Assembly (NCBI GenBank): GCA_018882835.1
Contig: VERE01000008.1
Coordinates: forward strand, 1 to 64,000
Length of the DNA: 64,000 nucleotides
Direction of reading: 5' to 3'
Origin: Limnohabitans sp.
Lineage (GTDB): Bacteria > Pseudomonadota > Gammaproteobacteria > Burkholderiales > Burkholderiaceae_C
The notes under the pieces were generated by a model. The model worked only from the letters and a program-made list of their open reading frames with translations. It did no database searches and was not told where the DNA came from. Both the position numbers and the translations under genes were made by a program. Shown piece after piece: positions 1 through 64,000 of this stretch; position 1 is the stretch's first letter; the number at the start of each line of letters is the position of its first letter.

Positions 1-445
1 CGCCATAGGCGAGCACGCTGCAGGGCCGGTCGGCCTGCGCGCCCATGCCCACCATGTCCAGCAGATCGAGCGCATCGCTGCGGCGGTGCTTGGCGGCCGA
101 TGACCACATGGAAAACAGCTTGCGGTCTTGCGACATGAGCGCCATCTGCACGTTCTCGACCACTGTCAAAGATGAGAAGGTGGCGGCGATCTGGAAGGTG
201 CGGCCCACGCCCAGACGCCAGATCTGGCGCGGCTGCAGGCCCACCAGCTCGGTGCCGTCCAGGCGGATCGAGCCACGGTCGGCGCGCAGTTGGCCATTGA
301 CCATGTTGAAGGTGGTGGACTTGCCCGCACCGTTGGGGCCGATCAGGGCCAGCAATTCGCCGGCCTTGAGCTCGAAATGGATGCCATCGACGGCCTTGAC
401 GCCGCCAAAGGACTTGCCGAGGTTGTCGACGGTCAGCAAACTCAT
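1..445 (-). CDS. livG: ABC transporter ATP-binding protein LivG (partial, N-terminal part)
   Basis: The first 148 residues of an ABC ATPase of branched-chain amino acid (HAAT) type; the 3' end lies beyond the window edge. It begins MSLLTVDNLGKSFGGVKAVD and shows Walker A GPNGAGKST near residues 39-47 and the Q-loop region GRTFQIAATF that is typical of LivG. It would energise import by the fused permease directly upstream. The ATG overlaps the permease stop by four bases (ATGA), so the two are translationally coupled. The substrate cannot be read from this part; neighbours suggest an aromatic or heterocyclic acid rather than an amino acid (inference). Confidence 0.93.
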   Translation of the reverse strand, partial: MSLLTVDNLGKSFGGVKAVDGIHFELKAGELLALIGPNGAGKSTTFNMVNGQLRADRGSIRLDGTELVGLQPRQIWRLGVGRTFQIAATFSSLTVVENVQMALMSQDRKLFSMWSSAAKHRRSDALDLLDMVGMGAQADRPCSVLAYG

Positions 446-2352
446 CGCGCCACCTCCGCAGTGTTGCGCCGCTGGTCCAGCAGCTGGCGGAAAAAGCCGG
501 CAATGCCCTGCGGGAACAGCAGCACCAGGATCAGGATCACGGCACCCAGCAAGGCGCGCCAGTATTCGGTGCTGCGGGCCATCACATCGTGCAGCCAGGT
601 GTAGCTGACCGCCCCCACCACCGGGCCGGCCAGGGTCTGCAGGCCGCCCAGCAGCACCATCACCAGGCCATCGACCGAGCGGCTCACATTGAGGGTTTCG
701 GGCGAGATGCTGCCCTTGGAAAACGCGAACAAGGCGCCCGCCACACCGGCAAAGGCGCCGGCAATGATGAAGGCGATCCACTGCATGGCCTTGACGTCGA
801 TGCCGATCGCATCGGCACGCAGCACCGAGTCGCGGCCCGCACGCAAGGCATAACCAAAGGGCGAGAACAGCATGCGCCGCAAAGCCCACAGCGAGACCAG
901 CACCAGCACCAGGGTCAGGTAGTAATAGGCCTGTTTGCCCGAGAGCCACTCGGCCGGCCAGACCCCGGTCATGCCATTGCTGCCGCCGGTCACGTCGTCC
1001 CACTGGTAGACCCCGGCCCAGACGATTTGCGCGAAAGCCAGCGTGAGCATGGCCAGGTAGACGCCCGACAGGCGCACACTGAACCAGCCCACAATCAGCG
1101 CGCCCAGCGCGGCCACCAGCGGTGCCAGCAGCAGGGCCGCCTCCATCGACAGCCCCAGCTTGCGCACCACCAGCGCGGCCGCATACGCGCCCAGGCCAAA
1201 GTAGGCTGCGTGGCCAAACGAGTGCATGCCCGCCGGCCCCATGATGAAGTGCAGACTGGCGGCAAAAAGCGCCGCGATCAGCTGGTCAATCGCCAGCACC
1301 ACCACATAGGGCGATCCGCTGCTCATCGAGGGCAGCACCAGCAAGGCCAGCGCCAGCACGGCCACGGCCGCCAGGAACAACTTGTCGGCGGGGCGAATCG
1401 GCAACTCGGCCTCGCCCAGCGCGCGCGCCGCGGCCTGCGCCTTGCCCATCAGACCCCAGGGCCGCACCATCAGCACCACGGCCATCACCAAAAATTCGGC
1501 CACCAGGGTGAGCTTGGAAAAGGCAAACGAGATACCCCACAACTCCACGGTGCCAATCCCCACGCACAAGGCTTTGATTTCAGCGATCAGCAGCGCCGCC
1601 ACATAGGCCCCGGGGATTGAGCCCATGCCGCCCACCACCACCACCACAAACGCATCGCCAATGGTCAGCAAGTCAAGGCCAAGGTTGGCAGGCTCACGCG
1701 GCAATTGCAAGGCGCCGCCCAAGCCTGCCAAGGCACAGCCCAGGGCAAACACACTCGTGAACAGCCAGCTTTGGTGGATGCCCAGGGCGCCCACCATTTC
1801 GCGGTCCTGGGTGGCTGCACGCACCAGGGTGCCAAAGCGGGTTCGCGTCAGCAGCAGCCACAGCAAGCCCAAGATGACCGGGCCGATCACCATCAGCAAC
1901 AGGTCATAGCTTGGGAAGCGTCGCCCCAAAATGTCGATAGAGCCCGCCAAGCCAGGCGCACGCGGCCCGAGCAAATCTTCCGGACCCCAGACCCACAGGG
2001 CAGCATCTTTGATCACCAGCACCAGCGCAAAGGTGGCGAGCAACTGGAACAACTCCGGCGCTTTGTAAATGCGCCGCAGCAACACAATTTCGACCAGCGC
2101 CCCCAGGACGCCGGAAATCACCGCTGCCAACAACAGCAGCAGCCAGAAACTCCAGGCCAGGCCCAGCTTGCGCCCCAGGTGTTCGACCAGGGAATATGCC
2201 AGGTAAATGCCCAACATGAAAAATGAGCCGTGGGCAAAGTTCACGATCCGGGTCACCCCGAAAATAAGTGACAGCCCGGCGGCCACCAAAAACAGCGAAG
2301 ATGCTCCGGCCAGGCCATTGAGCAATTGAACGATCAAGCCGGAGACATCCAT
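442..2352 (-). CDS. fused LivH-LivM branched-chain-type ABC permease
   Basis: A 636-residue inner-membrane permease in which both HAAT permease subunits form one chain. Residues 1-300 are LivH-like (GLSLIFGVTRIVNFAHGSFF near the N-terminus; GGMGSIPGAYVAALLIAE near 240). Residues 320-636 are LivM-like (GMHSFGHAAYFGLGAYAAA near 375; GGSNGMTGV; GSISPETLNVSRSVDGLVMV). LivH and LivM are usually separate proteins of about 290 and 330 residues, so the length equals their sum. No stop or frame slip separates the halves. It lies between the receptor gene and livG, with 12 bases between it and the receptor gene. It forms the membrane channel of the importer. Confidence 0.93.
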   Translation of the reverse strand: MDVSGLIVQLLNGLAGASSLFLVAAGLSLIFGVTRIVNFAHGSFFMLGIYLAYSLVEHLGRKLGLAWSFWLLLLLAAVISGVLGALVEIVLLRRIYKAPELFQLLATFALVLVIKDAALWVWGPEDLLGPRAPGLAGSIDILGRRFPSYDLLLMVIGPVILGLLWLLLTRTRFGTLVRAATQDREMVGALGIHQSWLFTSVFALGCALAGLGGALQLPREPANLGLDLLTIGDAFVVVVVGGMGSIPGAYVAALLIAEIKALCVGIGTVELWGISFAFSKLTLVAEFLVMAVVLMVRPWGLMGKAQAAARALGEAELPIRPADKLFLAAVAVLALALLVLPSMSSGSPYVVVLAIDQLIAALFAASLHFIMGPAGMHSFGHAAYFGLGAYAAALVVRKLGLSMEAALLLAPLVAALGALIVGWFSVRLSGVYLAMLTLAFAQIVWAGVYQWDDVTGGSNGMTGVWPAEWLSGKQAYYYLTLVLVLVSLWALRRMLFSPFGYALRAGRDSVLRADAIGIDVKAMQWIAFIIAGAFAGVAGALFAFSKGSISPETLNVSRSVDGLVMVLLGGLQTLAGPVVGAVSYTWLHDVMARSTEYWRALLGAVILILVLLFPQGIAGFFRQLLDQRRNTAEVAR

Positions 2353-2364
2353 GGCGTCAAATCT

Positions 2365-3570
2365 TCAGTCTGCGGGACGCAGCTTTTTCACTTCGTCGTT
2401 GCTGGGTTGGAAGGCTGCACCGTCAAGGTAGCGGTAATCCACCATGATGCCCTTGCCGTTGTCGTTCTTGGTCTTGCCCACGAAAGCGCCCATGGTGGAC
2501 TGGTGGTCCTGCGGGCGGAAGCTCACTTTGCCAAAAGGGCTGTCCATGGTGAGGCCTGTGAACGCTGTGACCAGCTTCTCGGTTTCGGTGCTGCCGGCCT
2601 TTTTGATGCCCGCCGCCAACGCCTGAATCATGGTATAGCCCACCACCGAGCCCAGGCGCGGATAGTCGTTGAATTTTTTCTGGTAGCCGGCCAAAAAGGC
2701 TTTGTGCTCCGGCGTGTTGATGCCGTTCCAGGGGTAGCCGGTGACGATCCAGCCATTCGGGGTTTCATCCTTCAGCGGGTCCAGGTATTCCGGCTCGCCG
2801 GTCAGCAGGCTGACCACCTCACGGCCTTGGAACAGGCCGCGCGTGTTGCCTTCGCGCACAAATTTGGCCAGGTCAGCGCCAAACAAGACGTTGAAGATGG
2901 CATCCGGCTTGGCATCGGCCAAGGCTTGCGCCACGGCACCTGCGTCCACCTTGCCCAGGGCAGGCGCTTGCTCGGCCACAAACTCTACATCCGGCTGCGC
3001 GGCTTTCAGCAGTTGCTTGAACGTGGCCACAGCCGACTGGCCGTACTCATAGTTGGGGTAGACCACCGCCCAACGCTTCTTCTTCAGCTTGGCGGCCTCA
3101 GGCACCAGCATGGCGGCTTGCATGTAGGTGGAGGCGCGCAAGCGAAAGGTGTACTTGTTGCCGTTTTGCCAAACGATCTTGTCGGTCAGCGGCTCGCCGG
3201 CCAGGAAGAAAAACTTTTTCTGCTTGGAAAAGTCAGTGAGCGCCAAGCCAATGTGCGACAGAAAGGCCCCCGACAGAACATCCACTTGCTCGCGCGAGAT
3301 CAGCTCTTCGGCGGCGCGCACGGCGTCGCCTGGCGGGGCGTTGTCATCGCGAATGATCAGTTGCAGCTTGCGGCCATTGACGCCACCGGCCGCATTGATC
3401 TCATCGACCGCCAGCTCCATGCCTTTTTTGTACGGGTCGAGGAAGGCCGGCTGGGCCTTGTAGCTGTTGATTTCCCCAATCTTGATAACGCCTTGCGCCA
3501 TCACGGACGAGAGCCCGAAGGCCAGGCCCAGGGCGGCAGCGGCCCGAGTCAAAGTGCGAAAAGGTTTCAT
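2365..3570 (-). CDS. branched-chain-type ABC transporter substrate-binding protein
   Basis: A 401-residue periplasmic receptor of the LivK/Peripla_BP_6 family. An N-terminal Sec signal peptide (to about residue 25, ending SSVMAQG) precedes IKIGEINSYKAQP and the family signature GMELAVDEINAAGGVNGRKL. GAFLSHIGLALTDF and RWAVVYPNYEYGQSA are typical of the two lobes. The ATG follows a GAGGAG ribosome-binding site. It is the first gene of the receptor-permease-ATPase unit and lies 52 bases downstream of the PF06684 gene, so transcription may continue from the catabolic genes. The ligand is unknown; an N-heteroaromatic acid or its degradation product is an inference from context. Confidence 0.9.
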   Translation of the reverse strand: MKPFRTLTRAAAALGLAFGLSSVMAQGVIKIGEINSYKAQPAFLDPYKKGMELAVDEINAAGGVNGRKLQLIIRDDNAPPGDAVRAAEELISREQVDVLSGAFLSHIGLALTDFSKQKKFFFLAGEPLTDKIVWQNGNKYTFRLRASTYMQAAMLVPEAAKLKKKRWAVVYPNYEYGQSAVATFKQLLKAAQPDVEFVAEQAPALGKVDAGAVAQALADAKPDAIFNVLFGADLAKFVREGNTRGLFQGREVVSLLTGEPEYLDPLKDETPNGWIVTGYPWNGINTPEHKAFLAGYQKKFNDYPRLGSVVGYTMIQALAAGIKKAGSTETEKLVTAFTGLTMDSPFGKVSFRPQDHQSTMGAFVGKTKNDNGKGIMVDYRYLDGAAFQPSNDEVKKLRPAD

Positions 3571-3622
3571 AGAAGCTCCTCAGTAAAAGTTGGAGGGGTG
3601 AAAAAAACAGAACCGTGGGGTG

Positions 3623-4207
3623 TCAACGCAGGCCATCCTGGCCAACGATTTCATGAACTTGCAAACCGCCTATGCGTGGGTGCGGTCGGCCACTGTCGGT
3701 GACCGCGACTGCCACCAGAATTTCGTTGGCAAAGGGGGCATCGGGGATGCGCGCCTCGATGGCGTCAAAATGGCTTCGGACAAAGGCGGCGTCCTTGTGC
3801 CCCAGAGGCACGTCCACTGCAGCGCCAGGCCCGCCCCGTTTTTTGGCGGAGGGCACCAATGCAGCGCCTTTGCTGACGGCTTTGCGCAAAGGCGCACCCA
3901 GTTTGGGATGCAAAATGGCCGCGGCATGTTCCAGTTCACCGGTCTCGCCCACAATGGCAGCCTTGCCGTAGCTCTGCGCTTGCTCGGGCGCAATGCCCAA
4001 GGCCTGGACACAGCGCTGCCCCAGGAGGGCGCCCAATTCCTCGCCGATCTCGATGAGCTCATCCAGGCTCTCGCTGTACTGGCCTGCATAGGGGTTGTGA
4101 ATGACTGCCATGGCCAACGCACGGCGCGTGGCCGGCGTCACCGCACGCCCGCCTTCGAGGTGCGTCTCATCCAGCTGAACCACAATTTTTCGGATCTTGG
4201 CTTTCAT
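3623..4207 (-). CDS. amino acid synthesis family protein (PF06684 / DUF1185)
   Basis: A 194-residue soluble protein that I recognise as PF06684, known by the uninformative name 'amino acid synthesis family' (formerly DUF1185). Visible family-like segments are IRKIVVQLDETHLEGGR at the start, IHNPYAGQYSESLDELI, the GKAAIVGETGELEHAAAILHPKLG block and the C-terminal AVTDSGRPHPRIGG. No biochemical reaction is firmly assigned to the family as far as I know. It is encoded 15 bases after a UPF0280 gene, which in turn follows the 6-hydroxynicotinate reductase gene, so all three are likely co-transcribed. A role in ring opening or an amide/lactam step is inferred from context only. Confidence 0.85.
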   Translation of the reverse strand: MKAKIRKIVVQLDETHLEGGRAVTPATRRALAMAVIHNPYAGQYSESLDELIEIGEELGALLGQRCVQALGIAPEQAQSYGKAAIVGETGELEHAAAILHPKLGAPLRKAVSKGAALVPSAKKRGGPGAAVDVPLGHKDAAFVRSHFDAIEARIPDAPFANEILVAVAVTDSGRPHPRIGGLQVHEIVGQDGLR

Positions 4208-4222
4208 GACAGGTTTTTTTCC

Positions 4223-5104
4223 TCAGATCAAGCAGGCTTCGTGCCCAGAAAAAGCAAACTGGCCCTGACAACTCAGCAAGGCCGCAAAAATCAAACCTTC
4301 TTCGCGCAAGCGCTCAGCATATACGCGCCCTTGCTGCAAAGCGATCAAGATTTGCCCGGGGTCCAGAGGCGGCACATTCAAGGTCACCAGGCGGTCGCCG
4401 AGGTCGGTGTCATCGCGGATCTGGTCAGCAGGACAGCGTTCGATGCGCGCATCGTTCACGTTCACGGCATTGCCAATCAGGGTGGCGGCCGCATCGGCCT
4501 GGGCCGCGGTAGCAGCCAGCACAGTCACGGTTTCTGCAATGCCCAAGGATTGGCTGCGACCGCGCCAACCGCTGGTGGCCACACCCCGCACCGGCATGTC
4601 GGCATGCACTCGCAGCTGCCCTTGGGCCTCCAATTCTTCAAGGGGGGAGCTGGCCAGGGCGCGCGCCATGTCGGTCACCAAACCAACGCGCAAGGATTGG
4701 CCTTGCGTCAGATGCAAGGCAATGTCACCGCCATTGTTGACCCAGGCCCGCGTGATGCCATCGCGCTTGTAGCACTGCAACACTTCCTGCGCCACTGCCC
4801 CGGCCACTGCTGCCATGGGGGTGATGAAACCATCTGGCGTGGTTGCCACCAAGGGGGCACAGGCGGTCCACATGCGTCGGGCCACTTCGCCCTTCAAGGG
4901 GTTGTCTGCCTGCGCTTGCACGGGTTGACGCAACGTGGGCAGTTCACGCACCAGCGTCGGCAAAATGCCCTCGAACACTTGCCAAGCCTCCTCATGGGCA
5001 GCTTGCACGGCGCGCTCATCGCCATCGGCACGCACCAGCAAATCGATGGGCCCGTGCTGGTAGTGCCAGCGGTCATCGCTCAGGGCTTGGCGTTGGGCTT
5101 GCAT
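4223..5104 (-). CDS. UPF0280 family protein (ApbE-like fold)
   Basis: A 293-residue protein of the UPF0280 family, distantly related in fold to the ApbE flavin transferase. Recognisable parts are an ADGDERAVQAAHEEAW segment near the N-terminus, a central MAAVAGAVAQEVL helix, RAWVNNGGDIALHL near the middle and VRGVATSGWRGRSQSLGI. The ATG at 5104 lies five bases after the stop of the hnr-like gene; longer forms would overlap that gene extensively. The NNGGD motif resembles the nucleotide-binding segment of ApbE, so a role in flavin or radical-cofactor maturation of the neighbouring reductase is possible. That role is inference; the family has no established function. Confidence 0.82.
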   Translation of the reverse strand: MQAQRQALSDDRWHYQHGPIDLLVRADGDERAVQAAHEEAWQVFEGILPTLVRELPTLRQPVQAQADNPLKGEVARRMWTACAPLVATTPDGFITPMAAVAGAVAQEVLQCYKRDGITRAWVNNGGDIALHLTQGQSLRVGLVTDMARALASSPLEELEAQGQLRVHADMPVRGVATSGWRGRSQSLGIAETVTVLAATAAQADAAATLIGNAVNVNDARIERCPADQIRDDTDLGDRLVTLNVPPLDPGQILIALQQGRVYAERLREEGLIFAALLSCQGQFAFSGHEACLI

Positions 5105-5108
5105 GCGC

Positions 5109-6692
5109 TCAGCCCAGCATGGGTGGGTTGTCCAGCGGCCACGGGTAGACCCCGGCTGGCGGGGCCTCCCAGCGCAACTGTGTGGGCGCACCGTCGTTGT
5201 GCCAGGCGCCATGTTTCAAGGTATCGTCCAGGCTGCGTACGAAGGCCATGTGGCCACCCAGCGCCTGGTAATCTGACAGCTTCATGGTGAATTCAATGGG
5301 CGCCACGATGGCGGGGGTGGGCACCGTGCCGAAACTGCCACGAGGCATGCGGGTCACGTCGGCCATAAGGGTAATGCCGCCCCCTGGCCACACATAGGAA
5401 GGCGCGCCGCCACAGGTGACATTCACCAGCGCGTTTTTGATGGCACGGGTGAGGCGCACCGGGTTGTCGGTCACGCCGGCACGCAAACTGCCGCCGGCGC
5501 CAGCCAGGAACAACACCGAGACCAAAGAAGGCTCACAGTTTTCACCAATGCGATCCACCACTTGGCGCACCGCTTCGGGCATGGCGTGTGGCTGGGGCTG
5601 CAACTGCGCGTCCAGCACATACCAGGCGGCATGCTCGCCAGTGGTCGAGGTCATCAGCAGTTTCAAGCCGGGCCAGGCCACCTCAGGGTCCCAGGGCGCC
5701 AGGATGTGCAGCGGGTCTTCAATGTCGGTGCCGCCCCAGCCTGTGCCCGGATTGGCCACCTGGAAATAACGCCCAGGCGTGGACTTGCGGCCTTTGATCT
5801 TGATGCCGCTGGGCGGAATGTGGAGGCAGCGCCCGGCCTGGTGCTCGCTCAGGACACCGGTGATGTGGTCGTCCACCACCACCACCTCGTCGCACAAGCC
5901 CAGCCACTGCTGCGCAAAAATGCCAATGGCCGCCGAGCCGCAGCCCACCCGCATGCGCTGCTCGGGCACACCATTGACAATGGGCGCCTTGCCCGCTTGC
6001 AGCACCACGGTGGAGCCGCCTTCAATGCTGACCTCCACCGCCTCATGGTTGCCCAGGGCCTGCATCATCTCCACAGTGACGCGGCCTTCCTTTTTGCTGC
6101 CACCGGTCAGGTGATGCACCCCCCCCAGGCTCAGCATTTGCGAGCCATACTCGGCCGTGGTCACATGCCCGACGGCTTCCCCACGACAACGCACCACGGC
6201 CTGCTCGGGACCGAGATAGCGGTCGGTGTCAATCTTCACTTTGAGGCTGCAATAACTGAAGATGCCTTCCGTCACCACCGTGACCAGATCCACCCCACGC
6301 GACTTCGACGCCACAATGAACGGCGCCGGCTTGTAATCCGGGTAAGTCGTCGACGACCCCACCCCCGTCACAAACACCCCCCGCTCCGCCACCTGCTCCC
6401 GCACCTCCTGCGCCAAGGTGGGGGTCAGGTCTTGCGTTTTGCCTGTCTGGCTGTGGATATCTTTTTGCAACAGCACCACCGGGTCCAACCGCACCAGCAC
6501 ACCTTGGCGATTGGCGTAGCGGTCACAGGCCCCCGCACGGCCTTCGGAAATCTGACACAGCACCGGGCAAGCATTGCATTCCACCTTGTTGCCCGCCATG
6601 AGCTCATTGCGCGGCGCCGCACGCTCAATGCCCAAATGGGCAGCGGCACCTTCCGGTCCGGGCAGGCCATCGCCTTGGGTGTACTGGGTCAT
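5109..6692 (-). CDS. hnr: 6-hydroxynicotinate reductase-like iron-sulfur protein
   Basis: A 527-residue protein resembling the 6-hydroxynicotinate reductase of nicotinate-fermenting Eubacterium barkeri, which reduces 6-hydroxynicotinate to 1,4,5,6-tetrahydro-6-oxonicotinate. An N-terminal cysteine set (C39, C42, C46, C56; VECNACPVLCQI) fits an Fe-S cluster. The body contains GVGSSTTYPDYKPAP, SYCSLKVKIDTDRYLG and a VGCGSAAIGIF segment. It starts the minus-strand unit with UPF0280, PF06684 and the ABC importer. A ferredoxin reductase gene and an enamidase gene lie divergently, matching a reductive ring-opening route. Residues 77-91 (KDIHSQTGKTQDLTP) coincide with a copy of the dispersed repeat described elsewhere. 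Substrate assignment rests on homology and context. Confidence 0.8.
   Translation of the reverse strand: MTQYTQGDGLPGPEGAAAHLGIERAAPRNELMAGNKVECNACPVLCQISEGRAGACDRYANRQGVLVRLDPVVLLQKDIHSQTGKTQDLTPTLAQEVREQVAERGVFVTGVGSSTTYPDYKPAPFIVASKSRGVDLVTVVTEGIFSYCSLKVKIDTDRYLGPEQAVVRCRGEAVGHVTTAEYGSQMLSLGGVHHLTGGSKKEGRVTVEMMQALGNHEAVEVSIEGGSTVVLQAGKAPIVNGVPEQRMRVGCGSAAIGIFAQQWLGLCDEVVVVDDHITGVLSEHQAGRCLHIPPSGIKIKGRKSTPGRYFQVANPGTGWGGTDIEDPLHILAPWDPEVAWPGLKLLMTSTTGEHAAWYVLDAQLQPQPHAMPEAVRQVVDRIGENCEPSLVSVLFLAGAGGSLRAGVTDNPVRLTRAIKNALVNVTCGGAPSYVWPGGGITLMADVTRMPRGSFGTVPTPAIVAPIEFTMKLSDYQALGGHMAFVRSLDDTLKHGAWHNDGAPTQLRWEAPPAGVYPWPLDNPPMLG
6420..6464 (+). repeat. degenerate copy of the dispersed repeat inside the hnr-like CDS
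   Basis: GGGGTCAGGTCTTGC, then TTTTGCC and CTGTGGATA in the same order and nearly the same spacing as the intergenic copy at 25687-25731. Only a few positions differ: G for C at one site, TGTCTGG for a run of six T, and ATCT for AACT. It is read on the minus strand as residues 77-91 of the reductase without breaking the frame. Confidence 0.75.
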
Positions 6693-6887
6693 GGGGCCTT
6701 ATTCAAAATTCGACACATGCATATGTGCAATGGGTTGGAAGCACTGTTGTAAAGTGGGGAACTTTGTAAATTCACGACATTCAATTTAATGTTGTGAACG
6801 CTACATGAGTCTACAATATAGACCATCCCGTTCCATGCGACAAGGGGGTCTGCCCGAAGTTTTGTCGCGCCCTTTGCAATACCCAAC
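6693..6887. promoter_or_regulatory. divergent intergenic control region between hnr-like and ferredoxin reductase genes
   Basis: About 195 AT-richer bases separate two divergent transcription units. They contain a 28-base imperfect palindrome (6771-6798) and a second short inverted repeat, GTCTA-CAATA-TAGAC (6809-6823), which overlaps a possible -10 hexamer TACAAT for the rightward unit. The TetR gene two positions downstream is the natural candidate regulator (inference). Confidence 0.6.
6771..6798. promoter_or_regulatory. 28-base palindromic candidate operator
   Basis: The arms TTCAC-n-ACATT and AATGT-n-GTGAA are exact reverse complements around a six-base CAATTT centre. Size and symmetry fit a dimeric TetR-type repressor. 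It sits in the middle of the divergent region, so it could control both units. Confidence 0.6.
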
Positions 6888-7661
6888 ATGAGCTCAATGC
6901 ACCAGGAAAAAGTACTGTCCGTTCATCACTGGACCGACCGTCTCTTCAGCTTCACCACCACCCGCGACATGGCCTTGCGATTTTCCAACGGCCACTTCAC
7001 CATGATTGGCTTGCAGGTGAATGCCAAACCCTTGTTGCGCGCCTACAGCATCGTCAGCGCCAACTACGAAGAGCACCTGGAATTCTTGAGCATCAAGGTG
7101 CCCGATGGCCCTCTGACCTCGCGCTTGCAACACATTCAAGTGGGTGACAGCATCATCGTGGGCCGCAAGCCCACCGGCACCTTGCTGATCGACTACCTGT
7201 TGCCCGCCAAAAACCTGTACCTGCTGAGCACAGGCACTGGCATGGCGCCTTTCCTGAGCATCATTCGCGACCCCGAAACCTATGAGCGCTTTGAAAAGGT
7301 CATCCTGGTGCACGGCGTGCGCGAGGTGAAAGAGCTGGCCTACCACGACTACATCACCCAAGAATTGCCACAACATGAGCTGTTGGGCGAGATGGTCAGC
7401 GAGCAACTGCTGTACTACCCCACGGTGACGCGCGAGCCCTATAAGAATCAAGGCCGCATCACCGATTTGATTCAATCTGGCAAACTCATGAAAGACCTGG
7501 GTTTGCCAGATCTCGACCCGGCCAACGACCGCGTGATGATTTGCGGCAGCCCCCAGATGCTCAAAGACCTGAAGGTGATGCTGGAGCAAAAAGACTTCGA
7601 AGAAGGCAACACCAGCAAGCCCGGCGACTTTGTGATCGAGCGGGCCTTCGCAGACCAATAA
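6888..7661 (+). CDS. fpr: ferredoxin--NADP+ reductase (Fpr type)
   Basis: A 257-residue FAD enzyme that moves electrons between NADPH and ferredoxin or flavodoxin. The FAD-binding motif RAYSIVSA is near residues 51-58, the NADP-binding segment STGTGMAPFLSII near 114-126, CGSPQML near 219, and the chain ends in an aromatic-poor tail VIERAFADQ. It is the first gene of the rightward unit with the TetR regulator and enamidase, and divergent from the iron-sulfur hnr-like reductase. It could therefore supply low-potential electrons to that reductase (inference). A housekeeping role in oxidative stress is the alternative. Confidence 0.88.
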   Translation: MSSMHQEKVLSVHHWTDRLFSFTTTRDMALRFSNGHFTMIGLQVNAKPLLRAYSIVSANYEEHLEFLSIKVPDGPLTSRLQHIQVGDSIIVGRKPTGTLLIDYLLPAKNLYLLSTGTGMAPFLSIIRDPETYERFEKVILVHGVREVKELAYHDYITQELPQHELLGEMVSEQLLYYPTVTREPYKNQGRITDLIQSGKLMKDLGLPDLDPANDRVMICGSPQMLKDLKVMLEQKDFEEGNTSKPGDFVIERAFADQ

Positions 7662-7672
7662 GCACATCACCC

Positions 7673-8419
7673 ATGGCCACCACCCGCACCCCCTCGACGC
7701 CTCGGGCTTCACGGGGCACGGGTTCGGTCCCCTCGGCCACCTCGGCGGCGGCGCGCCTGGCCACACGGCAGCCTGTGGCAGCGGCCAAAGGCAAGCTTGG
7801 GGTGCGCGAGCAATCTGCACAACAAACCCGCGACAGCATCCTCAAGGCAGCCACCCAAATTTTTGCCAAATACGGCTACGACGGCGGCAGCGTGGAAAAA
7901 ATCTCGAAGGCGGCGAATTCCTTCGACCGGATGATTTACTACTACTTCGGCAACAAGGAAGGCTTGTTCATCGAAGTAATTGAGGGCATCTATCGGCGCA
8001 TGAACGAGGCCGAATCGAAGCTCAAGCTGAACACCGATGCCCCAGTGCAAGCCTTGAAAGAGGTGATCGATTTTGTGCTCTCTTATTACCAAAAGCATCC
8101 AGAATTCGTCACCTTGCTGAACACAGAAAACCTGCACCAGGGCCGCCATATCAGCAAGTCGCCACGCGCGTCCGAATACTCATCGCCAGCCATTGAAATC
8201 ATCGCGCGCATTTTGCAAAGCGGCGTGCAACAGAAACTGTTCCGCGACGACTTGAACGCGCGCCATGTGTACCTGCTGATTGCCGCCACCGGTTATTTCT
8301 ACATGTCCAACCGCCACACGCTGACGGCCTTTTTGGGTGAGTCGCTGGCAGACCCGCGCAATGTGCAAAGCTGGAAAGATTTCGTTACCGATTCGGTGCT
8401 GCGCGTTGTGCGGCGCTGA
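7673..8419 (+). CDS. TetR family transcriptional regulator
   Basis: A 248-residue regulator. An alanine- and threonine-rich extension of about 45 residues precedes the TetR helix-turn-helix (TRDSILKAATQIFAKYGYDGGSVEKISKAANSFDRMIYYYFGNKEGLF, roughly 52-100). The C-terminal ligand domain includes a TetR_C-type region (YYQKHPEFVTLLNTEN). The ATG at 7673 lies 11 bases after the reductase stop and gives a sensible length; a longer frame from 7541 would overlap fpr. It is embedded in the ring-reduction locus and probably controls it through the palindrome at 6771-6798 (inference). Confidence 0.87.
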   Translation: MATTRTPSTPRASRGTGSVPSATSAAARLATRQPVAAAKGKLGVREQSAQQTRDSILKAATQIFAKYGYDGGSVEKISKAANSFDRMIYYYFGNKEGLFIEVIEGIYRRMNEAESKLKLNTDAPVQALKEVIDFVLSYYQKHPEFVTLLNTENLHQGRHISKSPRASEYSSPAIEIIARILQSGVQQKLFRDDLNARHVYLLIAATGYFYMSNRHTLTAFLGESLADPRNVQSWKDFVTDSVLRVVRR

Positions 8420-8448
8420 ACCTCCCACCACCTCACAGGAGACACAAC

Positions 8449-9639
8449 ATGGCAACCGCACTGATTGAAGAAAAATCGGGCAAAGTGGTGATTCGCAACA
8501 TTGGACTGCTGCTCTCGGGAGACATCGACCATCCCATTCTGGAGGCCGACACCATCGTCATCCAAGATGGGTTGATCACGGCGGTGGGCAAAGAAAAAGA
8601 TTGCGATACCGAAGGCGCCAAGACCATCATTGACGCGAAACAAACCTGCGTCGCGCCGGGCCTGATCGACAGCCATGTACACCCGGTGTTTGGCGACTGG
8701 ACGCCGCGCCAGGGGCAACTGGGATGGATCGACTCCACCATGCATGGCGGCGTCACCACCATGATTTCTGCGGGTGAAGTGCATTTGCCCGGGCGCCCGA
8801 AAGACATCGTGGGCTTAAAAGCTTTGGCCATCACGGCACAGCGTGCGTTTGACAATTTCCGGCCCGGGGGCGTGAAGGTCATTGCGGGGGCGCCCGTCAT
8901 TGAAAAGGGCATGACCGAACAAGACTTCAAAGAGCTTGCCGAGGCCGGCGTCACCTTGCTGGGCGAGGTGGGCTTGGGCTCGGTCAAGGCGGGTTACGAG
9001 GCCAAGGAAATGGTGGCCTGGGCGCGCAAGCACGGCATTCAAAGCACCATCCACACAGGTGGGCCCTCCATTCCGGGCTCGGGCCTGATTGACAAGGACG
9101 TGGTGCTGGAGGCCGATGCCGACGTCATTGGCCACATCAACGGTGGCCACACCTCTTTGCCCGAAGCGCATGTCTGCGAACTGTGCGAGAAATCCAGCCG
9201 CGCCATCGAAATCGTGCACAACGGCAATGAGCGCGTGGCGATTGCAGCTGCCAAGGCGGCCTTGGAATTGAAATGCCCGCATCGCGTCATCCTGGGCACC
9301 GACGGTCCTGCAGGCTCTGGCGTTCAGCCCTTGGGCATGCTGCGCATGGTGGCGCTGCTCTCTAGCCTGGCGAACATTCCTGCCGAGTTGGTGTTCTGCT
9401 TTGCCACGGGCAATACGGCGCGCATTCGCAACCTGAATTGCGGCTTGATCGAGGTGGGGCGCGCCGCCGACTTCGTCTTCATGGACCGTGCGCAGCACAC
9501 TGCCGGGCGCACCTTGCTGGAAAGCGTTCAGCTAGGCGACATTCCTGGCGTGGGCATGGTGATGATCGATGGCATCGTGCGCTGCGGGCGCAGTCGCAAT
9601 ACACCGCCGGCGACCGAAGTGCCGGTGGTTGTTCACTGA
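8449..9639 (+). CDS. ena: enamidase-like metal-dependent amidohydrolase
   Basis: A 396-residue amidohydrolase-superfamily enzyme closely resembling the enamidase of Eubacterium barkeri, which hydrolyses 1,4,5,6-tetrahydro-6-oxonicotinate to 2-formylglutarate and ammonia. Metal ligand candidates are H76 and H78 (DSHVHP), E173 (GEVGLG), H202 (HTGGPSIPGS), H229 (GHINGG) and D285 (GTDGPAG). The segments HGGVTTMISAG, PGRPKD and the C-terminal SRNTPPA match the enamidase pattern as I remember it. A Shine-Dalgarno AGGAG precedes the ATG. It acts directly after the hnr-like reductase in the proposed pathway. A different cyclic amide substrate remains possible. Confidence 0.85.
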   Translation: MATALIEEKSGKVVIRNIGLLLSGDIDHPILEADTIVIQDGLITAVGKEKDCDTEGAKTIIDAKQTCVAPGLIDSHVHPVFGDWTPRQGQLGWIDSTMHGGVTTMISAGEVHLPGRPKDIVGLKALAITAQRAFDNFRPGGVKVIAGAPVIEKGMTEQDFKELAEAGVTLLGEVGLGSVKAGYEAKEMVAWARKHGIQSTIHTGGPSIPGSGLIDKDVVLEADADVIGHINGGHTSLPEAHVCELCEKSSRAIEIVHNGNERVAIAAAKAALELKCPHRVILGTDGPAGSGVQPLGMLRMVALLSSLANIPAELVFCFATGNTARIRNLNCGLIEVGRAADFVFMDRAQHTAGRTLLESVQLGDIPGVGMVMIDGIVRCGRSRNTPPATEVPVVVH

Positions 9640-9642
9640 AAA

Positions 9643-9684
9643 GTTATCCACAGAAAAAAGGCAAAACTCAAGACCTGACCCCAT
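9643..9684 (-). repeat. dispersed repeat copy with DnaA-box sequence
   Basis: Begins GTTATCCACAGAAAAAAGGC and ends AAGACCTGACCCCATG, matching copies at 25752-25796 and 32010-32051; CTC replaces GGC in the middle. TTATCCACA at 9644-9652 is the DnaA-box consensus. Its right part overlaps the last codons of the convergent maleylacetate reductase gene. The strand given follows the GGGGTCAGG reading direction. Confidence 0.8.
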
Positions 9685-10735
9685 GCCAGGCGTTGTAGAG
9701 GAGGTCGCGCAGGGGGGCTTTTTCTAGGGGGCGGGGGTTGGGGTATTGGTTTTGGAGGGCGATGTCCAGGGCTTTGAGGAGGTCGGGCTCGGAGAGGCCG
9801 AGGTCTTTCAGGGCGACGGGGGCGCCGTGGTCGCGGGCGAGGTCGTAGATGGCCTGGGGTACGGTGAGACCACGGGCTTGGCAGTTCAGGGCGCGGGCCA
9901 TGCGCGCCAGAGCGTCGGGAATAGCGGGGGCGTTGTAGGCCAGCGCATGCGGAAGAATGATGGTGTGCGTTTCGGCATGCGGCAGGTTGAAGCTTCCGCC
10001 CAAGGTGTGGCACAGCTTGTGGTGCAAGGCCATGCCCGCATTGGCCAGGGCTTGGCCGCACAGCCAGGCGCCATACAAAGCCAGGCTTCGGGCTTCGAGA
10101 TTGGACGGATCTTGGTGGATCAGGGGAAGTGCTTTGCCCAGCGCGGCAATGCCCTCTTCCGATTGCAAGTCCATGATGGGGTTGCCGTCAACGGCGTAAA
10201 GGCATTCCGCCGCATGGGCCATGGCATTGATGCCACTGGTGATGCTCAAGCCAACGGGCAATGACAGGGTCAGCAAAGGGTCGTAGATGACGGTGCGTGG
10301 CAACACGCGCGGATCACGGCCCGTTTTTTTCTGTCCGCCCTCGGTGATGCCATAGATGGTGGTCATCTCGCTGCCAGCGTAAGTGGTGGGGATCGCCAGG
10401 ATCGGCAAACCGGAGTCCAGGGCAATCGCTTTGCCAAGGCCGGTGGTCGAGCCGCCGCCGATGGCCACAGCGCAGTCGGCGCCCAAGCGCTGGGCCTCGG
10501 CACGGGCCTCGCGAGCGGTTTCGATGGGCACATGCATCACCGCACGGTCAAAAATGCCGGCGGCGCGCTGGCCCAGCATGTCGGCCACTTGCGCGGCACT
10601 GGCTCTTTGCTCTGGCGTGCAAAGCACCAGGGCACGGCGTGCACCCAGAGCCTCGATCTCACGCGCCAGGTGTTTCAAACTGCCCGCGCCAAAGACCACG
10701 CGCTGCGGTTGGCTCACATACACAAAATCTTTCAT
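9668..10735 (-). CDS. maleylacetate reductase-type iron-containing alcohol dehydrogenase
   Basis: A 355-residue group III (Fe-type) dehydrogenase in which the maleylacetate reductase subgroup is recognisable by VVFGAGSLKHL, AIGGGSTTGLGKAIAL, IPTTYAGSEMTTIYG, NAMAHAAECLYA and HKLCHTLGGSFNLPHAETHT. Maleylacetate reductases make 3-oxoadipate with NAD(P)H, which fits the pcaIJF genes further along. In this locus it may instead reduce an aldehyde from ring opening (inference). The ATG at 10735 overlaps the stop of the hgd-like gene by four bases; the earlier start at 10825 would run far into it. The last residues HGVRS and the stop codon are encoded by the dispersed repeat. Confidence 0.87.
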   Translation of the reverse strand: MKDFVYVSQPQRVVFGAGSLKHLAREIEALGARRALVLCTPEQRASAAQVADMLGQRAAGIFDRAVMHVPIETAREARAEAQRLGADCAVAIGGGSTTGLGKAIALDSGLPILAIPTTYAGSEMTTIYGITEGGQKKTGRDPRVLPRTVIYDPLLTLSLPVGLSITSGINAMAHAAECLYAVDGNPIMDLQSEEGIAALGKALPLIHQDPSNLEARSLALYGAWLCGQALANAGMALHHKLCHTLGGSFNLPHAETHTIILPHALAYNAPAIPDALARMARALNCQARGLTVPQAIYDLARDHGAPVALKDLGLSEPDLLKALDIALQNQYPNPRPLEKAPLRDLLYNAWHGVRS

Positions 10736-11613
10736 GGGTTCAATCCGCTGGCGCGTTCCAGTACTTTGATGATGGTGGCGTAGTCTTGCTGGCCATCGCC
10801 CTGGGCGATGGCAGACTGCATCCACTGCTGGGTCATGGCGGTTTGCGCCAACGGCACATTCAGCGATTTGCCAGCGCCCAGAATCAGCTCCAGGTCTTTC
10901 AGCATTTGGTGGACCGTGAAGGTGGGCGTGAAATCACGCACCAGCAAGGGCTGTCCCAATTGCAAGGACTTGGCTTTCACAATCGGTGAGGCCACGGCGC
11001 TGGCCGCGATCACCTGCCACATGCTTTCCCAATCGAGCCCACCCTTGCGGCCCAGCGCCAAAGCCTCCGACAACATGGCACTGGTCTGAACAATCATCAG
11101 GTTGACGACCAGCTTCATGAGCCGGGCTTGCTCGTCTTCACCCAGATAGAACTGGTTAGGGCCCCAACACTTCAACAAAGGCAGGGCCTCCTGGTAAAGG
11201 GCTTGCGGCCCAGAGGCCATCATGGTCAGCTGCGCGGCCTCGGCCATGTGGTTGTTGCCCGACACCGTGATGCGCAGGTAGGGGTGGCCCGAGTCAGCGC
11301 ACAGCTGGCCGACTTCGGCCGAGGCTTGCATGGAGACGGTGCTGGTGTCTACCAGCGCCACCCCTGCTGGGGTGCCCTCGCACACTTGGCGGCCCACCGC
11401 GCGCAAGGCGTCGTCGTGTGGCAAAGAGGAAAGGACCATGCTGGCCAGCTTCAAATCCGCCGCCAGGTTCTCGCTGACGCGCAGGCCCGCATCACGGGCC
11501 AGCCGCAGTCGGTGGATGTCAGGGTCGTGCACGCTGACGGCATAACCTGCCGCTTGCAAATGCCGCGCGAGCGGCAATCCCATCTTGCCCATGCCCAGAA
11601 ATACAAGGTTCAA
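10732..11613 (-). CDS. hgd: 2-(hydroxymethyl)glutarate dehydrogenase-like (3-hydroxyisobutyrate dehydrogenase family)
   Basis: A 293-residue NAD(P)-dependent beta-hydroxyacid dehydrogenase. The nucleotide-binding GMGKMG is near residues 7-12, the substrate motif VSGNNHMAEA near 117-126, and the catalytic lysine K167 with N171 lies in MKLVVNLM. Eubacterium barkeri Hgd reduces 2-formylglutarate, the enamidase product, and has a similar tail (AVIKVWEQMTG versus TIIKVLERASG). I place the start at TTG 11613 because GGAGAG lies seven bases upstream; the longer frame from 11748 would overlap the Bug receptor gene. VSGGT of the family is VSGNN here. Hydroxyisobutyrate or tartronate semialdehyde are alternative substrates. 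Confidence 0.8.
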   Translation of the reverse strand: MNLVFLGMGKMGLPLARHLQAAGYAVSVHDPDIHRLRLARDAGLRVSENLAADLKLASMVLSSLPHDDALRAVGRQVCEGTPAGVALVDTSTVSMQASAEVGQLCADSGHPYLRITVSGNNHMAEAAQLTMMASGPQALYQEALPLLKCWGPNQFYLGEDEQARLMKLVVNLMIVQTSAMLSEALALGRKGGLDWESMWQVIAASAVASPIVKAKSLQLGQPLLVRDFTPTFTVHQMLKDLELILGAGKSLNVPLAQTAMTQQWMQSAIAQGDGQQDYATIIKVLERASGLNP

Positions 11614-11705
11614 AGCAGCTCTCCGCTGATGATCAACCAATAAGTATGAGGGCGCGTGTCGATGGCTGGCAAGGACGCTGTCGAAAATCAGTTTTTCAGC
11701 AAGGC

Positions 11706-12671
11706 TTAATCGACCTTGGCGCCGGTGAGTTGCACCACCCCCGCCCATTTCTTGGCTTCCGAGGCCATGTAGGCTTCCAGGGTGACGCGGTCCATGCGAA
11801 TGGCTTCCAGCGACTGCGCCGCAAAGCCCTCCGAGACGCCGCGCGTTTGCAAGATGCGGTTGATTTCCGCGTTCACCCGCTGCAGCACGTCTTCGGGGGT
11901 CCCTTGCGGGGCGAACATGGCAAACCAGGTGTTGGCCTCAAACCCCGGATAGCCCAACTCCGCCACCGTGGGCACGTCCGGCAAGGCGCCACTGCGCTTG
12001 AGGCTGGTGACCGCGATGGGGCGCACCTTGCCCGCCTTGGCCAATTGAACCACCGGCGGGATCGAGGTCGAGCCCAGGGGCACTTGGCCGCTCACCACTG
12101 CATTGGCGGCAGAGGCCGGGGCGTAAGGCACATGCTGCACGTCCACCTTGGCCAGATTGCGAAACAGCAATTCGGCTCCCAGATGGGTGGTGGTGCCATT
12201 GCCCGAAGAGGCATAGCTAAGCTTGTCGGTTTTGGACAGCGCCAGCAACTCGGCCAAGGTGTTGGCCTTGACGCTGGGGTGCACGAACAAAATATTGGGC
12301 GAAACCGCCGCCAAGGCCACCGCATTCAACTCCTTGCCCACCTCGTAGCCCGCCTTGCTGTAAAGAGAAGGGTTGACGGCATAGGCCACGCTGTGCATCA
12401 AAAAGGTGTAGCCATCAGGCGCGCTGCGTGCCACGCCCACAGTGGCAATGTTGCCGCCCGCGCCGGGCTTGTTTTCGATGACCACGGGTTGCCCCAAAGC
12501 TTCAGACAGCGGCACGCTCAAGGCGCGCGCCACAATGTCGGTGGAGCTCCCCGGGGGAAAGGCCACCACGATCTTGATGGGTTTATCAGGCCAGGCGGCC
12601 CAGGCACTGCCGAACACTGCCAAGACAGCAGCCATCAGACCTGCACGGCCCCAAAAAAATAGACGACGCAT
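11706..12671 (-). CDS. Bug/TctC family periplasmic receptor
   Basis: A 321-residue tripartite tricarboxylate receptor. A signal peptide (to about residue 25, AVFGSAWA) is followed by WPDKPIKIVVAFPPGSSTDIVAR, the Bug signature. ENKPGAGGNIATVGVAR forms the second loop and VDVQHVPYAPASAANA the third. Such receptors bind carboxylates and feed TctAB-type permeases or signal their presence; no permease gene is adjacent. It lies between the hgd-like gene and a terminator that separates it from pcaF, so it probably belongs with hgd and the maleylacetate reductase gene. The ligand is unknown. Confidence 0.9.
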   Translation of the reverse strand: MRRLFFWGRAGLMAAVLAVFGSAWAAWPDKPIKIVVAFPPGSSTDIVARALSVPLSEALGQPVVIENKPGAGGNIATVGVARSAPDGYTFLMHSVAYAVNPSLYSKAGYEVGKELNAVALAAVSPNILFVHPSVKANTLAELLALSKTDKLSYASSGNGTTTHLGAELLFRNLAKVDVQHVPYAPASAANAVVSGQVPLGSTSIPPVVQLAKAGKVRPIAVTSLKRSGALPDVPTVAELGYPGFEANTWFAMFAPQGTPEDVLQRVNAEINRILQTRGVSEGFAAQSLEAIRMDRVTLEAYMASEAKKWAGVVQLTGAKVD

Positions 12672-12730
12672 CCGAACTCCTTCAAGGACAGGCCTTGATT
12701 GAAGCCCCAGACCCGCCGTCCGTGCAGAGG

Positions 12731-12758
12731 GAAAACACCAGTTTGGGCCGGTGTTTTC
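12731..12758 (-). terminator. hairpin downstream of pcaF
   Basis: The nine-base arms GAAAACACC (12731-12739) and GGTGTTTTC (12750-12758) are perfect reverse complements around a ten-base loop. It begins ten bases after the pcaF stop on the minus strand. The T-rich arm allows it to work as an intrinsic terminator, separating pcaIJF from the Bug/hgd unit. Confidence 0.7.
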
Positions 12759-12767
12759 AGTCAGCGC

Positions 12768-13970
12768 TTAAACGCGCTCAAGAATCAGTGCGATGCCCTG
12801 GCCCACGCCAATGCACATGGTGCAAAGCGCATAACGGCCGCCGCTGCGGTGCAACTGGTTCACCGCGGTGGTGGCCAGGCGCGCACCGCTGGCCCCCAGC
12901 GGGTGACCCAGCGCAATCGCGCCGCCATTGGGATTGACGCGTGGGTCATCGTCTTGCAGACCCAATTGGCGCAGCACGGCCAGTCCTTGCGCGGCAAAGG
13001 CTTCGTTGAGTTCGATCACATCCATTTGGGCCAGCGTCAAGCCGGTGAGCGCCAAAACTTTTTGGGTGGCCGGTGCCGGGCCAATGCCCATGATGCGCGG
13101 GGGCACGCCGGCGGTGGCCATGCCGACCACTCGGGCGCGCGGTGTCAAGCCGTTCTTGGCTGCAGCGGCTTCGCTGGCCAACAGCAAGGCGCAAGAGCCA
13201 TCGTTCACACCACTGGCGTTGCCGGCGGTGACCGTGCCATCGGGACGCACCACGCCCTTGAGCTTGGCCAGTGCTTCCAGGCTGGTTTCACGCGGGTGCT
13301 CGTCCCGGCTGACCACAATGGCGTCGCCCTTTTTCTGGGGAAGGGTGACCGGGATGATTTCGGCATCGAAGACACCGGCCTTTTGCGCGGCCACAGCCTT
13401 CATCTGGCTGGCCAAGGCCATGCGGTCTTGCGCTTCACGCTCGATCTTGAAGTCGGTGGCCACGTTTTCGGCCGTTTCGGGCATGGAATCCACGCCGTAT
13501 TTTTCTTTCATCAGCTTGTTGATGAAGCGCCAGCCGATGGTGGTGTCGTACACCGCGTTGGCACGGCTGAAGGCGCTTTCGGCCTTTGGCATGACAAAGG
13601 GCGCACGGCTCATGCTCTCGACGCCGCCGGCGATCATCATCAGGGCTTCGCCCGACTTGATGGCACGCGCTGCAGTGCCAATGGCATCCAGGCCAGAACC
13701 GCACAAACGGTTGACGGTGGCACCGGGCACCTCGATGGGCAAGCCCGCCAGCAAGCTGGCCATGTGGGCCACGTTGCGGTTGTCTTCGCCAGCCTGGTTG
13801 GCACAGCCATAAATCACATCGGTGATGGCTTGCCAGTCCACCTTGGCATTGCGGGCCATCAAGGCTTTGAGGGGAATGGCCCCGAGGTCGTCCGTGCGAA
13901 CACTGCTCAGGGCGCCGCCGTAGCGGCCAAAAGGGGTGCGAACGGCGTCGCAAATGAAAGCTTGCGTCAT
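12768..13970 (-). CDS. pcaF: 3-oxoadipyl-CoA/acetyl-CoA thiolase
   Basis: A 400-residue type II thiolase. The acyl-accepting cysteine is C90 in NRLCGSGLDA; the conserved NEAFAAQ (near 335), GGAIALGHPLGASGAR (near 363) and the second active cysteine in CTMCIGVGQG complete the site. The MTQAFICDAVRTPFGRYGG start and length are typical of PcaF, which cleaves 3-oxoadipyl-CoA to succinyl-CoA and acetyl-CoA. Directly downstream of the two CoA-transferase genes, it forms pcaIJF with them. General beta-ketothiolase activity cannot be excluded. Confidence 0.9.
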   Translation of the reverse strand: MTQAFICDAVRTPFGRYGGALSSVRTDDLGAIPLKALMARNAKVDWQAITDVIYGCANQAGEDNRNVAHMASLLAGLPIEVPGATVNRLCGSGLDAIGTAARAIKSGEALMMIAGGVESMSRAPFVMPKAESAFSRANAVYDTTIGWRFINKLMKEKYGVDSMPETAENVATDFKIEREAQDRMALASQMKAVAAQKAGVFDAEIIPVTLPQKKGDAIVVSRDEHPRETSLEALAKLKGVVRPDGTVTAGNASGVNDGSCALLLASEAAAAKNGLTPRARVVGMATAGVPPRIMGIGPAPATQKVLALTGLTLAQMDVIELNEAFAAQGLAVLRQLGLQDDDPRVNPNGGAIALGHPLGASGARLATTAVNQLHRSGGRYALCTMCIGVGQGIALILERV

Positions 13971-13986
13971 GGTTGCTATTTCCTCG

Positions 13987-14628
13987 TCAATCGGTAAACG
14001 GTAAGCCGATGATACGTGCCAGCTCGTCGCGGCTCAGGCCGGGCACGGTGTCAATCACTTGCAGGCCTTGGGGCGTGCAAGCCAGGGTGCACAGATCGGT
14101 GTAGATGCGCTTTACGCAGGCAATGCCGGTCAAGGGGTAGGTGCACGCCTGAACCACCTTGCTTTGGCCTTGCTTGGTGAGCAGGTCCATCATCACCCAG
14201 GTTTGCTTGGCGCCAATGGCCAGGTCCATGGCGCCACCCACAGCGGGAATGGCATCGGCTTCGCCGGTATGCCAGTTGGCCAGGTCGCCGGTGGCGCTCA
14301 CTTGAAAGGCCCCCAACACACAAATGTCCAGATGTCCGCCACGCATCATGGCAAAACTGTCGGCGTGGTGAAAGAACGCACCGCCCGCCAGCAACGTTAC
14401 CGGTTGCTTGCCTGCATTGATCAGGTCATAGTCTTCCATGCCTTTGGCCGGTGCCGGGCCCATGCCCAATATGCCGTTTTCGCTGTGCAACAGCACCTCG
14501 CGCGAAGCAGGAATGTGGTTGGCCACCAGTGTGGGCTGGCCAATGCCGAGGTTGACGGTGGCGCCCTCCGGGATGTCTTGCGCCACGCGCGCGGCCAGCT
14601 CGTCTTTGGTGCGACGGGTGTAACTCAT
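13987..14628 (-). CDS. pcaJ: 3-oxoacid (3-oxoadipate) CoA-transferase subunit B
   Basis: A 213-residue beta subunit of a class I CoA-transferase. The catalytic glutamate is E50 in SENGILGMGP, within the family motif SENG. NLGIGQPTLVAN and GGHLDICVLGAFQVS are further family marks. With subunit A it transfers CoA from succinyl-CoA to 3-oxoadipate or a similar 3-oxoacid. The ATG overlaps the stop of the subunit A gene (four bases), and the thiolase gene follows after 16 bases. Confidence 0.9.
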   Translation of the reverse strand: MSYTRRTKDELAARVAQDIPEGATVNLGIGQPTLVANHIPASREVLLHSENGILGMGPAPAKGMEDYDLINAGKQPVTLLAGGAFFHHADSFAMMRGGHLDICVLGAFQVSATGDLANWHTGEADAIPAVGGAMDLAIGAKQTWVMMDLLTKQGQSKVVQACTYPLTGIACVKRIYTDLCTLACTPQGLQVIDTVPGLSRDELARIIGLPFTD

Positions 14629-15335
14629 GCCTTGAACCCTCCGGCCTGGGTGGCCACGCGGTCGATCTTGACGATCTTGTGAACGAAGATGCCAGGCGTC
14701 ACGATGTTTTCGGGGTCCAGCTCGCCCAGCGCCACCACATCGTGGACGGTTGCCACGGTTTTGCGCGCAGCCATGGCCATCACGGGGCCAAAATTGCGCG
14801 CTGCCTTTCGGTACATCAGGTTGCCCCAGCGGTCACCGCGCTCGGCGCGTACCAGGGCCAAGTCTGCATGAATAGGGTATTCCAGCACGTACATGCGGCC
14901 GTTGATTTCACGGGTTTCCTTGGGGCTGCCGTCGGCCTTCCTGGCCAGTTCAGTACCGTAACCCGTGGGTGTGAAAAAGGCGCCAATGCCCGCCCCCGCT
15001 GCACGAATGCGCTCGGCCAGGTTGCCTTGGGGCACCAACTCCAGCTCCAGCTTGCCCGAGCGGTACAGGCCATCAAAGATGTGCGAGTCCACCTGCCGCG
15101 GAAAGCTGCAAATGATTTTGCGAACCCGCCCGGTTTTCAGCAAGGCGGCCATGCCTTGCTCGCCATTGCCGGCATTGTTGTTGACGAGGGTCAGGTCACG
15201 CGCGCCCTGCTCGATGAGGCCATCAATCAGCTCGGTGGGAATGCCCGCCGTGCCAAAGCCCCCGATCATGACGGTCGACCCATCGGCCGTGTCGGCCAAG
15301 GCCTCTGCGATGGAAGAAGCAATTTTATTGATCAT
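14625..15335 (-). CDS. pcaI: 3-oxoacid (3-oxoadipate) CoA-transferase subunit A
   Basis: A 236-residue alpha subunit. The CoA-binding glycine-rich motif is GGFGTAGIPTELIDGLIEQG near residues 25-45, and GAGIGAFFTPTGYGTELA is near 115-133. Family members commonly begin MINKI, so I prefer ATG 15335 over ATG 15344; neither has a clear ribosome-binding site. It is the first gene of the pcaIJF unit. With subunit B it forms the heteromeric transferase. An acetoacetate or general 3-oxoacid role is an alternative. Confidence 0.88.
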   Translation of the reverse strand: MINKIASSIAEALADTADGSTVMIGGFGTAGIPTELIDGLIEQGARDLTLVNNNAGNGEQGMAALLKTGRVRKIICSFPRQVDSHIFDGLYRSGKLELELVPQGNLAERIRAAGAGIGAFFTPTGYGTELARKADGSPKETREINGRMYVLEYPIHADLALVRAERGDRWGNLMYRKAARNFGPVMAMAARKTVATVHDVVALGELDPENIVTPGIFVHKIVKIDRVATQAGGFKA

Positions 15336-15400
15336 GGGCAGCATTATGAAAGCATCCGGGGGCGCTTGGCGTCACCCGGGTGAAAGGTCGTGTGCGGCGC

Positions 15401-15835
15401 TCAGTCCCGGGTGGCGCGGCGCTGGATGGCATCAATGTAGGCCTGGCCATCCGGAGGGCGGCCACTGCGCTGGCTTTCCCAGATCATGGTGCCCAGGCAC
15501 TCCATGGCCTCGTGGTGGGCATCGTGCAGAGACTGGCGCCGCGCGGCCAACAACTCCACCGCCTGGCGAATGCCCTTCGGTTGGTCGATGGAGCACTGCT
15601 CGCTGATCGACAAATGCATGGACAAGTGCAAAAAGGGGTTGGTTTTGCCCCCCTCCACCTCGTACATGCGGGCCACAGCCGCTTCGGCATCGGACAAATC
15701 CGCTTGGTATTCAGGATGCTCCGCCACCCACTGGCCCGCCAGGGTTTCCAGAGCATCCATGGGCTGGCCCTTGGTTTGTTTGGCGTGGACCGCGCAGAAA
15801 AAACGGCGAACGTCTTCTTGTGAAGGGGTGAACAT
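15401..15835 (-). CDS. DUF1841 family protein
   Basis: A 144-residue cytosolic protein of a conserved proteobacterial family without known function. It opens MFTPSQEDVRRFFCAVHAKQ and carries a histidine-rich centre, NPFLHLSMHLSISEQCSIDQP, followed by a helical segment with HDAHHEAMECLG, the most typical part of the family. The ATG at 15835 is chosen because the family begins with MF(T/N)PS. It lies upstream of pcaI on the same strand with a 65-base gap and is probably unrelated to it. Confidence 0.82.
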   Translation of the reverse strand: MFTPSQEDVRRFFCAVHAKQTKGQPMDALETLAGQWVAEHPEYQADLSDAEAAVARMYEVEGGKTNPFLHLSMHLSISEQCSIDQPKGIRQAVELLAARRQSLHDAHHEAMECLGTMIWESQRSGRPPDGQAYIDAIQRRATRD

Positions 15836-16015
15836 GCCATAGATTATGAGCCATCCCCCGCAATGACAAAGGGGGTCGCTCAAGCGACAAGCATCAGGGT
15901 AATGGGGCATCTCCCCCACTTCCATTTAAACTGACAATCTGATGGAACAAGATCGGTCAAAATGACCTCAACCTTGCACAAAAGCCTCTTTGCAGATCTG
16001 TAGGACACATACCCC

Positions 16016-16858
16016 ATGAAATTTCAAGGATCAGACAACTACGTCGCCACCCAGGACCTGATGCTGGCAGTCAACGCAGCCATCACGCTGAAACGCCCGC
16101 TGCTGGTCAAGGGTGAGCCCGGCACGGGTAAAACCATGTTGGCCGAAGAAGTGGCGCAGTCCCTGGGCATGCCCCTGCTGCAATGGCACATCAAGTCCAC
16201 CACCAAGGCACAACAAGGTTTGTACGAATACGACGCGGTCAGCCGCTTGCGTGACAGCCAATTGGGTGACGAACGCGTCAAGGACATTCACAACTACATT
16301 GTCAAGGGTGTGCTGTGGCAAGCCTTCACAGCCGAAGAGCCGATTGCGCTGCTGATTGACGAAATCGACAAAGCCGACATCGAGTTTCCCAACGACTTGC
16401 TGCGCGAGCTCGATCGAATGGAGTTTTATTGCTATGAAACCCGTGAGTTGGTGCGTGCCAAGAACCGCCCTCTGGTGTTCATCACCTCGAACAACGAAAA
16501 AGAACTGCCCGACGCCTTTTTGCGCCGCTGCTTCTTTCACTACATCAAGTTCCCCGATGCCGACACCATGCGCAAGATCGTGGACGTGCACTTCCCCGAC
16601 CTCAAGAAAGAATTGCTGGCCGTGGCCCTCAAGACCTTCTACGATGTGCGCAACCTGCCCGGCCTGAAGAAAAAGCCCAGCACCAGCGAGCTACTCGACT
16701 GGCTCAAGCTGTTGGTAGCCGAAGACATTCCCTTGTCCGCCTTGCAAACGCAGGACGAGAAAGTGGCCATCCCGCCCTTGGTCGGCGCCCTGTTGAAGAA
16801 CGAACAGGATGTCACCCTGTTTGAAAAACTGGTGTTCATGCAAAGTCGTAACCGCTGA
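16016..16858 (+). CDS. MoxR family AAA+ ATPase
   Basis: A 280-residue ATPase. Walker A is GEPGTGKT near residues 37-44, Walker B is ALLIDEIDKAD near 118-128, sensor 1 is FITSNNEKELPDAFLRRC near 155-172, and a C-terminal lid region follows. MoxR proteins act as chaperones that mature partner proteins, usually with a VWA-domain protein encoded alongside. Here the VWA gene is the fourth gene of the same unit. The stop overlaps the next start (TGATG). The target complex is not evident from the neighbours. Confidence 0.92.
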   Translation: MKFQGSDNYVATQDLMLAVNAAITLKRPLLVKGEPGTGKTMLAEEVAQSLGMPLLQWHIKSTTKAQQGLYEYDAVSRLRDSQLGDERVKDIHNYIVKGVLWQAFTAEEPIALLIDEIDKADIEFPNDLLRELDRMEFYCYETRELVRAKNRPLVFITSNNEKELPDAFLRRCFFHYIKFPDADTMRKIVDVHFPDLKKELLAVALKTFYDVRNLPGLKKKPSTSELLDWLKLLVAEDIPLSALQTQDEKVAIPPLVGALLKNEQDVTLFEKLVFMQSRNR

Positions 16859-17085
16859 TGAACAAGACCCTGCTCCTCGAAGGCCTGACCGATGCGGTCG
16901 GCTTCGTCGTGGGCGCTTTGCTGGGCTTTGGCTTGGGTCGCTTGCTAGGACTGGAACTTTTTGCAGAGGGCTACAGCGCCGGCAGCATTGTGGCCATTGC
17001 CTTCGTCGGCCTGGGAGGCGGCATGGGTCTGCAGGCCGCGCGCCGGTTTCGCGCCAAAGAGGCGCCCGATGAGGAGGCACCATGA
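16858..17085 (+). CDS. small hydrophobic membrane protein
   Basis: A 75-residue protein with two predicted membrane segments rich in glycine (AVGFVVGALLGFGLGRLLGL and SIVAIAFVGLGGGMGLQAA) and a short charged tail (RRFRAKEAPDEEAP). Start and stop overlap the flanking moxR and GNAT genes by one and four bases, which supports translation. I do not recognise a family; the context suggests a small accessory of the MoxR-VWA system. Confidence 0.65.
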   Translation: MNKTLLLEGLTDAVGFVVGALLGFGLGRLLGLELFAEGYSAGSIVAIAFVGLGGGMGLQAARRFRAKEAPDEEAP

Positions 17086-17675
17086 ACCTGGCCCCACTGA
17101 CTTTCACAGGAAAGCATGCAGACTTGGTGCCCTTGTCCATGGCGCACCACGATGACCTGATCGATGCCGTCAGAGACGGCGAACTGTGGAACCTTTGGTA
17201 CACCTTCATCCCAACGCCCGAGCGCATGGCGGCAGAAATTGAACGCCGCTTGAAGTTGCATGAGGCTGGCAGCATGCAGCCTTTTTCCGTGGTGGACGTT
17301 CGCAGCGGCCGTGCGGTGGGCATGACCACCTACATGAACATTGATGCGCCCAACCGGCGCGTGGAAATCGGCTCCACCTGGTACCGGCGCAGCGTGCAGC
17401 GCACCCCCATCAACACCGAATGCAAACGCATGTTGTTGGCACATGCCTTTGACAGCTTGAACTGCATCGCCGTGGAATTCCGAACCCACTGGTTCAACCA
17501 TGCCAGCCGCGCCGGCATTGAGCGCCTGGGCGCCAAGCTCGATGGCGTTTTGCGAGCGCACCAAATTGCGGCCAATGGCAGCTTGCGCGACACCTGCGTT
17601 TACAGCATCACCGCTGCCGAATGGCCTGCGGTGCGTGCACACCTGGACCACCAATTGACCAAGCCGCGCGGCTGA
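17082..17675 (+). CDS. GNAT family N-acetyltransferase (RimJ/RimL type)
   Basis: A 197-residue acetyltransferase. It has the RimJ-like layout: PLSMAHHDDLIDAVRDGELWNLWYTFIP at the N-terminus, VGMTTYMNIDAPNRRVEIGSTWYRRSVQRTPINTE as the beta4/acetyl-CoA region, and FRTHWFNHASRAGIERLGAKLDGVLR at the C-terminus. It would transfer acetyl from acetyl-CoA to an amino group of a protein or small molecule; the substrate is unknown. It overlaps the preceding small gene by four bases and lies between moxR and the VWA gene. Confidence 0.87.
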   Translation: MNLAPLTFTGKHADLVPLSMAHHDDLIDAVRDGELWNLWYTFIPTPERMAAEIERRLKLHEAGSMQPFSVVDVRSGRAVGMTTYMNIDAPNRRVEIGSTWYRRSVQRTPINTECKRMLLAHAFDSLNCIAVEFRTHWFNHASRAGIERLGAKLDGVLRAHQIAANGSLRDTCVYSITAAEWPAVRAHLDHQLTKPRG

Positions 17676-17693
17676 TCACGCGGAGACACGACC

Positions 17694-18878
17694 ATGCTGA
17701 CCGACTTTTTCTACACCCTGCGCGCCGCCAAGTTGCCGGTTTCAGTGAAAGAGTACCTGACCCTGCTGGAAGCCCTGCAGGCCAATGTGGTGGGCCCCGC
17801 CAGCGAGGCCTGCAGCATGGACGACTTTTACTACCTGAGCCGTCTGGCCCTGGTCAAAGACGAGAAGCACTACGACAAGTTTGACCGCGCCTTCGCTGCC
17901 TACTTCAAGGGCGTCGAAATGCTGACCGACTTTACCCAAGACGTCCCGCTGGACTGGCTGCGAAAAGTGCTGGAAAAAGAGCTCACCCCGGAGCAAAAAG
18001 CGGCCATCCAGAAAATGGGCTGGGATGAGCTGATGGAAACCTTGCGCAAGCGCCTGGAAGAGCAGAAAGAACGCCACGAGGGCGGCAGCAAATGGATTGG
18101 CACGGGTGGCACCTCACCTTTTGGCAATGGTGGCTATAACCCGCAGGGTATCCGCATTGGCGGCAAAGGCGGCAACAAAAGCGCCGTCAAAGTCTGGGAG
18201 CAGCGCACCTACCAAGACTATGACGACAGCCAGGAACTGGGCACCCGCAACATCAAAGTGGCCTTGCGCCGCTTGCGCAAATTTGCACGCGAGGGCTCGC
18301 CCGACGAACTCGACCTGGATGACACCATCCGCAGCACCGCGGCCAATGCCGGCTACCTGGACATCAAGATGATCCCCGAGCGGCACAACAATGTGAAAGT
18401 GCTATTGCTGATGGATGTGGGCGGCACCATGGACGAGCACATCGCCCGCGTGGAAGAGCTGTTCTCTGCAGTGAAAGCCGAGTTCAAGCACCTGGAGTTT
18501 TTCTATTTCCATAACTGCGTCTACGACTTCCTGTGGAAAAACAACAAGCGCCGCTACGCTGAAAAATTTCCCACCTGGGACATCATTCGCAAGTACAACA
18601 AGGACTACAAGCTGATCTTTGTGGGCGACGCCACGATGAGCCCCTACGAAATTCTTCAGCCCGGCGGCAGCGTGGAATACAACAACGAAGAGGCCGGTGC
18701 CGAATGGCTGCAGCGGCTCACCCATGCCTATCCCAAATTTGCCTGGGTCAACCCCGAGCCAGCGGGGGTATGGCAATACCGCCAAAGCATCAGCGTGATT
18801 CAACAGCTGATGAGCCATCGCATGTTTCCGCTGACCTTGAAAGGCCTGGAGGATGCGATGCGGATGTTGTCGAAGTAA
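17694..18878 (+). CDS. VWA domain-containing CoxE-like protein
   Basis: A 394-residue protein with an N-terminal helical region and a central linker (GGTSPFGNGGYNPQGIRIGG near 145-165). A C-terminal von Willebrand A fold follows, with VLLLMDVGGTMDEHI near 235-249 as a modified MIDAS (DxGxT in place of DxSxS) and FFYFHNCVYDFLWKN. CoxE-type VWA proteins pair with MoxR ATPases to insert metals or assemble enzymes. The ATG follows GGAGA within ten bases. It is the last gene of the moxR unit. Confidence 0.88.
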   Translation: MLTDFFYTLRAAKLPVSVKEYLTLLEALQANVVGPASEACSMDDFYYLSRLALVKDEKHYDKFDRAFAAYFKGVEMLTDFTQDVPLDWLRKVLEKELTPEQKAAIQKMGWDELMETLRKRLEEQKERHEGGSKWIGTGGTSPFGNGGYNPQGIRIGGKGGNKSAVKVWEQRTYQDYDDSQELGTRNIKVALRRLRKFAREGSPDELDLDDTIRSTAANAGYLDIKMIPERHNNVKVLLLMDVGGTMDEHIARVEELFSAVKAEFKHLEFFYFHNCVYDFLWKNNKRRYAEKFPTWDIIRKYNKDYKLIFVGDATMSPYEILQPGGSVEYNNEEAGAEWLQRLTHAYPKFAWVNPEPAGVWQYRQSISVIQQLMSHRMFPLTLKGLEDAMRMLSK

Positions 18879-18900
18879 ACGACTGATCGCCCGGGATTTC

Positions 18901-18916
18901 CCCTGATGAGTCAGGG
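18901..18916. other. short hairpin in the gap after the VWA gene
   Basis: CCCTGA and TCAGGG form a perfect six-base stem with a four-base loop, 23 bases after the VWA gene stop. No T tract follows, so it is only a weak terminator candidate. The rest of the gap up to 19088 holds no gene that I can see. Confidence 0.35.
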
Positions 18917-19088
18917 AGTAACCCTCATGCGCGTTGGACAGGCTTCGCATCCGCTGGATTCTGGGCTTGCAAACCCGCTTGCCCTTGTAGACAATGCCGT
19001 GCGAGGATGAATCTCAGAAAGTCCTACCGCTATTTACATCTTTTTGAGATTATCCTGATAGGCTTTGGCGACTTAACAAGGAGCGGCC

Positions 19089-20030
19089 ATGACAGCGAGC
19101 GTTGGAGGGCTTCAGGGCGTTTGGGTGGATCTGCTCAACCCCTTGAACGAAGATTTTTCGATCAGCCACAAGAAACTCTCCACCCATGTGAAAACACTGG
19201 GTGCCAAAGGCGTGTCGGGCATTGTCATGTTTGGCCATGGTGGCGAAGGGCAGGCCTTTTCAGCATCGGAACGCCTGGAGGCCGTCAAGCAAATGATGGC
19301 GCATGGCGTGGCGGGCAAAGACATCCTGCTGCATGTTGGCTTTTCCAGCTTGATGGACAGTGTGCAACTGGTTCGCGCCGTGCAACCGCTGGGCTTGCGC
19401 GGCTGTATCGTCACCCCACCGCTGGCCGAAGGCAGCATCACCGACACTGGATTGGCAGAGTACTTTATCCAGATTGCAAAAAACACCCAAGGCACAGAGG
19501 CCCGGCTTTACCTGTCTTCGCTCGTGAAGGGTGGGCGCACCGACCTGAAGCCCAATGTCATCACGGACATCCTGCGCCAGTCACCCGGTGCATACCATGG
19601 GTTGATTGACCAGAGTCACAACGCCAGCCATACCAACGACTGGATACGCTCTTTCATGGCCATGCTGCCCGTGCTGTCCACCCAGGACTTGAACGCACAT
19701 GCCATGGCCAACCTGGGCATCCATGCCAGCATTTCCAGCTACGCCAACCTGGTTCCAGAATTGATGGTGAAACTGGTGCAATCCAGCGCCGCCCAAAAAG
19801 TGTCTGTCACAGGCAACAAAATTGGCAATGAGGATGAACGTCTTGAGCAGTTTGCCCGCTTGTTCGCAGGTTTGCCCGTGGTTCCATCGCTCAAATTCTT
19901 GATGGCCTTGCAATACCGCGACACCGATTGGATGCGGGTGCGCCCGCCGCGCTCCGAGCTTGGCCGTGATTCGCACGAGCAACTTGCCAAAGAGTTCAAG
20001 AAGTTTAATCAAACCGGTGCAGCGCATTGA
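19089..20030 (+). CDS. DapA/dihydrodipicolinate synthase family protein lacking the Schiff-base lysine
   Basis: A 313-residue TIM-barrel protein of the DHDPS/NAL family. The family layout is visible in GVWVDLLNPLNEDFSI at the start, GVSGIVMFGHGGEGQAFSASER (counterpart of the GTTGE loop) and RLYLSSL near 140, where the conserved tyrosine sits. The strand that usually carries the Schiff-base lysine reads AYHGLIDQSHNA, with isoleucine at the lysine position. An aldolase reaction by the usual mechanism is therefore doubtful. It heads a closely spaced plus-strand series ending in tricarballylate genes, which may hint at a tricarboxylate-related role (inference). Confidence 0.8.
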   Translation: MTASVGGLQGVWVDLLNPLNEDFSISHKKLSTHVKTLGAKGVSGIVMFGHGGEGQAFSASERLEAVKQMMAHGVAGKDILLHVGFSSLMDSVQLVRAVQPLGLRGCIVTPPLAEGSITDTGLAEYFIQIAKNTQGTEARLYLSSLVKGGRTDLKPNVITDILRQSPGAYHGLIDQSHNASHTNDWIRSFMAMLPVLSTQDLNAHAMANLGIHASISSYANLVPELMVKLVQSSAAQKVSVTGNKIGNEDERLEQFARLFAGLPVVPSLKFLMALQYRDTDWMRVRPPRSELGRDSHEQLAKEFKKFNQTGAAH

Positions 20031-20055
20031 GCGACACTGACCCAAAGGATGACCT

Positions 20056-20271
20056 GTGGAAAATTTGAATGCCTGGTACCTGATCGAAAAAGACCACCTG
20101 CACCATGTGTTGCCACACCATAAATTCGCGCAACTTGCGCCAGACACATTTGTGCTGCACCAGGTTTTTGACACTCACCGCGAAGCACTGCACGAAATGA
20201 GCCGACTGATTGAATTAGAGATCAAAGATGTTCACAAAGAAGTGAACAACATCACACAGCGCAAGCCCTGA
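20056..20271 (+). CDS. small conserved-looking protein of unknown function
   Basis: A 71-residue soluble protein starting at GTG, with AAAGGA seven to eight bases upstream. It is rich in histidine (DHLHHVLPHHKF) and has a mostly helical acidic C-terminal half (HEMSRLIELEIKDVHKEVNN). It fits tightly between the DapA-like gene (25 bases) and the LysR gene (27 bases). I do not recognise a family. Confidence 0.6.
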   Translation: MENLNAWYLIEKDHLHHVLPHHKFAQLAPDTFVLHQVFDTHREALHEMSRLIELEIKDVHKEVNNITQRKP

Positions 20272-20298
20272 GGCGCCTGAATCACTTTAGCCTTCCTC

Positions 20299-21234
20299 AT
20301 GAAAATTGATTTTGATGGCATACAGGCTTTTGTGACTGTGGCCGAATTGGGGGCCTTCAACAAAGCGGCTGACAAACTGAATATCACCCAAGCAGCCTTG
20401 ACGCGGCGCATCCAGAAACTGGAGAGCTACCTTGGTTTGAGGCTGATCCATCGAACCACACGTCAGATGGCGCTGACAACCCTCGGAAAAGAGCTGCTGC
20501 CCAAAGCCAGGTCCTGGGTTCATGATCTCACCACCACCCTCACGGAACTCAAAGACACCTCACGTGCCTCCAAAGGACATTTCACACTGGCTTGCGTTCC
20601 CACCATGGCGGCTTACATTCTGCCCGACCTGATTCAGCATTATGCGAAAGAATACCCGGGCAACAGAATCAAATTGATCGATGCGAGTGCCTACGAAATT
20701 CGAGAGGCCATCCTGGACCAGAAGGCAGAGATCGGCCTGAGCGTGCAAGGCCCCAAGCACCCTGACCTCGAGGAAAGCCTGCTGTTCCAGGACCCGCTGA
20801 TGTTCTATTGCCGCGACACCCATGCACTGAGCCGGCGCCAATCTGTGACGTGGTCCGACATGAACCTGAATGATTTGGTCGTGGTCAGCAGTTTCATGGC
20901 GACCCGCATTTTCATGGACTACCAACTGGCCAAGCGTGGCATTCGGCTGCAAGGCAACTACGAGGTGCAACACCATGCGACGGCCCTCAACCTGGTCACA
21001 ACAGGGGTGGGTTGCACCATTCTCCCCGCCTCTGCATGCGCAGATGGAGAGCGCAAAGGGGTGGTACGGATCCCTCTGGTGTCCCCGGTCGTCAAGCGCA
21101 AAATTGTGCTCATCCAAAAAAAGGGGGCCAGCCTGTCCCCGGCAGCGCAGGCTTTTTGCAAAATTTTGAAAAATATCAACCGGCCAGGCGAACAGAGAAA
21201 GCGCCCTATTAATTCCAAAACTGCAATAATCTAG
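20299..21234 (+). CDS. LysR family transcriptional regulator (tricarballylate locus)
   Basis: A 311-residue LysR-type regulator. The N-terminal winged helix is FVTVAELGAFNKAADKLNITQAALTRRIQKLE, followed by the linker helix and a periplasmic-binding-like effector domain (FTLACVPTMAAYILPDLIQHY; TGVGCTILPASACADGERKG). It lies immediately upstream of tcuA on the same strand, not divergent as is common. Control of the tricarballylate genes is likely by position. Confidence 0.9.
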   Translation: MKIDFDGIQAFVTVAELGAFNKAADKLNITQAALTRRIQKLESYLGLRLIHRTTRQMALTTLGKELLPKARSWVHDLTTTLTELKDTSRASKGHFTLACVPTMAAYILPDLIQHYAKEYPGNRIKLIDASAYEIREAILDQKAEIGLSVQGPKHPDLEESLLFQDPLMFYCRDTHALSRRQSVTWSDMNLNDLVVVSSFMATRIFMDYQLAKRGIRLQGNYEVQHHATALNLVTTGVGCTILPASACADGERKGVVRIPLVSPVVKRKIVLIQKKGASLSPAAQAFCKILKNINRPGEQRKRPINSKTAII

Positions 21235-21282
21235 TCTTATTTTTCATTAAAACAAAGCTCAATCTGTTTCATACTCAGCGTC

Positions 21283-22728
21283 ATGACTGCTGAAATGAAA
21301 TCTCACCCCATCGACGTGATCGTGATTGGCGGCGGCAATGCGGCCTTGTGCGCAGCCCTGATGGCTGCCGAGTCTGGCGCCAGTGTCACGCTGCTCGAGG
21401 CGGCGCCGCGCGAATGGCGGGGCGGCAATTCGATGCATACCCGCAACCTTCGTTGCATGCATGATGCACCGCAAGACGTCCTGGTTGATGCCTACCCAGA
21501 GGAAGAGTATTGGCAGGACCTGTTGAAAGTGACCGCCGGCATCACCAACGAAAAATTGGCGCGCCTGGTGATTCGAGACTCTGGCACCTGCCGCGACTGG
21601 ATGCGAAAGCACGGTGTTCATTTTCAGCCGCCCCTGTCGGGCACCTTGCATGTCGCGCGAACCAATGCCTTCTTCATGGGCGGTGGCAAGGCCTTGGTCA
21701 ACGCCTACTATCGCAGTGCAGAAAAGCTGGGGGTTTCCATCCGGTACGAAGCCCGCGTCGATCGCATCGAGGTAGAAGACGGTCGATTCATCGCTGCCCA
21801 TGTCACCACCCCCCAAGGAATTGAAAGGCTCACGGGCAAAGCTTGCGTGATGGCATGTGGCGGCTTTGAGTCCAACCGCGAATGGCTTCGCGAAGCCTGG
21901 GGGCAACGCGAAGATGGCGAATGGCCGGCTGAAAACTTTTTAATCCGAGGCACTCGCTACAACCAGGGAACCTTGCTGAAAAATTTGCTGGATGACCATC
22001 AGGCCGATCGCATTGGCGATCCGACCCAAGCCCACATGGTGGCCATTGATGCACGCTCGCCCTTGTACGATGGCGGGATCTGCACACGCCTTGACTGCGT
22101 GTCCCTGGGTGTGGTCGTCAACAAGCATGGGCATCGTTTTTACGACGAGGGCGAAGATTTCTGGCCCAAACGGTATGCCATTTGGGGCCGACTGGTGGCT
22201 TTGCAGCCCGGACAAATTGGTTACACAATCATTGACAGCAAGGCAATTGGCCGGTTCATGCCACCGGTTTTCCCTGGCATTCAAGCCAACAGTTTGCCGG
22301 AGTTGGCCCAGCGCCTGGAACTGCCAGTCGACACCTTCGTGGAGACCATCCAGCAATACAACGCTGCATGCCGCGAAGGTCAATTCGATCACACCGTGCT
22401 GGACGATTGCCACACCGAAGGCCTCAGCCCCAACAAAACGCACTGGGCGCGCCCGATCGACACGGGGCCTTTCTATGGCTACGCCCTTCGACCGGGTGTC
22501 ACTTTCACTTACCTGGGCCTTCTCACCGATGAAACCGCAGCGGTGCGATTTCAAAACAAGCCCAGCCCGAATTTGTTTGTGGCAGGCGAGATGATGGCTG
22601 GCAATGTCTTGGGAAAAGGCTACACAGCTGGCGTTGGCATGTCGATCGGGACCGCTTTTGGTCGCATTGCGGGCACGCAAGCCGCTCAAGCGGCCCTGCG
22701 CCAGGGAGTCGCCCATGCAAACGCTTGA
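21283..22728 (+). CDS. tcuA: FAD-dependent tricarballylate dehydrogenase
   Basis: A 481-residue flavoprotein of the fumarate reductase/succinate dehydrogenase family. The FAD-binding [22 protein letters not shown] is near residues 10-32, a second FAD segment [10 protein letters not shown] is near 190, and the C-terminal [23 protein letters not shown] near 435 is typical of TcuA. TcuA oxidises tricarballylate to cis-aconitate and passes electrons to TcuB. The tcuB start lies within the last codons of this gene. ATG 21295 is an alternative start. Confidence 0.9.
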
Positions 22729-23863
22729 AGCTTTGACCCAGGAAGCCCGGGCCCTGGCCCGGGGCGAGCTCAGCCCCGCCGAAAGCGAGGTGGCCCGCCA
22801 AATGCAAATCTGCAACGCTTGCCGTTATTGCGAAGGCTTTTGCGGCACTTTCCTGGCCATGACGCGCAGATTGGAGTTTGGCAAGGCCGATGTTCACTTT
22901 CTGGCGAACCTCTGTCACAACTGCGGCGCTTGCCTGCATGCCTGCCAATACGCACCGCCCCATGAATTTGCGGTCAATGTTCCCAGGGCAATGGCGCAAG
23001 TGCGGGCTCAAACCTATGCGGACTACGCCTGGCCGGCACCCTTGGGAAAGTTATACCAGCGCAATGGCCTCACCTTGTCGATGGCGCTCGCAGCAGGGCT
23101 GGCCCTGTTCCTTTATTTGGGCGCCAATGCAGACACCCATGCCAAAAATTTCTATGCGATTTTCCCTCATGAATTGTTGGTCGGTCTGTTTGCGCCTGTG
23201 TTTGCCTTTGCCGTTCTGGCGCTGGGCATGGGCGTCCGTCGTTTCTTGAATGACGTCGGCCCGGTCACCACGGATGCACCTTGCACTGCGGCAGCGGCCC
23301 AAGAGGCCACGCACGATGCGCTGCGTCTCAAGTATTTGGATGGGGGCCATGGCGAAGGTTGCAACAATGAGGACGACGCTTTTACCCAAAGCCGCCGGCA
23401 TGCACACCACCTGACGTTCTACGGTTTCCTGTTGTGTCTGGCCGCAACCAGTGTCGCCACCGTATACCACTACGCTTTTGGCTGGCAAGCGCCTTACGAC
23501 TTGCCAAGCTTGCCGAAGTTGTTGGGGGCGGTGGGCGGCGTCATGCTGTGTGTTGGCACCCTGAGTTTGTTCCATCTCAAAATGCAGCGCCACCCGCTGC
23601 ATGGTGACCCTGCCCAAAACGCGATGGACTTTGGATTTATCGCACTGTTGTTTTTGGTGAGTGCCAGCGGCCTGGCGTTGTGGCTGCTGCGCGACCATGC
23701 GCTCATGGCCCCCAGCATGGCCATGCACCTTGGCAGTGTGATGGCGTTGTTCGCCACGCTGCCCTACAACAAATTCGCACACGGCATTTACCGTTCGGCA
23801 GCGCTTGTGCGGCATGCCGTTGAAAAGCGCCAAACCCATCGATTGGGTCTGGGCGGAGACTGA
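22715..23863 (+). CDS. tcuB: tricarballylate utilization protein B, Fe-S/heme membrane protein
   Basis: A 382-residue membrane protein that reoxidises the FAD of TcuA. Two N-terminal iron-sulfur motifs are visible: [14 protein letters not shown] near residues 30-43 and [14 protein letters not shown] near 67-80. A transmembrane part of several segments carries histidines suited to heme ligation ([50 protein letters not shown]). ATG 22715 gives the family length and overlaps tcuA by 14 bases. Confidence 0.9.
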
Positions 23864-23881
23864 ATGCAACAGGAGCAAATC

Positions 23882-24856
23882 ATGCAAAAACGTCATTTCC
23901 TTCGCGCCTGCGGGCTGTTGGCAGCCAGCTGCTGGTCAATCAACTCGATGGCTCAAGAATTTCCACCCAAAAAATCCATCACGATGGTGGTTGGATTTGC
24001 CGCGGGGGGAGCGGCTGACACAGGCGCACGCATCATCGCCAAAAAACTGGGCGAGAACATTGGCGCCGCCGTCGTCATTGACAACCGTGCAGGCGCTGGC
24101 GGCAACATCGCCCACCAATTCGCGGCACAAGGCCCCACAGACGGCAGCACCATCCTGTTGGGATCGGTCGGCCCCTTGACCATTGCGCAGCACATGATGC
24201 GGCTCCCTTACGACCCCGTCAAAGACCTTGCGCCGATCACGATGGGCATGAACTTTCCCAACGTGCTGGTGGTGGGCGCACACACGGGTATCAAGACCTT
24301 TGCCGAGTTCGTGGCCTATGCGAAAAAGAACCCCGGCAAATTGGATTTTGCGTCGACCGGACCTGGCTCAGCCGCTCACCTCGCTGGCGAATTGTTGAAT
24401 GACATGGCCAAAATCGACACGGTTCACGTGCCCTACAAAGGCGGAGCGCCTGCGCTACAAGACCTGCTGGGTGGTCGCGTTGCTTCCTATTACTCCACCC
24501 TGTCCACCTCATTGCCGCACATTGAATCTGGCAAGCTGATCCCCTTGGCCAGCACAGGCCTGCAACGCCTGTCCAGCCTGCCCAAAATTCCCACTATCGC
24601 AGAATCAGGCTATCCTGGCTTTTCTGCCACCAACTGGTACGCATTTGTGGCGTCTTCCAAGGTCCCCAAACCCATCCTGGATCGCTGGAACCTGGAGCTT
24701 GTGAAAGTTCTCAAATCGCCCGACGTCATGGAGTCCCTCAACAGCCATGGCCTCACGCCACAGCCCAGCAGCCGCGATGAATTGGCCCAGTACATGGCCA
24801 AAGAGACCAGCACCTGGGGGCGCATCATTCGCGATCGAAAAATCACCACGGATTGA
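23882..24856 (+). CDS. Bug/TctC family receptor of the tricarballylate locus
   Basis: A 324-residue periplasmic binding protein. The signal peptide ends about residue 25 (SINSMAQ) and is followed by FPPKKSITMVVGFAAGGAADTGARII. DNRAGAGGNIAHQFAAQG and KIDTVHVPYKGGAPALQDLLGG are the usual Bug loops. The start at 23882 is preferred because AGGAG lies seven bases upstream. Encoded right after tcuB, it probably binds tricarballylate or citrate for uptake, taking the place of the MFS carrier TcuC of enterobacteria (inference). Confidence 0.88.
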   Translation: MQKRHFLRACGLLAASCWSINSMAQEFPPKKSITMVVGFAAGGAADTGARIIAKKLGENIGAAVVIDNRAGAGGNIAHQFAAQGPTDGSTILLGSVGPLTIAQHMMRLPYDPVKDLAPITMGMNFPNVLVVGAHTGIKTFAEFVAYAKKNPGKLDFASTGPGSAAHLAGELLNDMAKIDTVHVPYKGGAPALQDLLGGRVASYYSTLSTSLPHIESGKLIPLASTGLQRLSSLPKIPTIAESGYPGFSATNWYAFVASSKVPKPILDRWNLELVKVLKSPDVMESLNSHGLTPQPSSRDELAQYMAKETSTWGRIIRDRKITTD

Positions 24857-24888
24857 CTCGCACATTGTTCTTTTTCCTGGAGACAAAT

Positions 24889-25674
24889 TTGACTACCCTG
24901 CACTCACTCGGCCGCCGTGGCCTTCTGGCCAGCCTTGTCCTTGCCTTTGCCTCGCTTGCATCGCAAGCGGCAGAGTTGCGCGTGATCACCTCGGGCGCGT
25001 TCACGGAAGCCTATAAAAAATTGGTACCGATTTTCGAGGCCGCATCGGGTCACACAGTCATCAGCTCTTATGGTGCTTCGATTGGCAACGCACCTGATTC
25101 CATCCCCAGCCGGTTTGCACGCGGCGAGAAATTTGACCTGGTCATCCTCTCTGAAGGCGGGCTCGAGGCCTTGATGAAAAATGGCAAACTGGTCGAGGGC
25201 AGCCGGGTCGATCTGGCCCGCTCGCAAATTGGTGTGGCGGTTCGCAAAGGAACGCCCAAACCGGACATCAGTACGGTTGAGGCTCTGAAACAAAGCTTGC
25301 TGAACGCCAAGTCCGTGGCCTACTCTGCGAGCGCCAGCGGCACCTATTTGTCCACCGAGCTTTTTCCCAAGCTCGGCATTGCCGAACAAATGCAGAAAAC
25401 CGCCAAAAGAATTCTCAGCGAGCGGGTGGGTGCCGTGGTGGCGCGCGGGGATGCCGAAATGGGCTTTCAGCAAGTCAGTGAGTTGATCTATTTCAAGGAA
25501 CTGGACTTTGTTGGTACGTTGCCCGAATCGGTCCAACAAACCATCTTCTTCTCATCGGCCCGGGTCGCTGGATCAGAGCAACAAGATACAGCGCAACAAC
25601 TGGTCCGCTTCTTCACCTCCCCAGCTGTTGCAGACATCGTCCGCGCCACAGGACTCGACCCTGCCTCGAAATAA
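24889..25674 (+). CDS. ModA-like extracellular solute-binding protein
   Basis: A 261-residue periplasmic binding protein. A signal peptide (RRGLLASLVLAFASLASQAA) precedes ELRVITSGAFTEAYKKLVPIFEAASGHTV, the start of a ModA-like fold. KFDLVILSEGGLEALMKNGKL and YSASASGTYLSTELFPKLG follow. The start is probably TTG 24889, with GGAG seven bases upstream. Molybdate ligands cannot be confirmed and no modBC genes lie nearby; binding of a tricarboxylate-like or other oxyanion is possible. It is the last gene of the tcu unit and is followed by a large inverted repeat. Confidence 0.78.
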   Translation: MTTLHSLGRRGLLASLVLAFASLASQAAELRVITSGAFTEAYKKLVPIFEAASGHTVISSYGASIGNAPDSIPSRFARGEKFDLVILSEGGLEALMKNGKLVEGSRVDLARSQIGVAVRKGTPKPDISTVEALKQSLLNAKSVAYSASASGTYLSTELFPKLGIAEQMQKTAKRILSERVGAVVARGDAEMGFQQVSELIYFKELDFVGTLPESVQQTIFFSSARVAGSEQQDTAQQLVRFFTSPAVADIVRATGLDPASK

Positions 25675-25686
25675 GGGGCATGGGGG

Positions 25687-25796
25687 CATGGGGTCAGGTC
25701 TTGCCTTTTGCCTTTTTTCTGTGGATAACTAAACAGGAGATCACAAGTCTCAGTTATCCACAGAAAAAAGGCAAAAGGCAAGACCTGACCCCATAC
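25687..25796. repeat. inverted pair of the dispersed repeat forming a long hairpin
   Basis: Two nearly identical copies in opposite orientation (25687-25731 and 25752-25796), separated by about 20 bases, could pair over about 43 bases. Each carries the DnaA-box sequence (25720-25728 on the minus strand, 25754-25762 on the plus strand). It lies between two convergent genes, so it can serve as a bidirectional transcription end. Confidence 0.85.
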
Positions 25797-25830
25797 CGAC
25801 CCCCTGCTTGACTCCTGCTCGGCCTAGGTA

Positions 25831-28125
25831 TCAAAGACCGACTTTACCGCCATCGTTTTTAGTGATGATCAAGGTTGCAGACCGTGGACGCCCTGCAACG
25901 CCATAGCCACCACTTGTCAAACCACCCCCGTTACCGGGCCATTGGCTTTCGAAGGTGTAGTTGGTAGCTGTACCCAACTTGGCCGTGTTTTCACCTGGGT
26001 GTTGGATGTTCACCAACAAGGCTTTACCATCTGCAGTTTCAGTCAAGCCAGTGACCTCGGCACCTTTTGGCGCAACCAAGAAGCGACGCAAACGCGATTC
26101 ACCGAGCAGACCACCGACAAAGGTTTTGGTCTCACCGGTGGTGGTGCCAGAGGATGTCGTCAAGCTGTTGCCCACCATGAATTCACCGCCATCACCCACA
26201 CTGCCAGGCACGGCTGCCACCAACATGCAATTGGTTTCATCGGTGAAAGCACCGTCGTCGGTTTGGATCCACAAAACGCCAGTGCTCTTACTGAACCACA
26301 AACCATCGGGAGAAGAGAAGCTGTTGTTGGCGGTCAATCCTGAAATGTTGACGCTTGCAGGTGCATCTTCCTCAGAGCCGAAAGCAAAAATATCCCAGCG
26401 GAACGAAGTGGCAACCGACGAAGAGGTGGTTTCGCGGAAACGAATGATGTGCCCATTTGGATTGCCGCTTGATTTTTTACCGTCAGTATCGTTGTAGGAG
26501 CGCGGGTTTGCTGCGTCTGCCGTGGCAGGGGTGCGGTTGCTGTTGCTGTTGTTGGTGAGCGCGAAATACACTTCGCCATTGGCGGGGTTGACAGCGCCCC
26601 ACTCTGGGCGGTCCATCTTGGTGGCGCCCACAGCATCTGCCGCCAGGCGGGTGAACACCAGCACATCGGCTTGTGTGCTGAAAGTGAAACCGGTGTAGGT
26701 GGTGCTGGTGTAGCCGCTGATCAATGCATTCGATACATTCAATTCAATCCATTGCCCCGTGCCATCGCTATTGAACTTGGCCACATAGAGCTTGCCTTCA
26801 TTCAGGTATTTGTCGCCTGCAGCGATGCCACCGCCAAAATCTGCGGGATCCCACACCGCGGTGCTGACAAATTTGTAGATGTACTCATTGCGGCTATCGC
26901 ATCCCATATAAAAAGCAAGCGGCTGTCCCGCAACAGGCAAGCCGCAAACCGCGGCCTCGTGGGCAAAGCGGCCCATGGCCACGCGCTTGGCAGGTCGGCT
27001 TGTCGGGTCGGCTGGATCGATCTCCACGTTGTAGCCAAAAGTATGGGGCTCTTGTCGGAAATCTTCAGCGGCGCTGGCACCGCTGGCGGCGATATTCCAG
27101 CGGGTGAAGCGGGAATCGGTATCCGGCAAATCGGTAGGGGTGTACCAGCCTTGCCCAGCCGCAGCAGTCGCAGAACTGGAGATTGCCGCGCTGGCTACGC
27201 CATAGCGCTTGCGTGCGGCGATTGTTTTGGCATCGGGCAAGGTGGAGCCATTCGGCATATTGAAGTAGAACGCCCAGTTCTCTTCGCAGGTCAGGTAGGT
27301 CCCCCAGGGGGTATAACCATATCCGCAGTTGTTCAAAGTACCGCGCGATGTAGCTCCTGTCGGGTCATATTTCGTAGCCATCAGGGCCTTGATCGCACTC
27401 AAATGTGCCGCAGGGCCTTTGATGTCTGCAACGGTTTGTGCGGTCACTCGGCGGTTCAAAGTCGAGTCCACTTTATAGCCTGTGGGTAATCCATTGCTGT
27501 CCAAAGTCACTTCAGCAATGGACACACCATGCAAATTGATTTCTTTCAAAGCTTGCAAACCAGGACGTGCACCGAGGTCCCAAGTGCCAAATTGATCAAA
27601 CTTCTTTCCTGACACACCAGCGGATGTCTGTCCCGATGTGTGTAAAAAATGCGAGTCCGCAGAACTCTCATGGTTGATCGCAATCACCGCGCGCGTGGTC
27701 GCTGCACTGGAGACCTTGCCATTGCTGCCGATGTAGTAGAGGTGCATGCCATCATGGTGATCGCCAACACGCTTCGACCAGTCATCGGTTTCAGCCCCTG
27801 TGTTGCTGTAGGCAGGAATCGCGGGGTCCAGGGTGTCGCCTGTGGCGTGCAACACCTTCACGGTGTAACCGGCAGGCACGGACACCTGGTCCAGAATACT
27901 TTTTGCAACAGGCGAGAAACCCAACAGGTTGGAGGTCGGCAAATTAGGCAAGGTACCCGCAGTGGCAGCGCAGCCTGGCAACATCGGCAGGCTGAAAAGC
28001 GTCGCCAGACCTACTCCACCGCGCAAAATGCTGCGACGGTTGACACCCGAAAGGCCTTCTTGGAGGACATCCTGAAAATGGCGGTTATTTGACAGATTAT
28101 CGATTGGATCATGCTGATGTGACAT
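25831..28125 (-). CDS. phoX: PhoX family alkaline phosphatase
   Basis: A 764-residue exported phosphatase of the PhoX (DUF839) family, a Ca/Fe enzyme that releases phosphate from organic esters. A Tat signal sits at NRRSILRGGVGLATLFSLP (near 29-47). The family blocks are AVIAINHESSADSHF, CGYGYTPWGTYLTCEENWAFYF, EPHTFGYNVEIDPADP, GRFAHEAAV, RPEWGAVNPANGEVYFALTNN and SSPDGLWFSKSTGVLWIQTDDG. A cysteine at the end of LFSLPMLPGC may allow lipid anchoring, though twin arginines dominate. It stands alone between two repeat elements. No Pho box was identified by eye. Confidence 0.9.
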   Translation of the reverse strand: MSHQHDPIDNLSNNRHFQDVLQEGLSGVNRRSILRGGVGLATLFSLPMLPGCAATAGTLPNLPTSNLLGFSPVAKSILDQVSVPAGYTVKVLHATGDTLDPAIPAYSNTGAETDDWSKRVGDHHDGMHLYYIGSNGKVSSAATTRAVIAINHESSADSHFLHTSGQTSAGVSGKKFDQFGTWDLGARPGLQALKEINLHGVSIAEVTLDSNGLPTGYKVDSTLNRRVTAQTVADIKGPAAHLSAIKALMATKYDPTGATSRGTLNNCGYGYTPWGTYLTCEENWAFYFNMPNGSTLPDAKTIAARKRYGVASAAISSSATAAAGQGWYTPTDLPDTDSRFTRWNIAASGASAAEDFRQEPHTFGYNVEIDPADPTSRPAKRVAMGRFAHEAAVCGLPVAGQPLAFYMGCDSRNEYIYKFVSTAVWDPADFGGGIAAGDKYLNEGKLYVAKFNSDGTGQWIELNVSNALISGYTSTTYTGFTFSTQADVLVFTRLAADAVGATKMDRPEWGAVNPANGEVYFALTNNSNSNRTPATADAANPRSYNDTDGKKSSGNPNGHIIRFRETTSSSVATSFRWDIFAFGSEEDAPASVNISGLTANNSFSSPDGLWFSKSTGVLWIQTDDGAFTDETNCMLVAAVPGSVGDGGEFMVGNSLTTSSGTTTGETKTFVGGLLGESRLRRFLVAPKGAEVTGLTETADGKALLVNIQHPGENTAKLGTATNYTFESQWPGNGGGLTSGGYGVAGRPRSATLIITKNDGGKVGL

Positions 28126-28208
28126 GGTGATGGTTTCCAGTTGATGAGGTGAAAAAGCACAGACTCATCTACTTTAAAAACCTAATATTTCAAGCTTGTG
28201 TCAACGGT

Positions 28209-28249
28209 GGTCAGGTCTTGCCTTATGCTGCAAAAGGCAAGACCTGACC
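28209..28249. repeat. short palindromic form of the dispersed repeat
   Basis: GGTCAGGTCTTGCCTT (28209-28224) and its exact reverse complement (28234-28249) flank a nine-base loop. The arms equal the AGACCTGACC end of the longer repeats, but the DnaA-box half is missing. It lies between the start of phoX and the stop of the next Bug receptor gene on the minus strand. Confidence 0.8.
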
Positions 28250-28262
28250 CCCATCTAAACCG

Positions 28263-29243
28263 TCATGGCTCGAGTCGGATACCCGATTTACTGAGAAACT
28301 GTTGCCAAAACGGATATTCAGAACGAATGAATTGGCTCAGCTCCGAGCTGTTGAGTGGCATGGGCTCGAGCTCAAGTTCTTGCATTTTCTTGCGCATCTC
28401 GGGCTCGGCCACCACCCTGGCCAATTCGAGACTGAGCCTTTCACCGACGGCAACGGGCAGACCGACCGGCGCCATGAGCGCCCACCACACCCCCAGATTG
28501 ACGCCGGGCAAACCCACCTCCTGCAGGGTGGGTGTGTCGGGCAGCACTTGCAAGCGTTTGTCTCCCGTTACAGCCAGGGCGCGCAACTTGCCACCCTTGA
28601 CCAGGGACAATACAGCTGGCGGGGTGTCGGTGCTGAACAAAATTTCACCGCGTGCCACGTCTGTCAGCGACTGCCCACTGCCTTTGTACGGAACATGGTG
28701 ACTGGCCATTTCGGTTTTCTTGAGCAAGACCTCACTGGTGAGATGACCGATGGTGCCGATGCCCGCGCTGGAAAAACTGCTGCCCTTGTCTTGCGCGCGG
28801 GTGACCAGTTCCTGAAAGGTCTTGGGCGCTTGAGGCGTCAGACCCGTAACCACCACCATGGGTGTACGGGCCACGCCCCCCAGCGGCGTAAAGTCTCGGT
28901 CGGCGCGGTAGGGCACAGCGGCCGTCAGCAAAGGCGAGGTGATGAGCGTGGCATTGGTGGCCAGAGTCAGGGTGTAACCATCGGCAGGTGATTTCACCAG
29001 TGACTGTGTGCCCACCACGCCCCCAGCGCCAGCCCGGTTTTCCACCGTGACGGGCACCCCCAGGCGCTCACCCAGACGAACGGCCAATATGCGCCCCAAA
29101 ATATCGCTGCCCGTTCCGGGTGAAAAAGCCACGATCAGCTTGATGGGTTGGTTGGGATAGGTCTGCGCATGTGTCGGCAAAGTGGTGAACCATGACATGG
29201 CGCTGATCAGCAGCCACCACCATTGCGTGAGCGATGTGTTCAT
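28263..29243 (-). CDS. Bug/TctC family periplasmic receptor
   Basis: A 326-residue receptor. The signal peptide ends near residue 26 (LPTHAQ) and is followed by TYPNQPIKLIVAFSPGTGSDILGRILA; ENRAGAGGVVGTQSLVKSPADG and ASHHVPYKGSGQSLTDVARG are the family loops. It is encoded 12 bases downstream of the haloacetate dehalogenase-like gene and is divergent from a LysR gene. It may deliver a halogenated or short carboxylate, but the ligand is not visible from sequence. Confidence 0.9.
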   Translation of the reverse strand: MNTSLTQWWWLLISAMSWFTTLPTHAQTYPNQPIKLIVAFSPGTGSDILGRILAVRLGERLGVPVTVENRAGAGGVVGTQSLVKSPADGYTLTLATNATLITSPLLTAAVPYRADRDFTPLGGVARTPMVVVTGLTPQAPKTFQELVTRAQDKGSSFSSAGIGTIGHLTSEVLLKKTEMASHHVPYKGSGQSLTDVARGEILFSTDTPPAVLSLVKGGKLRALAVTGDKRLQVLPDTPTLQEVGLPGVNLGVWWALMAPVGLPVAVGERLSLELARVVAEPEMRKKMQELELEPMPLNSSELSQFIRSEYPFWQQFLSKSGIRLEP

Positions 29244-29255
29244 GAGGGCCTCCTC

Positions 29256-30140
29256 TTACGCGCTGAAGAACGCGTGCAATTCTCGGTAGGTATCTTCGGG
29301 CGCTTGCTCTGTCGGATAGTGGCCGCAGGGAAGTTCTGCCATGCGCACAATCTGGGCGCAGTACTTGGGCCATTCGATGCGCGGGTCGTGATGGTGGGCC
29401 GTGTGACTCTTCGCCCCCCACAGCACCAGGGCCTCAGGGAGTACCTTGCGGCCGGCTTCAAAGTCGGCAGTGTCCATGGGCAAGTCGATCTCGAAGGCAG
29501 CGCGGTAGTCTTCGCACACACCATGAATGTTTTGCGGCGTACAGACCCGGATGTATTCGAGGATTTCTTCTTCGGTAAAACCACCTTTGCCGGGGCCTTG
29601 TTTCATCAACTTGTTGCGGATGTAGTATTCCTCGTTGCCACGCAACAGGGTTTCCGGAAATCCCTGGGGTTGGGCCATGAACCACCAGTGGTACAAATCC
29701 ATCGCCATCTGGGCCTGAATGTTCTGAAACACGCAGTGGGTGGGCAAGATGTCCAAAAACGCCACACGCATGACCTTGTCCGGATGGTCCATGGCCATGC
29801 GAAACGCGGTGCGGGCTCCGCGGTCATGTCCAGCCACTGAAAACTGGGTGAATCCCAGTTGCTGCATGACGTCCACCTGGTCTTGCGCCATGCGGCGAAA
29901 GGAGTAGTTGCTATGGTCAGGCAAGCCTTCTGGTTTGCTGCTGTCGCCATAGCCACGCAAGTCGGTGGTAACCACTGTGAAATGCTCGGCCAGGCGGGGG
30001 GCAATACGGTCCCAGCTCATTTGTGTCAACGGATTGCCATGCAACAGCAAAAGGGGCGGCCCCGAACCGCGTTGGCGACCGACGATGTTGACACCCGGAT
30101 CCGAGGTGGGCAGGACAAAAGATTGAATGGCGGCTGACAT
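29256..30140 (-). CDS. alpha/beta hydrolase of the fluoroacetate dehalogenase type
   Basis: A 294-residue alpha/beta hydrolase. The nucleophile is D106 in VAGHDRGARTAFRMAMDHP, with R107 and R110 placed as the carboxylate-binding arginines of fluoroacetate dehalogenase. The acid candidate is D130 (AFLDILPT). The fluoride-pocket residues of that family have counterparts in H151, W152 (LYHWWF) and Y212 (IHGVCEDYRAA). The late GHYPTEQAPEDT supplies the catalytic histidine. The reaction would be haloacetate to glycolate plus halide. Epoxide hydrolase is an alternative but lacks the H-W-Y set. It forms a unit with a Bug receptor, opposite a LysR gene. Confidence 0.85.
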   Translation of the reverse strand: MSAAIQSFVLPTSDPGVNIVGRQRGSGPPLLLLHGNPLTQMSWDRIAPRLAEHFTVVTTDLRGYGDSSKPEGLPDHSNYSFRRMAQDQVDVMQQLGFTQFSVAGHDRGARTAFRMAMDHPDKVMRVAFLDILPTHCVFQNIQAQMAMDLYHWWFMAQPQGFPETLLRGNEEYYIRNKLMKQGPGKGGFTEEEILEYIRVCTPQNIHGVCEDYRAAFEIDLPMDTADFEAGRKVLPEALVLWGAKSHTAHHHDPRIEWPKYCAQIVRMAELPCGHYPTEQAPEDTYRELHAFFSA

Positions 30141-30254
30141 GGCGTATTTTGGTGGGAAGGTCGAGATCGGGAATCAACGATAACGCTTCAAGCAAACGCC
30201 AACAATCGGAATTATCAATTGTGATTGTCTGGATAAATGGCATAAACTGAAGCC

Positions 30255-31166
30255 ATGAATGAGAGCTCCAAGATCAATTACCGTCTTCTGCACAACTTCC
30301 TGCAGGTGGCGCAGGCACCCAGCTTTCGCGATGCTTCGGGCAAGATCCACCGTTCCACTTCGGTGGTGAGTGCGCAAATCAAACAACTCGAGCAACAGAT
30401 TGGCACCCGCCTGTTTCACCGAACCACCCGCAGCATTGCGCTCACGCCCGAAGGCGAACTGTTGTTGCAAGCCGCGCGCAGCGGCTTTCGCGAAATTGAA
30501 TCAGGCTTGCGGCAGTTGCAGGAGACGCTGGATTTGCGAGTAGGGCGTGTTGCATTGGCGTCGTCCCCCATCATGGCAGCCACTTTTTTACCACCCATCC
30601 TGGCTGCATTTGAAGCGCACTACCCCTCCATCCGCATCCTGGTGCAAGAACTCACTCCGGCCGAGATTGCTCAGCATCTCAAGCAAGGTGAGTCAGATTT
30701 TGGTCTGGGTCCCCGTCCCGAGGGCAAGGAATTTGCCTTCCAACCGCTCATCCAAGAGGACATCGTGGCGCTGGTACCCAGGAAATTCAAGGCGCAAGCC
30801 AGCGACACCATCAGCCTGCGCGAGCTTTCGCGCATGCCCACTTTGCAGCTGAGCCAGGCCACCGCCTTGCGCAGTGTGTTGCAACACGCCGCTCGCAAGC
30901 ACGGCATTGACCTCACACCGAAGTACGAATGCACGCAAGCGCAGACCCTGATCGCCATGGCGCATGTGGAGCTGGGCGCAGCCATTTTGCCGATGTCCAT
31001 CATTCCGCAACGGCTGGACAAACGGGTGCAGGCCTTGCGTATTGTCCAGCCAGCACTGAGGCGCCCTGTGGGTCTCATCACATGGCCGCACCGTTCTTTA
31101 TCGCCCGCAGCGGCCAGACTGGCGCAATTGTGTTTGCAGCGACACAAGACAGCATCTACCGCATGA
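30255..31166 (+). CDS. LysR family transcriptional regulator
   Basis: A 303-residue LysR-type regulator, with helix-turn-helix FLQVAQAPSFRDASGKIHRSTSVVSAQIKQLEQ and effector domain ALASSPIMAATFLPPILAAFEAHYPSIRI. Divergent from the dehalogenase-like and Bug receptor genes with a 114-base gap, it probably controls them. Its stop overlaps the pcp start by four bases. Confidence 0.9.
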   Translation: MNESSKINYRLLHNFLQVAQAPSFRDASGKIHRSTSVVSAQIKQLEQQIGTRLFHRTTRSIALTPEGELLLQAARSGFREIESGLRQLQETLDLRVGRVALASSPIMAATFLPPILAAFEAHYPSIRILVQELTPAEIAQHLKQGESDFGLGPRPEGKEFAFQPLIQEDIVALVPRKFKAQASDTISLRELSRMPTLQLSQATALRSVLQHAARKHGIDLTPKYECTQAQTLIAMAHVELGAAILPMSIIPQRLDKRVQALRIVQPALRRPVGLITWPHRSLSPAAARLAQLCLQRHKTASTA

Positions 31167-31783
31167 CGACTTCAAGCCCTTGCATACTGCTGACCGGTTT
31201 TGAGCCTTTTGGGGGCGAACCTATCAACCCTTCGTGGGAAGTGGCGCGTGCATTGGCGGGTCAGCAGATAGGTGCGATCCGTGTGGAAAGCGTGCAACTG
31301 CCCTGTGTGTTCGCGCGGGCGCCCCAGACTCTGCAAGCCGCCCTGGCGCATTGGTCGCCCCAGGCTGTGCTGTGCCTGGGTCAGGCCGAGGGGCGCAGTG
31401 ACGTGACGCCGGAGCGGGTGGCCATCAACCTCATGCACGCTCGCATCGCGGATAACGCAGGCGCGCAGCCGCAGGAAGTGCCCATTGTCGCCAACGGGCC
31501 CGCGGCTTATTTCTCGGGCTTGCCACTGACCCGCATCGTGCGCCACTTGAGCGATCACCAACTCCCTGTGTCTATCTCCAACTCGGCCGGCACATTTGTG
31601 TGCAACCAGGTGTTTTACTGGTTGCAACATACCTGGGGTCGGGCCGACCGATACAGCGGCTTTGTGCACCTGCCTTGCTTGCCAGAGCAGGCGGCTCGAA
31701 TGTGCACGCGTTCCCCGTGTCCGTCGCTACCCCTGGAGACACAAGTTCGGGCTGTACACGAAATACTGACGCTGATGGCCTGA
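31163..31783 (+). CDS. pcp: pyroglutamyl-peptidase I
   Basis: A 206-residue C15 cysteine peptidase that removes N-terminal pyroglutamate. The start ILLTGFEPFGGEPINPSWEVA is diagnostic. The catalytic triad is visible as the glutamate in GRSDVTPERVAINL, the cysteine in SNSAGTFVCNQVFY (near 145) and the histidine in YSGFVHLPCLPEQ (near 169). The ATG overlaps the LysR stop (ATGA), so the frame is fixed. The length is about 10 residues below the usual 215. Confidence 0.9.
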   Translation: MTTSSPCILLTGFEPFGGEPINPSWEVARALAGQQIGAIRVESVQLPCVFARAPQTLQAALAHWSPQAVLCLGQAEGRSDVTPERVAINLMHARIADNAGAQPQEVPIVANGPAAYFSGLPLTRIVRHLSDHQLPVSISNSAGTFVCNQVFYWLQHTWGRADRYSGFVHLPCLPEQAARMCTRSPCPSLPLETQVRAVHEILTLMA

Positions 31784-32079
31784 AGAAGGCCGACTTGTAG
31801 GCGGCTTGGCGGTATGGATGGAAATCAAACTCGCCAATCACAAAGGCGCGGGCTTCACCATCTCTTTGATAATTAATCACATGAGCAAGCTCTCTTGTCG
31901 GTGTGGCTCAGACCGGACCTAATCGGAACGTCACGGCGGGATAGGCTGAACTACGTTGCAACCCCATTTATTCGGCTGAGAAATGTGCCCTGACCTGCAA
32001 GCCAGATGATTTATCCACAGAAAAAAGGCAAAAGGCAAGACCTGACCCCATGCTTGACCCCATCTTAGAATACGGGCAA
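31784..32079. other. intergenic stretch with a possible gene remnant
   Basis: About 296 bases between pcp and the tRNA gene. On the minus strand, 31788-31880 reads MINYQRDGEARAFVIGEF and then a short protein-like stretch before running antisense into pcp. It could be a 5' gene remnant, but nothing identifies it. A repeat copy occupies 32010-32051. Confidence 0.35.
32010..32051 (-). repeat. dispersed repeat copy with DnaA-box sequence, upstream of tRNA-Arg
   Basis: Begins TTTATCCACAGAAAAAAGGC and ends AAGACCTGACCCCAT, identical over nearly the full length to the copy at 25752-25796. TTATCCACA lies at 32011-32019. A second GACCCCAT occurs at 32056-32063, perhaps a remnant of another copy. The tRNA gene starts 28 bases further. 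Confidence 0.82.
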
Positions 32080-32154
32080 GCCGCCGTAGTTCAATGGATA
32101 GAACGAGCGCCTCCTAAGCGCTAGATACAGGTTCGATTCCTGTCGGGGGCGCCA
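32080..32154 (+). tRNA. tRNA-Arg (anticodon CCU)
   Basis: A 75-base cloverleaf including encoded CCA. The D stem is GTTC/GAAC, the anticodon stem AGCGC/GCGCT with loop CTCCTAA (anticodon CCT in DNA), the T stem ACAGG/CCTGT with loop TTCGATT. The acceptor GCCGCCG pairs with CGGGGGC except for G4-G69, which is a mismatch. The variable loop is four bases (AGAT). It decodes AGG. The mismatch could mark a slightly degenerate copy or be repaired by tolerance. Confidence 0.9.
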
Positions 32155-32169
32155 CTACTCTGTCACGCT

Positions 32170-34761
32170 ATGAACATCAATGGAACCCCTGCTTCTGAGA
32201 CTCTCAACGGGACCAGCGCTGCCGATTTGATCATCACCGATAACGGCGCAGATACCGTCAATGCAGGCGACGGAAACGATCAAGTCAACGGCTATTTTGA
32301 TTTGGGTGCCCAAGATTTTATGTACTACAGCGCCAGTGGCAGCAAGACTGTTTTTGGCGAAGCGGGGAACGACTTTTTAGCGGGTGGGACTGATGCCGAC
32401 AAACTTATGGGAGAGGACGGCAACGACACCTTGATGGGGCTTGCAGGCAATGACACCCTGAATGGAGGGGCTGGCCAAGACTCTCTCAATGGGGGTGACG
32501 GCAATGACAGTCTGCTGGGCGATTCAGGAGACGATGTGATCCTGACAGGTGACGGTCAGGACACCGTGATCGCAGGCGCTGGCAACGACACCATCAATGG
32601 CAGTTTGGCCGCAGGCAGCACAAGCTTCAGTTATTTCGACAGCACGGGCAGTAAAGACGTTTCAGCTGGCGATGGAAATGATTTTGCCTATGGCAGCAGC
32701 AACGATGACACGCTGTTGGGTGAAGCCGGCAACGACACCCTGCAGGGCGGCACGGGAAACGATCGCCTGGACGGCGGCGCTGGCAATGACTCATTGAACG
32801 GCGGGGATGGCAACGACACCCTGGTCGGTGGCGAGGGCCAAAATACCTTGTCGGGGGGTGCCGGCACGGACACCTATGTTGTGTCCAACCAGACCACGGT
32901 GATCGTCGAAAGCGGCACTGAGACGAACTACGCCCAGGTTTCTGCCAATTTTGTCAAACTTCCCAGCTACGTCACGCCGACTTATGTGGACGGCGCCTTG
33001 GCACTTCCCTATTGGATCGATGCCGTGTTGCCGAACGACGGCAATGGTCAAAGCTTTGCCAGTCTCCTCGGTGATCAACGCCAATACAGCTATATTTTCC
33101 CGACAACACTTCCGAGTTATATCGAAAGCAACTCCAGTTATGCCGACGGGTTTCTGGCGTTCACAGACACTCAGAAGGCCGCAGCCAAGGCCTGTTTCAA
33201 CTACATCTCGTCCCTGGCCAACATCAGCTTTGTAGAGACCTCTCAGGTTGATTCGCTCAAAACCCTGTCTTTCAGCAACAACACCCAAGCCGACTCTGCG
33301 GGCTACGCCATGTACCCCAGCGCAAGCAGCCTCGGCAGTGATGTTTTCATCAACAAAGCGGAGCCAGGCAACCTCGAGCCTCAAGATGGTACCTATGCGG
33401 CCCTGACCCTCATTCACGAGATTGGCCATGCCATTGGGCTGAAACACCCCTTCTTGATCGCTGGCGAGAGTGCAGATGAGCCGCCCTATCTGAATACCAA
33501 GGAAGATTCGACAAGCTATACCGTCATGAGCTACACCTCGGCTGAAGCGGATTACCACTTTCTGTTTCAGCCCTTCGACATTGCAGCCCTCCAGTATCTT
33601 TATGGGCCGAGCTTGAGTGCTCGCACAGGCAACGACACCTACGAAATCTCCTCGACCAGCAGCAACATGGTCTGGGATGGGGGTGGCACTGACACCCTGA
33701 GTGCAGCCAATTGCACACAAGGCGTGACAGCTTACTTGACCCCTGGATACTGGGGCTACGTTGGTGCGCCCTTGAGTGGCGCGAGCAAATTGATTTCGGC
33801 GCCAGGTCAGGTCACCGTCAATTTCGGTACCTCCATCGAGAATCTGACAGGCTCAGCCTATGCCGATTCGCTGTATGGCAACAGCTTGGCCAACATCATT
33901 GATGGCGGCGCAGACAACGACACCCTGACCGGGGGAACCGGAAACGACACCCTGCTGGGAGGCGATGGCACAGACACCGTCATGTTCTCAGGAAATCAGA
34001 GTGATTACGAGATTGTGTGGACAGCTGCATCTCGTCAATTCACCGTCACCTCCACCCTGGAAGGAATTGACCAGGTCAGTGGCGTCGAAGCCTTCAACTT
34101 TGCAGGCTCGGTGGTGTTAACTTCAAACTTGCAAACCAGCAGTGGTTCGACCGGTTCTACTGGCGCCATAGGTACAACTTACGCCATCAATGCGCAGGTC
34201 AATTTTTGGAAAAGTGCCAGCGCATCGGCAAGCTCACTGGAGGGTGTGCGCCTTTTCAGCGACAGCGAAAGTGCCACCAATGCGCAGGGCGCGCTGGGTT
34301 TAACGGGCGTATCAGACAACCGAGATACCGCCGACGATGGAGTGATCACGCTCTCACCCTCTTTGACGTCGACTGCTGCCCGGATGAAAGCTGCCATCAC
34401 ATTGACGGACGTGCTGTCAACTTTGAAAATTTACCTCGGGAAAGGCCTGCCTGACACGATCGCATCGCCGTTGAATTACATCGCGGCCGATTTTGACAAT
34501 TCTGGTTCGGTCACGCTCAACGATGTGCTGCAACTTTTAAAGTACTACCTGGGTAAATCGACCAGCGCCACGCCCAGTTGGCAATTCGTGGATGCTGCTG
34601 ACTTTGGCACCAACAGCACTACCTTCCTCGGAGCCAATGGCGCCAATCTTTCAAAAGACAACACCGTGCCGCATGCCATCGATCAGGCTTTTGATGACAG
34701 CCACACCTCGATTCAACTGTTAGGAGTGCTCCGAGGGGATGTCGATGGCAGCTGGCTCTGA
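32170..34761 (+). CDS. RTX metalloprotease (peptidase M10/serralysin type) with dockerin-like C-terminus
   Basis: An 863-residue secreted-type protein without an N-terminal signal peptide, as expected for type I secretion. Residues about 30-240 hold glycine-aspartate RTX repeats (GGAGNDSLNGGDGNDTLVGG). The zinc protease motif HEIGHAIGLKH is at 416-426, with the Met-turn YTVMSYTS near 450. A second RTX block lies near 575-610. Near 740-800 two EF-hand/dockerin-like repeats follow (ITLTDVLSTLKIYLGKG; DFDNSGSVTLNDVLQLLKYYLG), and the end reads RGDVDGSWL. No secretion ABC/MFP genes lie in the window. The ATG is 15 bases after the tRNA gene, with no clear ribosome-binding site. RTX repeats before the catalytic domain are unusual. 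Confidence 0.85.
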   Translation: MNINGTPASETLNGTSAADLIITDNGADTVNAGDGNDQVNGYFDLGAQDFMYYSASGSKTVFGEAGNDFLAGGTDADKLMGEDGNDTLMGLAGNDTLNGGAGQDSLNGGDGNDSLLGDSGDDVILTGDGQDTVIAGAGNDTINGSLAAGSTSFSYFDSTGSKDVSAGDGNDFAYGSSNDDTLLGEAGNDTLQGGTGNDRLDGGAGNDSLNGGDGNDTLVGGEGQNTLSGGAGTDTYVVSNQTTVIVESGTETNYAQVSANFVKLPSYVTPTYVDGALALPYWIDAVLPNDGNGQSFASLLGDQRQYSYIFPTTLPSYIESNSSYADGFLAFTDTQKAAAKACFNYISSLANISFVETSQVDSLKTLSFSNNTQADSAGYAMYPSASSLGSDVFINKAEPGNLEPQDGTYAALTLIHEIGHAIGLKHPFLIAGESADEPPYLNTKEDSTSYTVMSYTSAEADYHFLFQPFDIAALQYLYGPSLSARTGNDTYEISSTSSNMVWDGGGTDTLSAANCTQGVTAYLTPGYWGYVGAPLSGASKLISAPGQVTVNFGTSIENLTGSAYADSLYGNSLANIIDGGADNDTLTGGTGNDTLLGGDGTDTVMFSGNQSDYEIVWTAASRQFTVTSTLEGIDQVSGVEAFNFAGSVVLTSNLQTSSGSTGSTGAIGTTYAINAQVNFWKSASASASSLEGVRLFSDSESATNAQGALGLTGVSDNRDTADDGVITLSPSLTSTAARMKAAITLTDVLSTLKIYLGKGLPDTIASPLNYIAADFDNSGSVTLNDVLQLLKYYLGKSTSATPSWQFVDAADFGTNSTTFLGANGANLSKDNTVPHAIDQAFDDSHTSIQLLGVLRGDVDGSWL

Positions 34762-34763
34762 AA

Positions 34764-35819
34764 TCACCAAATCATGCGGTCAATTTTCTTGACGATGAAA
34801 TCCGCATTGACTTTGTTGCCATAAGGCGTCGGGTGAACCGTGTCGGCAAACAAATAGTAGTCAGTCCCCGACAACGCCGTAGCGGTGGTGCAAACCAAGG
34901 AGCTGCCAAGGGGGTTCTTGGTGGGGTCGTCCAGGATACAAGCCGGTGATGTGACATTGGTCAAGCCATAAGACTGTTTGTTGGCAACCAAGTCTTGGCT
35001 GAGGGCATAGGCATCCACCAACAGCACGCCCGACGCATCCAAACCCGCTTGCAGGCTGCTGTTGAAAGCGGTCACCATGCTGGTCACCAAGGGCTTGGCG
35101 GGGGAAGAAGAGAAAGCCGGGGTAGAGGCCACATCCGGCAAGTTCACCACCACGATGTATTTGGCCCCATTGGCTTTCAATTTGGTTTTGACATAACCCG
35201 CCAGCTCAGCGCCCGCAGTGGCCATGGCCGTGACCGCTGCAGTGGCAGCCGCAGTCGCCTGGCTGGGCGCTGCCGTGACCGTGGCACTGTAGGTTGCCAC
35301 ATTGATAAACACATCGTTGCCGCCCGCCATGACGGTCACCAGCTCCGTGCCTGAGAATTTTCCTTGGGGCAACTTGCTCAGGTGGTTTTGAATTTGTGTC
35401 ACCACCGGAACCGTCAACTGTCCCAGTGTGGCATTGTCGCCTCCAAGGTATTTGTTGCCCGGCCCCACGGGGTTCGTCACACGGGCCCCGCCTTGCGCGT
35501 AGTTGAAGCAACTCGCATGGTTCGTCACTGCAACGTTGAAGCCCGTGCCATTGCCTTCCAAGCCAGTTTGGGCCGCGCAGGGCGCAGCCAGGTTGTAATG
35601 GGCTGCAACGAGTTCGGTCCAGTTTTTCGCGCTGGAAGAGTTCACTGTGTACTTACCACCACCCAAAGCGGCCACAGTACCTACTTTGTAGGTACCCACA
35701 TCGCTGAGGCTGTCGCCAAAACTGACCAAAGAGGAATATTGGGTTTTATCACCGCAACCGCTCAAAGATAGCATCAGGACAGCTGCAGTGAAAGGGCTTA
35801 ACCAGCGGGACAGTTTCAT
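34764..35819 (-). CDS. SGNH/GDSL family lipoprotein hydrolase
   Basis: A 351-residue exported esterase or lipase. The lipobox LMLSLSGC sets the modified cysteine at about residue 22. Block I is VSFGDSLSDVGTY (serine near 36), block II glycine is in NYAQGGARV, block III is VMAGGNDVFIN, and block V is ADTVHPTPYGN with the catalytic aspartate and histidine. An alanine-threonine-rich stretch (near 185-210) is of low complexity. It converges with the protease gene, with two bases between the stop codons. Confidence 0.88.
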   Translation of the reverse strand: MKLSRWLSPFTAAVLMLSLSGCGDKTQYSSLVSFGDSLSDVGTYKVGTVAALGGGKYTVNSSSAKNWTELVAAHYNLAAPCAAQTGLEGNGTGFNVAVTNHASCFNYAQGGARVTNPVGPGNKYLGGDNATLGQLTVPVVTQIQNHLSKLPQGKFSGTELVTVMAGGNDVFINVATYSATVTAAPSQATAAATAAVTAMATAGAELAGYVKTKLKANGAKYIVVVNLPDVASTPAFSSSPAKPLVTSMVTAFNSSLQAGLDASGVLLVDAYALSQDLVANKQSYGLTNVTSPACILDDPTKNPLGSSLVCTTATALSGTDYYLFADTVHPTPYGNKVNADFIVKKIDRMIW

Positions 35820-35894
35820 TCTTTTTCCTCTTTGTTGATTTTGTAATTTTTGTGTAACAGCCCCACAAATAAATTAGGGGTTTTCCCTCCAAAG

Positions 35895-36863
35895 TTACTC
35901 CGGCTGCATCCCCGCATCGCTGAAAGCCTTGGCCCAGGCCTGCAGCTGTTCCACCATGAAATTGCCCAGCTCCGCCGGTGTTGAGCCGCTCAAGTCGAAA
36001 CCTTGTTTTTCTATTTTCTCGCGCACATCAGGGCGGGCCATCGCGGCATTCAGTTCTCTGCTCATGCGGGAGGCTATCTCGGCTGGCAGCTTGGCCGGAC
36101 CGTACAACGCAGCCCAAGTCCCTGCGGTCAAGGTCGGCAGTCCGGCCTCAGCCACGGTAGGAACTTGCGGCAGCAAACTGGAGCGTGCCGGCAACAAAAC
36201 GGCCAAGGGCTTGAGCTTGCCTTCGCGAATGTGCGGCAGGGTGCTGGTGGGCGTTGCATAAGTCAACTGCACATGCCCACCCAGAATGTCCGTGATGGTC
36301 GGCCCCTCGCCTTTGTAGGGAATCAGGTTCATGTCCACTTTGGCTTCGCTTTTGATGCGGGTGAACATCAGATTGGTCACGCCGCTGTAGCTGCCATAGT
36401 TGAGCTTGCCCGGGTTGTTGCGCGCATAGGCCAGCAACTCTGCGGCGTTTTGCACTGGCAATGAGGGTTGAGTGACCAGCACATAGACGTAACGCCCGAC
36501 CAAAGACACCGGCGTGAAGCTCTTGATCGGGTCATAAGGCGGGTTCTTTTTCAGCAGGGGCACCTGCATCATCGGGGTGTTGGAAGCCAGAAAAAAGGTA
36601 TGGCCATCGGGCTCGGCACGTGCGACGAAGTCTCCGGCAATGGCGCCGTCCGCCCCTGGACGGTTTTCCACCAGCACGGGTTGGCCCAGCGAGGCGGTCA
36701 TCGCCTGGGCCAGGATGCGTGCCACCGCATCGGTCGAGCCTCCTGGCGGGAACTGCAAAACGATCCGAACGGGCTTGGTCGGCCAATTCTGGGCGCCCGC
36801 CAGGGTTGAGAACACGACCAGGGTCAGCACCCCCAGCAGACGAAGCACAGAACGCAGGATCAT
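35895..36863 (-). CDS. Bug/TctC family periplasmic receptor
   Basis: A 322-residue receptor. The signal peptide ends near residue 24 (FSTLAGAQ) before NWPTKPVRIVLQFPPGGSTDAVARILA. ENRPGADGAIAGDFVARAEPDG and VDMNLIPYKGEGPTITDILGG are the family loops. No enzymes or permease genes are directly adjacent, so neither ligand nor pathway can be inferred. It is the fourth Bug receptor gene in the window. Confidence 0.9.
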   Translation of the reverse strand: MILRSVLRLLGVLTLVVFSTLAGAQNWPTKPVRIVLQFPPGGSTDAVARILAQAMTASLGQPVLVENRPGADGAIAGDFVARAEPDGHTFFLASNTPMMQVPLLKKNPPYDPIKSFTPVSLVGRYVYVLVTQPSLPVQNAAELLAYARNNPGKLNYGSYSGVTNLMFTRIKSEAKVDMNLIPYKGEGPTITDILGGHVQLTYATPTSTLPHIREGKLKPLAVLLPARSSLLPQVPTVAEAGLPTLTAGTWAALYGPAKLPAEIASRMSRELNAAMARPDVREKIEKQGFDLSGSTPAELGNFMVEQLQAWAKAFSDAGMQPE

Positions 36864-37011
36864 GATTTCTCCGAGTCAATATGGCGGAACACCACGAAAA
36901 AAGTATACAGAAACCCCTTGAAAAATGATTCTGCGCGGAGTCGTCCCGGCGACCCGGGAATATTTCAGCAACTGCCTCAAGTCCCTCCGCTGTGGTGCCG
37001 ATACCCAAGCC

Positions 37012-37383
37012 ATGAAGGCTCAACAATTCATCGAACAGGCCACGGCAGACGCCATGGCACTCCACACCCGGCACCGCGAGGCTTACGAGGACACGTTCGA
37101 CTACCTGGCGCGCCCAGGGCGAACGGTCATTGTGATCAAGAAGCCCTGGCCGATCGGAAGATCGGGCAAGGTCTTTGAGTTCAGCGAACCAACCGACGGG
37201 TATTTCCGTGTTGGCGTCGAAATGGACGGCAAGCGGATTTACATTCCGGCCTACGCGCTGGCACGCTGGCTAGGCGCGCCCGATTGCGAAAAAGCCGAAC
37301 TGCGCCACTTCTACTTTCTGATGAAGCTGAATGCTGGCGGCTTTCCGGAGTTTCCGGACGATTCGGAAATTTTCGAGAACTGA
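37012..37383 (+). CDS. hypothetical protein
   Basis: A 123-residue soluble protein of unknown family. It starts MKAQQFIEQATADAMALHTR and has a central beta-rich part (RTVIVIKKPWPIGRSGKVFEF; YFRVGVEMDGKRIYIPAYALARWLG) and an acidic tail. Upstream in-frame codons from 36925 look non-coding, so ATG 37012 is preferred. It converges with cysA, with seven bases between the stop codons. The composition looks like a real protein, but I find no motif that names it. Confidence 0.55.
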   Translation: MKAQQFIEQATADAMALHTRHREAYEDTFDYLARPGRTVIVIKKPWPIGRSGKVFEFSEPTDGYFRVGVEMDGKRIYIPAYALARWLGAPDCEKAELRHFYFLMKLNAGGFPEFPDDSEIFEN

Positions 37384-37390
37384 GCCACGC

Positions 37391-38491
37391 TCAGGCAGCT
37401 TGGGCATCGGCCACGAACACCCGCGCCTTGCGCGGGTTGACCACCAGGGTTTCGCCTTCTTTAAAGCCCTGTTGGTAGAACAGCTGGGCTGAAATTTGCG
37501 CCTCAATGATGCGCTGTTCTTCACCTGGGGCCAGCGCCAGTGCCTCGAGTTCTAGCCTCGCCACAGGCCCGACCACAATCGCCCGGGTCAACTGAGCCAC
37601 AATGCCTTTGTCACCGTTGCTGTAGCGACGCACATCCAGGTCGTGCGGACGCACATAGGCGAAAGCTTTGGCATCCTGGACCCCTTGGTGCTCCGGCGCG
37701 GCCCATCGAACAGCGTGGTGATCTGCGCCGATATGCATCTCTCCTTCATGGGCACGGCCATGAAACAGGTTCACATCACCCAGAAAGCCATACACAAACG
37801 GGCTGGCCGGATGGTCCCAGACCTGTTGCGGCGAGCCAACTTGCTCGACGCGCCCGCTGTTCATCAACACCACGCGGTCGGCCACTTCCAGGGCCTCTTC
37901 CTGGTCGTGGGTGACAAAGATGCTGGTGACATCCAGGTCCTCGTGCAGACGACGCAGCCATCGGCGCAGTTCTTTGCGCACCTTGGCGTCCAGCGCGCCG
38001 AAAGGCTCATCCAATAACAACACCTTGGGCTCCACCGCCAAGGCCCGCGCCAGCGCGATGCGTTGGCGTTGGCCGCCTGACAGCTGCGAAGGGTAACGAT
38101 CGGCCAGCCAATCGAGTTGCACCAGACCCAGCAAATCATGAACCTTGCGCTTGATTTGCGCTTCGCTGGGGCGCAGGCCACGCGGCTTCACGCGCAGGCC
38201 AAAGGCCACGTTTTCAAACACCGTCATGTGCCGGAACAAAGCGTAGTGCTGAAACACAAACCCCACTTGGCGTTCGCGCACATGGACATGGGTGGTGTCT
38301 TCGCCGCTGAACAGAATGTGCCCGGCGTCGGCTGTCTCGAGTCCGGCGATGATGCGCAGCAAAGTGGTCTTGCCGCAGCCAGACGGGCCCAACAACGCCA
38401 CCAATTCGCCTGAATGAATGTCCAGGCTGACATCGCGCAGCGCCTGAAAATCGCCGAACTGCTTGTGGATATTGCGTACTTCAATGCTCAT
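37391..38491 (-). CDS. cysA: sulfate/thiosulfate ABC transporter ATP-binding protein
   Basis: A 366-residue ATPase. Walker A is GPSGCGKTT near residues 36-44, the signature [16 protein letters not shown] near 133-148 and Walker [21 protein letters not shown] near 156-175, the last part being typical of CysA. The C-terminal 130 residues form the regulatory domain ([12 protein letters not shown]). ATG 38491 is chosen because GAGG lies seven bases upstream. It is the third gene of cysT-cysW-cysA; it energises sulfate or thiosulfate import. Sulfur-source control by CysB/Cbl is likely but no site is certain. Confidence 0.94.
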
Positions 38492-38500
38492 GTTCAATCC

Positions 38501-39388
38501 TCAAGTGGGGGACGTGGCATGGCCGGGCTGAGCTCGGGCCATGGGCTTTTCCGGTGGCAAACTGGCAGTGGCTTCGCGTTCGCGTGATTGCTGCCATTCC
38601 ACAATGCTTTTGATGGCCAGGGTGACCAGCGCCAGCAAAGCCAGCAAAGAGGCCACCGCAAAGGCGGCCACTGACTGGTACTCGTTGTAAAGAATTTCCA
38701 CATGCAAAGGCATGGTGTTGGTCTGGCCGCGAATGTGACCAGACACCACCGACACCGCGCCAAACTCGCCCATGGCGCGCGCGTTGCAAAGGATCAGGCC
38801 GTAGATCAATCCCCACTTGATGTTGGGCAAAGTCACATACCAAAAAGTTTGCCACCCGCTGGCGCCCAACACAATGGCCGCCTGTTCTTCGTCACTGCCC
38901 TGTGCCTGCATCAACGGGATCAACTCGCGGGCAATGAAAGGGAAGGTGACAAACACCGTGGCCAGCACAATGCCTGGCACCGCAAAGATCACCTTGATAT
39001 CGTGCGCTTGCAACCAGGGGCCGAACCATCCCTGGGCGCCAAAAACCAGCACATAGATCAAGCCCGCCACCACCGGAGACACCGAGAAAGGCAGATCGAT
39101 GAGCGTGATCAGCAATGACTTGCCTCTGAACTCGAACTTCGCAATGGCCCAGGCAGCGGCCACGCCAAACACCAGGTTCAAAGGCACGGCAATGAGCGCG
39201 GTGAGCAGGGTCAAGCGAATGGCAGCCCAGGCATCGGGCTCTTGCAAGGCCACCCAATAGGCATCCAGCCCCTTGCGCAGCGCCTCGGTGAAAACCGCCA
39301 ACAAAGGCAGCAAGAGGAACAAGCCCATGAAGGCCAGGGCCAAACCCACCAGGGTGTAGCGCACCCAGCGCGGTTCAGTGGTACTCAT
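38501..39388 (-). CDS. cysW: sulfate/thiosulfate ABC transporter permease CysW
   Basis: A 295-residue inner-membrane permease with about six membrane segments. [26 protein letters not shown] near the centre and the EAA loop region [22 protein letters not shown] are typical of CysW, as is [28 protein letters not shown]. Its ATG overlaps the cysT stop by four bases, and cysA follows after nine. It pairs with CysT to form the membrane channel. Confidence 0.94.
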
Positions 39389-40227
39389 ACGGGGGCTCCT
39401 GAACGCTTGCGCTGCCAGGCTTGCAAGGCATTGATGACCAACAACAGCAAGAAGGAAAAAACCAGCATCACCACCGCCACGGCCGTGGCGCCGGCATAGT
39501 CGTACTGCTCCAACTTGCCGATGATGATGAGCGGCGTGATTTCAGAAATCAGGGGCATGTTGCCCGCAATGAAAATCACCGAGCCATATTCGCCAATGGC
39601 ACGCGCAAAGGCCATCGCAAAGCCCGTCAACAACGCTGGCGCCAACGACGGAAAAATGACGCGGCTGAAAGTTTGCCAGCGTGTTGCACCCAGGCATGTT
39701 GCGGCTTCTTCCAGCTCTTTTTCTGCATCCTCCAGCACCGGCTGAACTGTGCGAACCACAAAGGGCAAGCCAATGAATATCAGGGCGATCACCACGCCGT
39801 TGGGATTGAAAGCCAGCTGAATCCCCCAAGGCTCGAGGTACTGGCCAATCCAGCCATTGCCAGCGAGCAATGCCGTCAGTGAAATGCCTGCAACCGCTGT
39901 GGGCAAAGCGAACGGCAAGTCGACCAAGGCATCGACAAATTTTTTACCCCAAAAGTCATACCGCACCAGCACCCAAGCAATCAGCAAGCCAAACACCCCA
40001 TTCACCAGCGCAGCAATCAACGACGCCCCGAACGTCAAACGGTATGAAGCCATCACACGCGGCCCTGTGACCGCTGTCCAGAATTGGTCCCAGGTTAGCG
40101 TGAATGTTTTGAAAGTCAGTGCAGACAGGGGAATGAGCACCAGCAAGCTGAGGTACAAAAGCGTGTATCCCAGGGTAAGGTTGAAACCAGGCAAGACACG
40201 GGCACTGGCCGTGGGGCGTCGGAACAT
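39385..40227 (-). CDS. cysT: sulfate/thiosulfate ABC transporter permease CysT (CysU)
   Basis: A 280-residue permease and the first gene of the cysTWA unit. [23 protein letters not shown] at the N-terminus, [25 protein letters not shown] and the EAA loop [25 protein letters not shown] identify the CysT family; [19 protein letters not shown] is the usual second block. It lies back to back with the GrdB-like gene, with 105 bases of AT-rich sequence between them that probably hold both promoters. Confidence 0.94.
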
Positions 40228-40332
40228 GAATAAACTACTGTTGAATCGCGAAGACGCATTGTGAAGAGTTAAGCTTCAAACTCAAACGAATCAATTGTTG
40301 TTTGTTAATTCACTTCTGATCTAAAGGCCCTT

Positions 40333-41241
40333 ATGACCGCGCAAGCCTCACCACCTACCCTGTACATGGACCGCACTCGGCGCTATTACCTGGCCTTGGG
40401 TTATGAGAATCCTTATGCATGGGCCCATCACGAAAGCGCCCCTTTTCACCCGCACAGCCTGCCCCTCGCAGACACCCGGGTCACCTTGGTCACCACGGCC
40501 GCGCCGTTTCAAGCAGACAAAGGGCCGCAAGGTCCTCGGGCACCCTACAACGCCAGCCCTAAGTTCTACAAGGTGTACTCAGGCGACACCCGACAAAGCC
40601 ATGATGTACGCATTGCACACGTGGCCATTGACCGCTACCACACCCACATGGAGGACATGAACAGTTGGTTCCCCTTGCCCGCCATGCAACGCCTGGCCAC
40701 TCAGGGTCTTTTTCAATTGGCCCCGCGCTTTCACGGCTTGCCCACCAACCGTAGCCAACGGCACACCTTGGGCGTGGATGTTCCAGACCTGATTGCGCGC
40801 TGCCAGCATGACCAGGTAGATGCCGCCTTGCTGGTTGCCAACTGTCCCGTCTGCCACCAAAGCTTGTCGCTGGCAGCGCGTGAACTAGAGGCCGCCGGCA
40901 TCGCCACCGTGGTCATGGGGTGTGCCCGTGACATCGTGGAGCACTGTGCAGTGCCACGCTTTTTGTTCAGCGACTTTCCGCTGGGCAACGCCGCCGGCAG
41001 GCCGCACGACATCGCCAGCCAAGAGGCAACGCTGCGCCTGGCCTTGCAACTGCTGTGCGAGGCCAAAGCCTCACAAACCACATGGCAGTCCCCACAGCGT
41101 TGGTCTGACACCGACGCATGGAAAGCCGACTATGCCAATCCCGATTTGTTGTCTGCCCAAGAATTAGCGACCCTGCGAGAAGAGGCTGAACGCGTACGCA
41201 TTGAGGCCAAAGCCTTGCGCGAAAAAACCCTTCAAGACTAA
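40333..41241 (+). CDS. GrdB-like glycine/sarcosine/betaine reductase family protein (cysteine form)
   Basis: A 302-residue protein resembling the selenoprotein B subunit family of clostridial glycine, betaine and D-proline reductases. The key block DAALLVANCPVCHQSLSLAARELEAAG is near residues 170-196, with cysteines in place of selenocysteine, followed by IATVVMGCARDIVEHCAVPRFLFSDFPLGN. The N-terminal part has YHTHMEDMNSWFPL. Its biochemical role in aerobic betaproteobacteria is not established. It sits between cysTWA and sbp, which hints at a link with sulfur compounds (inference). Confidence 0.72.
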   Translation: MTAQASPPTLYMDRTRRYYLALGYENPYAWAHHESAPFHPHSLPLADTRVTLVTTAAPFQADKGPQGPRAPYNASPKFYKVYSGDTRQSHDVRIAHVAIDRYHTHMEDMNSWFPLPAMQRLATQGLFQLAPRFHGLPTNRSQRHTLGVDVPDLIARCQHDQVDAALLVANCPVCHQSLSLAARELEAAGIATVVMGCARDIVEHCAVPRFLFSDFPLGNAAGRPHDIASQEATLRLALQLLCEAKASQTTWQSPQRWSDTDAWKADYANPDLLSAQELATLREEAERVRIEAKALREKTLQD

Positions 41242-41250
41242 GCGCCTTAC

Positions 41251-42261
41251 TTATTTCTTCAGGTAAATCTGGTCAAACGAGCCACCGTCGGCGAAATGCT
41301 CTTTGTCTGCCTTGTCCCAACCACCGAAAGCTTGTTCGATGGTGAAAAGTTGCAGTTTGGGAAATTGTTTGTCGTATTTGGCCTTGGCCTTTTCGCTGAT
41401 GGGACGATAAAAGTTTTTGCCCGCGATGTCCTGCCCCTCATCTGAGTACAGGTACTGCAAATAAGCCTCGGCAATTTTGCGCGTGCCCTTGCGGTCCACG
41501 TTTTTGTCCACCACGGTCACCGGTGGTTCGGCCAGAATGCTGATCGAAGGGTAAACAATGTCCACTTTGTGGCCAAATTCCTTTTCCAGTAGGTGAGCCT
41601 CATTTTCCCAAGAGATGAAAACATCGCCCTGGTTGCGTTGCGCGAAAGTCACCGACGAACCGCGGGCGCCGGTGTCAAGCACAGGCACATTCTTGTACAA
41701 CTGACCGACGAACTCTTTGGCCTTGGCCTCGCCCCCGTATTTGCGTTTGGCGAACTCCCAGGCGGCCAGGTAATTCCAGCGGGCGCCGCCAGAAGTTTTA
41801 GGATTGGGCGTGATGACGCTGATGCCGGGTTTAACCAGATCATCCCAGTCTTTGATGCCCTTGGGGTTGCCCTGCCGTACCACCAGCACAATGGTTGAGG
41901 TGTAAGGCGATGAATTGTGGGGTAGGCGTTTTTGCCAGTCTTTGGGAATCAGTGCGCCATATTTGTGCAATGCATCGATGTCACCCGCCAGGGCCAGGGT
42001 GACCACATCGGCATCGATGCCATCGATGACCGAACGCGCTTGTTTGCCTGATCCGCCGTGCGACTGCTTCACGGCGATGTCTTGGCCCGTCTTGGCTTTC
42101 CAGTTTTTGATGAAGGCGCCGTTGAACTCGGCATACAGTTCACGGGTGGGGTCATAAGACACGTTCAGCAAAGTGGCTGTGTTTTGCGCGCTGACCAGGC
42201 CTGCGGTGGCCAGGCCCCACGCCAAGGCAGCACGGCGAAGAAGGCTTTGAATGTTGTTCAT
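41251..42261 (-). CDS. sbp: sulfate/thiosulfate-binding periplasmic protein
   Basis: A 336-residue receptor. The signal peptide ends near residue 25 (ATAGLVSAQ). Family blocks are [45 protein letters not shown] and [19 protein letters not shown], the classic Sbp/CysP set. ATG 42261 gives the family length; the upstream codons from 42333 are not needed. It probably delivers sulfate or thiosulfate to CysTWA encoded nearby. The proximity to sox genes makes thiosulfate an attractive ligand (inference). Confidence 0.93.
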
Positions 42262-42331
42262 TTTTGAATCTCTTGAATCCAGCCAAGTAGTGATGACTTG
42301 GATTCTGCTCAGGGATTTAAAAAACTGGAAC

Positions 42332-42347
42332 AACTGAATTTTCAGTT
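42332..42347. promoter_or_regulatory. palindrome upstream of sbp
   Basis: AACTGAA and TTCAGTT are perfect inverted arms with a two-base centre, about 71 bases upstream of the sbp start in a 222-base AT-rich gap. It could be an operator or a small hairpin. No known sulfur regulator site is matched with certainty. Confidence 0.35.
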
Positions 42348-42483
42348 TCTTATTACCAAATCATCTATAACGCCATTTCGCGAGAGATATTTCTGTCAAT
42401 TCGCCCTCTGCGCTTGATGGACATCAATTTCTTTTCGCTCAAAAGGTTTATCTTTCAACTACCGATGCTTTTGAGAAAACGCC

Positions 42484-42828
42484 ATGCCCTTGTTTGAACG
42501 CACTTTTGCAAGCCGTTGCCGTATTTGGCTGCTACTGGCTGTGCTGGCCTGTGGTCTGGCCCAAGCTTCCAGCACCTTTCCGGTGGTACACCTGAAAGAT
42601 CTTCCGGAACCGCTGCGACTGCATTGGGCAGGTCTGAAGCCCGAGATGCAGTCCACCAGTCATTGCGCTGCAGCCTTTGACAGCCATTCGGACACGGACA
42701 AAATGGTGATGAAGTGTTCCATCCACATCAAGATGTCCGCCGAGGGTGAACGCCGGGCCATGCGCTACTGCGATGAGCAGCGTGCCGAGCGAAAAATCAA
42801 AGCGCCTTGCCGTTTGGTGGAAGAGTAA
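42484..42828 (+). CDS. hypothetical secreted protein
   Basis: A 114-residue protein with a clear signal peptide (RIWLLLAVLACGLAQASS, cleavage near residue 29). The mature part is small and charged, with three cysteines (TSHCAAAFD, MKCSIHI, MRYCDEQ) besides a late PCRLVEE. It ends nine bases before the convergent soxH stop. I do not recognise a family; a periplasmic role is the safest statement. Confidence 0.6.
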   Translation: MPLFERTFASRCRIWLLLAVLACGLAQASSTFPVVHLKDLPEPLRLHWAGLKPEMQSTSHCAAAFDSHSDTDKMVMKCSIHIKMSAEGERRAMRYCDEQRAERKIKAPCRLVEE

Positions 42829-42837
42829 GACCGGGTT

Positions 42838-43842
42838 TTAAAACGCTTCTTTTTCGGCCTCGAGGTACGCCAGGCTGGTGTACTTGCCGATGTTGGTCTC
42901 AAAGCCCTGCATGGTTTTCGCGCGCGCAGCCACACGCGGGTCGCGCAACACCCGGGCCTTGGCGTCGGCTTCCGACAAGCCTTCTTTGACGGCTTGCAGA
43001 CACGGCTCCCAAATGCCTGAAAGAAATGCCCCGTAGGTTTGCAAAATATCTTTGCCGCTCACGCCATGCCCGGGGACCCACAATTGTTCGCCCGCGGCAT
43101 TGCGCAGCGCATCGTAGTACTTGAAAGTTCCCACATAGGAACCGTCGTCCAGGTTGGCGATACGGTTGGCCATGGCGATGTCGCCAATGGCCGTGACTTT
43201 GTCTTCCACCACTTCAACGCAGAGGTCAGCGGCGGTGTGGGCACGGCCGTAGAAATGCATCTTCAGCGTGACGTCGCCAAACTTGAAGGTCTGACCGTTT
43301 TCAACCGTTCGGTTGGGCGCCACCACGCGGGTGCCAGCGGTGGACTGGTTGGTCCACTTTTCCATCAGGGTGAGCCAGGTGCTGCCTTCAAAGCCGCGAA
43401 TCATCTCTTGCGTATGGGGCAAGGCATAAATCGGCAGTTGCTGTCCGAAGGCCTGGGCAAAGGCATGGTTGCCCAACCAATGATCGCCATGGAAATGGCT
43501 GTTGAACACAGCCACCACCGGCAATGGGGTCACCTGCCGGATCATGCGAATGACCATCTGACCAATTTGCAAGGAGCTGCCCGAGTCCAGAATCACCACG
43601 CCAACGGATGTGACCACAAAGATCACATTGGACATCATGCCGCGGTTTTCTGGCGTCGGAAAACCATCGGGGGCATAGACCATCCATACATGCCGCGAGA
43701 GCTGCACCGGGGGGATGTCGCCCACCGGTGGGCCTTGGATGAAGTCTTGTGCTTGCTGCGCCAGCAATTGCACATCTGGCCACAATCCAGCCAGCGCCAC
43801 CGAGGCCGAAGTCGCCCCTAGAAATGCGCGCCGCGAGGTCAT
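42838..43842 (-). CDS. soxH: SoxH-like metallo-beta-lactamase-fold hydrolase
   Basis: A 334-residue periplasmic metallohydrolase. A Tat-type signal (SRRAFLGATSASVALAGLW) is followed by the zinc motif NSHFHGDHWLGNHAFA near 115-130, AHTAADLCVEVV for the next ligand and VPGHGVSGKD for the last. SoxH is often encoded at the end of sox operons and is dispensable for thiosulfate oxidation in model strains; its substrate is unknown. The ATG overlaps the soxB stop (ATGA), which fixes the start and indicates coupling. Confidence 0.85.
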   Translation of the reverse strand: MTSRRAFLGATSASVALAGLWPDVQLLAQQAQDFIQGPPVGDIPPVQLSRHVWMVYAPDGFPTPENRGMMSNVIFVVTSVGVVILDSGSSLQIGQMVIRMIRQVTPLPVVAVFNSHFHGDHWLGNHAFAQAFGQQLPIYALPHTQEMIRGFEGSTWLTLMEKWTNQSTAGTRVVAPNRTVENGQTFKFGDVTLKMHFYGRAHTAADLCVEVVEDKVTAIGDIAMANRIANLDDGSYVGTFKYYDALRNAAGEQLWVPGHGVSGKDILQTYGAFLSGIWEPCLQAVKEGLSEADAKARVLRDPRVAARAKTMQGFETNIGKYTSLAYLEAEKEAF

Positions 43843-45572
43843 GCCGCGTAGCCTGCGTTTGGCAGGCCTCCGGTGATTTTGGGCGCATTGAGCTGGCGTG
43901 GCTTGATCTTGCCGCCTTGGGCCTTGAGCCATTGCTCCACCACATCCCAGACCTGCTTGTTACCTTGCGTGCGAGCCTCTTCGGCCACGGGTGCCCAGCC
44001 AGCCACTTTGTATTTTTTGCCGGCCTCGATCAGTTGCCCTTTCAAGCGCATATCACCGATGCGCCCCCCCATGCGTGCAGTGGGGTCGCAACTGAATTGC
44101 AAGCCGCCCACCCGAACCATGTCGCCGCCTTGCTGGTAGTAAGGGTCTGGATTGAACAAGTTGTCGCACACGTCTTCGAGCACGGTCTTGAGGGTCTCGC
44201 CGCTCATCTCGGTCACGGTGGCATAGGAATAGGTCGTGGCGGTCATGTCCATCAGCCATTCACGGGTGATGGCCTGCCCAGGCAACAAGGTGGTGCCCCA
44301 GCGAAAGCCCGGCGAAAAGGCGATTTCTGCCCCTTGCACATCCATCAAGGCGTCAACTAGGAGTTGGTCCCCTGTACCATTGAAGTTGCCACGCCGATAC
44401 AACAGCCCCTCGGTGACGGCCAGTTGTTCGCTCAGTTTGGATGCGTAGGGCGCGCGGATTTTTTGAATCAGCGCCGCCATTTCGGCATCGGCCGGCAGCA
44501 TGTTGGAAAACACGGGCAAGAGCTTGTAGCGGAAGTCGCTGACTTTTTTGTCTTTCACTTCAAAGTCGAGCACACCTAAAAATTTTCCGTTCGAGCCGGC
44601 ATTGGTCACGATGGTCTTGCCGCTCTTGTTGGATACCAGGGTGGCTACCGGCATGCCATCGTGTGTATGGCCACCCAGGATGGCGTCGATGCCGCTGACA
44701 CGGCTGGCCATTTTCAAATCTACGTCCATGCCGTTGTGGCTCAACACCACCACCACCTGCGCGCCTTTGCCACGGGCCTCGTCCACCATGGCCTGCATGT
44801 TCTGGTCTTGTATGCCGAACTCCCAGTCGGCCACCATGTAACGCGGGTTGGCAATCGGCGTGTATGGAAAAGCCTGGCCGATGATGGCGCATGGCACACC
44901 ATTGATCTCGCGAATCACATAGGGTTTGAACACTGGGTCGCCAAAGTCGGAGGTCTTGATGTTCTGCGCCACAAAGTCCACTTTGCCCGCGAAATCTTTT
45001 TCGACGATTTCTTTGACGCGCTCCATGCCCAGGGTGAATTCCCAGTGGCCGGTCATGACATCCACACCCAGCAATTTGCAGGCATCCACCATGTCTTGGC
45101 CGTTCGTCCACAAACTGGTGCCCGAGCCCTGCCAGGTGTCGCCACCATCCAGCAGCAAAGCACCCGGGCGACTGGCTTTCATGCGCTTGACCAAGGTGGC
45201 CAGGTGCGCAAAACCGCCTACCTTGCCGTAGCGCTTGGCGGCTTTTTCATAATCCAGGTAAGTCAGGGCGTGGGCTTCGGCGGAGCCAGCACGAACCTTG
45301 GCAAATTTCAACAAATGCTCACCCACCAGATGGGGCAAGTGGTTTTGCATGCTGCCCAGACCCATGTTAATGCTGGGTTCGCGAAAATGAATGGGTAGCA
45401 GCTGCGCATGGCAGTCGGTCATGTGCAAAAAAGACACGTTGCCAAATCTGGCCGTGTCGTACAAGCCTTGGGCCGCCGTGGCTGCCTCGGCTTCAGCATA
45501 GACACCGAGTCCCATGCCAGCCATCGTGCCGGCGCCCAGCACTTGCATGAATTCACGCTTGTTCAGATCCAT
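43839..45572 (-). CDS. soxB: thiosulfohydrolase SoxB
   Basis: A 577-residue periplasmic dimanganese enzyme that hydrolyses the terminal sulfone from SoxY-bound thiosulfate derivatives. A Tat-like signal (NKREFMQVLGAGTMAGMGL) precedes the metal motifs LHMTDCHAQLLPIH near 50, LLDGGDTWQGSGTS near 138, MTGHWEFTLG near 173 and VVLSHNGMDVD with GGHTHDG near 275-310. A strong terminator separates it from soxX, and no ribosome-binding site is evident before the ATG. A GATATAT motif lies 16 bases upstream. Confidence 0.95.
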   Translation of the reverse strand: MDLNKREFMQVLGAGTMAGMGLGVYAEAEAATAAQGLYDTARFGNVSFLHMTDCHAQLLPIHFREPSINMGLGSMQNHLPHLVGEHLLKFAKVRAGSAEAHALTYLDYEKAAKRYGKVGGFAHLATLVKRMKASRPGALLLDGGDTWQGSGTSLWTNGQDMVDACKLLGVDVMTGHWEFTLGMERVKEIVEKDFAGKVDFVAQNIKTSDFGDPVFKPYVIREINGVPCAIIGQAFPYTPIANPRYMVADWEFGIQDQNMQAMVDEARGKGAQVVVVLSHNGMDVDLKMASRVSGIDAILGGHTHDGMPVATLVSNKSGKTIVTNAGSNGKFLGVLDFEVKDKKVSDFRYKLLPVFSNMLPADAEMAALIQKIRAPYASKLSEQLAVTEGLLYRRGNFNGTGDQLLVDALMDVQGAEIAFSPGFRWGTTLLPGQAITREWLMDMTATTYSYATVTEMSGETLKTVLEDVCDNLFNPDPYYQQGGDMVRVGGLQFSCDPTARMGGRIGDMRLKGQLIEAGKKYKVAGWAPVAEEARTQGNKQVWDVVEQWLKAQGGKIKPRQLNAPKITGGLPNAGYAA

Positions 45573-45587
45573 AATTTTGCAATCACT

Positions 45588-45596
45588 GATATATGA
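45588..45596 (+). promoter_or_regulatory. GATATAT motif before soxB
   Basis: GATATATGA in the short gap between the soxX terminator and the soxB start. The same core GATATATnA appears upstream of soxC and of the dsrE-like gene. Candidate SoxR (ArsR-type) site; inference. Confidence 0.4.
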
Positions 45597-45603
45597 ATGA
45601 CAA

Positions 45604-45628
45604 AAAAACCCGGACCAGCCGGGTTTTT
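45604..45628 (-). terminator. intrinsic terminator between soxX and soxB
   Basis: A perfect ten-base stem (AAAAACCCGG with CCGGGTTTTT) around loop ACCAG, followed on the minus strand by a T run. It begins five bases after the soxX stop and is strong in both directions because A and T tracts flank the GC core. Confidence 0.85.
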
Positions 45629-45632
45629 CCAG

Positions 45633-46286
45633 TCACTTGTTGACAGGTGAACGGGGATCGAGCAACAGGGCGACAATGTCGCGGATTTGTTGTTCGTTGA
45701 GGATGCCCATGTGGCCGGCACGCGGCATGTTGGAACATGCGTTGTAGGCTTTGGAATTCCAGATCTTGCCCCAGGTGTATTCAACGATTGGTTTGGCTTC
45801 AGGACTGTTGGGATCGGTCACACCACGGATCTTGCCGTAGTTGTGCAGACTGGGTCCAATCGTTCCGTAGGAAATTTCCTTGGCGTCGATCTGGTGGCAG
45901 TTGTAACAATTGCCACCACTGACCGTCCCCGGCGGATCGGTCCAGGTCAGGCCACGACCGCTTTGGGCGATTTTTTCGCCTTCTTTCCAGTCCCCCAGAA
46001 ACTGGCCATTGGCCGGCCAACGAATCGTCTTGAGGTTCATGGCCTCGATGTCCTTGGCGGTTTTCTCATCCAAGGGCTTGCCGCTGACATCGGCTTCGCT
46101 GCAAGCACGGCTGGTCTCGTCGATGTTGAGCACCCGATCGACACCGACTGGCCCCTCGGAGCGGAAAGAAGCCTTCACAATGGCATCGGTCAGGCTGTTG
46201 AGCTCGCTGGTGCTGGGCAAGGATGCGCAGCCCGCCACCACCAAGGCTGCAGCCAGGGCGGCCCCGAGTTTGGTTTGCATTTTCAT
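45633..46286 (-). CDS. soxX: sulfur oxidation cytochrome SoxX
   Basis: A 217-residue monoheme cytochrome c. The signal sequence ends LVVAGC, so lipid anchoring at C20 is possible. Heme motif CYNCH is at 127-131 and the axial methionine is in ACSNMPRAGHMG. With SoxA it forms the SoxXA heme enzyme that attaches thiosulfate to the SoxY cysteine. GGAGAGG lies six bases before ATG 46286. It is encoded 16 bases after soxA. Confidence 0.92.
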   Translation of the reverse strand: MKMQTKLGAALAAALVVAGCASLPSTSELNSLTDAIVKASFRSEGPVGVDRVLNIDETSRACSEADVSGKPLDEKTAKDIEAMNLKTIRWPANGQFLGDWKEGEKIAQSGRGLTWTDPPGTVSGGNCYNCHQIDAKEISYGTIGPSLHNYGKIRGVTDPNSPEAKPIVEYTWGKIWNSKAYNACSNMPRAGHMGILNEQQIRDIVALLLDPRSPVNK

Positions 46287-46302
46287 CTGTCCTCTCCCCG
46301 CT

Positions 46303-47103
46303 TCAGCGTTTGATGGCGGGTGCCACCGAGGCTGCACCCTTGGCATTCACGCCGAGATAAACACCCAGGGCGATGGTGGCATCGCTGCCAAAGCCCGGGT
46401 ACGGGAAACGCTGCTGACGGTAACAATCGTTCAGGCGTTGCTGCATGCCCCACATCTGGCCATTGGAAACACGGTAAGCCGGCCAGGCCGCAAAGCCCAC
46501 GCCATCGCCCGGATTCTTGGTGAGCATGGGCAGGTCTTGCAAGCGGATGCGCTTGCCTTCTTCACCATGACAGGAGGCACATGAAAAATCATGCGGACCG
46601 CCACGTTGATAGAACAGCCGCTTGCCCACTTCGTAAAAGGTTTTTTCCGAGGCATGGTTTTGCGGCAGGTTGAAGCGCATGTCCTTGGATTCAGCCGAAA
46701 TCCAGGTCGCCAAGGCAGTGACATTGTTCTGTTCGCCCTTGCCAAATGGGGTTTTGGCGATCTCTTCGGCATTGAAGCCTTGCAAGGTGGCCATGCAGGT
46801 CAACAAACGTGACTCCAGATCCTGAACTTTCTGCGTATCTGCAAAAAATCGGGGCAATTCCACAAAAGCGCCTTTGACCACGCCTGGACCTTTGCCCAGG
46901 TCGCATTTTTCAAGGGAGGCATTCTTGGGGCCGCGCTTGAGTTTCCAAAGGTCTTCGCCTTTGGCTTCAAAGAGGTCGGCTGGATTGCCATCTTGCAACA
47001 TAGCGCGGTATTCGTCGATACCTTGGCTAGCGGTTTTTTGAGCCAGTGCCGGCAAGGCAGCTAAGCCACTCGCCAGCACGACCCAGGCCATGAGTTGTTT
47101 CAT
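46303..47103 (-). CDS. soxA: sulfur oxidation cytochrome SoxA
   Basis: A 266-residue cytochrome c. A signal peptide (WVVLASGLAALPALAQ) is followed by the N-terminal domain without heme motif, where C67 and C103 probably form the structural disulfide. The heme motif CASCH is at 175-179, and the late RLNDCYRQQRFPYPG carries the active-site cysteine ligand. It is therefore the monoheme form of SoxA. GAGG five bases before ATG 47103 decides the start over GTG 47109. Confidence 0.94.
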   Translation of the reverse strand: MKQLMAWVVLASGLAALPALAQKTASQGIDEYRAMLQDGNPADLFEAKGEDLWKLKRGPKNASLEKCDLGKGPGVVKGAFVELPRFFADTQKVQDLESRLLTCMATLQGFNAEEIAKTPFGKGEQNNVTALATWISAESKDMRFNLPQNHASEKTFYEVGKRLFYQRGGPHDFSCASCHGEEGKRIRLQDLPMLTKNPGDGVGFAAWPAYRVSNGQMWGMQQRLNDCYRQQRFPYPGFGSDATIALGVYLGVNAKGAASVAPAIKR

Positions 47104-47130
47104 TGTCACCTCGGATTTTTTTGCAAGAGA

Positions 47131-47442
47131 TCAGCTGACGGTGGCTTCGTCTTTGCGGCTGTCGCCTTTGTTATCTTTCCACAAAATGGTGACTTTGTCG
47201 CCCGCCTTGGCGCCCTTGATGGCGAACTGCAGGAACGGATTTTTGGCCACAGCCGGACCCCATTCAGCGGTCATGACGGTCTTTTCATTGTGCAATGCCG
47301 TCACTTCCTGAATGAACCAGGCAGGGACAATTTTGCCGTTGGCGTCTTTGCGTTGACCAGACTCCATTTCGTGGCTCATCAAAACACGGACGGTGGCTTT
47401 GTCGCCGGAAGCTTGGGCGCGAATGCGCATCGGATCTGCCAT
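47131..47442 (-). CDS. soxZ: sulfur carrier complex protein SoxZ
   Basis: A 103-residue periplasmic partner of SoxY without its own signal peptide, so it is exported with SoxY. Typical blocks are MRIRAQASGDKATVRVLMSHEMESGQRKD and IPAWFIQ-like VPAWFIQEVTA, ending WKDNKGDSRKDEATV. A strong GGAG precedes the ATG. It lies between soxY and soxA. Confidence 0.95.
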   Translation of the reverse strand: MADPMRIRAQASGDKATVRVLMSHEMESGQRKDANGKIVPAWFIQEVTALHNEKTVMTAEWGPAVAKNPFLQFAIKGAKAGDKVTILWKDNKGDSRKDEATVS

Positions 47443-47490
47443 TTTTTTTCTCCTAATTCGTTACAAAAGCTGGGATATGAAAGTGCTGGA

Positions 47491-47949
47491 TCAGCCGCCG
47501 CAGCCGCCGAGCGTGACTTTCACTTCTTTCTTGGCAAACAAGGCCTTGCCATCGGCTGTGATGGCCACGGCATACACATCCGAGGACTGGCCCATCTTGG
47601 CACGGGTCGACACGGTTGGTTCGATGCTGTCGCTCATGTTGAACATTGCCACCAGTGTCGAAGGGTTCTTCTCGACCAGGATCAGCAATTGCTTGACGTT
47701 GGCCAGCGTGGTGCTAGCACCCAGAGGCACCACGGCACCGTTTTCGGCGATGTCCGGACCGGTGATGGTCACGTCCTTGCTTTCGGCCAGCGTGGCAGGG
47801 CCGATGGCCTTGAGTGCGTCTTGCACACTCTTGGCGTCAAAGGCGTTCTTGTTGAAGGCCGCATGGGCGAACTGTGGAAACAGGCCGGTGGAAGCCAGCA
47901 AGCCGGCGACCACAGCACTGTGTTTGAGTGTCTCGCGACGAGTTTGCAT
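47491..47949 (-). CDS. soxY: sulfur carrier protein SoxY
   Basis: A 152-residue carrier with a Tat signal (TRRETLKHSAVVAGLLASTG) and the C-terminal swinging arm GGCGG, in which C150 binds the sulfur intermediates. The Sox enzymes act on this cysteine. GGAG before ATG 47949 sets the start; the longer open frame upstream overlaps soxD. SoxZ is encoded 48 bases downstream. Confidence 0.95.
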   Translation of the reverse strand: MQTRRETLKHSAVVAGLLASTGLFPQFAHAAFNKNAFDAKSVQDALKAIGPATLAESKDVTITGPDIAENGAVVPLGASTTLANVKQLLILVEKNPSTLVAMFNMSDSIEPTVSTRAKMGQSSDVYAVAITADGKALFAKKEVKVTLGGCGG

Positions 47950-48028
47950 CTGATTTCTCCTTGTGACTAAGTGGATGCTGTTTGAATGGCGTGGAAGGTC
48001 AACAGGCAACCGAATCCACAATCTTAAG

Positions 48029-49123
48029 TTACTTGGGGGCACCTTGTGAAATCCAGGTCGCAATGGCCTTGGCGTCGGCATCACCCAGAGATTGCGGCGG
48101 CATGGGGACTGGCCCCCACACGCCTGCGCCTCCAGCCTTGATCTTGCCAGCCAGGTATTCGACCTTGCCTGCATGTTTCTTGGCGATGTCCTGAAAGCCG
48201 GGCCCTACGATTTTCTTGTCCACGCCGTGGCACGCCGTGCAATTGTTCTTTTGGATCAAGCCCAGCGCCGCCTTGGTGGCAGGCGATGACTCTGGTGCCT
48301 TGGCTGCTGACGCGGGTGCAGCACTGGCCGCAGGCGCAGGTGCGCCCGCTTTGCGTTCGGGCTGCGTGGTGTCGGCGCCGCGTTGTGGCCCGATGATGCG
48401 GTTTTGTTCCAGCAAATTGCCATGGGCATTGCGGGCGAAATCGGGCAGCAAAGATGCCACCTTGGGTTCGGTGACGCAATCCTTCATGCAGGGACTGGCG
48501 GGAGACGTCACATCAGGCTTACCGGTACCACCGAATTCTTTGCCCGGCCACATGCCATGCAGGGTGGTCATGCCATTGCGGTTGGGCATGCGTTTTTGCA
48601 CCTCGGCAATGTTCTTGTCCGACAGGGTGAAATCATCGGGCACCACATTGGCCAGACTGAGCAGGAACGCCGTGACGCTGTAGACCTCATCGGGTTTCAG
48701 GGTCTTGGGGTTGGTCCAGGGCATGGCACGGTTGATGTAATCCCATAAGGTGGACAGCGTGGGCACCTTCATGAGCGTGGTACGCCCCGGATAGTCGGTG
48801 CGCGCCAGATTGGCCACACGCCCGACCTTGATATCCTCGGCTGTGGTCCCACCCACCAAGGGACTGAATACTTCATTGGACTCGCCAAAGATGCCGTGAC
48901 AATGCGCGCATTTGGCTTCCCAGATGTCCTGACCTTGGGCGACCGTGCCCGAGCCTGGCGGCAGGCCTTTGAAATCAGGTCGTACATCAATATCCCAGGC
49001 CGCCACTTCCTTGGCCGTGGCATCGCGGCCGGCACCGGGGTATTTGACATCGGTCTGCGCCGAGGACGCCATCGCGACCACCAGCAACGCAGCGCTCAGT
49101 AAAACGTTACGAAAGCTGGACAT
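48029..49123 (-). CDS. soxD: sulfur dehydrogenase cytochrome subunit SoxD
   Basis: A 364-residue diheme cytochrome c. The signal peptide ends SSAQ. Heme motifs are CAHCH (72-76) and CTACH (295-299), each in a separate domain joined by a long alanine-proline-rich linker (residues about 250-280). With SoxC it oxidises the persulfide on SoxY by six electrons. Its start overlaps the soxC stop by 17 bases. The C-terminal domain is closely similar to the separate cytochrome at 50930-51238. Confidence 0.92.
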   Translation of the reverse strand: MSSFRNVLLSAALLVVAMASSAQTDVKYPGAGRDATAKEVAAWDIDVRPDFKGLPPGSGTVAQGQDIWEAKCAHCHGIFGESNEVFSPLVGGTTAEDIKVGRVANLARTDYPGRTTLMKVPTLSTLWDYINRAMPWTNPKTLKPDEVYSVTAFLLSLANVVPDDFTLSDKNIAEVQKRMPNRNGMTTLHGMWPGKEFGGTGKPDVTSPASPCMKDCVTEPKVASLLPDFARNAHGNLLEQNRIIGPQRGADTTQPERKAGAPAPAASAAPASAAKAPESSPATKAALGLIQKNNCTACHGVDKKIVGPGFQDIAKKHAGKVEYLAGKIKAGGAGVWGPVPMPPQSLGDADAKAIATWISQGAPK

Positions 49124-50471
49124 TTTTCACCTCACCGTTTTCCTGAATCAGCCATGATTGAATGGCGTTGTTGTGATAGATGGATCGCGTACCACGCACG
49201 GCGCGCAGTTGTTTGTAGGTGGGCTGGACATAGCCGGTTTCGTCCATGGCACGGCTTTGCAGAATCGCTGGACGGCCATCCCAGATCCAGTCAATATTGA
49301 ATCGTGTCAGGGCCTTGGACAACACAGGGGTTTCCAGTCGGGCCGTACGCCAGTTGCGACCGCCATCGACCGAAACGTCCACTCGTTTGATCTTGCCTTT
49401 GCCCGACCAGGCCAGGCCCGTGACGTTGTAAAAACCCTTGTCCAACAACACCTGTCCGCCCGATGGCGTGGTAACCACGCTCTTGCATTCCTGTATGTTG
49501 GTGTACTGCCGATGGGTGCCGTCAGGCATCAGATCCATGTAGTGCACAGCCTCGTCCTTGGCGGCATAAGGCATGTCACCCACCTCGACGCGACGCAGGT
49601 ATTTGACCCAACTCACCCCTTGAATGCCTGGCACCACCAATCGCAAGGGATAGCCGTTTTCTGGGCGCAGCATTTCGCCGTTCTGGCCGTATGCCACCAG
49701 GACCTCGCCTGAGGTAATGAGGCTCATCGGAATGGTGCGTGTCATGGACGAGCCATCACCACCCTCAGCCAGTACAAACTTGCCATTTTTCAAATCGGCG
49801 CCCGCAATTTCCAGCAAGGTGATCAATGGCACGCCTGTAAATTCGCTGCACGAGATCATGCCGTGGGTGTATTGCACCGTGGGCACCGCCACGTTGCCCC
49901 ATTCAACCGCCGTGTTGGCACCACACTCGATGAAATGAAAACGTGACACCGAAGGCAGTCGCATGATTTCGTCCATGGTGAATACCTTGGGCGTTTTCAC
50001 CATGCCGTTGATCATGAACCGGTGCTTGGAGGGGTCGATGTCCCACCAGCCCTGGTGATGGCGCTCGAAGTGCAGACCGCTAGGGGTCACGATACCAAAC
50101 AGTGACTGCAAGGGAGCGAACGAAACAGACGCTTGCGAGGTTTGTGTGAGGCCTGGGCTTTGCCGGCGCTGAATGTTGGATTCGAATTTGGAAGGTTTGC
50201 CATAGCCTTCGGTGGCCACACCCTGTCCCAAACCCGTGGCGTGCTCGGGCAGCTGCAGGATGTACGGATCCCCACCTGCGGGCGGCACCGGATTGCCCTG
50301 TGCCATGGCCACTGGCGCTGCCACGCCCGCAGCTGCAGCCGCAAAGGCGTGGCGAATGAAGCCACGCCGACCGCTTTTAGCCTCGGCAATAACTTTTTGG
50401 ATGCCTTGCGGGTCCAGGAAATTCTCAGGCGCTTTTTGAACCCTACCCGAGTCATGCTGCATTGGTTTCAC
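49107..50471 (-). CDS. soxC: sulfur dehydrogenase molybdenum subunit SoxC
   Basis: A 454-residue sulfite oxidase-family Mo enzyme. A Tat signal (GRRGFIRHAFAAAAAGVAAP) is followed by the cofactor-binding region with RFHFIECGANTAVEWG (molybdenum-ligand cysteine) and GMISCSEFTGVPLITLLE. The dimerisation domain is at the C-terminus. I place the start at GTG 50471 because AGAGGAG lies five bases upstream, while ATG 50489 has no such site. It is the first gene of soxCDYZAX and has a GATATAT motif about 30 bases upstream. Confidence 0.93.
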   Translation of the reverse strand: MKPMQHDSGRVQKAPENFLDPQGIQKVIAEAKSGRRGFIRHAFAAAAAGVAAPVAMAQGNPVPPAGGDPYILQLPEHATGLGQGVATEGYGKPSKFESNIQRRQSPGLTQTSQASVSFAPLQSLFGIVTPSGLHFERHHQGWWDIDPSKHRFMINGMVKTPKVFTMDEIMRLPSVSRFHFIECGANTAVEWGNVAVPTVQYTHGMISCSEFTGVPLITLLEIAGADLKNGKFVLAEGGDGSSMTRTIPMSLITSGEVLVAYGQNGEMLRPENGYPLRLVVPGIQGVSWVKYLRRVEVGDMPYAAKDEAVHYMDLMPDGTHRQYTNIQECKSVVTTPSGGQVLLDKGFYNVTGLAWSGKGKIKRVDVSVDGGRNWRTARLETPVLSKALTRFNIDWIWDGRPAILQSRAMDETGYVQPTYKQLRAVRGTRSIYHNNAIQSWLIQENGEVKNVQLS

Positions 50472-50501
50472 AGAAACTCCTCTCGTCATCGATGATCAAT
50501 C

Positions 50502-50510
50502 GATATATTA
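50502..50510 (+). promoter_or_regulatory. GATATAT motif before soxC
   Basis: GATATATTA within an AT-rich 35-base stretch upstream of soxC. It shares its core with sites before soxB and the dsrE-like gene. Candidate operator of the ArsR-type regulator (inference). Confidence 0.4.
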
Positions 50511-50588
50511 TTATTTGCTTATATTAAGGTTAAGGTTTGAAGCTGAATCCAGGATTACAAAAGTCAACCCACGGGTTGACTTTTGGCT

Positions 50589-50933
50589 TTATTTGAATTT
50601 GTAGTGGTCTCGGTTGAGCACGGCCGCCACAGCGGTCACATCTTCGGGAAAGAAGCCCAGATTCAATTCTGTGTTGCAGTACTCGACCATGCCCCGCAAG
50701 AAGGCTGGCGTGTTGATGCGGCCCTGCGGTTTATAGATGCTGCTGCCGTCGCCGCCTTCGCGCCGCTGATGGCAGGCCGTGCATTTGTTGGCTGCAATGA
50801 GTTCTTCACCCAGTTTGTAATCGGCGTCCTTGAAAATGGCAGGTTGCGCCAAGGTGGACAAACCCAGCATGCAAGCAGCGGCCACCATCAGGCCGCGAGT
50901 GCCCCTGAATTGCCCACGACGCATGTTTTTCAT
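50589..50933 (-). CDS. small periplasmic cytochrome c
   Basis: A 114-residue monoheme cytochrome c. A signal peptide (GLMVAAACMLGLSTLAQP) precedes the heme motif CTACHQRREGG near 50-60; the axial methionine may be in RGMVEYCN. The ATG overlaps the stop of the preceding cytochrome gene by four bases, so the pair is co-translated. It probably accepts electrons from the Sox proteins, but its exact partner is unknown. Confidence 0.85.
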   Translation of the reverse strand: MKNMRRGQFRGTRGLMVAAACMLGLSTLAQPAIFKDADYKLGEELIAANKCTACHQRREGGDGSSIYKPQGRINTPAFLRGMVEYCNTELNLGFFPEDVTAVAAVLNRDHYKFK

Positions 50934-51238
50934 TTGGCGCCGGACAAAATCCAGGCAGCCAGGGTTTTGGCATCGGCATCGCTGAGCGCAGCCTGAGGCG
51001 GCATTGGCACCGGGCCCCATTTGCCAGAGCCACCGGCCTTGATGCTCTTGATCAGCGTGGCTTCTGCGTCCTTTTGACCTGCGTATTTTTTGGCAACGTC
51101 CTGATAAGCAGGGCCCACGATTTTCTTGTCCACGGCATGGCAGGCGGTGCAGGCATTCTTTTTGGCCAAATCCAGATTGGCAAATGCAGAAGTGGCAGTG
51201 AGGCCGGCAATGGCCATGATCCAGGGCATGAATTTCAT
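50930..51238 (-). CDS. c551/c552-type cytochrome resembling the SoxD C-terminal domain
   Basis: A 102-residue class I cytochrome c. Signal peptide (AIAGLTATSAFA), heme motif CTACHAVDKKIVGP near 31-44, methionine loop GKWGPVPMPPQ near 73-83. The heme region and methionine loop are almost identical to those of SoxD, and length and order fit the same domain. Electron acceptor for the Sox system is the likely role. It begins the two-gene unit with the next small cytochrome. Confidence 0.88.
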   Translation of the reverse strand: MKFMPWIMAIAGLTATSAFANLDLAKKNACTACHAVDKKIVGPAYQDVAKKYAGQKDAEATLIKSIKAGGSGKWGPVPMPPQAALSDADAKTLAAWILSGAK

Positions 51239-51341
51239 GGTGTTGAACCTTTGACTTTAAATATAACCAGTCGCTAATTTACACGAACTTTGCACTGTTG
51301 CGCGCCCAAGCGGCCAGGATCGACCCAAGGGCTTTCCCCAA

Positions 51342-52046
51342 TCACAGGTTTTCCAGAGCACTGGCCTGGACCAATTGGTAGAGCCGGCCCTGCTTGTCCA
51401 AAGGCGACAGTACGCCCTCACGGACAAAAAAACTCACCTCGCGGCTGACGGTTTCCAGTTTCAGATCCAGCATGGCCCCCATGTCTTCACGCGAGAACAA
51501 GGAAATGAGTTGCGGGTCCTGCGCATGTCGCATCTTCAGAATGAAGCGAGCCACACGCTGCTTGGCCGAGCCAAAGTTGAGGTCGGCCAGCCAGTCATCG
51601 GCGCTCTTGAGGGCACTTTGCCACTTTTGCATGAGGCGTCGGTGCAAGCGGGGCGAATGCGCCGAGAGGGTGTGCATGACCTCCAGCGGAATTCGACAGA
51701 CGCTGACCTCACTCAGAGCAATGGCATCGCAGTCGTAATGCGCCGTGGCCAGGGCCTCCAGGCCGGCTACATCACCTGGTCGCAGAACTCGCACAATGCG
51801 TTGCCGGCCGTCGCTGGTATTGCGAACCAGTTTCACCATGCCGGCGCGGACTGTCATCACACCCAACGCCTTGTCACCCTCGCTGTACAGCAAGCTTCCA
51901 GTGACATAGCGCAGGTCATCGATTGGCGCATGAATCAGACTGAAATCTTCTTCGTTGAGGTCGGCGAAGAGCACCATGTCACGGATGCCGCAGTCACGAC
52001 AATCGGAAGTGCCTTTCCAGGCAGACTCCACTTGGATGGGAATCAT
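51342..52046 (-). CDS. Crp/Fnr family transcriptional regulator
   Basis: A 234-residue regulator with N-terminal cyclic-nucleotide-like beta barrel (YSEGDKALGVMTVRAGMVKLVRN) and C-terminal winged helix (LFSREDMGAMLDLKLETVSREVSFFVREGVLS). The N-terminal DCRDCGIRD has two cysteines only, so a full FNR-type Fe-S cluster is not obvious; redox sensing is still possible. ATG 52046 overlaps the soxW stop by four bases. It may link sulfur oxidation to redox state (inference). Confidence 0.88.
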   Translation of the reverse strand: MIPIQVESAWKGTSDCRDCGIRDMVLFADLNEEDFSLIHAPIDDLRYVTGSLLYSEGDKALGVMTVRAGMVKLVRNTSDGRQRIVRVLRPGDVAGLEALATAHYDCDAIALSEVSVCRIPLEVMHTLSAHSPRLHRRLMQKWQSALKSADDWLADLNFGSAKQRVARFILKMRHAQDPQLISLFSREDMGAMLDLKLETVSREVSFFVREGVLSPLDKQGRLYQLVQASALENL

Positions 52047-52534
52047 GTGCGCAGATCCTTTCGCCCTTTGCTGAGACGCTCGTCCAGGTAAGCACCGTAA
52101 AAGTCTGGCAAATAGGCGCCCTCCATGCGTTCGGCTACCTCGCGCCCACCCGCGCCAAAAAACAAAAGGGTCGGCGCCACCGAAATCTTCCAGCTGCGGG
52201 TCAACTGATCGTGTGTGGTGGAGGCACCCGAAAAATCGACGACCGATTGGACACTTCGCATGTCCACCTGAACCATGGGCTGGCCCTGCTTGAACATCGG
52301 CACCAGGTGGCTCTGACGCGCCATCCGGCAATATACGCAACCCTCCAGACTGACCATCACCAGCAAGGGCTGACCCTGGGCCAGGGCTTTGTCCAAGGCT
52401 TGCGGTAAGGACCTGGCTTCAGGCAAGCCTTCGCCAGCAGCCCAGGAAAAAGAGCAGACACCGGCGGCAGCCAAGGCACCCAAGCCTTGGGTGAGCCAAT
52501 CTCGGCGATGAAGAGCGGGCAATGTGGTTTGCAT
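52043..52534 (-). CDS. soxW: periplasmic thioredoxin-like protein (SoxW type)
   Basis: A 163-residue thioredoxin-fold protein with a Tat-like signal (HRRDWLTQGLGALAAAGV) and a CxxC active site in LEGCVYCRMARQSHLVP. A cis-proline-like VAPTLLFFGAGG and the middle SVQSVVDFSGAST are consistent with SoxW/thioredoxin-like proteins near sox genes. It would keep SoxY or another thiol protein reduced. ATG 52534 has AAGGA upstream. It lies divergent from the transporter gene and is coupled to the Crp regulator. Confidence 0.78.
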   Translation of the reverse strand: MQTTLPALHRRDWLTQGLGALAAAGVCSFSWAAGEGLPEARSLPQALDKALAQGQPLLVMVSLEGCVYCRMARQSHLVPMFKQGQPMVQVDMRSVQSVVDFSGASTTHDQLTRSWKISVAPTLLFFGAGGREVAERMEGAYLPDFYGAYLDERLSKGRKDLRT

Positions 52535-52664
52535 CTGAAGTCCTTGCCTGAGCACATCAACTATATAAGAAATCACCAATTTATTCAGTCTTGATCCGCA
52601 TCAACCTTCGGTCAGGATCGGTCGCTCACAATTCATCTGATTTGACGAACACATTCAACCCAAC

Positions 52665-53762
52665 ATGCTGTCCGACTGGTTTGAACAAATTGGCGATAGC
52701 ACCTTGCTGGCCACAGGCGGCGCAATCATCGGCGTGGCATTCGGTTTTCTGGCCCAACGCTCTCGCTTTTGTTTGCGAGCTGCTGTCATCGAGTTTTGGC
52801 AAGGCCGCTTCGGCGAAAAGCTGGCAGTATGGTTGCTGGCCTTTTCAGCTGCCGTGGTCGCGGTTCAAGCTCTGGTGCTGGCGGGCGCACTGGACACCAG
52901 CACAGCGCGCCAGATTGCAGCAAGAGGTAGCCTGTCAGGGGCACTCATTGGGGGCGGGCTGTTCGGGGTAGGCATGGTCATGACCCGAGGCTGCGCCAGC
53001 CGGTTGCTGATTTTGTCGGCCAATGGCAACCTGCGGGCCTTGCTGTCGGGATTGTTGTTTGCCGTCGCTGCCCAAGCCAGCCTCTCGGGCGCACTGGCAC
53101 CTTTGCGTGCAGAGGTCAGCAGCTGGTGGGTCATCGAGGGGGGCAGTTCAAGGGATCTGTTGGCTGTCCTCGGTTGGAGTCACCTGGGGGGCGAAGCATT
53201 GGGTGGGTTATGGCTCGCCTTGGCCCTCTATGTGGGTTGGCGCAACAAAATCACCCCATGGCTTTGGATCGGTGGCGCGGGAACAGGCCTGATGGTGGCG
53301 GCCGCCTGGGGCTTCAGCCAATGGATGGCGCGCCACTCTTTCGATCCGATTCAAATCCAGGGGCTGACCTTCAGCGGTCCATCAGCCGAATGGTTGATGC
53401 GGGTCTTGCAAAGTCCTGCACCAACCATGGGTTTCGAATTCGGTTTGCTACCCGGCGTGTTTGCCGGGTCATGGCTTGGAGCCTGGGTCGGCCAAGATTT
53501 CAAACTGGAAGGTTTCAAGGATGGCTACAGCATGCGGCGATATATTTTTGGCGCTGTGCTGATGGGCTTCGGAGCCATGCTGGCAGGAGGTTGCGCCGTT
53601 GGCGCAGGCATCACTGGCGGGGCGATCTTTGCACTGACCGCCTGGGTCAGCCTGATCGGCATGTGGCTGGGAGCCGGCCTGACCGACCGTTGGCTGGATG
53701 CCGAGCCAGCCCCGCAAGCGGCCAGCACTGTGACACACAGGTCAGCAGCGCGCGCACCCTGA
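52665..53762 (+). CDS. soxT: YeeE/YedE family sulfur transporter (SoxT-like)
   Basis: A 365-residue membrane protein with about nine hydrophobic segments. The conserved YeeE cysteines are present in AQRSRFCLRAA (near 38), MTRGCASRLL (near 112) and LAGGCAVGAGITGG (near 310). The family imports thiosulfate or sulfide-level sulfur, and members near sox genes are called SoxT. It lies divergent from soxW and converges on the diheme cytochrome gene, with eight bases between their stop codons. Confidence 0.88.
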   Translation: MLSDWFEQIGDSTLLATGGAIIGVAFGFLAQRSRFCLRAAVIEFWQGRFGEKLAVWLLAFSAAVVAVQALVLAGALDTSTARQIAARGSLSGALIGGGLFGVGMVMTRGCASRLLILSANGNLRALLSGLLFAVAAQASLSGALAPLRAEVSSWWVIEGGSSRDLLAVLGWSHLGGEALGGLWLALALYVGWRNKITPWLWIGGAGTGLMVAAAWGFSQWMARHSFDPIQIQGLTFSGPSAEWLMRVLQSPAPTMGFEFGLLPGVFAGSWLGAWVGQDFKLEGFKDGYSMRRYIFGAVLMGFGAMLAGGCAVGAGITGGAIFALTAWVSLIGMWLGAGLTDRWLDAEPAPQAASTVTHRSAARAP

Positions 53763-53770
53763 AGCACTGC

Positions 53771-54382
53771 TTACTTGCCGCTGAGGTATTCAGCCACAGC
53801 AGCCATCTCCAAGGCTGTCATTTTGCTCACAATGGCATGCATGACTGCGTTGTCATTGGTGCGCTCGCGTTGATGGAATTGCTTCAACTGGGTTTCTGTG
53901 TAGGCTGCGTACTGGCCTGCCAGGCGCGGCAGTGAGACCGTCCCCAAGGCTTGGGCACCGTGGCAACTCGCACAAGCTGCCAAGCCACTGAACTTGTTGC
54001 CGTTGTGATAGATGTAACGCCCCACGGCGGCCAGTGCAGCATCTTTGGCGGGTTCGACAGGTGCAGCCTGTTTTTCAAAATACTTACCCAGGGCCAGCAT
54101 CTCATCAGGGGTCAGTTTGGTCACCATGTCAGCCATGGCCGTGCTTTTTCGTTTGCCGGATTTGAAGTTGTCCAACTGCTTGGCAATGTACTCGGCGTGT
54201 TGACCCGCCAACCGGGGGAACACTTCGCTGGCAGACTCGCCTTCGGCGCCGTGACAGACAAAACAGACACCCGACACAATTTTTTTTGCACGCGCCTCAT
54301 CTGCCTGAGCCCAACATGGGCTCAGCGCCAGGGAAGCGACCAGAGTCAAAAGGCCCTGCAAGCCGCGCATAGCATGACGCAT
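53771..54382 (-). CDS. soxE: diheme cytochrome c subunit of flavocytochrome c sulfide dehydrogenase
   Basis: A 203-residue periplasmic diheme cytochrome of c4 type. Signal peptide ends CWAQ. Heme motifs are CFVCH (40-44) and CASCH (137-141); both halves share the PRLAGQ(H/Y)A-Y pattern, pointing to an internal duplication. It follows the flavoprotein gene by 18 bases on the same strand and would accept electrons from it (SoxEF/FccAB). Confidence 0.85.
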   Translation of the reverse strand: MRHAMRGLQGLLTLVASLALSPCWAQADEARAKKIVSGVCFVCHGAEGESASEVFPRLAGQHAEYIAKQLDNFKSGKRKSTAMADMVTKLTPDEMLALGKYFEKQAAPVEPAKDAALAAVGRYIYHNGNKFSGLAACASCHGAQALGTVSLPRLAGQYAAYTETQLKQFHQRERTNDNAVMHAIVSKMTALEMAAVAEYLSGK

Positions 54383-54400
54383 CGTCCGCTCCAGTCCAGC

Positions 54401-55681
54401 TCAAGCCAGGGTGTCGGCCCAAATGTTGCGCGCCCAGGCCAAAGCGTAGCGTCCCTCGAGTTCGTTGGCTGCCGCAGAAACGCCTCCCGAGCCTGGGACC
54501 GTCAGCATGGTTTTCTTCTCGCCGTCATAACGATGAACACTGGCCACATGCACCACATCCTCATCACTCACAAAGCTGTAGCAGGTGTTGTTGTAAATGG
54601 GCAGGGGATTGACCTCCTTGCCGGTCAGCAAAGCCACCACAGCCGCTGCGCAAGTCTTGCCGTGCTGGTTGGCCATGTGGCCTGATTTCGGCATCAAGGG
54701 CGCGACTTGAATCGAATCGCCCAGCACATGGATATTCTTCGCAGCCTTGGATTCGAAGGTGAGGAAATCCACTTCGCACCAACGCTTATTGGCGGTGGCC
54801 AGACCTGTTTTCACAGCGATGTCACCTGCGCGCATCATGGGCAACACATTGAGCACATCGGCTTTGAGATCGTCATTGAATTCGAACTTCAGGGTGTTTG
54901 TAGCGGCATCGACATCCACCACCTTATGTTTGGGGCGGTACTCGATGATGCCCTTGTAGCGCTCGGCCCAGGCCTTTTTAAACAGCGGTCCCTTGGATGT
55001 CACATCGTCGTTCTCGTCCAGAATCAGCACCTTGCTCTTGGGCTTGGCTTTGCTGAAATAGTGAGCCACCTGACAGGCGCGTTCATAAGGCCCGGGCGGG
55101 CAGCGGTAAGGTGCCAACGGTATCGTGATGGCATACACCCCGCCATCGGGCATGCTTTCAAGTTGCTTGCGCAGCGCCAGAGTTTGAGGCCCCGCTTTCC
55201 AAGCATGCAGAATTTTGTCTTGTGCGCCAAGCTTGCCCATACCGGGTAAAGTGTCCATCATCAAATCGACACCCGGAGACAGAATCAAGCGGTCGTAGGT
55301 CAGGTCAGTGCCCCCAGCGAGTTTGACCACACGCTTTTCGGCATCGATCTGCGTGACAAAATCGCGCACCACATTGACACCGTGTCGTTTGCTCAGGTTG
55401 TCATAAGGCGTGGTGATATCGGCCATGGACTTGCTGCCGCCAATCACTAGATTGGAGATTGGGCAGGACACAAAAGAGGCATTGGGTTCGACCAGCGTCA
55501 CCTGGACGCCATAGTCGGACCACATGCGCACATACTTGGCCGCAGTGGCACCGCCATAACCACCGCCGACCACCACCACCTTGGGGCCGTTGCCCGAACT
55601 GGTGGTGGCGCAGCCTGACAAGCCCAACACACCGGCAGCCGACCCCCAGGAAGCCGTTTGAATGAATTGACGACGTTTCAT
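54401..55681 (-). CDS. soxF: flavocytochrome c sulfide dehydrogenase flavoprotein subunit
   Basis: A 426-residue FAD protein of the FccB/SoxF family that oxidises sulfide to sulfur. A Tat signal with a lipobox-like end (KRRQFIQTASWG; LGLSGC) precedes KVVVVGGGYGGATAAKY. The redox cysteines are in SFVSCPISNLVIGG and in APYRCPPGPYERACQ. The late MPKSGHMANQHGKTCAAAV is the second FAD block. It is encoded between a small cytochrome gene and the diheme subunit gene. Confidence 0.93.
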   Translation of the reverse strand: MKRRQFIQTASWGSAAGVLGLSGCATTSSGNGPKVVVVGGGYGGATAAKYVRMWSDYGVQVTLVEPNASFVSCPISNLVIGGSKSMADITTPYDNLSKRHGVNVVRDFVTQIDAEKRVVKLAGGTDLTYDRLILSPGVDLMMDTLPGMGKLGAQDKILHAWKAGPQTLALRKQLESMPDGGVYAITIPLAPYRCPPGPYERACQVAHYFSKAKPKSKVLILDENDDVTSKGPLFKKAWAERYKGIIEYRPKHKVVDVDAATNTLKFEFNDDLKADVLNVLPMMRAGDIAVKTGLATANKRWCEVDFLTFESKAAKNIHVLGDSIQVAPLMPKSGHMANQHGKTCAAAVVALLTGKEVNPLPIYNNTCYSFVSDEDVVHVASVHRYDGEKKTMLTVPGSGGVSAAANELEGRYALAWARNIWADTLA

Positions 55682-55693
55682 GTCCGTGATTCC

Positions 55694-56005
55694 TTATTTT
55701 TTCTGGGCTGCGAAGTAAGTGGCGATGGCCGCGATCTGCTCATCGGAGTAGCCCTTGGAGAGCTGATGCATGATGGTTGCAGGTTTACGGCCCGCTTTGA
55801 AATCCTGCATTTTTTTGACCAGATCGGCTGCATTGGCACCCGCCAGTGATTCCATGCCCGGCTGAGCCTGACCATTGGTGCCATGGCAATTGGCACAGCC
55901 CGCAGCCCAGCTACGCGCCTGGGCTGGATCGACCCCTTGCGCGTGGGAAACGCACAGCGTCAACAGCAAAGCTGCCAGGGTCCATGCTTTGTGAATCATT
56001 TTCAT
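55694..56005 (-). CDS. small periplasmic cytochrome c
   Basis: A 103-residue class I cytochrome c. Signal peptide (AALLLTLCVSHAQ), heme motif CANCHGTNGQ near 37-46 and methionine in TIMHQLSKG. It is placed between the DsrE-like gene and the flavocytochrome genes, so it may carry sulfide-derived electrons to the oxidase. ATG 56005 has GGAGAA upstream. Confidence 0.86.
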   Translation of the reverse strand: MKMIHKAWTLAALLLTLCVSHAQGVDPAQARSWAAGCANCHGTNGQAQPGMESLAGANAADLVKKMQDFKAGRKPATIMHQLSKGYSDEQIAAIATYFAAQKK

Positions 56006-56031
56006 CGCTTGTTCTCCGTCCAATGCGCGGC

Positions 56032-56439
56032 TCAGGGCCGCAAGTAAACAAAACCATCCTTCGCCTGCAAGCGCGCTACCTCGGCCACGCCCGAGGGCAC
56101 AACCGAGGCCTCCATCACCACACGGTCTTTGGACAGTTTGCGTGTCGTCAGCGTGTTGTTGCAGACCCGAAACTCGACTCCCCGCCCGGCCAGCTCGCCG
56201 ATGCTTCCGGCAAAAGGCTGATCCATCTGGTTGGTGGCACCGTCCAGCAAGAAATCAATTCCGAGTCCATGCGTGACCACCACAATCTTGACCGAAGGGT
56301 CGGCATTCAAATGGTTTCGGATGTTGCCAATTGCGCGCGACGCCTGCGGAATGCCTTCGCTCAGGTGGTAAACCACTTTCACTTGAGCCCAGCTCAAATT
56401 CGTGAGAAGGAAGGCCGTCAACAACAACAGTCTTTTCAT
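56032..56439 (-). CDS. periplasmic DsrE/DsrF-like protein
   Basis: A 135-residue exported DsrE-fold protein. A signal peptide (LLLLTAFLLTNLSWAQ) precedes KVVYHLSEGIPQASRAIGNIRNHL and VKIVVVTHGLGIDFLLDGA. The single late cysteine in FRVCNNTL is where DsrE-type carriers bind sulfur. Periplasmic DsrE proteins near soxEF may bind persulfide sulfur. It is the first gene of the dsrE-cytochrome-soxF-soxE unit, with a GATATAT motif just upstream. Confidence 0.85.
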   Translation of the reverse strand: MKRLLLLTAFLLTNLSWAQVKVVYHLSEGIPQASRAIGNIRNHLNADPSVKIVVVTHGLGIDFLLDGATNQMDQPFAGSIGELAGRGVEFRVCNNTLTTRKLSKDRVVMEASVVPSGVAEVARLQAKDGFVYLRP

Positions 56440-56449
56440 TCGTGAATCC

Positions 56450-56458
56450 TTATATATC
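56450..56458 (-). promoter_or_regulatory. GATATAT motif before the dsrE-like gene
   Basis: GATATATAA on the minus strand, 11 bases upstream of the ATG. It is the third occurrence of the core found before soxC and soxB, placed between a sulfide unit and the soxR gene. Candidate operator (inference). Confidence 0.4.
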
Positions 56459-56539
56459 GGTATTGTGATGCCCCCCAGGAAGCCCCAGGTTCAGTGAAAA
56501 CCCGATCCAAAGCCACAACTGACATCAAACTTTCAATCT

Positions 56540-56890
56540 TCAATCGTGCGGTAAGTCAGATTCAACGGCGATTTGGGTACACAAGGCCCGGCAAATGGTG
56601 ACCACCTTGTCATTGACGATGCGGTAAAAAATCTGCACCCCCTCGCGCCGTCTGCCCAGCACCCCGGCCTGGTACAAAGTGTTCAGATGCTGCGACATGT
56701 TGGGTTGCGTGGTGTTGATTTCTTCCAGCAACTCGCCCACGTTTTTTTCACCATTGCACAGGCTGCTGATGATCTTCAGCCGCATGGGCGCAGACATCAC
56801 ACGGAACATCTCCGCAGCCATTTCGAACACCCGGTCTGCCTCTGCAGGCGGGGTCTTGGGGGTGATGGGGATCAGCGGCTTGGAAGGCAT
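56540..56890 (-). CDS. soxR: ArsR family sulfur-responsive regulator (SoxR/BigR type)
   Basis: A 116-residue ArsR-type repressor. The winged helix is seen in MSAPMRLKIISSLCNGEKNVGELLEEI and NTTQPNMSQHLNTLYQAGVLGRRREG. Cysteines at C45 and at C100/C104 match the thiol pair by which SoxR and BigR sense persulfide. ATG 56890, just after the acyltransferase stop, is preferred over the longer form, which overlaps that gene. It most likely represses the sox and soxEF units until sulfide or thiosulfate appears. Confidence 0.82.
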   Translation of the reverse strand: MPSKPLIPITPKTPPAEADRVFEMAAEMFRVMSAPMRLKIISSLCNGEKNVGELLEEINTTQPNMSQHLNTLYQAGVLGRRREGVQIFYRIVNDKVVTICRALCTQIAVESDLPHD

Positions 56891-56903
56891 GCCCCGAAGG
56901 ATA

Positions 56904-57638
56904 TCACTCTGCCAGGGAAAGCATGGCTTGGCGCAAATCCTGGGCCCATTGGCGTCTGTCGCGCCCGTGGGCTGGCTGTGGCTCGCCAATCCGGACGGTG
57001 ACCACCACCTGGGGCGCGGTCAAGGTGCGCCAGATAGAGCCCACTAGGGTCTGCTCGCCGATGTAGCACACGGACGAAGCGCGTTGCCCTGTGGCCTTGT
57101 CGGTGTAACGAAGGTAAAGCGGCTGCACAGGGGCCTGCGTCACCACCGCGGCCTGTAACAAATTGGCGTGAAACGGCAGCAAGCTCTGGCCATCACTGGT
57201 GGTTCCTTCCGGGAATACTGCCAGCACATCGCCGTCTTTCAAGGCTTGCGCCATTTGGTGCACCACACGCAAAGCATCGCGCGAAGACTGCCGCTCGATG
57301 AAAAGGGTGCCCGCCGCCGCCGCCATGAAGCCAATCACGGGCCAGTGGTGCACTTCGGCCTTGGCCACAAACCGGCAATGACCCAAGGCATGCAAGCACA
57401 GAATATCCAGCCAGGAAATATGGTTTGCCACCCGCAAGACCGGGCCTTGCTGCAAGCGCTGGCCTTGCAATTGCAATTCGATGCCGAAAGCATGCAGCAT
57501 GCCCTCGGCCCAAGCCTGAATGGCTTGCTCGCGCTGCGCCAAGCCCATGCCGGAAAAACGCAGCTGCAACGTCCACCATCCTGATGCAAGGCAGCGCAGC
57601 ACCCGAGCCAGGCGCAACAGCGCCCACAATCCCCGCAT
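56904..57638 (-). CDS. plsC: 1-acyl-sn-glycerol-3-phosphate acyltransferase family protein
   Basis: A 244-residue membrane-bound acyltransferase. The catalytic HX4D motif is NHISWLD near residues 82-88, the second block is FIERQSSRDALR and the third FPEGTTSDGQSLLPFH. It uses acyl donors to form phosphatidic acid or related lipids. ATG 57638 begins a short hydrophobic helix (MRGLWALLRLARVLRCL). It is encoded seven bases after the pyrX stop on the same strand. Confidence 0.88.
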   Translation of the reverse strand: MRGLWALLRLARVLRCLASGWWTLQLRFSGMGLAQREQAIQAWAEGMLHAFGIELQLQGQRLQQGPVLRVANHISWLDILCLHALGHCRFVAKAEVHHWPVIGFMAAAAGTLFIERQSSRDALRVVHQMAQALKDGDVLAVFPEGTTSDGQSLLPFHANLLQAAVVTQAPVQPLYLRYTDKATGQRASSVCYIGEQTLVGSIWRTLTAPQVVVTVRIGEPQPAHGRDRRQWAQDLRQAMLSLAE

Positions 57639-57645
57639 GTTGGGC

Positions 57646-58953
57646 TCAGGCGGCCTGGTAGGCGATATGCCCCCCGACCACAGTGGCACACACCTTGCCG
57701 GGCAAGGCTGAGCCACTGACCTCAAAGGCAAACGGGGTGTGCTTGCCCTGGCTGCGCAAGGCCGCGGGGGTCACGGTCCACTCGGCGTCAGGATTGAACA
57801 CACACACATCGGCCACACCGCCCACCACCAAACGACCCAGGCTGTCTTGCAAGCTGCCCACAGAGGCGCCCAACACCCGGGCCGGCTCGCTGGTGAGCAC
57901 CGCCAAGCTGCGCATCAGATCTATGCCCTGCTCGCGCCCCCACTTGAGCGACAAACTCAGCAACAACTCCAAGCCTGTCGCGCCGGGCTCGGCTTCGGCA
58001 AAAGGCAAGGCCTTGGCATCGCCTTCCACAGGGGTGTGGTCCGACACCAGCGCATCCACCGTGCCATCGACCAAGGCTTCCCGCAACGCATCGCGATCGC
58101 GTTGCTGCCGCAGGGGTGGGCTGAGCCGGGCGCGGCTGTCGAAAAAGCCGATGTCCAGATCGGTCAGGTGCAAGGAATTGATGCTGACATCACAGGTCAG
58201 CGGCAAACCTTCGGCCTTGGCCTGACGCACCAGCGCGATGCCAGCAGCGCTGGAGATACGGCACAAATGCACACGCGCGCCGGTGCTGCGCATCAGCGCA
58301 AACAAAGTGTGCAAGGCAATCGTTTCGGCCGCCACGGGCACCCCCCCCAAACCCAGGCGTGTGGCCAGCGGTCCGCTGGCGGCGACGCCTTTGCCCAGGA
58401 AATGGTCTTGCGGGCGCAGCCACACGGTGTAGTTGTAGGTGGCGGCATATTGCAAGGCGCGCTGTAACACCTGCGTGTCGACCACGGCCACTTCAGCCTG
58501 GCTGAAGCCGACGCAGCCAGCTTCCGTCAACTCGGCCATTTCGGTCAGCACCTCCCCTTTCAGGCTGCGCGTCAATGCGCCCAGCGGAAAAAGTCGCGCC
58601 TGGTGCAGTTTTTCTGCACGGAACTTCAGCATCTCGACCAAGCCTGGCTCATCGAGCACCGGATCGGTGTCAGGGGGACAGACCAGGCTGGTCACGCCAC
58701 CGGCCACAGCCGCGGCCATTTCGGATTCAAGCATCCCCTCGTGTTCATGGCCTGGCTCGCGCAAACGTGCGCTCAAGTCCACCAGGCCGGGCGCCACGAT
58801 GCAGCCCGTTGCATCGAGCGTGCGATTGGGCGCAAAGTCTGCGGGCGCCTGGCCGATGGCCAGAATGCGGCCAGCGGCAAGGGCCACATCGGCCTGGCTA
58901 TCGGTGCCAGAAGCGGGGTCGATGACGCGGCCGTTCTTGATCAGGATCTTCAT
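57646..58953 (-). CDS. pyrX: dihydroorotase-like subunit, probably non-catalytic (PyrX/PyrC')
   Basis: A 435-residue dihydroorotase-family protein. The usual zinc HxH of D-x-H-x-H-LREPG is replaced by DLSARLREPG, so both histidines are missing; the late DHTPVE is kept. Such proteins in Pseudomonas-type operons scaffold aspartate carbamoyltransferase. It is directly downstream of pyrB, which fits. ATG 58953 gives the standard start MKILIKNGRVIDP; TTG 58974 is an alternative that overlaps the pyrB stop. Catalysis is expected from another dihydroorotase elsewhere. Confidence 0.85.
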   Translation of the reverse strand: MKILIKNGRVIDPASGTDSQADVALAAGRILAIGQAPADFAPNRTLDATGCIVAPGLVDLSARLREPGHEHEGMLESEMAAAVAGGVTSLVCPPDTDPVLDEPGLVEMLKFRAEKLHQARLFPLGALTRSLKGEVLTEMAELTEAGCVGFSQAEVAVVDTQVLQRALQYAATYNYTVWLRPQDHFLGKGVAASGPLATRLGLGGVPVAAETIALHTLFALMRSTGARVHLCRISSAAGIALVRQAKAEGLPLTCDVSINSLHLTDLDIGFFDSRARLSPPLRQQRDRDALREALVDGTVDALVSDHTPVEGDAKALPFAEAEPGATGLELLLSLSLKWGREQGIDLMRSLAVLTSEPARVLGASVGSLQDSLGRLVVGGVADVCVFNPDAEWTVTPAALRSQGKHTPFAFEVSGSALPGKVCATVVGGHIAYQAA

Positions 58954-58970
58954 GGTGTCTGTGCCTTTGC

Positions 58971-59933
58971 TCAAGCCTCGTTGCCCGCCACGATAGACAT
59001 CACCGCCATGCGCACAGCAATGCCGAAGGTCACTTGCGGCAGGATCACACTTTGTTTGCCGTCTACCACTGCGGAGTCGATCTCGACACCACGGTTGATG
59101 GGCCCTGGATGCATGACGATGGCGTCAGGCTTGGCAAGCTGCAGTTTTTCAGGGGTCAGGCCAAAGCCTTTGAAATACTCCTGGCTAGAGGGCAGCAAGG
59201 CGCCACTCATGCGCTCGTTTTGCAGGCGCAGCATGATGACCACGTCACAGCCGCGGATGCCCTCCTCCAAGGTATGAAACACCCGCACACCCATGCTCGA
59301 CAGGTCCGAGGGCACCAAGGTTTTGGGGCCCACCACCCGCACCTCGGCGCAACCCAGCGTGGTCAGGGCATGGATGTCGGAACGGGCCACGCGCGAGTGA
59401 AGCACATCACCCACGATGGCCACGGTGAGGTTGGCAAAATCTTTTTTGTAGTGCCGGATGGTGTACATGTCCAGCAAGCCCTGAGTCGGATGCGCATGGC
59501 GTCCGTCGCCGGCATTGACCACATGGACATGCGGCGCCACGTGCTCGGCAATCAGGTAGGGCGCGCCCGATTCGCTGTGGCGCACCACAAAAATGTCGGC
59601 AGCCATCGCGCTCAGGTTGGCAATGGTGTCCAGCAGCGACTCGCCCTTGCTGGCCGAGGAGCGGGCAATGTCCAAGTTGATCACATCGGCGCTCAGCCGC
59701 TTGGCGGCAATTTCAAAGGTGGTGCGGGTGCGGGTGCTGTTTTCAAAGAACAGGTTGAACACGCTCTTGCCACGCAGCAAGGGCACCTTCTTGACCTCGC
59801 GGTCGCTCACCGACACAAAGTTGGAGGCTGTGTCCAAAATGTGGGTGAGGATGTCGCGCGGCAAGCCCTCGGTAGAGAGCAAATGAATCAGTTCGCCGTG
59901 ACGGTTCAGTTGGGGGTTGCGTTTGTACAGCAC
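58971..59933 (-). CDS. pyrB: aspartate carbamoyltransferase catalytic chain
   Basis: A 320-residue enzyme for the first committed pyrimidine step. Carbamoyl-phosphate binding [12 protein letters not shown] is near residues 52-63 and [11 protein letters not shown] is near 136-146; the aspartate loop is [14 protein letters not shown] 59933 is chosen as start because GGAGG lies eight bases upstream and the family length results. It follows pyrR with one base between. Confidence 0.93.
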
Positions 59934-59934
59934 C

Positions 59935-60435
59935 TCAGGCCTCCAGCGAGAAATTGAAGCGGCCTTGCGCATCGCGCGCCAGGGACAACGATTGGCTGGC
60001 GGGCAAAGCCACGCGTGCCGATGCGAAATCGGCCTGCACCGGTAGCTCGCGCCCACCGCGGTCAACCAAGACCGCCAGCTGGACACAGGCTGGCCGACCG
60101 TAGTCGAACAGCTCATTGAGCACGGCGCGCAAGGTGCGGCCGGTGTAGAGCACATCGTCAAGCAACAACACACGGGCATTGTTGACATCGAACGGCAAGC
60201 GCGTCTGGCCACCGTCGGCCAAGCCGCGCCGGGCAAAGTCGTCGCGGTGCATGGCCGAGGAAATGGCCCCCGCCTCGCCCGTCAGTCCCAGGTCTTTTTG
60301 CAGGCGCTCGGCCAGCCAGGCACCGCCTGAGGTGACGCCCACCAGACGGGTTTCAGAGGTCAGCAAAGTTCGAACGCCTTTGCACAGCTCTGCGTAAAGG
60401 GCCTCGGCATCCAGCGATAAGGTTCCGTGGTTCAT
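59935..60435 (-). CDS. pyrR: PyrR bifunctional regulator / uracil phosphoribosyltransferase
   Basis: A 166-residue type I phosphoribosyltransferase with the PRPP motif [22 protein letters not shown] near 90-111. PyrR proteins convert uracil to UMP and in many bacteria attenuate pyr transcription. The ATG overlaps the ruvX stop by four bases, and pyrB follows directly. Confidence 0.92.
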
Positions 60436-60848
60436 GGGTTCATCCGAAAAAACTGGTCAAGGATGATGCAGGCCGAAGCGGCATCGGCATCTTGGGCGCC
60501 TTGTGACAAGGCCTCAGTGGTGCTGTAGCGCTCATCCACCTCAAACACCTGCAAGCCAAAGCGCGCCTGCAACTGGCGCGCAAAGCGGCGCGCAAAGCGG
60601 GTGTTGTCGTGCTCGGCGCCATCGGGGTGAAAAGGCACCCCCACCACCAGGGCGTCCGGTTGCCAAGTTTGAATGTGCTGGGCAATCTGGGGCCAGCGCG
60701 CGTCGCCCTCGCCTTTGATGGTGCCTTGTGGCTGGGCTTGACCCAGCATGCGCGTGCCAAAGGCCACCCCGGTGCGCTTGCGGCCGACATCAAAAGCCAG
60801 AAAAGATTGGAGCGATGCGGCAACTGAAGGCGTGGCCGCTGTGTTCAT
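60432..60848 (-). CDS. ruvX: RuvX/YqgF pre-16S rRNA nuclease (Holliday junction resolvase-like)
   Basis: A 138-residue RNase H-fold nuclease. FLAFDVGRKRTGVAFG near residues 15-30 holds the first metal aspartate; VVGVPFHPDG, VDERYSTTEA and the last aspartate in DADAASACIILD complete the site. It acts in 16S rRNA 5' maturation in E. coli. The start overlaps yqgE by four bases, forming a housekeeping unit. Confidence 0.93.
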   Translation of the reverse strand: MNTAATPSVAASLQSFLAFDVGRKRTGVAFGTRMLGQAQPQGTIKGEGDARWPQIAQHIQTWQPDALVVGVPFHPDGAEHDNTRFARRFARQLQARFGLQVFEVDERYSTTEALSQGAQDADAASACIILDQFFRMNP

Positions 60849-61444
60849 GCGTGCCCCGCATCGGGTGAGAGCATCCAGGATTGCAGGCCCAGCAAGGACA
60901 ACGCGCGCTCGTAGCGCTCGGCAATCGGGGTGTCAAAAATCACGCTCAGGTCGGCGCCCACGGTCAGCCAGCTGTTCTCGGCAATTTCCGACTCGAGTTG
61001 CCCTTGGCCCCAGGCCGCATAACCCAGGGAAACCAGCACACGCCGGGGACCGGCGCCGGTCGACAAGGCCTCCAGGACATCGCGCGAGGTGGTCATTTCC
61101 AGACCGCCGGGAATGGTCATGGTGGAGGCATAAACGGTTTCTTTGGGAGGCGCATTTTCGGCATGCATGGCCTCATGCAGCACGAAACCCCGTTCGGTAT
61201 GAACAGGGCCGCCTTGAAACACGGGAGACTCGCTCAGATCGGTGCGCCCAAGGGGGAGGTCCACTTTGTCGAACAGGCTGCGCATGCTCATCTCGCTGGG
61301 TTTGTTGATCACCAGGCCCAGGGCGCCGCGCTCGCTGTGCTCGCACATGTAAACCACACTGCGCGAGAATGTCTCATCCGCCAACCCGGGCATTGCGATC
61401 AAAAAATGATGCGTGAAGTTGACGGGGGCAGAATCTGAGACCAT
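60845..61444 (-). CDS. yqgE: YqgE/AlgH family protein
   Basis: A 199-residue conserved protein. NFTHHFLIAMPGLADETFSRSVVYMCEHSERGALGLVINKP at the start, FQGGPVHTERGFVLH near 75 and YAAWGQGQLESEIAENSW near 145 are the family blocks. Its molecular role is unclear; it is usually encoded with ruvX, as here. It stands back to back with the photolyase gene, with 21 bases between. Confidence 0.93.
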   Translation of the reverse strand: MVSDSAPVNFTHHFLIAMPGLADETFSRSVVYMCEHSERGALGLVINKPSEMSMRSLFDKVDLPLGRTDLSESPVFQGGPVHTERGFVLHEAMHAENAPPKETVYASTMTIPGGLEMTTSRDVLEALSTGAGPRRVLVSLGYAAWGQGQLESEIAENSWLTVGADLSVIFDTPIAERYERALSLLGLQSWMLSPDAGHA

Positions 61445-61465
61445 TCACCGATTTTAAGGGCGAAC

Positions 61466-62956
61466 ATGTCACCCCACCCGACCCCCCACTATCCCAGTGG
61501 CCTGATGTGGTTTCGGCGCGATTTGCGCGCCCAGGACAATGCGGCGCTGTACCAGGCGCTGAAACGTTGCGCCAGTGTGCATTGCGTCTTTGTTTTTGAC
61601 CGCGCCATTCTGGAGGGTCTGCCGCGCGCAGACCGGCGGGTGGAGTTCATCCGGGAGTCGTTGGTCGCACTGGATGCCGAATTGCACGCCCTGGCTGGCC
61701 AGTACGGCGCGGGCCTGATCGTGCGCCATGCGGTGGCCCAAGACGACATCCCCCGCTTGGCGCACGAACTGAAGGTGCAGGCCGTCTTTTGCAACCACGA
61801 CGATGAGCCAGCGGCCCAGGCCCGCGATGCCCGCGTCCGTGGCGCCCTGGCCGATTTGGGCATTCGGCTGGAAACCTTCAAAGACCATGTGATTTTCGAG
61901 CGGGACGAAGTGCTCACCCAGTCGGGCACGGTGTACGGCGTGTTCACCCCCTATAAAAACGCCTGGCTCAAGAAAGTGGCGGCGGACAGTTACTACCTCA
62001 AGTCTTACCCGGTGGGCAAATACGTGCGGGCGCTGGCGCCTCGGCCGCAAGCCCTTCGCTTGCCAGTGCCCAGTCTGGAAGACATTGGGTTCGAGCCGAC
62101 CAACCTGAGCAGCTTGCACGTGCCCACCGGCAGCCCCGGAGGACGGGCCCTGTTCGAAGATTTTTTCACCCGCATGGACCGCTACCAGGCCACCCGGGAT
62201 TTCCCGGCCATCAAAGGCCCCAGTTACCTCAGCGTGCATCTGCGCTTTGGCACGGTGTCTATTCGGCAACTGGCGCGCACGGCGTACCAGCGCAGCCAGG
62301 AGAACGATGAGGGCGCGGCCATCTGGCTGTCCGAGCTGGTCTGGCGCGATTTTTATCACCAGATTCTGTACCACCATCCCCATGTGGCCAGCCGTTCCTA
62401 CAAACCTGAATACGACGCCATCGAGTGGGAGCACGGCAAGCATGCGCAGCAGCTGTTCGAGGCCTGGTGCCAGGGCCGCACCGGCTATCCTTTGGTAGAT
62501 GCCGCCATGGCACAACTCAACCAAACCGGCTACATGCACAACCGCTTGCGCATGGTGGTGGCCAGTTTCCTGGTGAAAGACCTGGGCATTGACTGGCGCT
62601 GGGGCGAGCGCTACTTTGCGTTGCACTTGAACGATTTCGATCTGGCGGCCAACAACGGTGGCTGGCAATGGGCCAGCTCCAGTGGCTGCGATGCCCAGCC
62701 TTATTTCCGCATCTTCAACCCGATCAGCCAGAGCGAGAAGTTTGACGCGCAAGGGCGCTTCATCCGCCGTTACCTGCCGCAACTGGCGGGTTTGCCGGAC
62801 AGCGCCCTGCACGCCCCCTGGCTGGCCAAGCCGCTGGACCTGGCTGCGGCCAAGGTGCAGATCGGTCGCGACTACCCCGCTCCCATCGTGGACCATGCAC
62901 AAGCTCGCGAACGCACCCTGGCGCGCTATGCGGTGGTGAAAACCAGCAAAGGCTGA
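61466..62956 (+). CDS. phrB: deoxyribodipyrimidine photolyase
   Basis: A 496-residue flavoprotein that repairs cyclobutane pyrimidine dimers with light. The N-terminal antenna domain starts LMWFRRDLRAQDNAALYQAL; the FAD domain shows LSVHLRFGTVSIRQL, ELVWRDFYHQILYHHPHV, GRTGYPLVDAAMAQL, MHNRLRMVVASFLVKDL and NNGGWQWASSSGCDAQPYFRIFNP, which are diagnostic. It is a class I CPD-type enzyme rather than a cryptochrome by these motifs. A UV-exposed surface-water habitat would fit (inference). Confidence 0.94.
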   Translation: MSPHPTPHYPSGLMWFRRDLRAQDNAALYQALKRCASVHCVFVFDRAILEGLPRADRRVEFIRESLVALDAELHALAGQYGAGLIVRHAVAQDDIPRLAHELKVQAVFCNHDDEPAAQARDARVRGALADLGIRLETFKDHVIFERDEVLTQSGTVYGVFTPYKNAWLKKVAADSYYLKSYPVGKYVRALAPRPQALRLPVPSLEDIGFEPTNLSSLHVPTGSPGGRALFEDFFTRMDRYQATRDFPAIKGPSYLSVHLRFGTVSIRQLARTAYQRSQENDEGAAIWLSELVWRDFYHQILYHHPHVASRSYKPEYDAIEWEHGKHAQQLFEAWCQGRTGYPLVDAAMAQLNQTGYMHNRLRMVVASFLVKDLGIDWRWGERYFALHLNDFDLAANNGGWQWASSSGCDAQPYFRIFNPISQSEKFDAQGRFIRRYLPQLAGLPDSALHAPWLAKPLDLAAAKVQIGRDYPAPIVDHAQARERTLARYAVVKTSKG

Positions 62957-63009
62957 CCCGGCCGTTCTGTCTTTAATCGCTGCGCTGCGCTGGCAGCCAG
63001 GGGAAAGGG

Positions 63010-63444
63010 TCAGCGCAGGTCGGCCATCACGCTGTCACTGGGCGCGCGGCTGACGCCGACAGCATATTGGTGCAACAGGCGGTGCAGTTCTTCGGCGGCG
63101 CGCAGGCAAGCGGCGGCGCTCACCGGCGTGTTGCCCACAATGGCACGCACCACAGCATCATGCAAGGCTTCGGCCAAGCGCACCAGCCCAGCTTCTTGCC
63201 GGTCTTGCGCCAAACCCTGCAAGCGCTTCAAACCGACCACAGTATTCTGGCTGGGGCGCGCGATCTGGCCCGCCGTCCAGTCGCGCACCTCTTCCATCAA
63301 GGGTTGCAGCAGCCCTTGCGCTTGCTCCAGAAACAAAGCATGCAGTTGCATGCGCACTTGAGGTTGTTCCAGGTCAGCGCTTTGCGCGCGCAGACTGGCC
63401 AATAACTCGCGCTCCAGGGCGAGTCGGGTGGCGTCCAGGCTCAT
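63010..63444 (-). CDS. hypothetical helical protein
   Basis: A 144-residue, mostly alpha-helical soluble protein without cysteine-rich or membrane parts (MSLDATRLALERELLASLRAQ; LKRLQGLAQDRQEAGLVRLAEALHDAVVRAI). The ATG is three bases after the rubredoxin stop codon, so both are co-transcribed. I do not recognise a family. Confidence 0.6.
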   Translation of the reverse strand: MSLDATRLALERELLASLRAQSADLEQPQVRMQLHALFLEQAQGLLQPLMEEVRDWTAGQIARPSQNTVVGLKRLQGLAQDRQEAGLVRLAEALHDAVVRAIVGNTPVSAAACLRAAEELHRLLHQYAVGVSRAPSDSVMADLR

Positions 63445-63448
63445 GGTC

Positions 63449-63616
63449 TCAGATTTGGACCATTTCAAAGTCTTCTTTGCGGGCACCGCACTCTGGACAG
63501 GTCCAGTTCATGGGCACTTGCTCCCAAGGGGTCCCAGGCGCAATGCCGTCGTCCGGGGCGCCAGCTTCTTCATCATAGATCCAGCCACAAATCAAACACA
63601 TCCAGGTTTTGCCCAC
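63449..63616 (-). CDS. rubA: rubredoxin
   Basis: A 55-residue protein (initiating GTG, then GKTWMCLICGWIYDEEAG) with the two CxxC pairs of the Fe(SCys)4 centre: CLIC at 7-10 and CPEC at 40-43. GIAPGTPWEQVPMNWTC and the end ARKEDFEMVQI are the standard rubredoxin body. It passes single electrons to partners such as alkane hydroxylases or oxidoreductases. The start GTG is taken because family members begin with KTW(M/Q)C. Confidence 0.93.
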   Translation of the reverse strand: MGKTWMCLICGWIYDEEAGAPDDGIAPGTPWEQVPMNWTCPECGARKEDFEMVQI

Positions 63617-63643
63617 GATTTACTTTCTTTTTGCTCGCATAGA

Positions 63644-64000
63644 ATGACCTCCATTGTAGCGATGGCCATGGTGCAAGAGAACGAACTTACCCCTGAATCC
63701 TCCGATGACGAAGCCCCTGCGTGTGTGCTGATTTTCAATGTCAGCGACCCCAGCGGGGCGGGCGGGTTGTCGGGGGATACTCTGGCCGTGGCCTCGGTGG
63801 GCGCCCACGCCTTGCCGGTAGTAACCGGCGCCTACATGCGTGACACCGCTGAAATCTTTGACCATGTGGCCTTTGAAGAAGAAGCGGTGGCCGAACAAGC
63901 GCGCAGCGTGCTGGAAGACATTTCGGTGCAGGTCATCAAGGTGGGTTTTTGCGGTTCCCCTGAAAATCTCAGCGCCATTGCCGAAGCCAGCTCAGACTAT
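63644..64000 (+). CDS. thiD: hydroxymethylpyrimidine/phosphomethylpyrimidine kinase (partial, N-terminal part)
   Basis: The first 119 residues of a ribokinase-fold thiamine-biosynthesis kinase; the gene continues past the window. ACVLIFNVSDPSGAGGLSGDTLAVASVGAHALPVVTGAY is the N-terminal ThiD signature, with phosphate/HMP-binding residues. VIKVGFCGSPENLSAIAE is the following block. It phosphorylates HMP and HMP-P. ATG 63644, 63662 and 63668 are in frame; none has a convincing ribosome-binding site. It is divergent from rubredoxin with only 27 bases between. Confidence 0.9.
   Translation, partial: MTSIVAMAMVQENELTPESSDDEAPACVLIFNVSDPSGAGGLSGDTLAVASVGAHALPVVTGAYMRDTAEIFDHVAFEEEAVAEQARSVLEDISVQVIKVGFCGSPENLSAIAEASSDY

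Follow-up and report, generated by a model that had tools for sequence, protein, structure and literature searches.

Ring reduction before ring opening was first found in a strict anaerobe, and the nicotinate fermentation of Eubacterium barkeri reportedly runs through steps catalyzed by Hnr and the enamidase Ena. Reductive nicotinate operons have already been published for aerobes, namely Azorhizobium and strain SG-6C; PMC3511419 places nicotinate clusters in Azorhizobium caulinodans, Bradyrhizobium, Rhodopseudomonas and strain SG-6C, and the last of these degrades both nicotinate and 6-hydroxynicotinate. The locus analyzed here lies in a window (the whole stretch of DNA under analysis) of 64,000 nucleotides from Limnohabitans sp. 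As in the aerobic proteobacterial clusters, it encodes a putative Hnr homolog, recognized through annotated orthologs, together with an associated ABC importer and two conserved uncharacterized proteins, UPF0280 and PF06684, which we infer to be the pair of the published clusters. It appears to differ from the Azorhizobium-type cluster in having a divergent fnr–tetR–ena set and its own TetR site. The gene set is mostly of an already known kind, and the fresh point is the helper protein that accompanies Hnr. On our reading, to which we give a probability of about 0.85, the window contains a TetR-controlled locus for reductive breakdown of nicotinate.

Gene content and conservation of the locus

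Two divergent gene sets occupy positions 1–9639 of the window: hnr–UPF0280–PF06684–SBP–livHM–livG on the minus strand and fnr–tetR–ena on the plus strand (Table 1). The Hnr-like, UPF0280, PF06684, substrate-binding protein (SBP), fused Liv-type permease, ferredoxin-NADP-reductase-type and enamidase-like genes of the original prediction are all real, and their coordinates were fixed; its gene list stood as far as these operon members go, left the TetR regulator unmentioned, and carried an "hgd-like" label that did not hold.

Table 1. Features of the window, with position, strand and basis of assignment
Feature	Position	Strand	Basis or remark
livG, ATP-binding subunit, truncated by the contig start	1..445	-	2-445 translates MSLLTVDNLGKSFGG...GPNGAGKST
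livHM, fused permease of the importer	442..2352	-	PF02653, two stretches, 1.2e-69
Periplasmic substrate-binding protein (SBP)	2365..3570	-	PF13458, 7.9e-70
PF06684 protein	3623..4207	-	PF06684, 1.1e-72
UPF0280 / COG2122 protein with ApbE-like fold, probably a partner of Hnr	4223..5104	-	NF003322, 6e-114, above cut-off
hnr, 6-hydroxynicotinate-reductase-type enzyme	5109..6692	-	Annotated orthologs; invariant Cys pattern
Predicted TetR operator, palindrome ATGTTGTGAACGCTACAT	6789..6806	.	Sole match in 64 kb
fnr, ferredoxin-NADP-reductase-type flavoprotein	6888..7661	+	PF00175, PF00970
tetR regulator	7673..8419	+	PF00440, PF17938; ATG at 7673
ena, enamidase	8449..9639	+	373.8 bits to 2vun
Iron-type alcohol dehydrogenase, judged outside the system	9668..10738	-	PF25137/PF00465; 1/80 hnr loci
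HIBADH-family dehydrogenase ("hgd-like"), judged outside the system	10732..~11616 (start approximate)	-	PF03446/PF14833

Most of the 80 Burkholderiales loci compared show the same arrangement, usually continued by genes for a NicAB-type nicotinate dehydrogenase. UPF0280 is present in 79 of the 80 hnr loci, PF06684 in 76, the SBP in 71 and livHM in 68. Among the 50 loci with adequate flanks, UPF0280 and PF06684 each occur in 50, NicA-like in 49, Ena and LivHM in 48 each, SBP and TetR in 46 each, NicB-like in 44 and FNR in 42. The order extends through LivG, LivF and NicA in loci L014 and L026 and reaches the NicB-like gene in L026, L069 and L102, the last two from the cultured strains Noviherbaspirillum sp. 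Root189 and Variovorax sp. ZS18.2.2; CP099606 shows the order through the NicB-like gene, database names included. In hnr loci of another family (L224–L227), by comparison, nicAB is divergent from hnr. Within the genus, hnr was detected in only 12 of 25 genomes (the window's own included; many are incomplete), and some same-genus loci (L016, L020) are without fnr, tetR and importer near hnr. In the Hnr tree, the window falls into a supported set of five rows from the same genus, each of which has Ena next to hnr at that locus.

The identity of Hnr was assigned through annotated orthologs, namely the 17 of 26 matching plasmid records that bear the annotation 6-hydroxynicotinate reductase. A CxxCxxxC-x9-C pattern and three more cysteines are invariant among 30 Hnr sequences. 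At least 590 stretches matching the pattern encode an Hnr relative (one scan; some perhaps derive from one gene), a number suggesting that ring reduction before opening is a widespread Burkholderiales route to vitamin B3 use. Ena shares 179 of 380 aligned positions (47.1%) with the crystallized enamidase 2vun; H76, H78, H202, H229 and D285, which we take to be the metal ligands, are common to both, so the predicted enamidase homolog retains the His/Asp pattern. The best NCBIfam match of FNR, NF008178 (2.3e-48), lies below its cut-off (164.6 of 390 bits).

In 69 of 79 loci, a site of the ATGTTGTGAACGCTACAT type lies no more than 350 bp upstream of hnr, and its presence follows that of tetR across loci. 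The palindrome is thus likely the TetR operator, an assignment new here.

Proposed pathway and alternative substrates

The contig that holds the window shows no NicAB-type genes, probably because it breaks off inside livG. The observation that the window holds no nicotinate hydroxylase is correct but probably reflects this edge, and relatives carry nicAB-type genes beyond the corresponding point. Another contig of the same assembly (C43) begins partway through an SBP gene of 95.8% identity and continues with livHM, livG, livF, nicA and a nicB-like gene of 1202 aa. Over the 3.1-kb overlap it is 82.8% identical to the window (SBP 95.8%, first half of livHM 91.8%, remainder 68.7%, livG 70.4%) and may therefore belong to a different strain or be a second copy. 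Two more, weaker NicB-like genes (40–41%) lie on contigs C69 and C95, so that the hydroxylase assignment is not unique.

The recurring layout and the nicAB genes of relatives lead us to regard the locus as a reductive nicotinate operon. Hnr, Ena, FNR and the importer, taken together, are best explained by a reductive opening of 6-hydroxynicotinate of the enamidase type. The Liv-type ABC importer would bring nicotinate in, and a NicAB-type dehydrogenase, presumably encoded beyond the contig end here, would convert it to 6-hydroxynicotinate. NADPH electrons would pass through FNR, and probably a ferredoxin as well, to Hnr, an iron-sulfur enzyme that would reduce the ring to 1,4,5,6-tetrahydro-6-oxonicotinate. 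Hydrolysis of this product by Ena would yield 2-formylglutarate and release ammonia; the carbon would then continue via glutarate through genes elsewhere. PF06684 would assist near the Hnr/Ena step, and TetR would block the divergent promoter region at its predicted site until an inducer binds. Part of this step chemistry is that given in PMC3511419.

It had been suggested that the external substrate may be 6-hydroxynicotinate or another pyridone or lactam. Direct import of a related pyridone or lactam in place of nicotinate would agree with the hydroxylase-free window and with the diversity of hnr clusters: no Ena was found in 14 of 32 hnr genomes, which makes an Ena-less variant, new here, probable and means that the presence of Hnr is not enough to define the substrate. 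Other hnr clusters, which lack Ena, contain xanthine-dehydrogenase-type and hydantoinase A/B genes, sometimes with Rieske genes as well, and the Hnr family may therefore act on more than one substrate. However, the well-flanked Burkholderiales loci mostly contain the NicA-like and NicB-like genes counted above, and Ena is 87–93% identical among the seven same-genus loci holding all or most of it. We consider such a substrate quite unlikely here; nicotinate is the most likely one, since nicAB-type genes belong to the conserved locus in relatives.

The original prediction further joined Hnr, Ena and Hgd into an E. barkeri-type trio leading to 2-hydroxymethylglutarate. The first two steps are shared with that fermentation and reductive ring opening stands as the best reading, whereas the third step found no support. 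The distance between ena and the Hgd-family gene is 1.1 kb, and the top PDB match of the latter is Hgd (3cky), but at 31.2% identity this match exceeds that to 3pdu by just 0.7 bit (124.7 versus 124.0 bits); the product is a generic 3-hydroxyisobutyrate-dehydrogenase-family protein. It occurs near hnr in 0 of 80 loci and shares the opposite strand with TctC and the iron-type alcohol dehydrogenase; in genome G017, too, the HIBADH-family gene is paired with FeADH, and hnr is located on another contig there. The gene was rejected as Hgd, no specific 2-hydroxymethylglutarate dehydrogenase could be recognized in the window, and the aerobic downstream route given in PMC3511419 passes via glutarate. 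A complete trio is therefore very improbable.

The UPF0280 protein as a candidate partner of Hnr

Among 398 sampled Pseudomonadota genomes, hnr and UPF0280 co-occur in exactly the same 32 and adjoin in all 32, a linkage new here. The predicted model of the protein (pLDDT 90.3) matches 2o34 and ApbE structures (3pnd by Foldseek: E 1.8e-5, probability 1.00, TM about 0.4–0.5, rmsd mostly 7–12), which points to an ApbE fold.

A canonical ApbE flavin transferase attaching FMN to Hnr would suit this fold, the weak PF02424 match (0.0013, below its cut-off) and the invariant D204 and T208 with the NNGGD and ATSG motifs, which resemble ApbE motifs. Hnr of E. barkeri is also said to carry a covalent flavin, which would favor this function. 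In Vc_ApbE, however, His257 serves as base, and at the sequence level no His is conserved beyond the ATSG motif in 22 UPF0280 sequences, or invariant anywhere in them, the near-invariant H14 being N-terminal; the catalytic base thus appears to be lacking. The target motif D-x-x-[ST]-G-A-[ST] occurs in 0 of 30 Hnr sequences (the shorter [ST]GA[ST] in 4), and, according to PMC5764234, the homology does not extend over the flavin-binding region. Flavin transfer is accordingly an unlikely role.

COG2122 is known from DUF39 homocysteine synthesis, with DVU1097 as its structure (2o34; PMC5764234). UPF0280 shares this fold (E 1.8e-10), but COG2122 of the window is tied to hnr. DUF39/HcyBio (PF01837) was detected in 0 of 299 sampled genomes of the phylum, the window's own included (the control matched in 3 of 14 genomes), so a partner for a homocysteine-type role appears to be absent from this sample. 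A Pfam scan of 30 Hnr sequences gave no HcyBio match at E ≤ 10, a result of little weight because the filters discard weak matches.

Taken with the exact co-occurrence, COG2122 is probably a maturation or partner factor of Hnr, and UPF0280 would probably be required to mature or assist the enzyme. Tentatively, and at somewhat less than even odds, COG2122/UPF0280 could have a general role instead of one specific to homocysteine, maturing or partnering a class of reductive iron-sulfur enzymes, with DUF39 as client in anaerobes and methanogens and Hnr in Pseudomonadota. If so, Hnr would be the second of its clients, and one that occurs in an aerobic, genetically tractable setting; the fold of Hnr, with its GcvT-C-like barrel, would be an unsolved one. 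Through the tie to Hnr, the function of COG2122, which is unclear in homocysteine synthesis, becomes accessible to a simple nicotinate growth test.

The PF06684 protein matches the PF06684/DUF1185 structures 2qtp (SPO0826; 295.2 bits over residues 3–194) and 3byq (BB2672; 105.9 bits). PMC2954203 links this family to amino-acid metabolism, partly via neighboring BCAA-type transport genes; here, in contrast, such neighbors encode the importer that belongs to the nicotinate locus. Since such importers can serve nicotinate use, the family name "amino acid synthesis" may be misleading.

Gene organization and relatives of the hnr locus

The window belongs to an 83,065-base contig (C21, of which it covers bases 1-64000) in a draft genome of 3.28 Mb (completeness 97.97, contamination 5.15). 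Sulfur-oxidation-type genes occupy window positions 43839-55681; they encode a SoxA/TsdA cytochrome domain, a SoxC-like molybdoprotein of the sulfite oxidase type, a flavocytochrome c sulfide dehydrogenase and a 5'-nucleotidase C-terminal protein, presumably SoxB-like by context.

Features at the start of the window
Feature	Position	Strand	Remark
livG	1-445	minus	interrupted by contig start
livHM	442-2352	minus	
SBP	2365-3570	minus	
PF06684	3623-4207	minus	
UPF0280	4223-5104	minus	
hnr	5109-6692	minus	
fnr	6888-7661	plus	divergent from hnr set
tetR	7673-8419	plus	
ena	8449-9639	plus	
FeADH	9668-10738		convergent, separate from hnr/ena sets
HIBADH-family gene	10732 to ~11616		convergent, separate from hnr/ena sets
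TctC	11706-12671		convergent, separate from hnr/ena sets

A scan of genome contigs revealed at least 590 stretches encoding an Hnr relative, the best 80 of which were taken as loci; the nearest to the window, among the matches listed, belong to Burkholderiales such as Limnohabitans and Polaromonas. Within these best 80 of at least 590, tblastn (1e-15) detected UPF0280 in 79, PF06684 in 76, SBP in 71, LivHM in 68, Ena in 67, TetR in 66, FNR in 65, NicA-like in 60, NicB-like in 53 and isochorismatase-like proteins in 36. Fifty of the 80 are well flanked (5 kb or more upstream of hnr and 8 kb or more beyond it), and here UPF0280 was present and adjoined hnr in all 50, accompanied by PF06684 (50), NicA-like (49), Ena (48), LivHM (48), SBP (46), TetR (46), NicB-like (44), FNR (42) and isochorismatase-like proteins (29). 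The usual order is ena< tetR< fnr< hnr> UPF0280> PF06684 (1 or 2)> SBP> livHM> livG> livF> (isochorismatase)> nicA> nicB, and is found with database gene names in plasmid record CP099606 (Comamonadaceae bacterium OTU4NAUVB1); in two loci (L097, L100) ena is instead placed after the importer, on the opposite side. Of 25 genomes in the genus, the window's own among them and many incomplete, 12 have hnr, and some of these loci (such as L016 and L020) have no tetR, fnr or importer near it.

The original prediction found no nicotinate hydroxylase gene, which is correct for the window, but the contig stops within livG at the window start, and in relatives nicA and nicB lie further on. Contig C43 of the same draft genome (1-8329; L120) carries a further stretch of this operon, diverged in sequence and running from part of SBP to nicB; there a partial SBP gene, livHM, livG, livF and a nicA-like gene precede a gene for a 1202-aa NicB-like protein (66% to that of locus L034). 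C43 and the window overlap over 3.1 kb at 82.8% identity, distributed as a mosaic (SBP 95.8%, first half of livHM 91.8%, its remainder 68.7%, livG 70.4%; gaps counted as differences); C43 is therefore a version from another strain or a second copy, and shows how the operon continues in the lineage, not on C21 itself. Two weaker NicB-like genes (40-41%), each adjoined by a NicA-like gene, are located on contigs C69 and C95.

Enamidase and the proposed third enzyme

In a phmmer search against PDB chains, the top match of Ena was the enamidase 2vun (1.1e-110, 373.8 bits; runner-up 30.2 bits). The two share an H76-x-H78, H202, H229, D285 pattern, which we take to be the binuclear-site ligands, and 179 of 380 ungapped aligned positions (47.1%). 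The catabolic locus is real and orderly, and the core of the original prediction is right, although one of its three named enzymes does not belong. The claim of novelty does not stand, since PMC3511419 already describes reductive nicotinate operons for aerobes (Azorhizobium and strain SG-6C).

The HIBADH-family gene had been put forward as hgd, the third enzyme of an Eubacterium barkeri-like trio. Its product matches Hgd (3cky) best in the PDB, at 124.7 bits and 31.2% identity, with 3pdu nearly level at 124.0 bits. By tblastn (1e-15) of the fetched stretches, with flanks of up to 10 kb that many loci do not reach, the gene was found in none of the best 80 of at least 590 hnr loci and FeADH in one. 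On these grounds we reject the Hgd role. FeADH is present in 8 of 61 relatives, own genome included (E <= 1e-60), and lies on a different contig from hnr in five (G015, G016, G017, G026, G034; draft contigs); one draft contig of G017 without hnr keeps the HIBADH-FeADH pair at 63% and 82% identity. According to PMC3511419, A. caulinodans degrades tetrahydro-oxonicotinate via glutarate, a route on which Hgd is not expected.

UPF0280 as a probable partner of Hnr

Across a sample of 398 Pseudomonadota genomes from 213 genera, hnr and UPF0280 each occurred in 32 genomes, and the sets were identical (16 of the 213 genera; Fisher's exact P = 6e-48, with genomes not independent). In every one of the 32, UPF0280 follows hnr directly on the same contig, the match ends being 8 to 492 bases apart. 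PF06684 was present in 31 of these genomes (exception G178) and in 28 without hnr; in G162 and G232 (contig C11 of each) two PF06684 genes adjoin ena and hnr is on another contig, an arrangement that links PF06684 with the enamidase step too. One hnr match is in two pieces in different frames with a 4-base overlap (G056:C1:2969757-2971261), and one UPF0280 match contains a TGA (G422:C28:9639-10463).

Of 27 plasmid records with UPF0280, 26 also carry hnr, which was found in no other plasmid record. The remaining one, Hydrogenophaga pBPS33-1, gives UPF0280 matches at four places and none for hnr; its units may be relics or point to a different UPF0280 partner. At the two places viewed, IS1071 separates repeated units that combine UPF0280 with genes for a Rieske oxygenase and a PDR/VanB reductase.

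Structural matches of the predicted UPF0280 model (pLDDT 90.3) are 2o34 (DVU1097, Desulfovibrio; 1.8e-10) and numerous ApbE structures, the best at 1.8e-5, a fold that suggests a possible action by flavin transfer. However, the UPF0280 sequences appear to keep no His at the place needed by ApbE, and the known ApbE target motif is absent from Hnr. In keeping with the 2o34 match, we take UPF0280 to be COG2122. In Desulfovibrio vulgaris, homocysteine synthesis requires COG2122, as it does DUF39, and a COG2122 role in persulfide modification has been proposed by others (PMC5764234). DUF39 was found in none of 299 genomes searched, own genome included (control positive in 3 of 14). Taken together, these findings are most simply explained if the client enzyme of COG2122 differs between settings, being DUF39 in D. 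vulgaris and Hnr here. Among the open-licence papers listed by literature searches, none joins COG2122 to Hnr in its title or the opening of its abstract, and we regard their strict partnership as a useful lead of the analysis.

Hnr of E. barkeri contains one 2Fe-2S and two 4Fe-4S clusters; the seven invariant cysteines common to 30 Hnr sequences (C39, C42, C46, C56, C148, C251, C386) are fewer than these clusters need. In Pfam, Hnr gave only a weak GCV_T_C match, and in NCBIfam none at E <= 0.01; the PDB gave neither a sequence match nor a convincing fold match. The weak match, to the glycine-cleavage T-protein C-terminal barrel, recurs at residues 149-209 in 29 of 30 sequences, and a structural second look also picked out this region.

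Predicted regulatory site and kinds of hnr cluster

The palindrome ATGTWGYRNNYRCWACAT was built from upstream regions of the loci and scored on those same loci, so its locus count is not independent. It matches the window once, upstream of hnr (6789-6806, zero mismatches); this match alone proves little, because shuffled windows at up to 2 mismatches gave a mean of 0.60 matches, with at least one in 42 of 100. At the same tolerance, it lies less than 350 bp upstream of hnr in 69 of 79 loci having at least 200 bp there, and elsewhere at 16 places in 1.40 Mb, 8 of them just outside ena or tetR. For the 78 of 92 loci with enough flank, TetR and site occurred together in 62, neither in 12, TetR only in 4 and the site only in none; since the site thus follows tetR (62 of 66 with it, 0 of 12 without), TetR likely binds this predicted site. 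The palindrome was absent from 17 of 20 phylum-sample regions, the other three (L221-L223) being of the same order or family.

At E <= 1e-20, 18 of the 32 genomes with hnr gave an Ena match. Twenty regions of the 32 were inspected: 9 belong to a nicAB type and 10 to a xanthine-dehydrogenase type, while 1 showed neither. Hydantoinase genes occur in 4 xanthine-dehydrogenase-type regions, 1 nicAB-type region and the region with neither, 6 in total. Mapping the label 'Ena' onto a 30-row Hnr tree takes 3 changes versus 10.2 in shuffles, 'no Ena' being judged for L022 and L023 within ~10 kb on either side. Given the two cluster types and this distribution, '6-hydroxynicotinate reductase' may describe some family members too narrowly; Ena-poor clusters perhaps serve another substrate or another way of opening the lactam. 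Regions L220, L228, L231 and L233-L240 are of this other kind, mostly with no enamidase nearby, and encode xanthine-dehydrogenase-type subunits, some with hydantoinase A/B or Rieske oxygenase. The Sagittula stellata plasmid (L220) carries hydantoinase and Rieske genes, and no gene up to 10 kb from its hnr is annotated as an enamidase.
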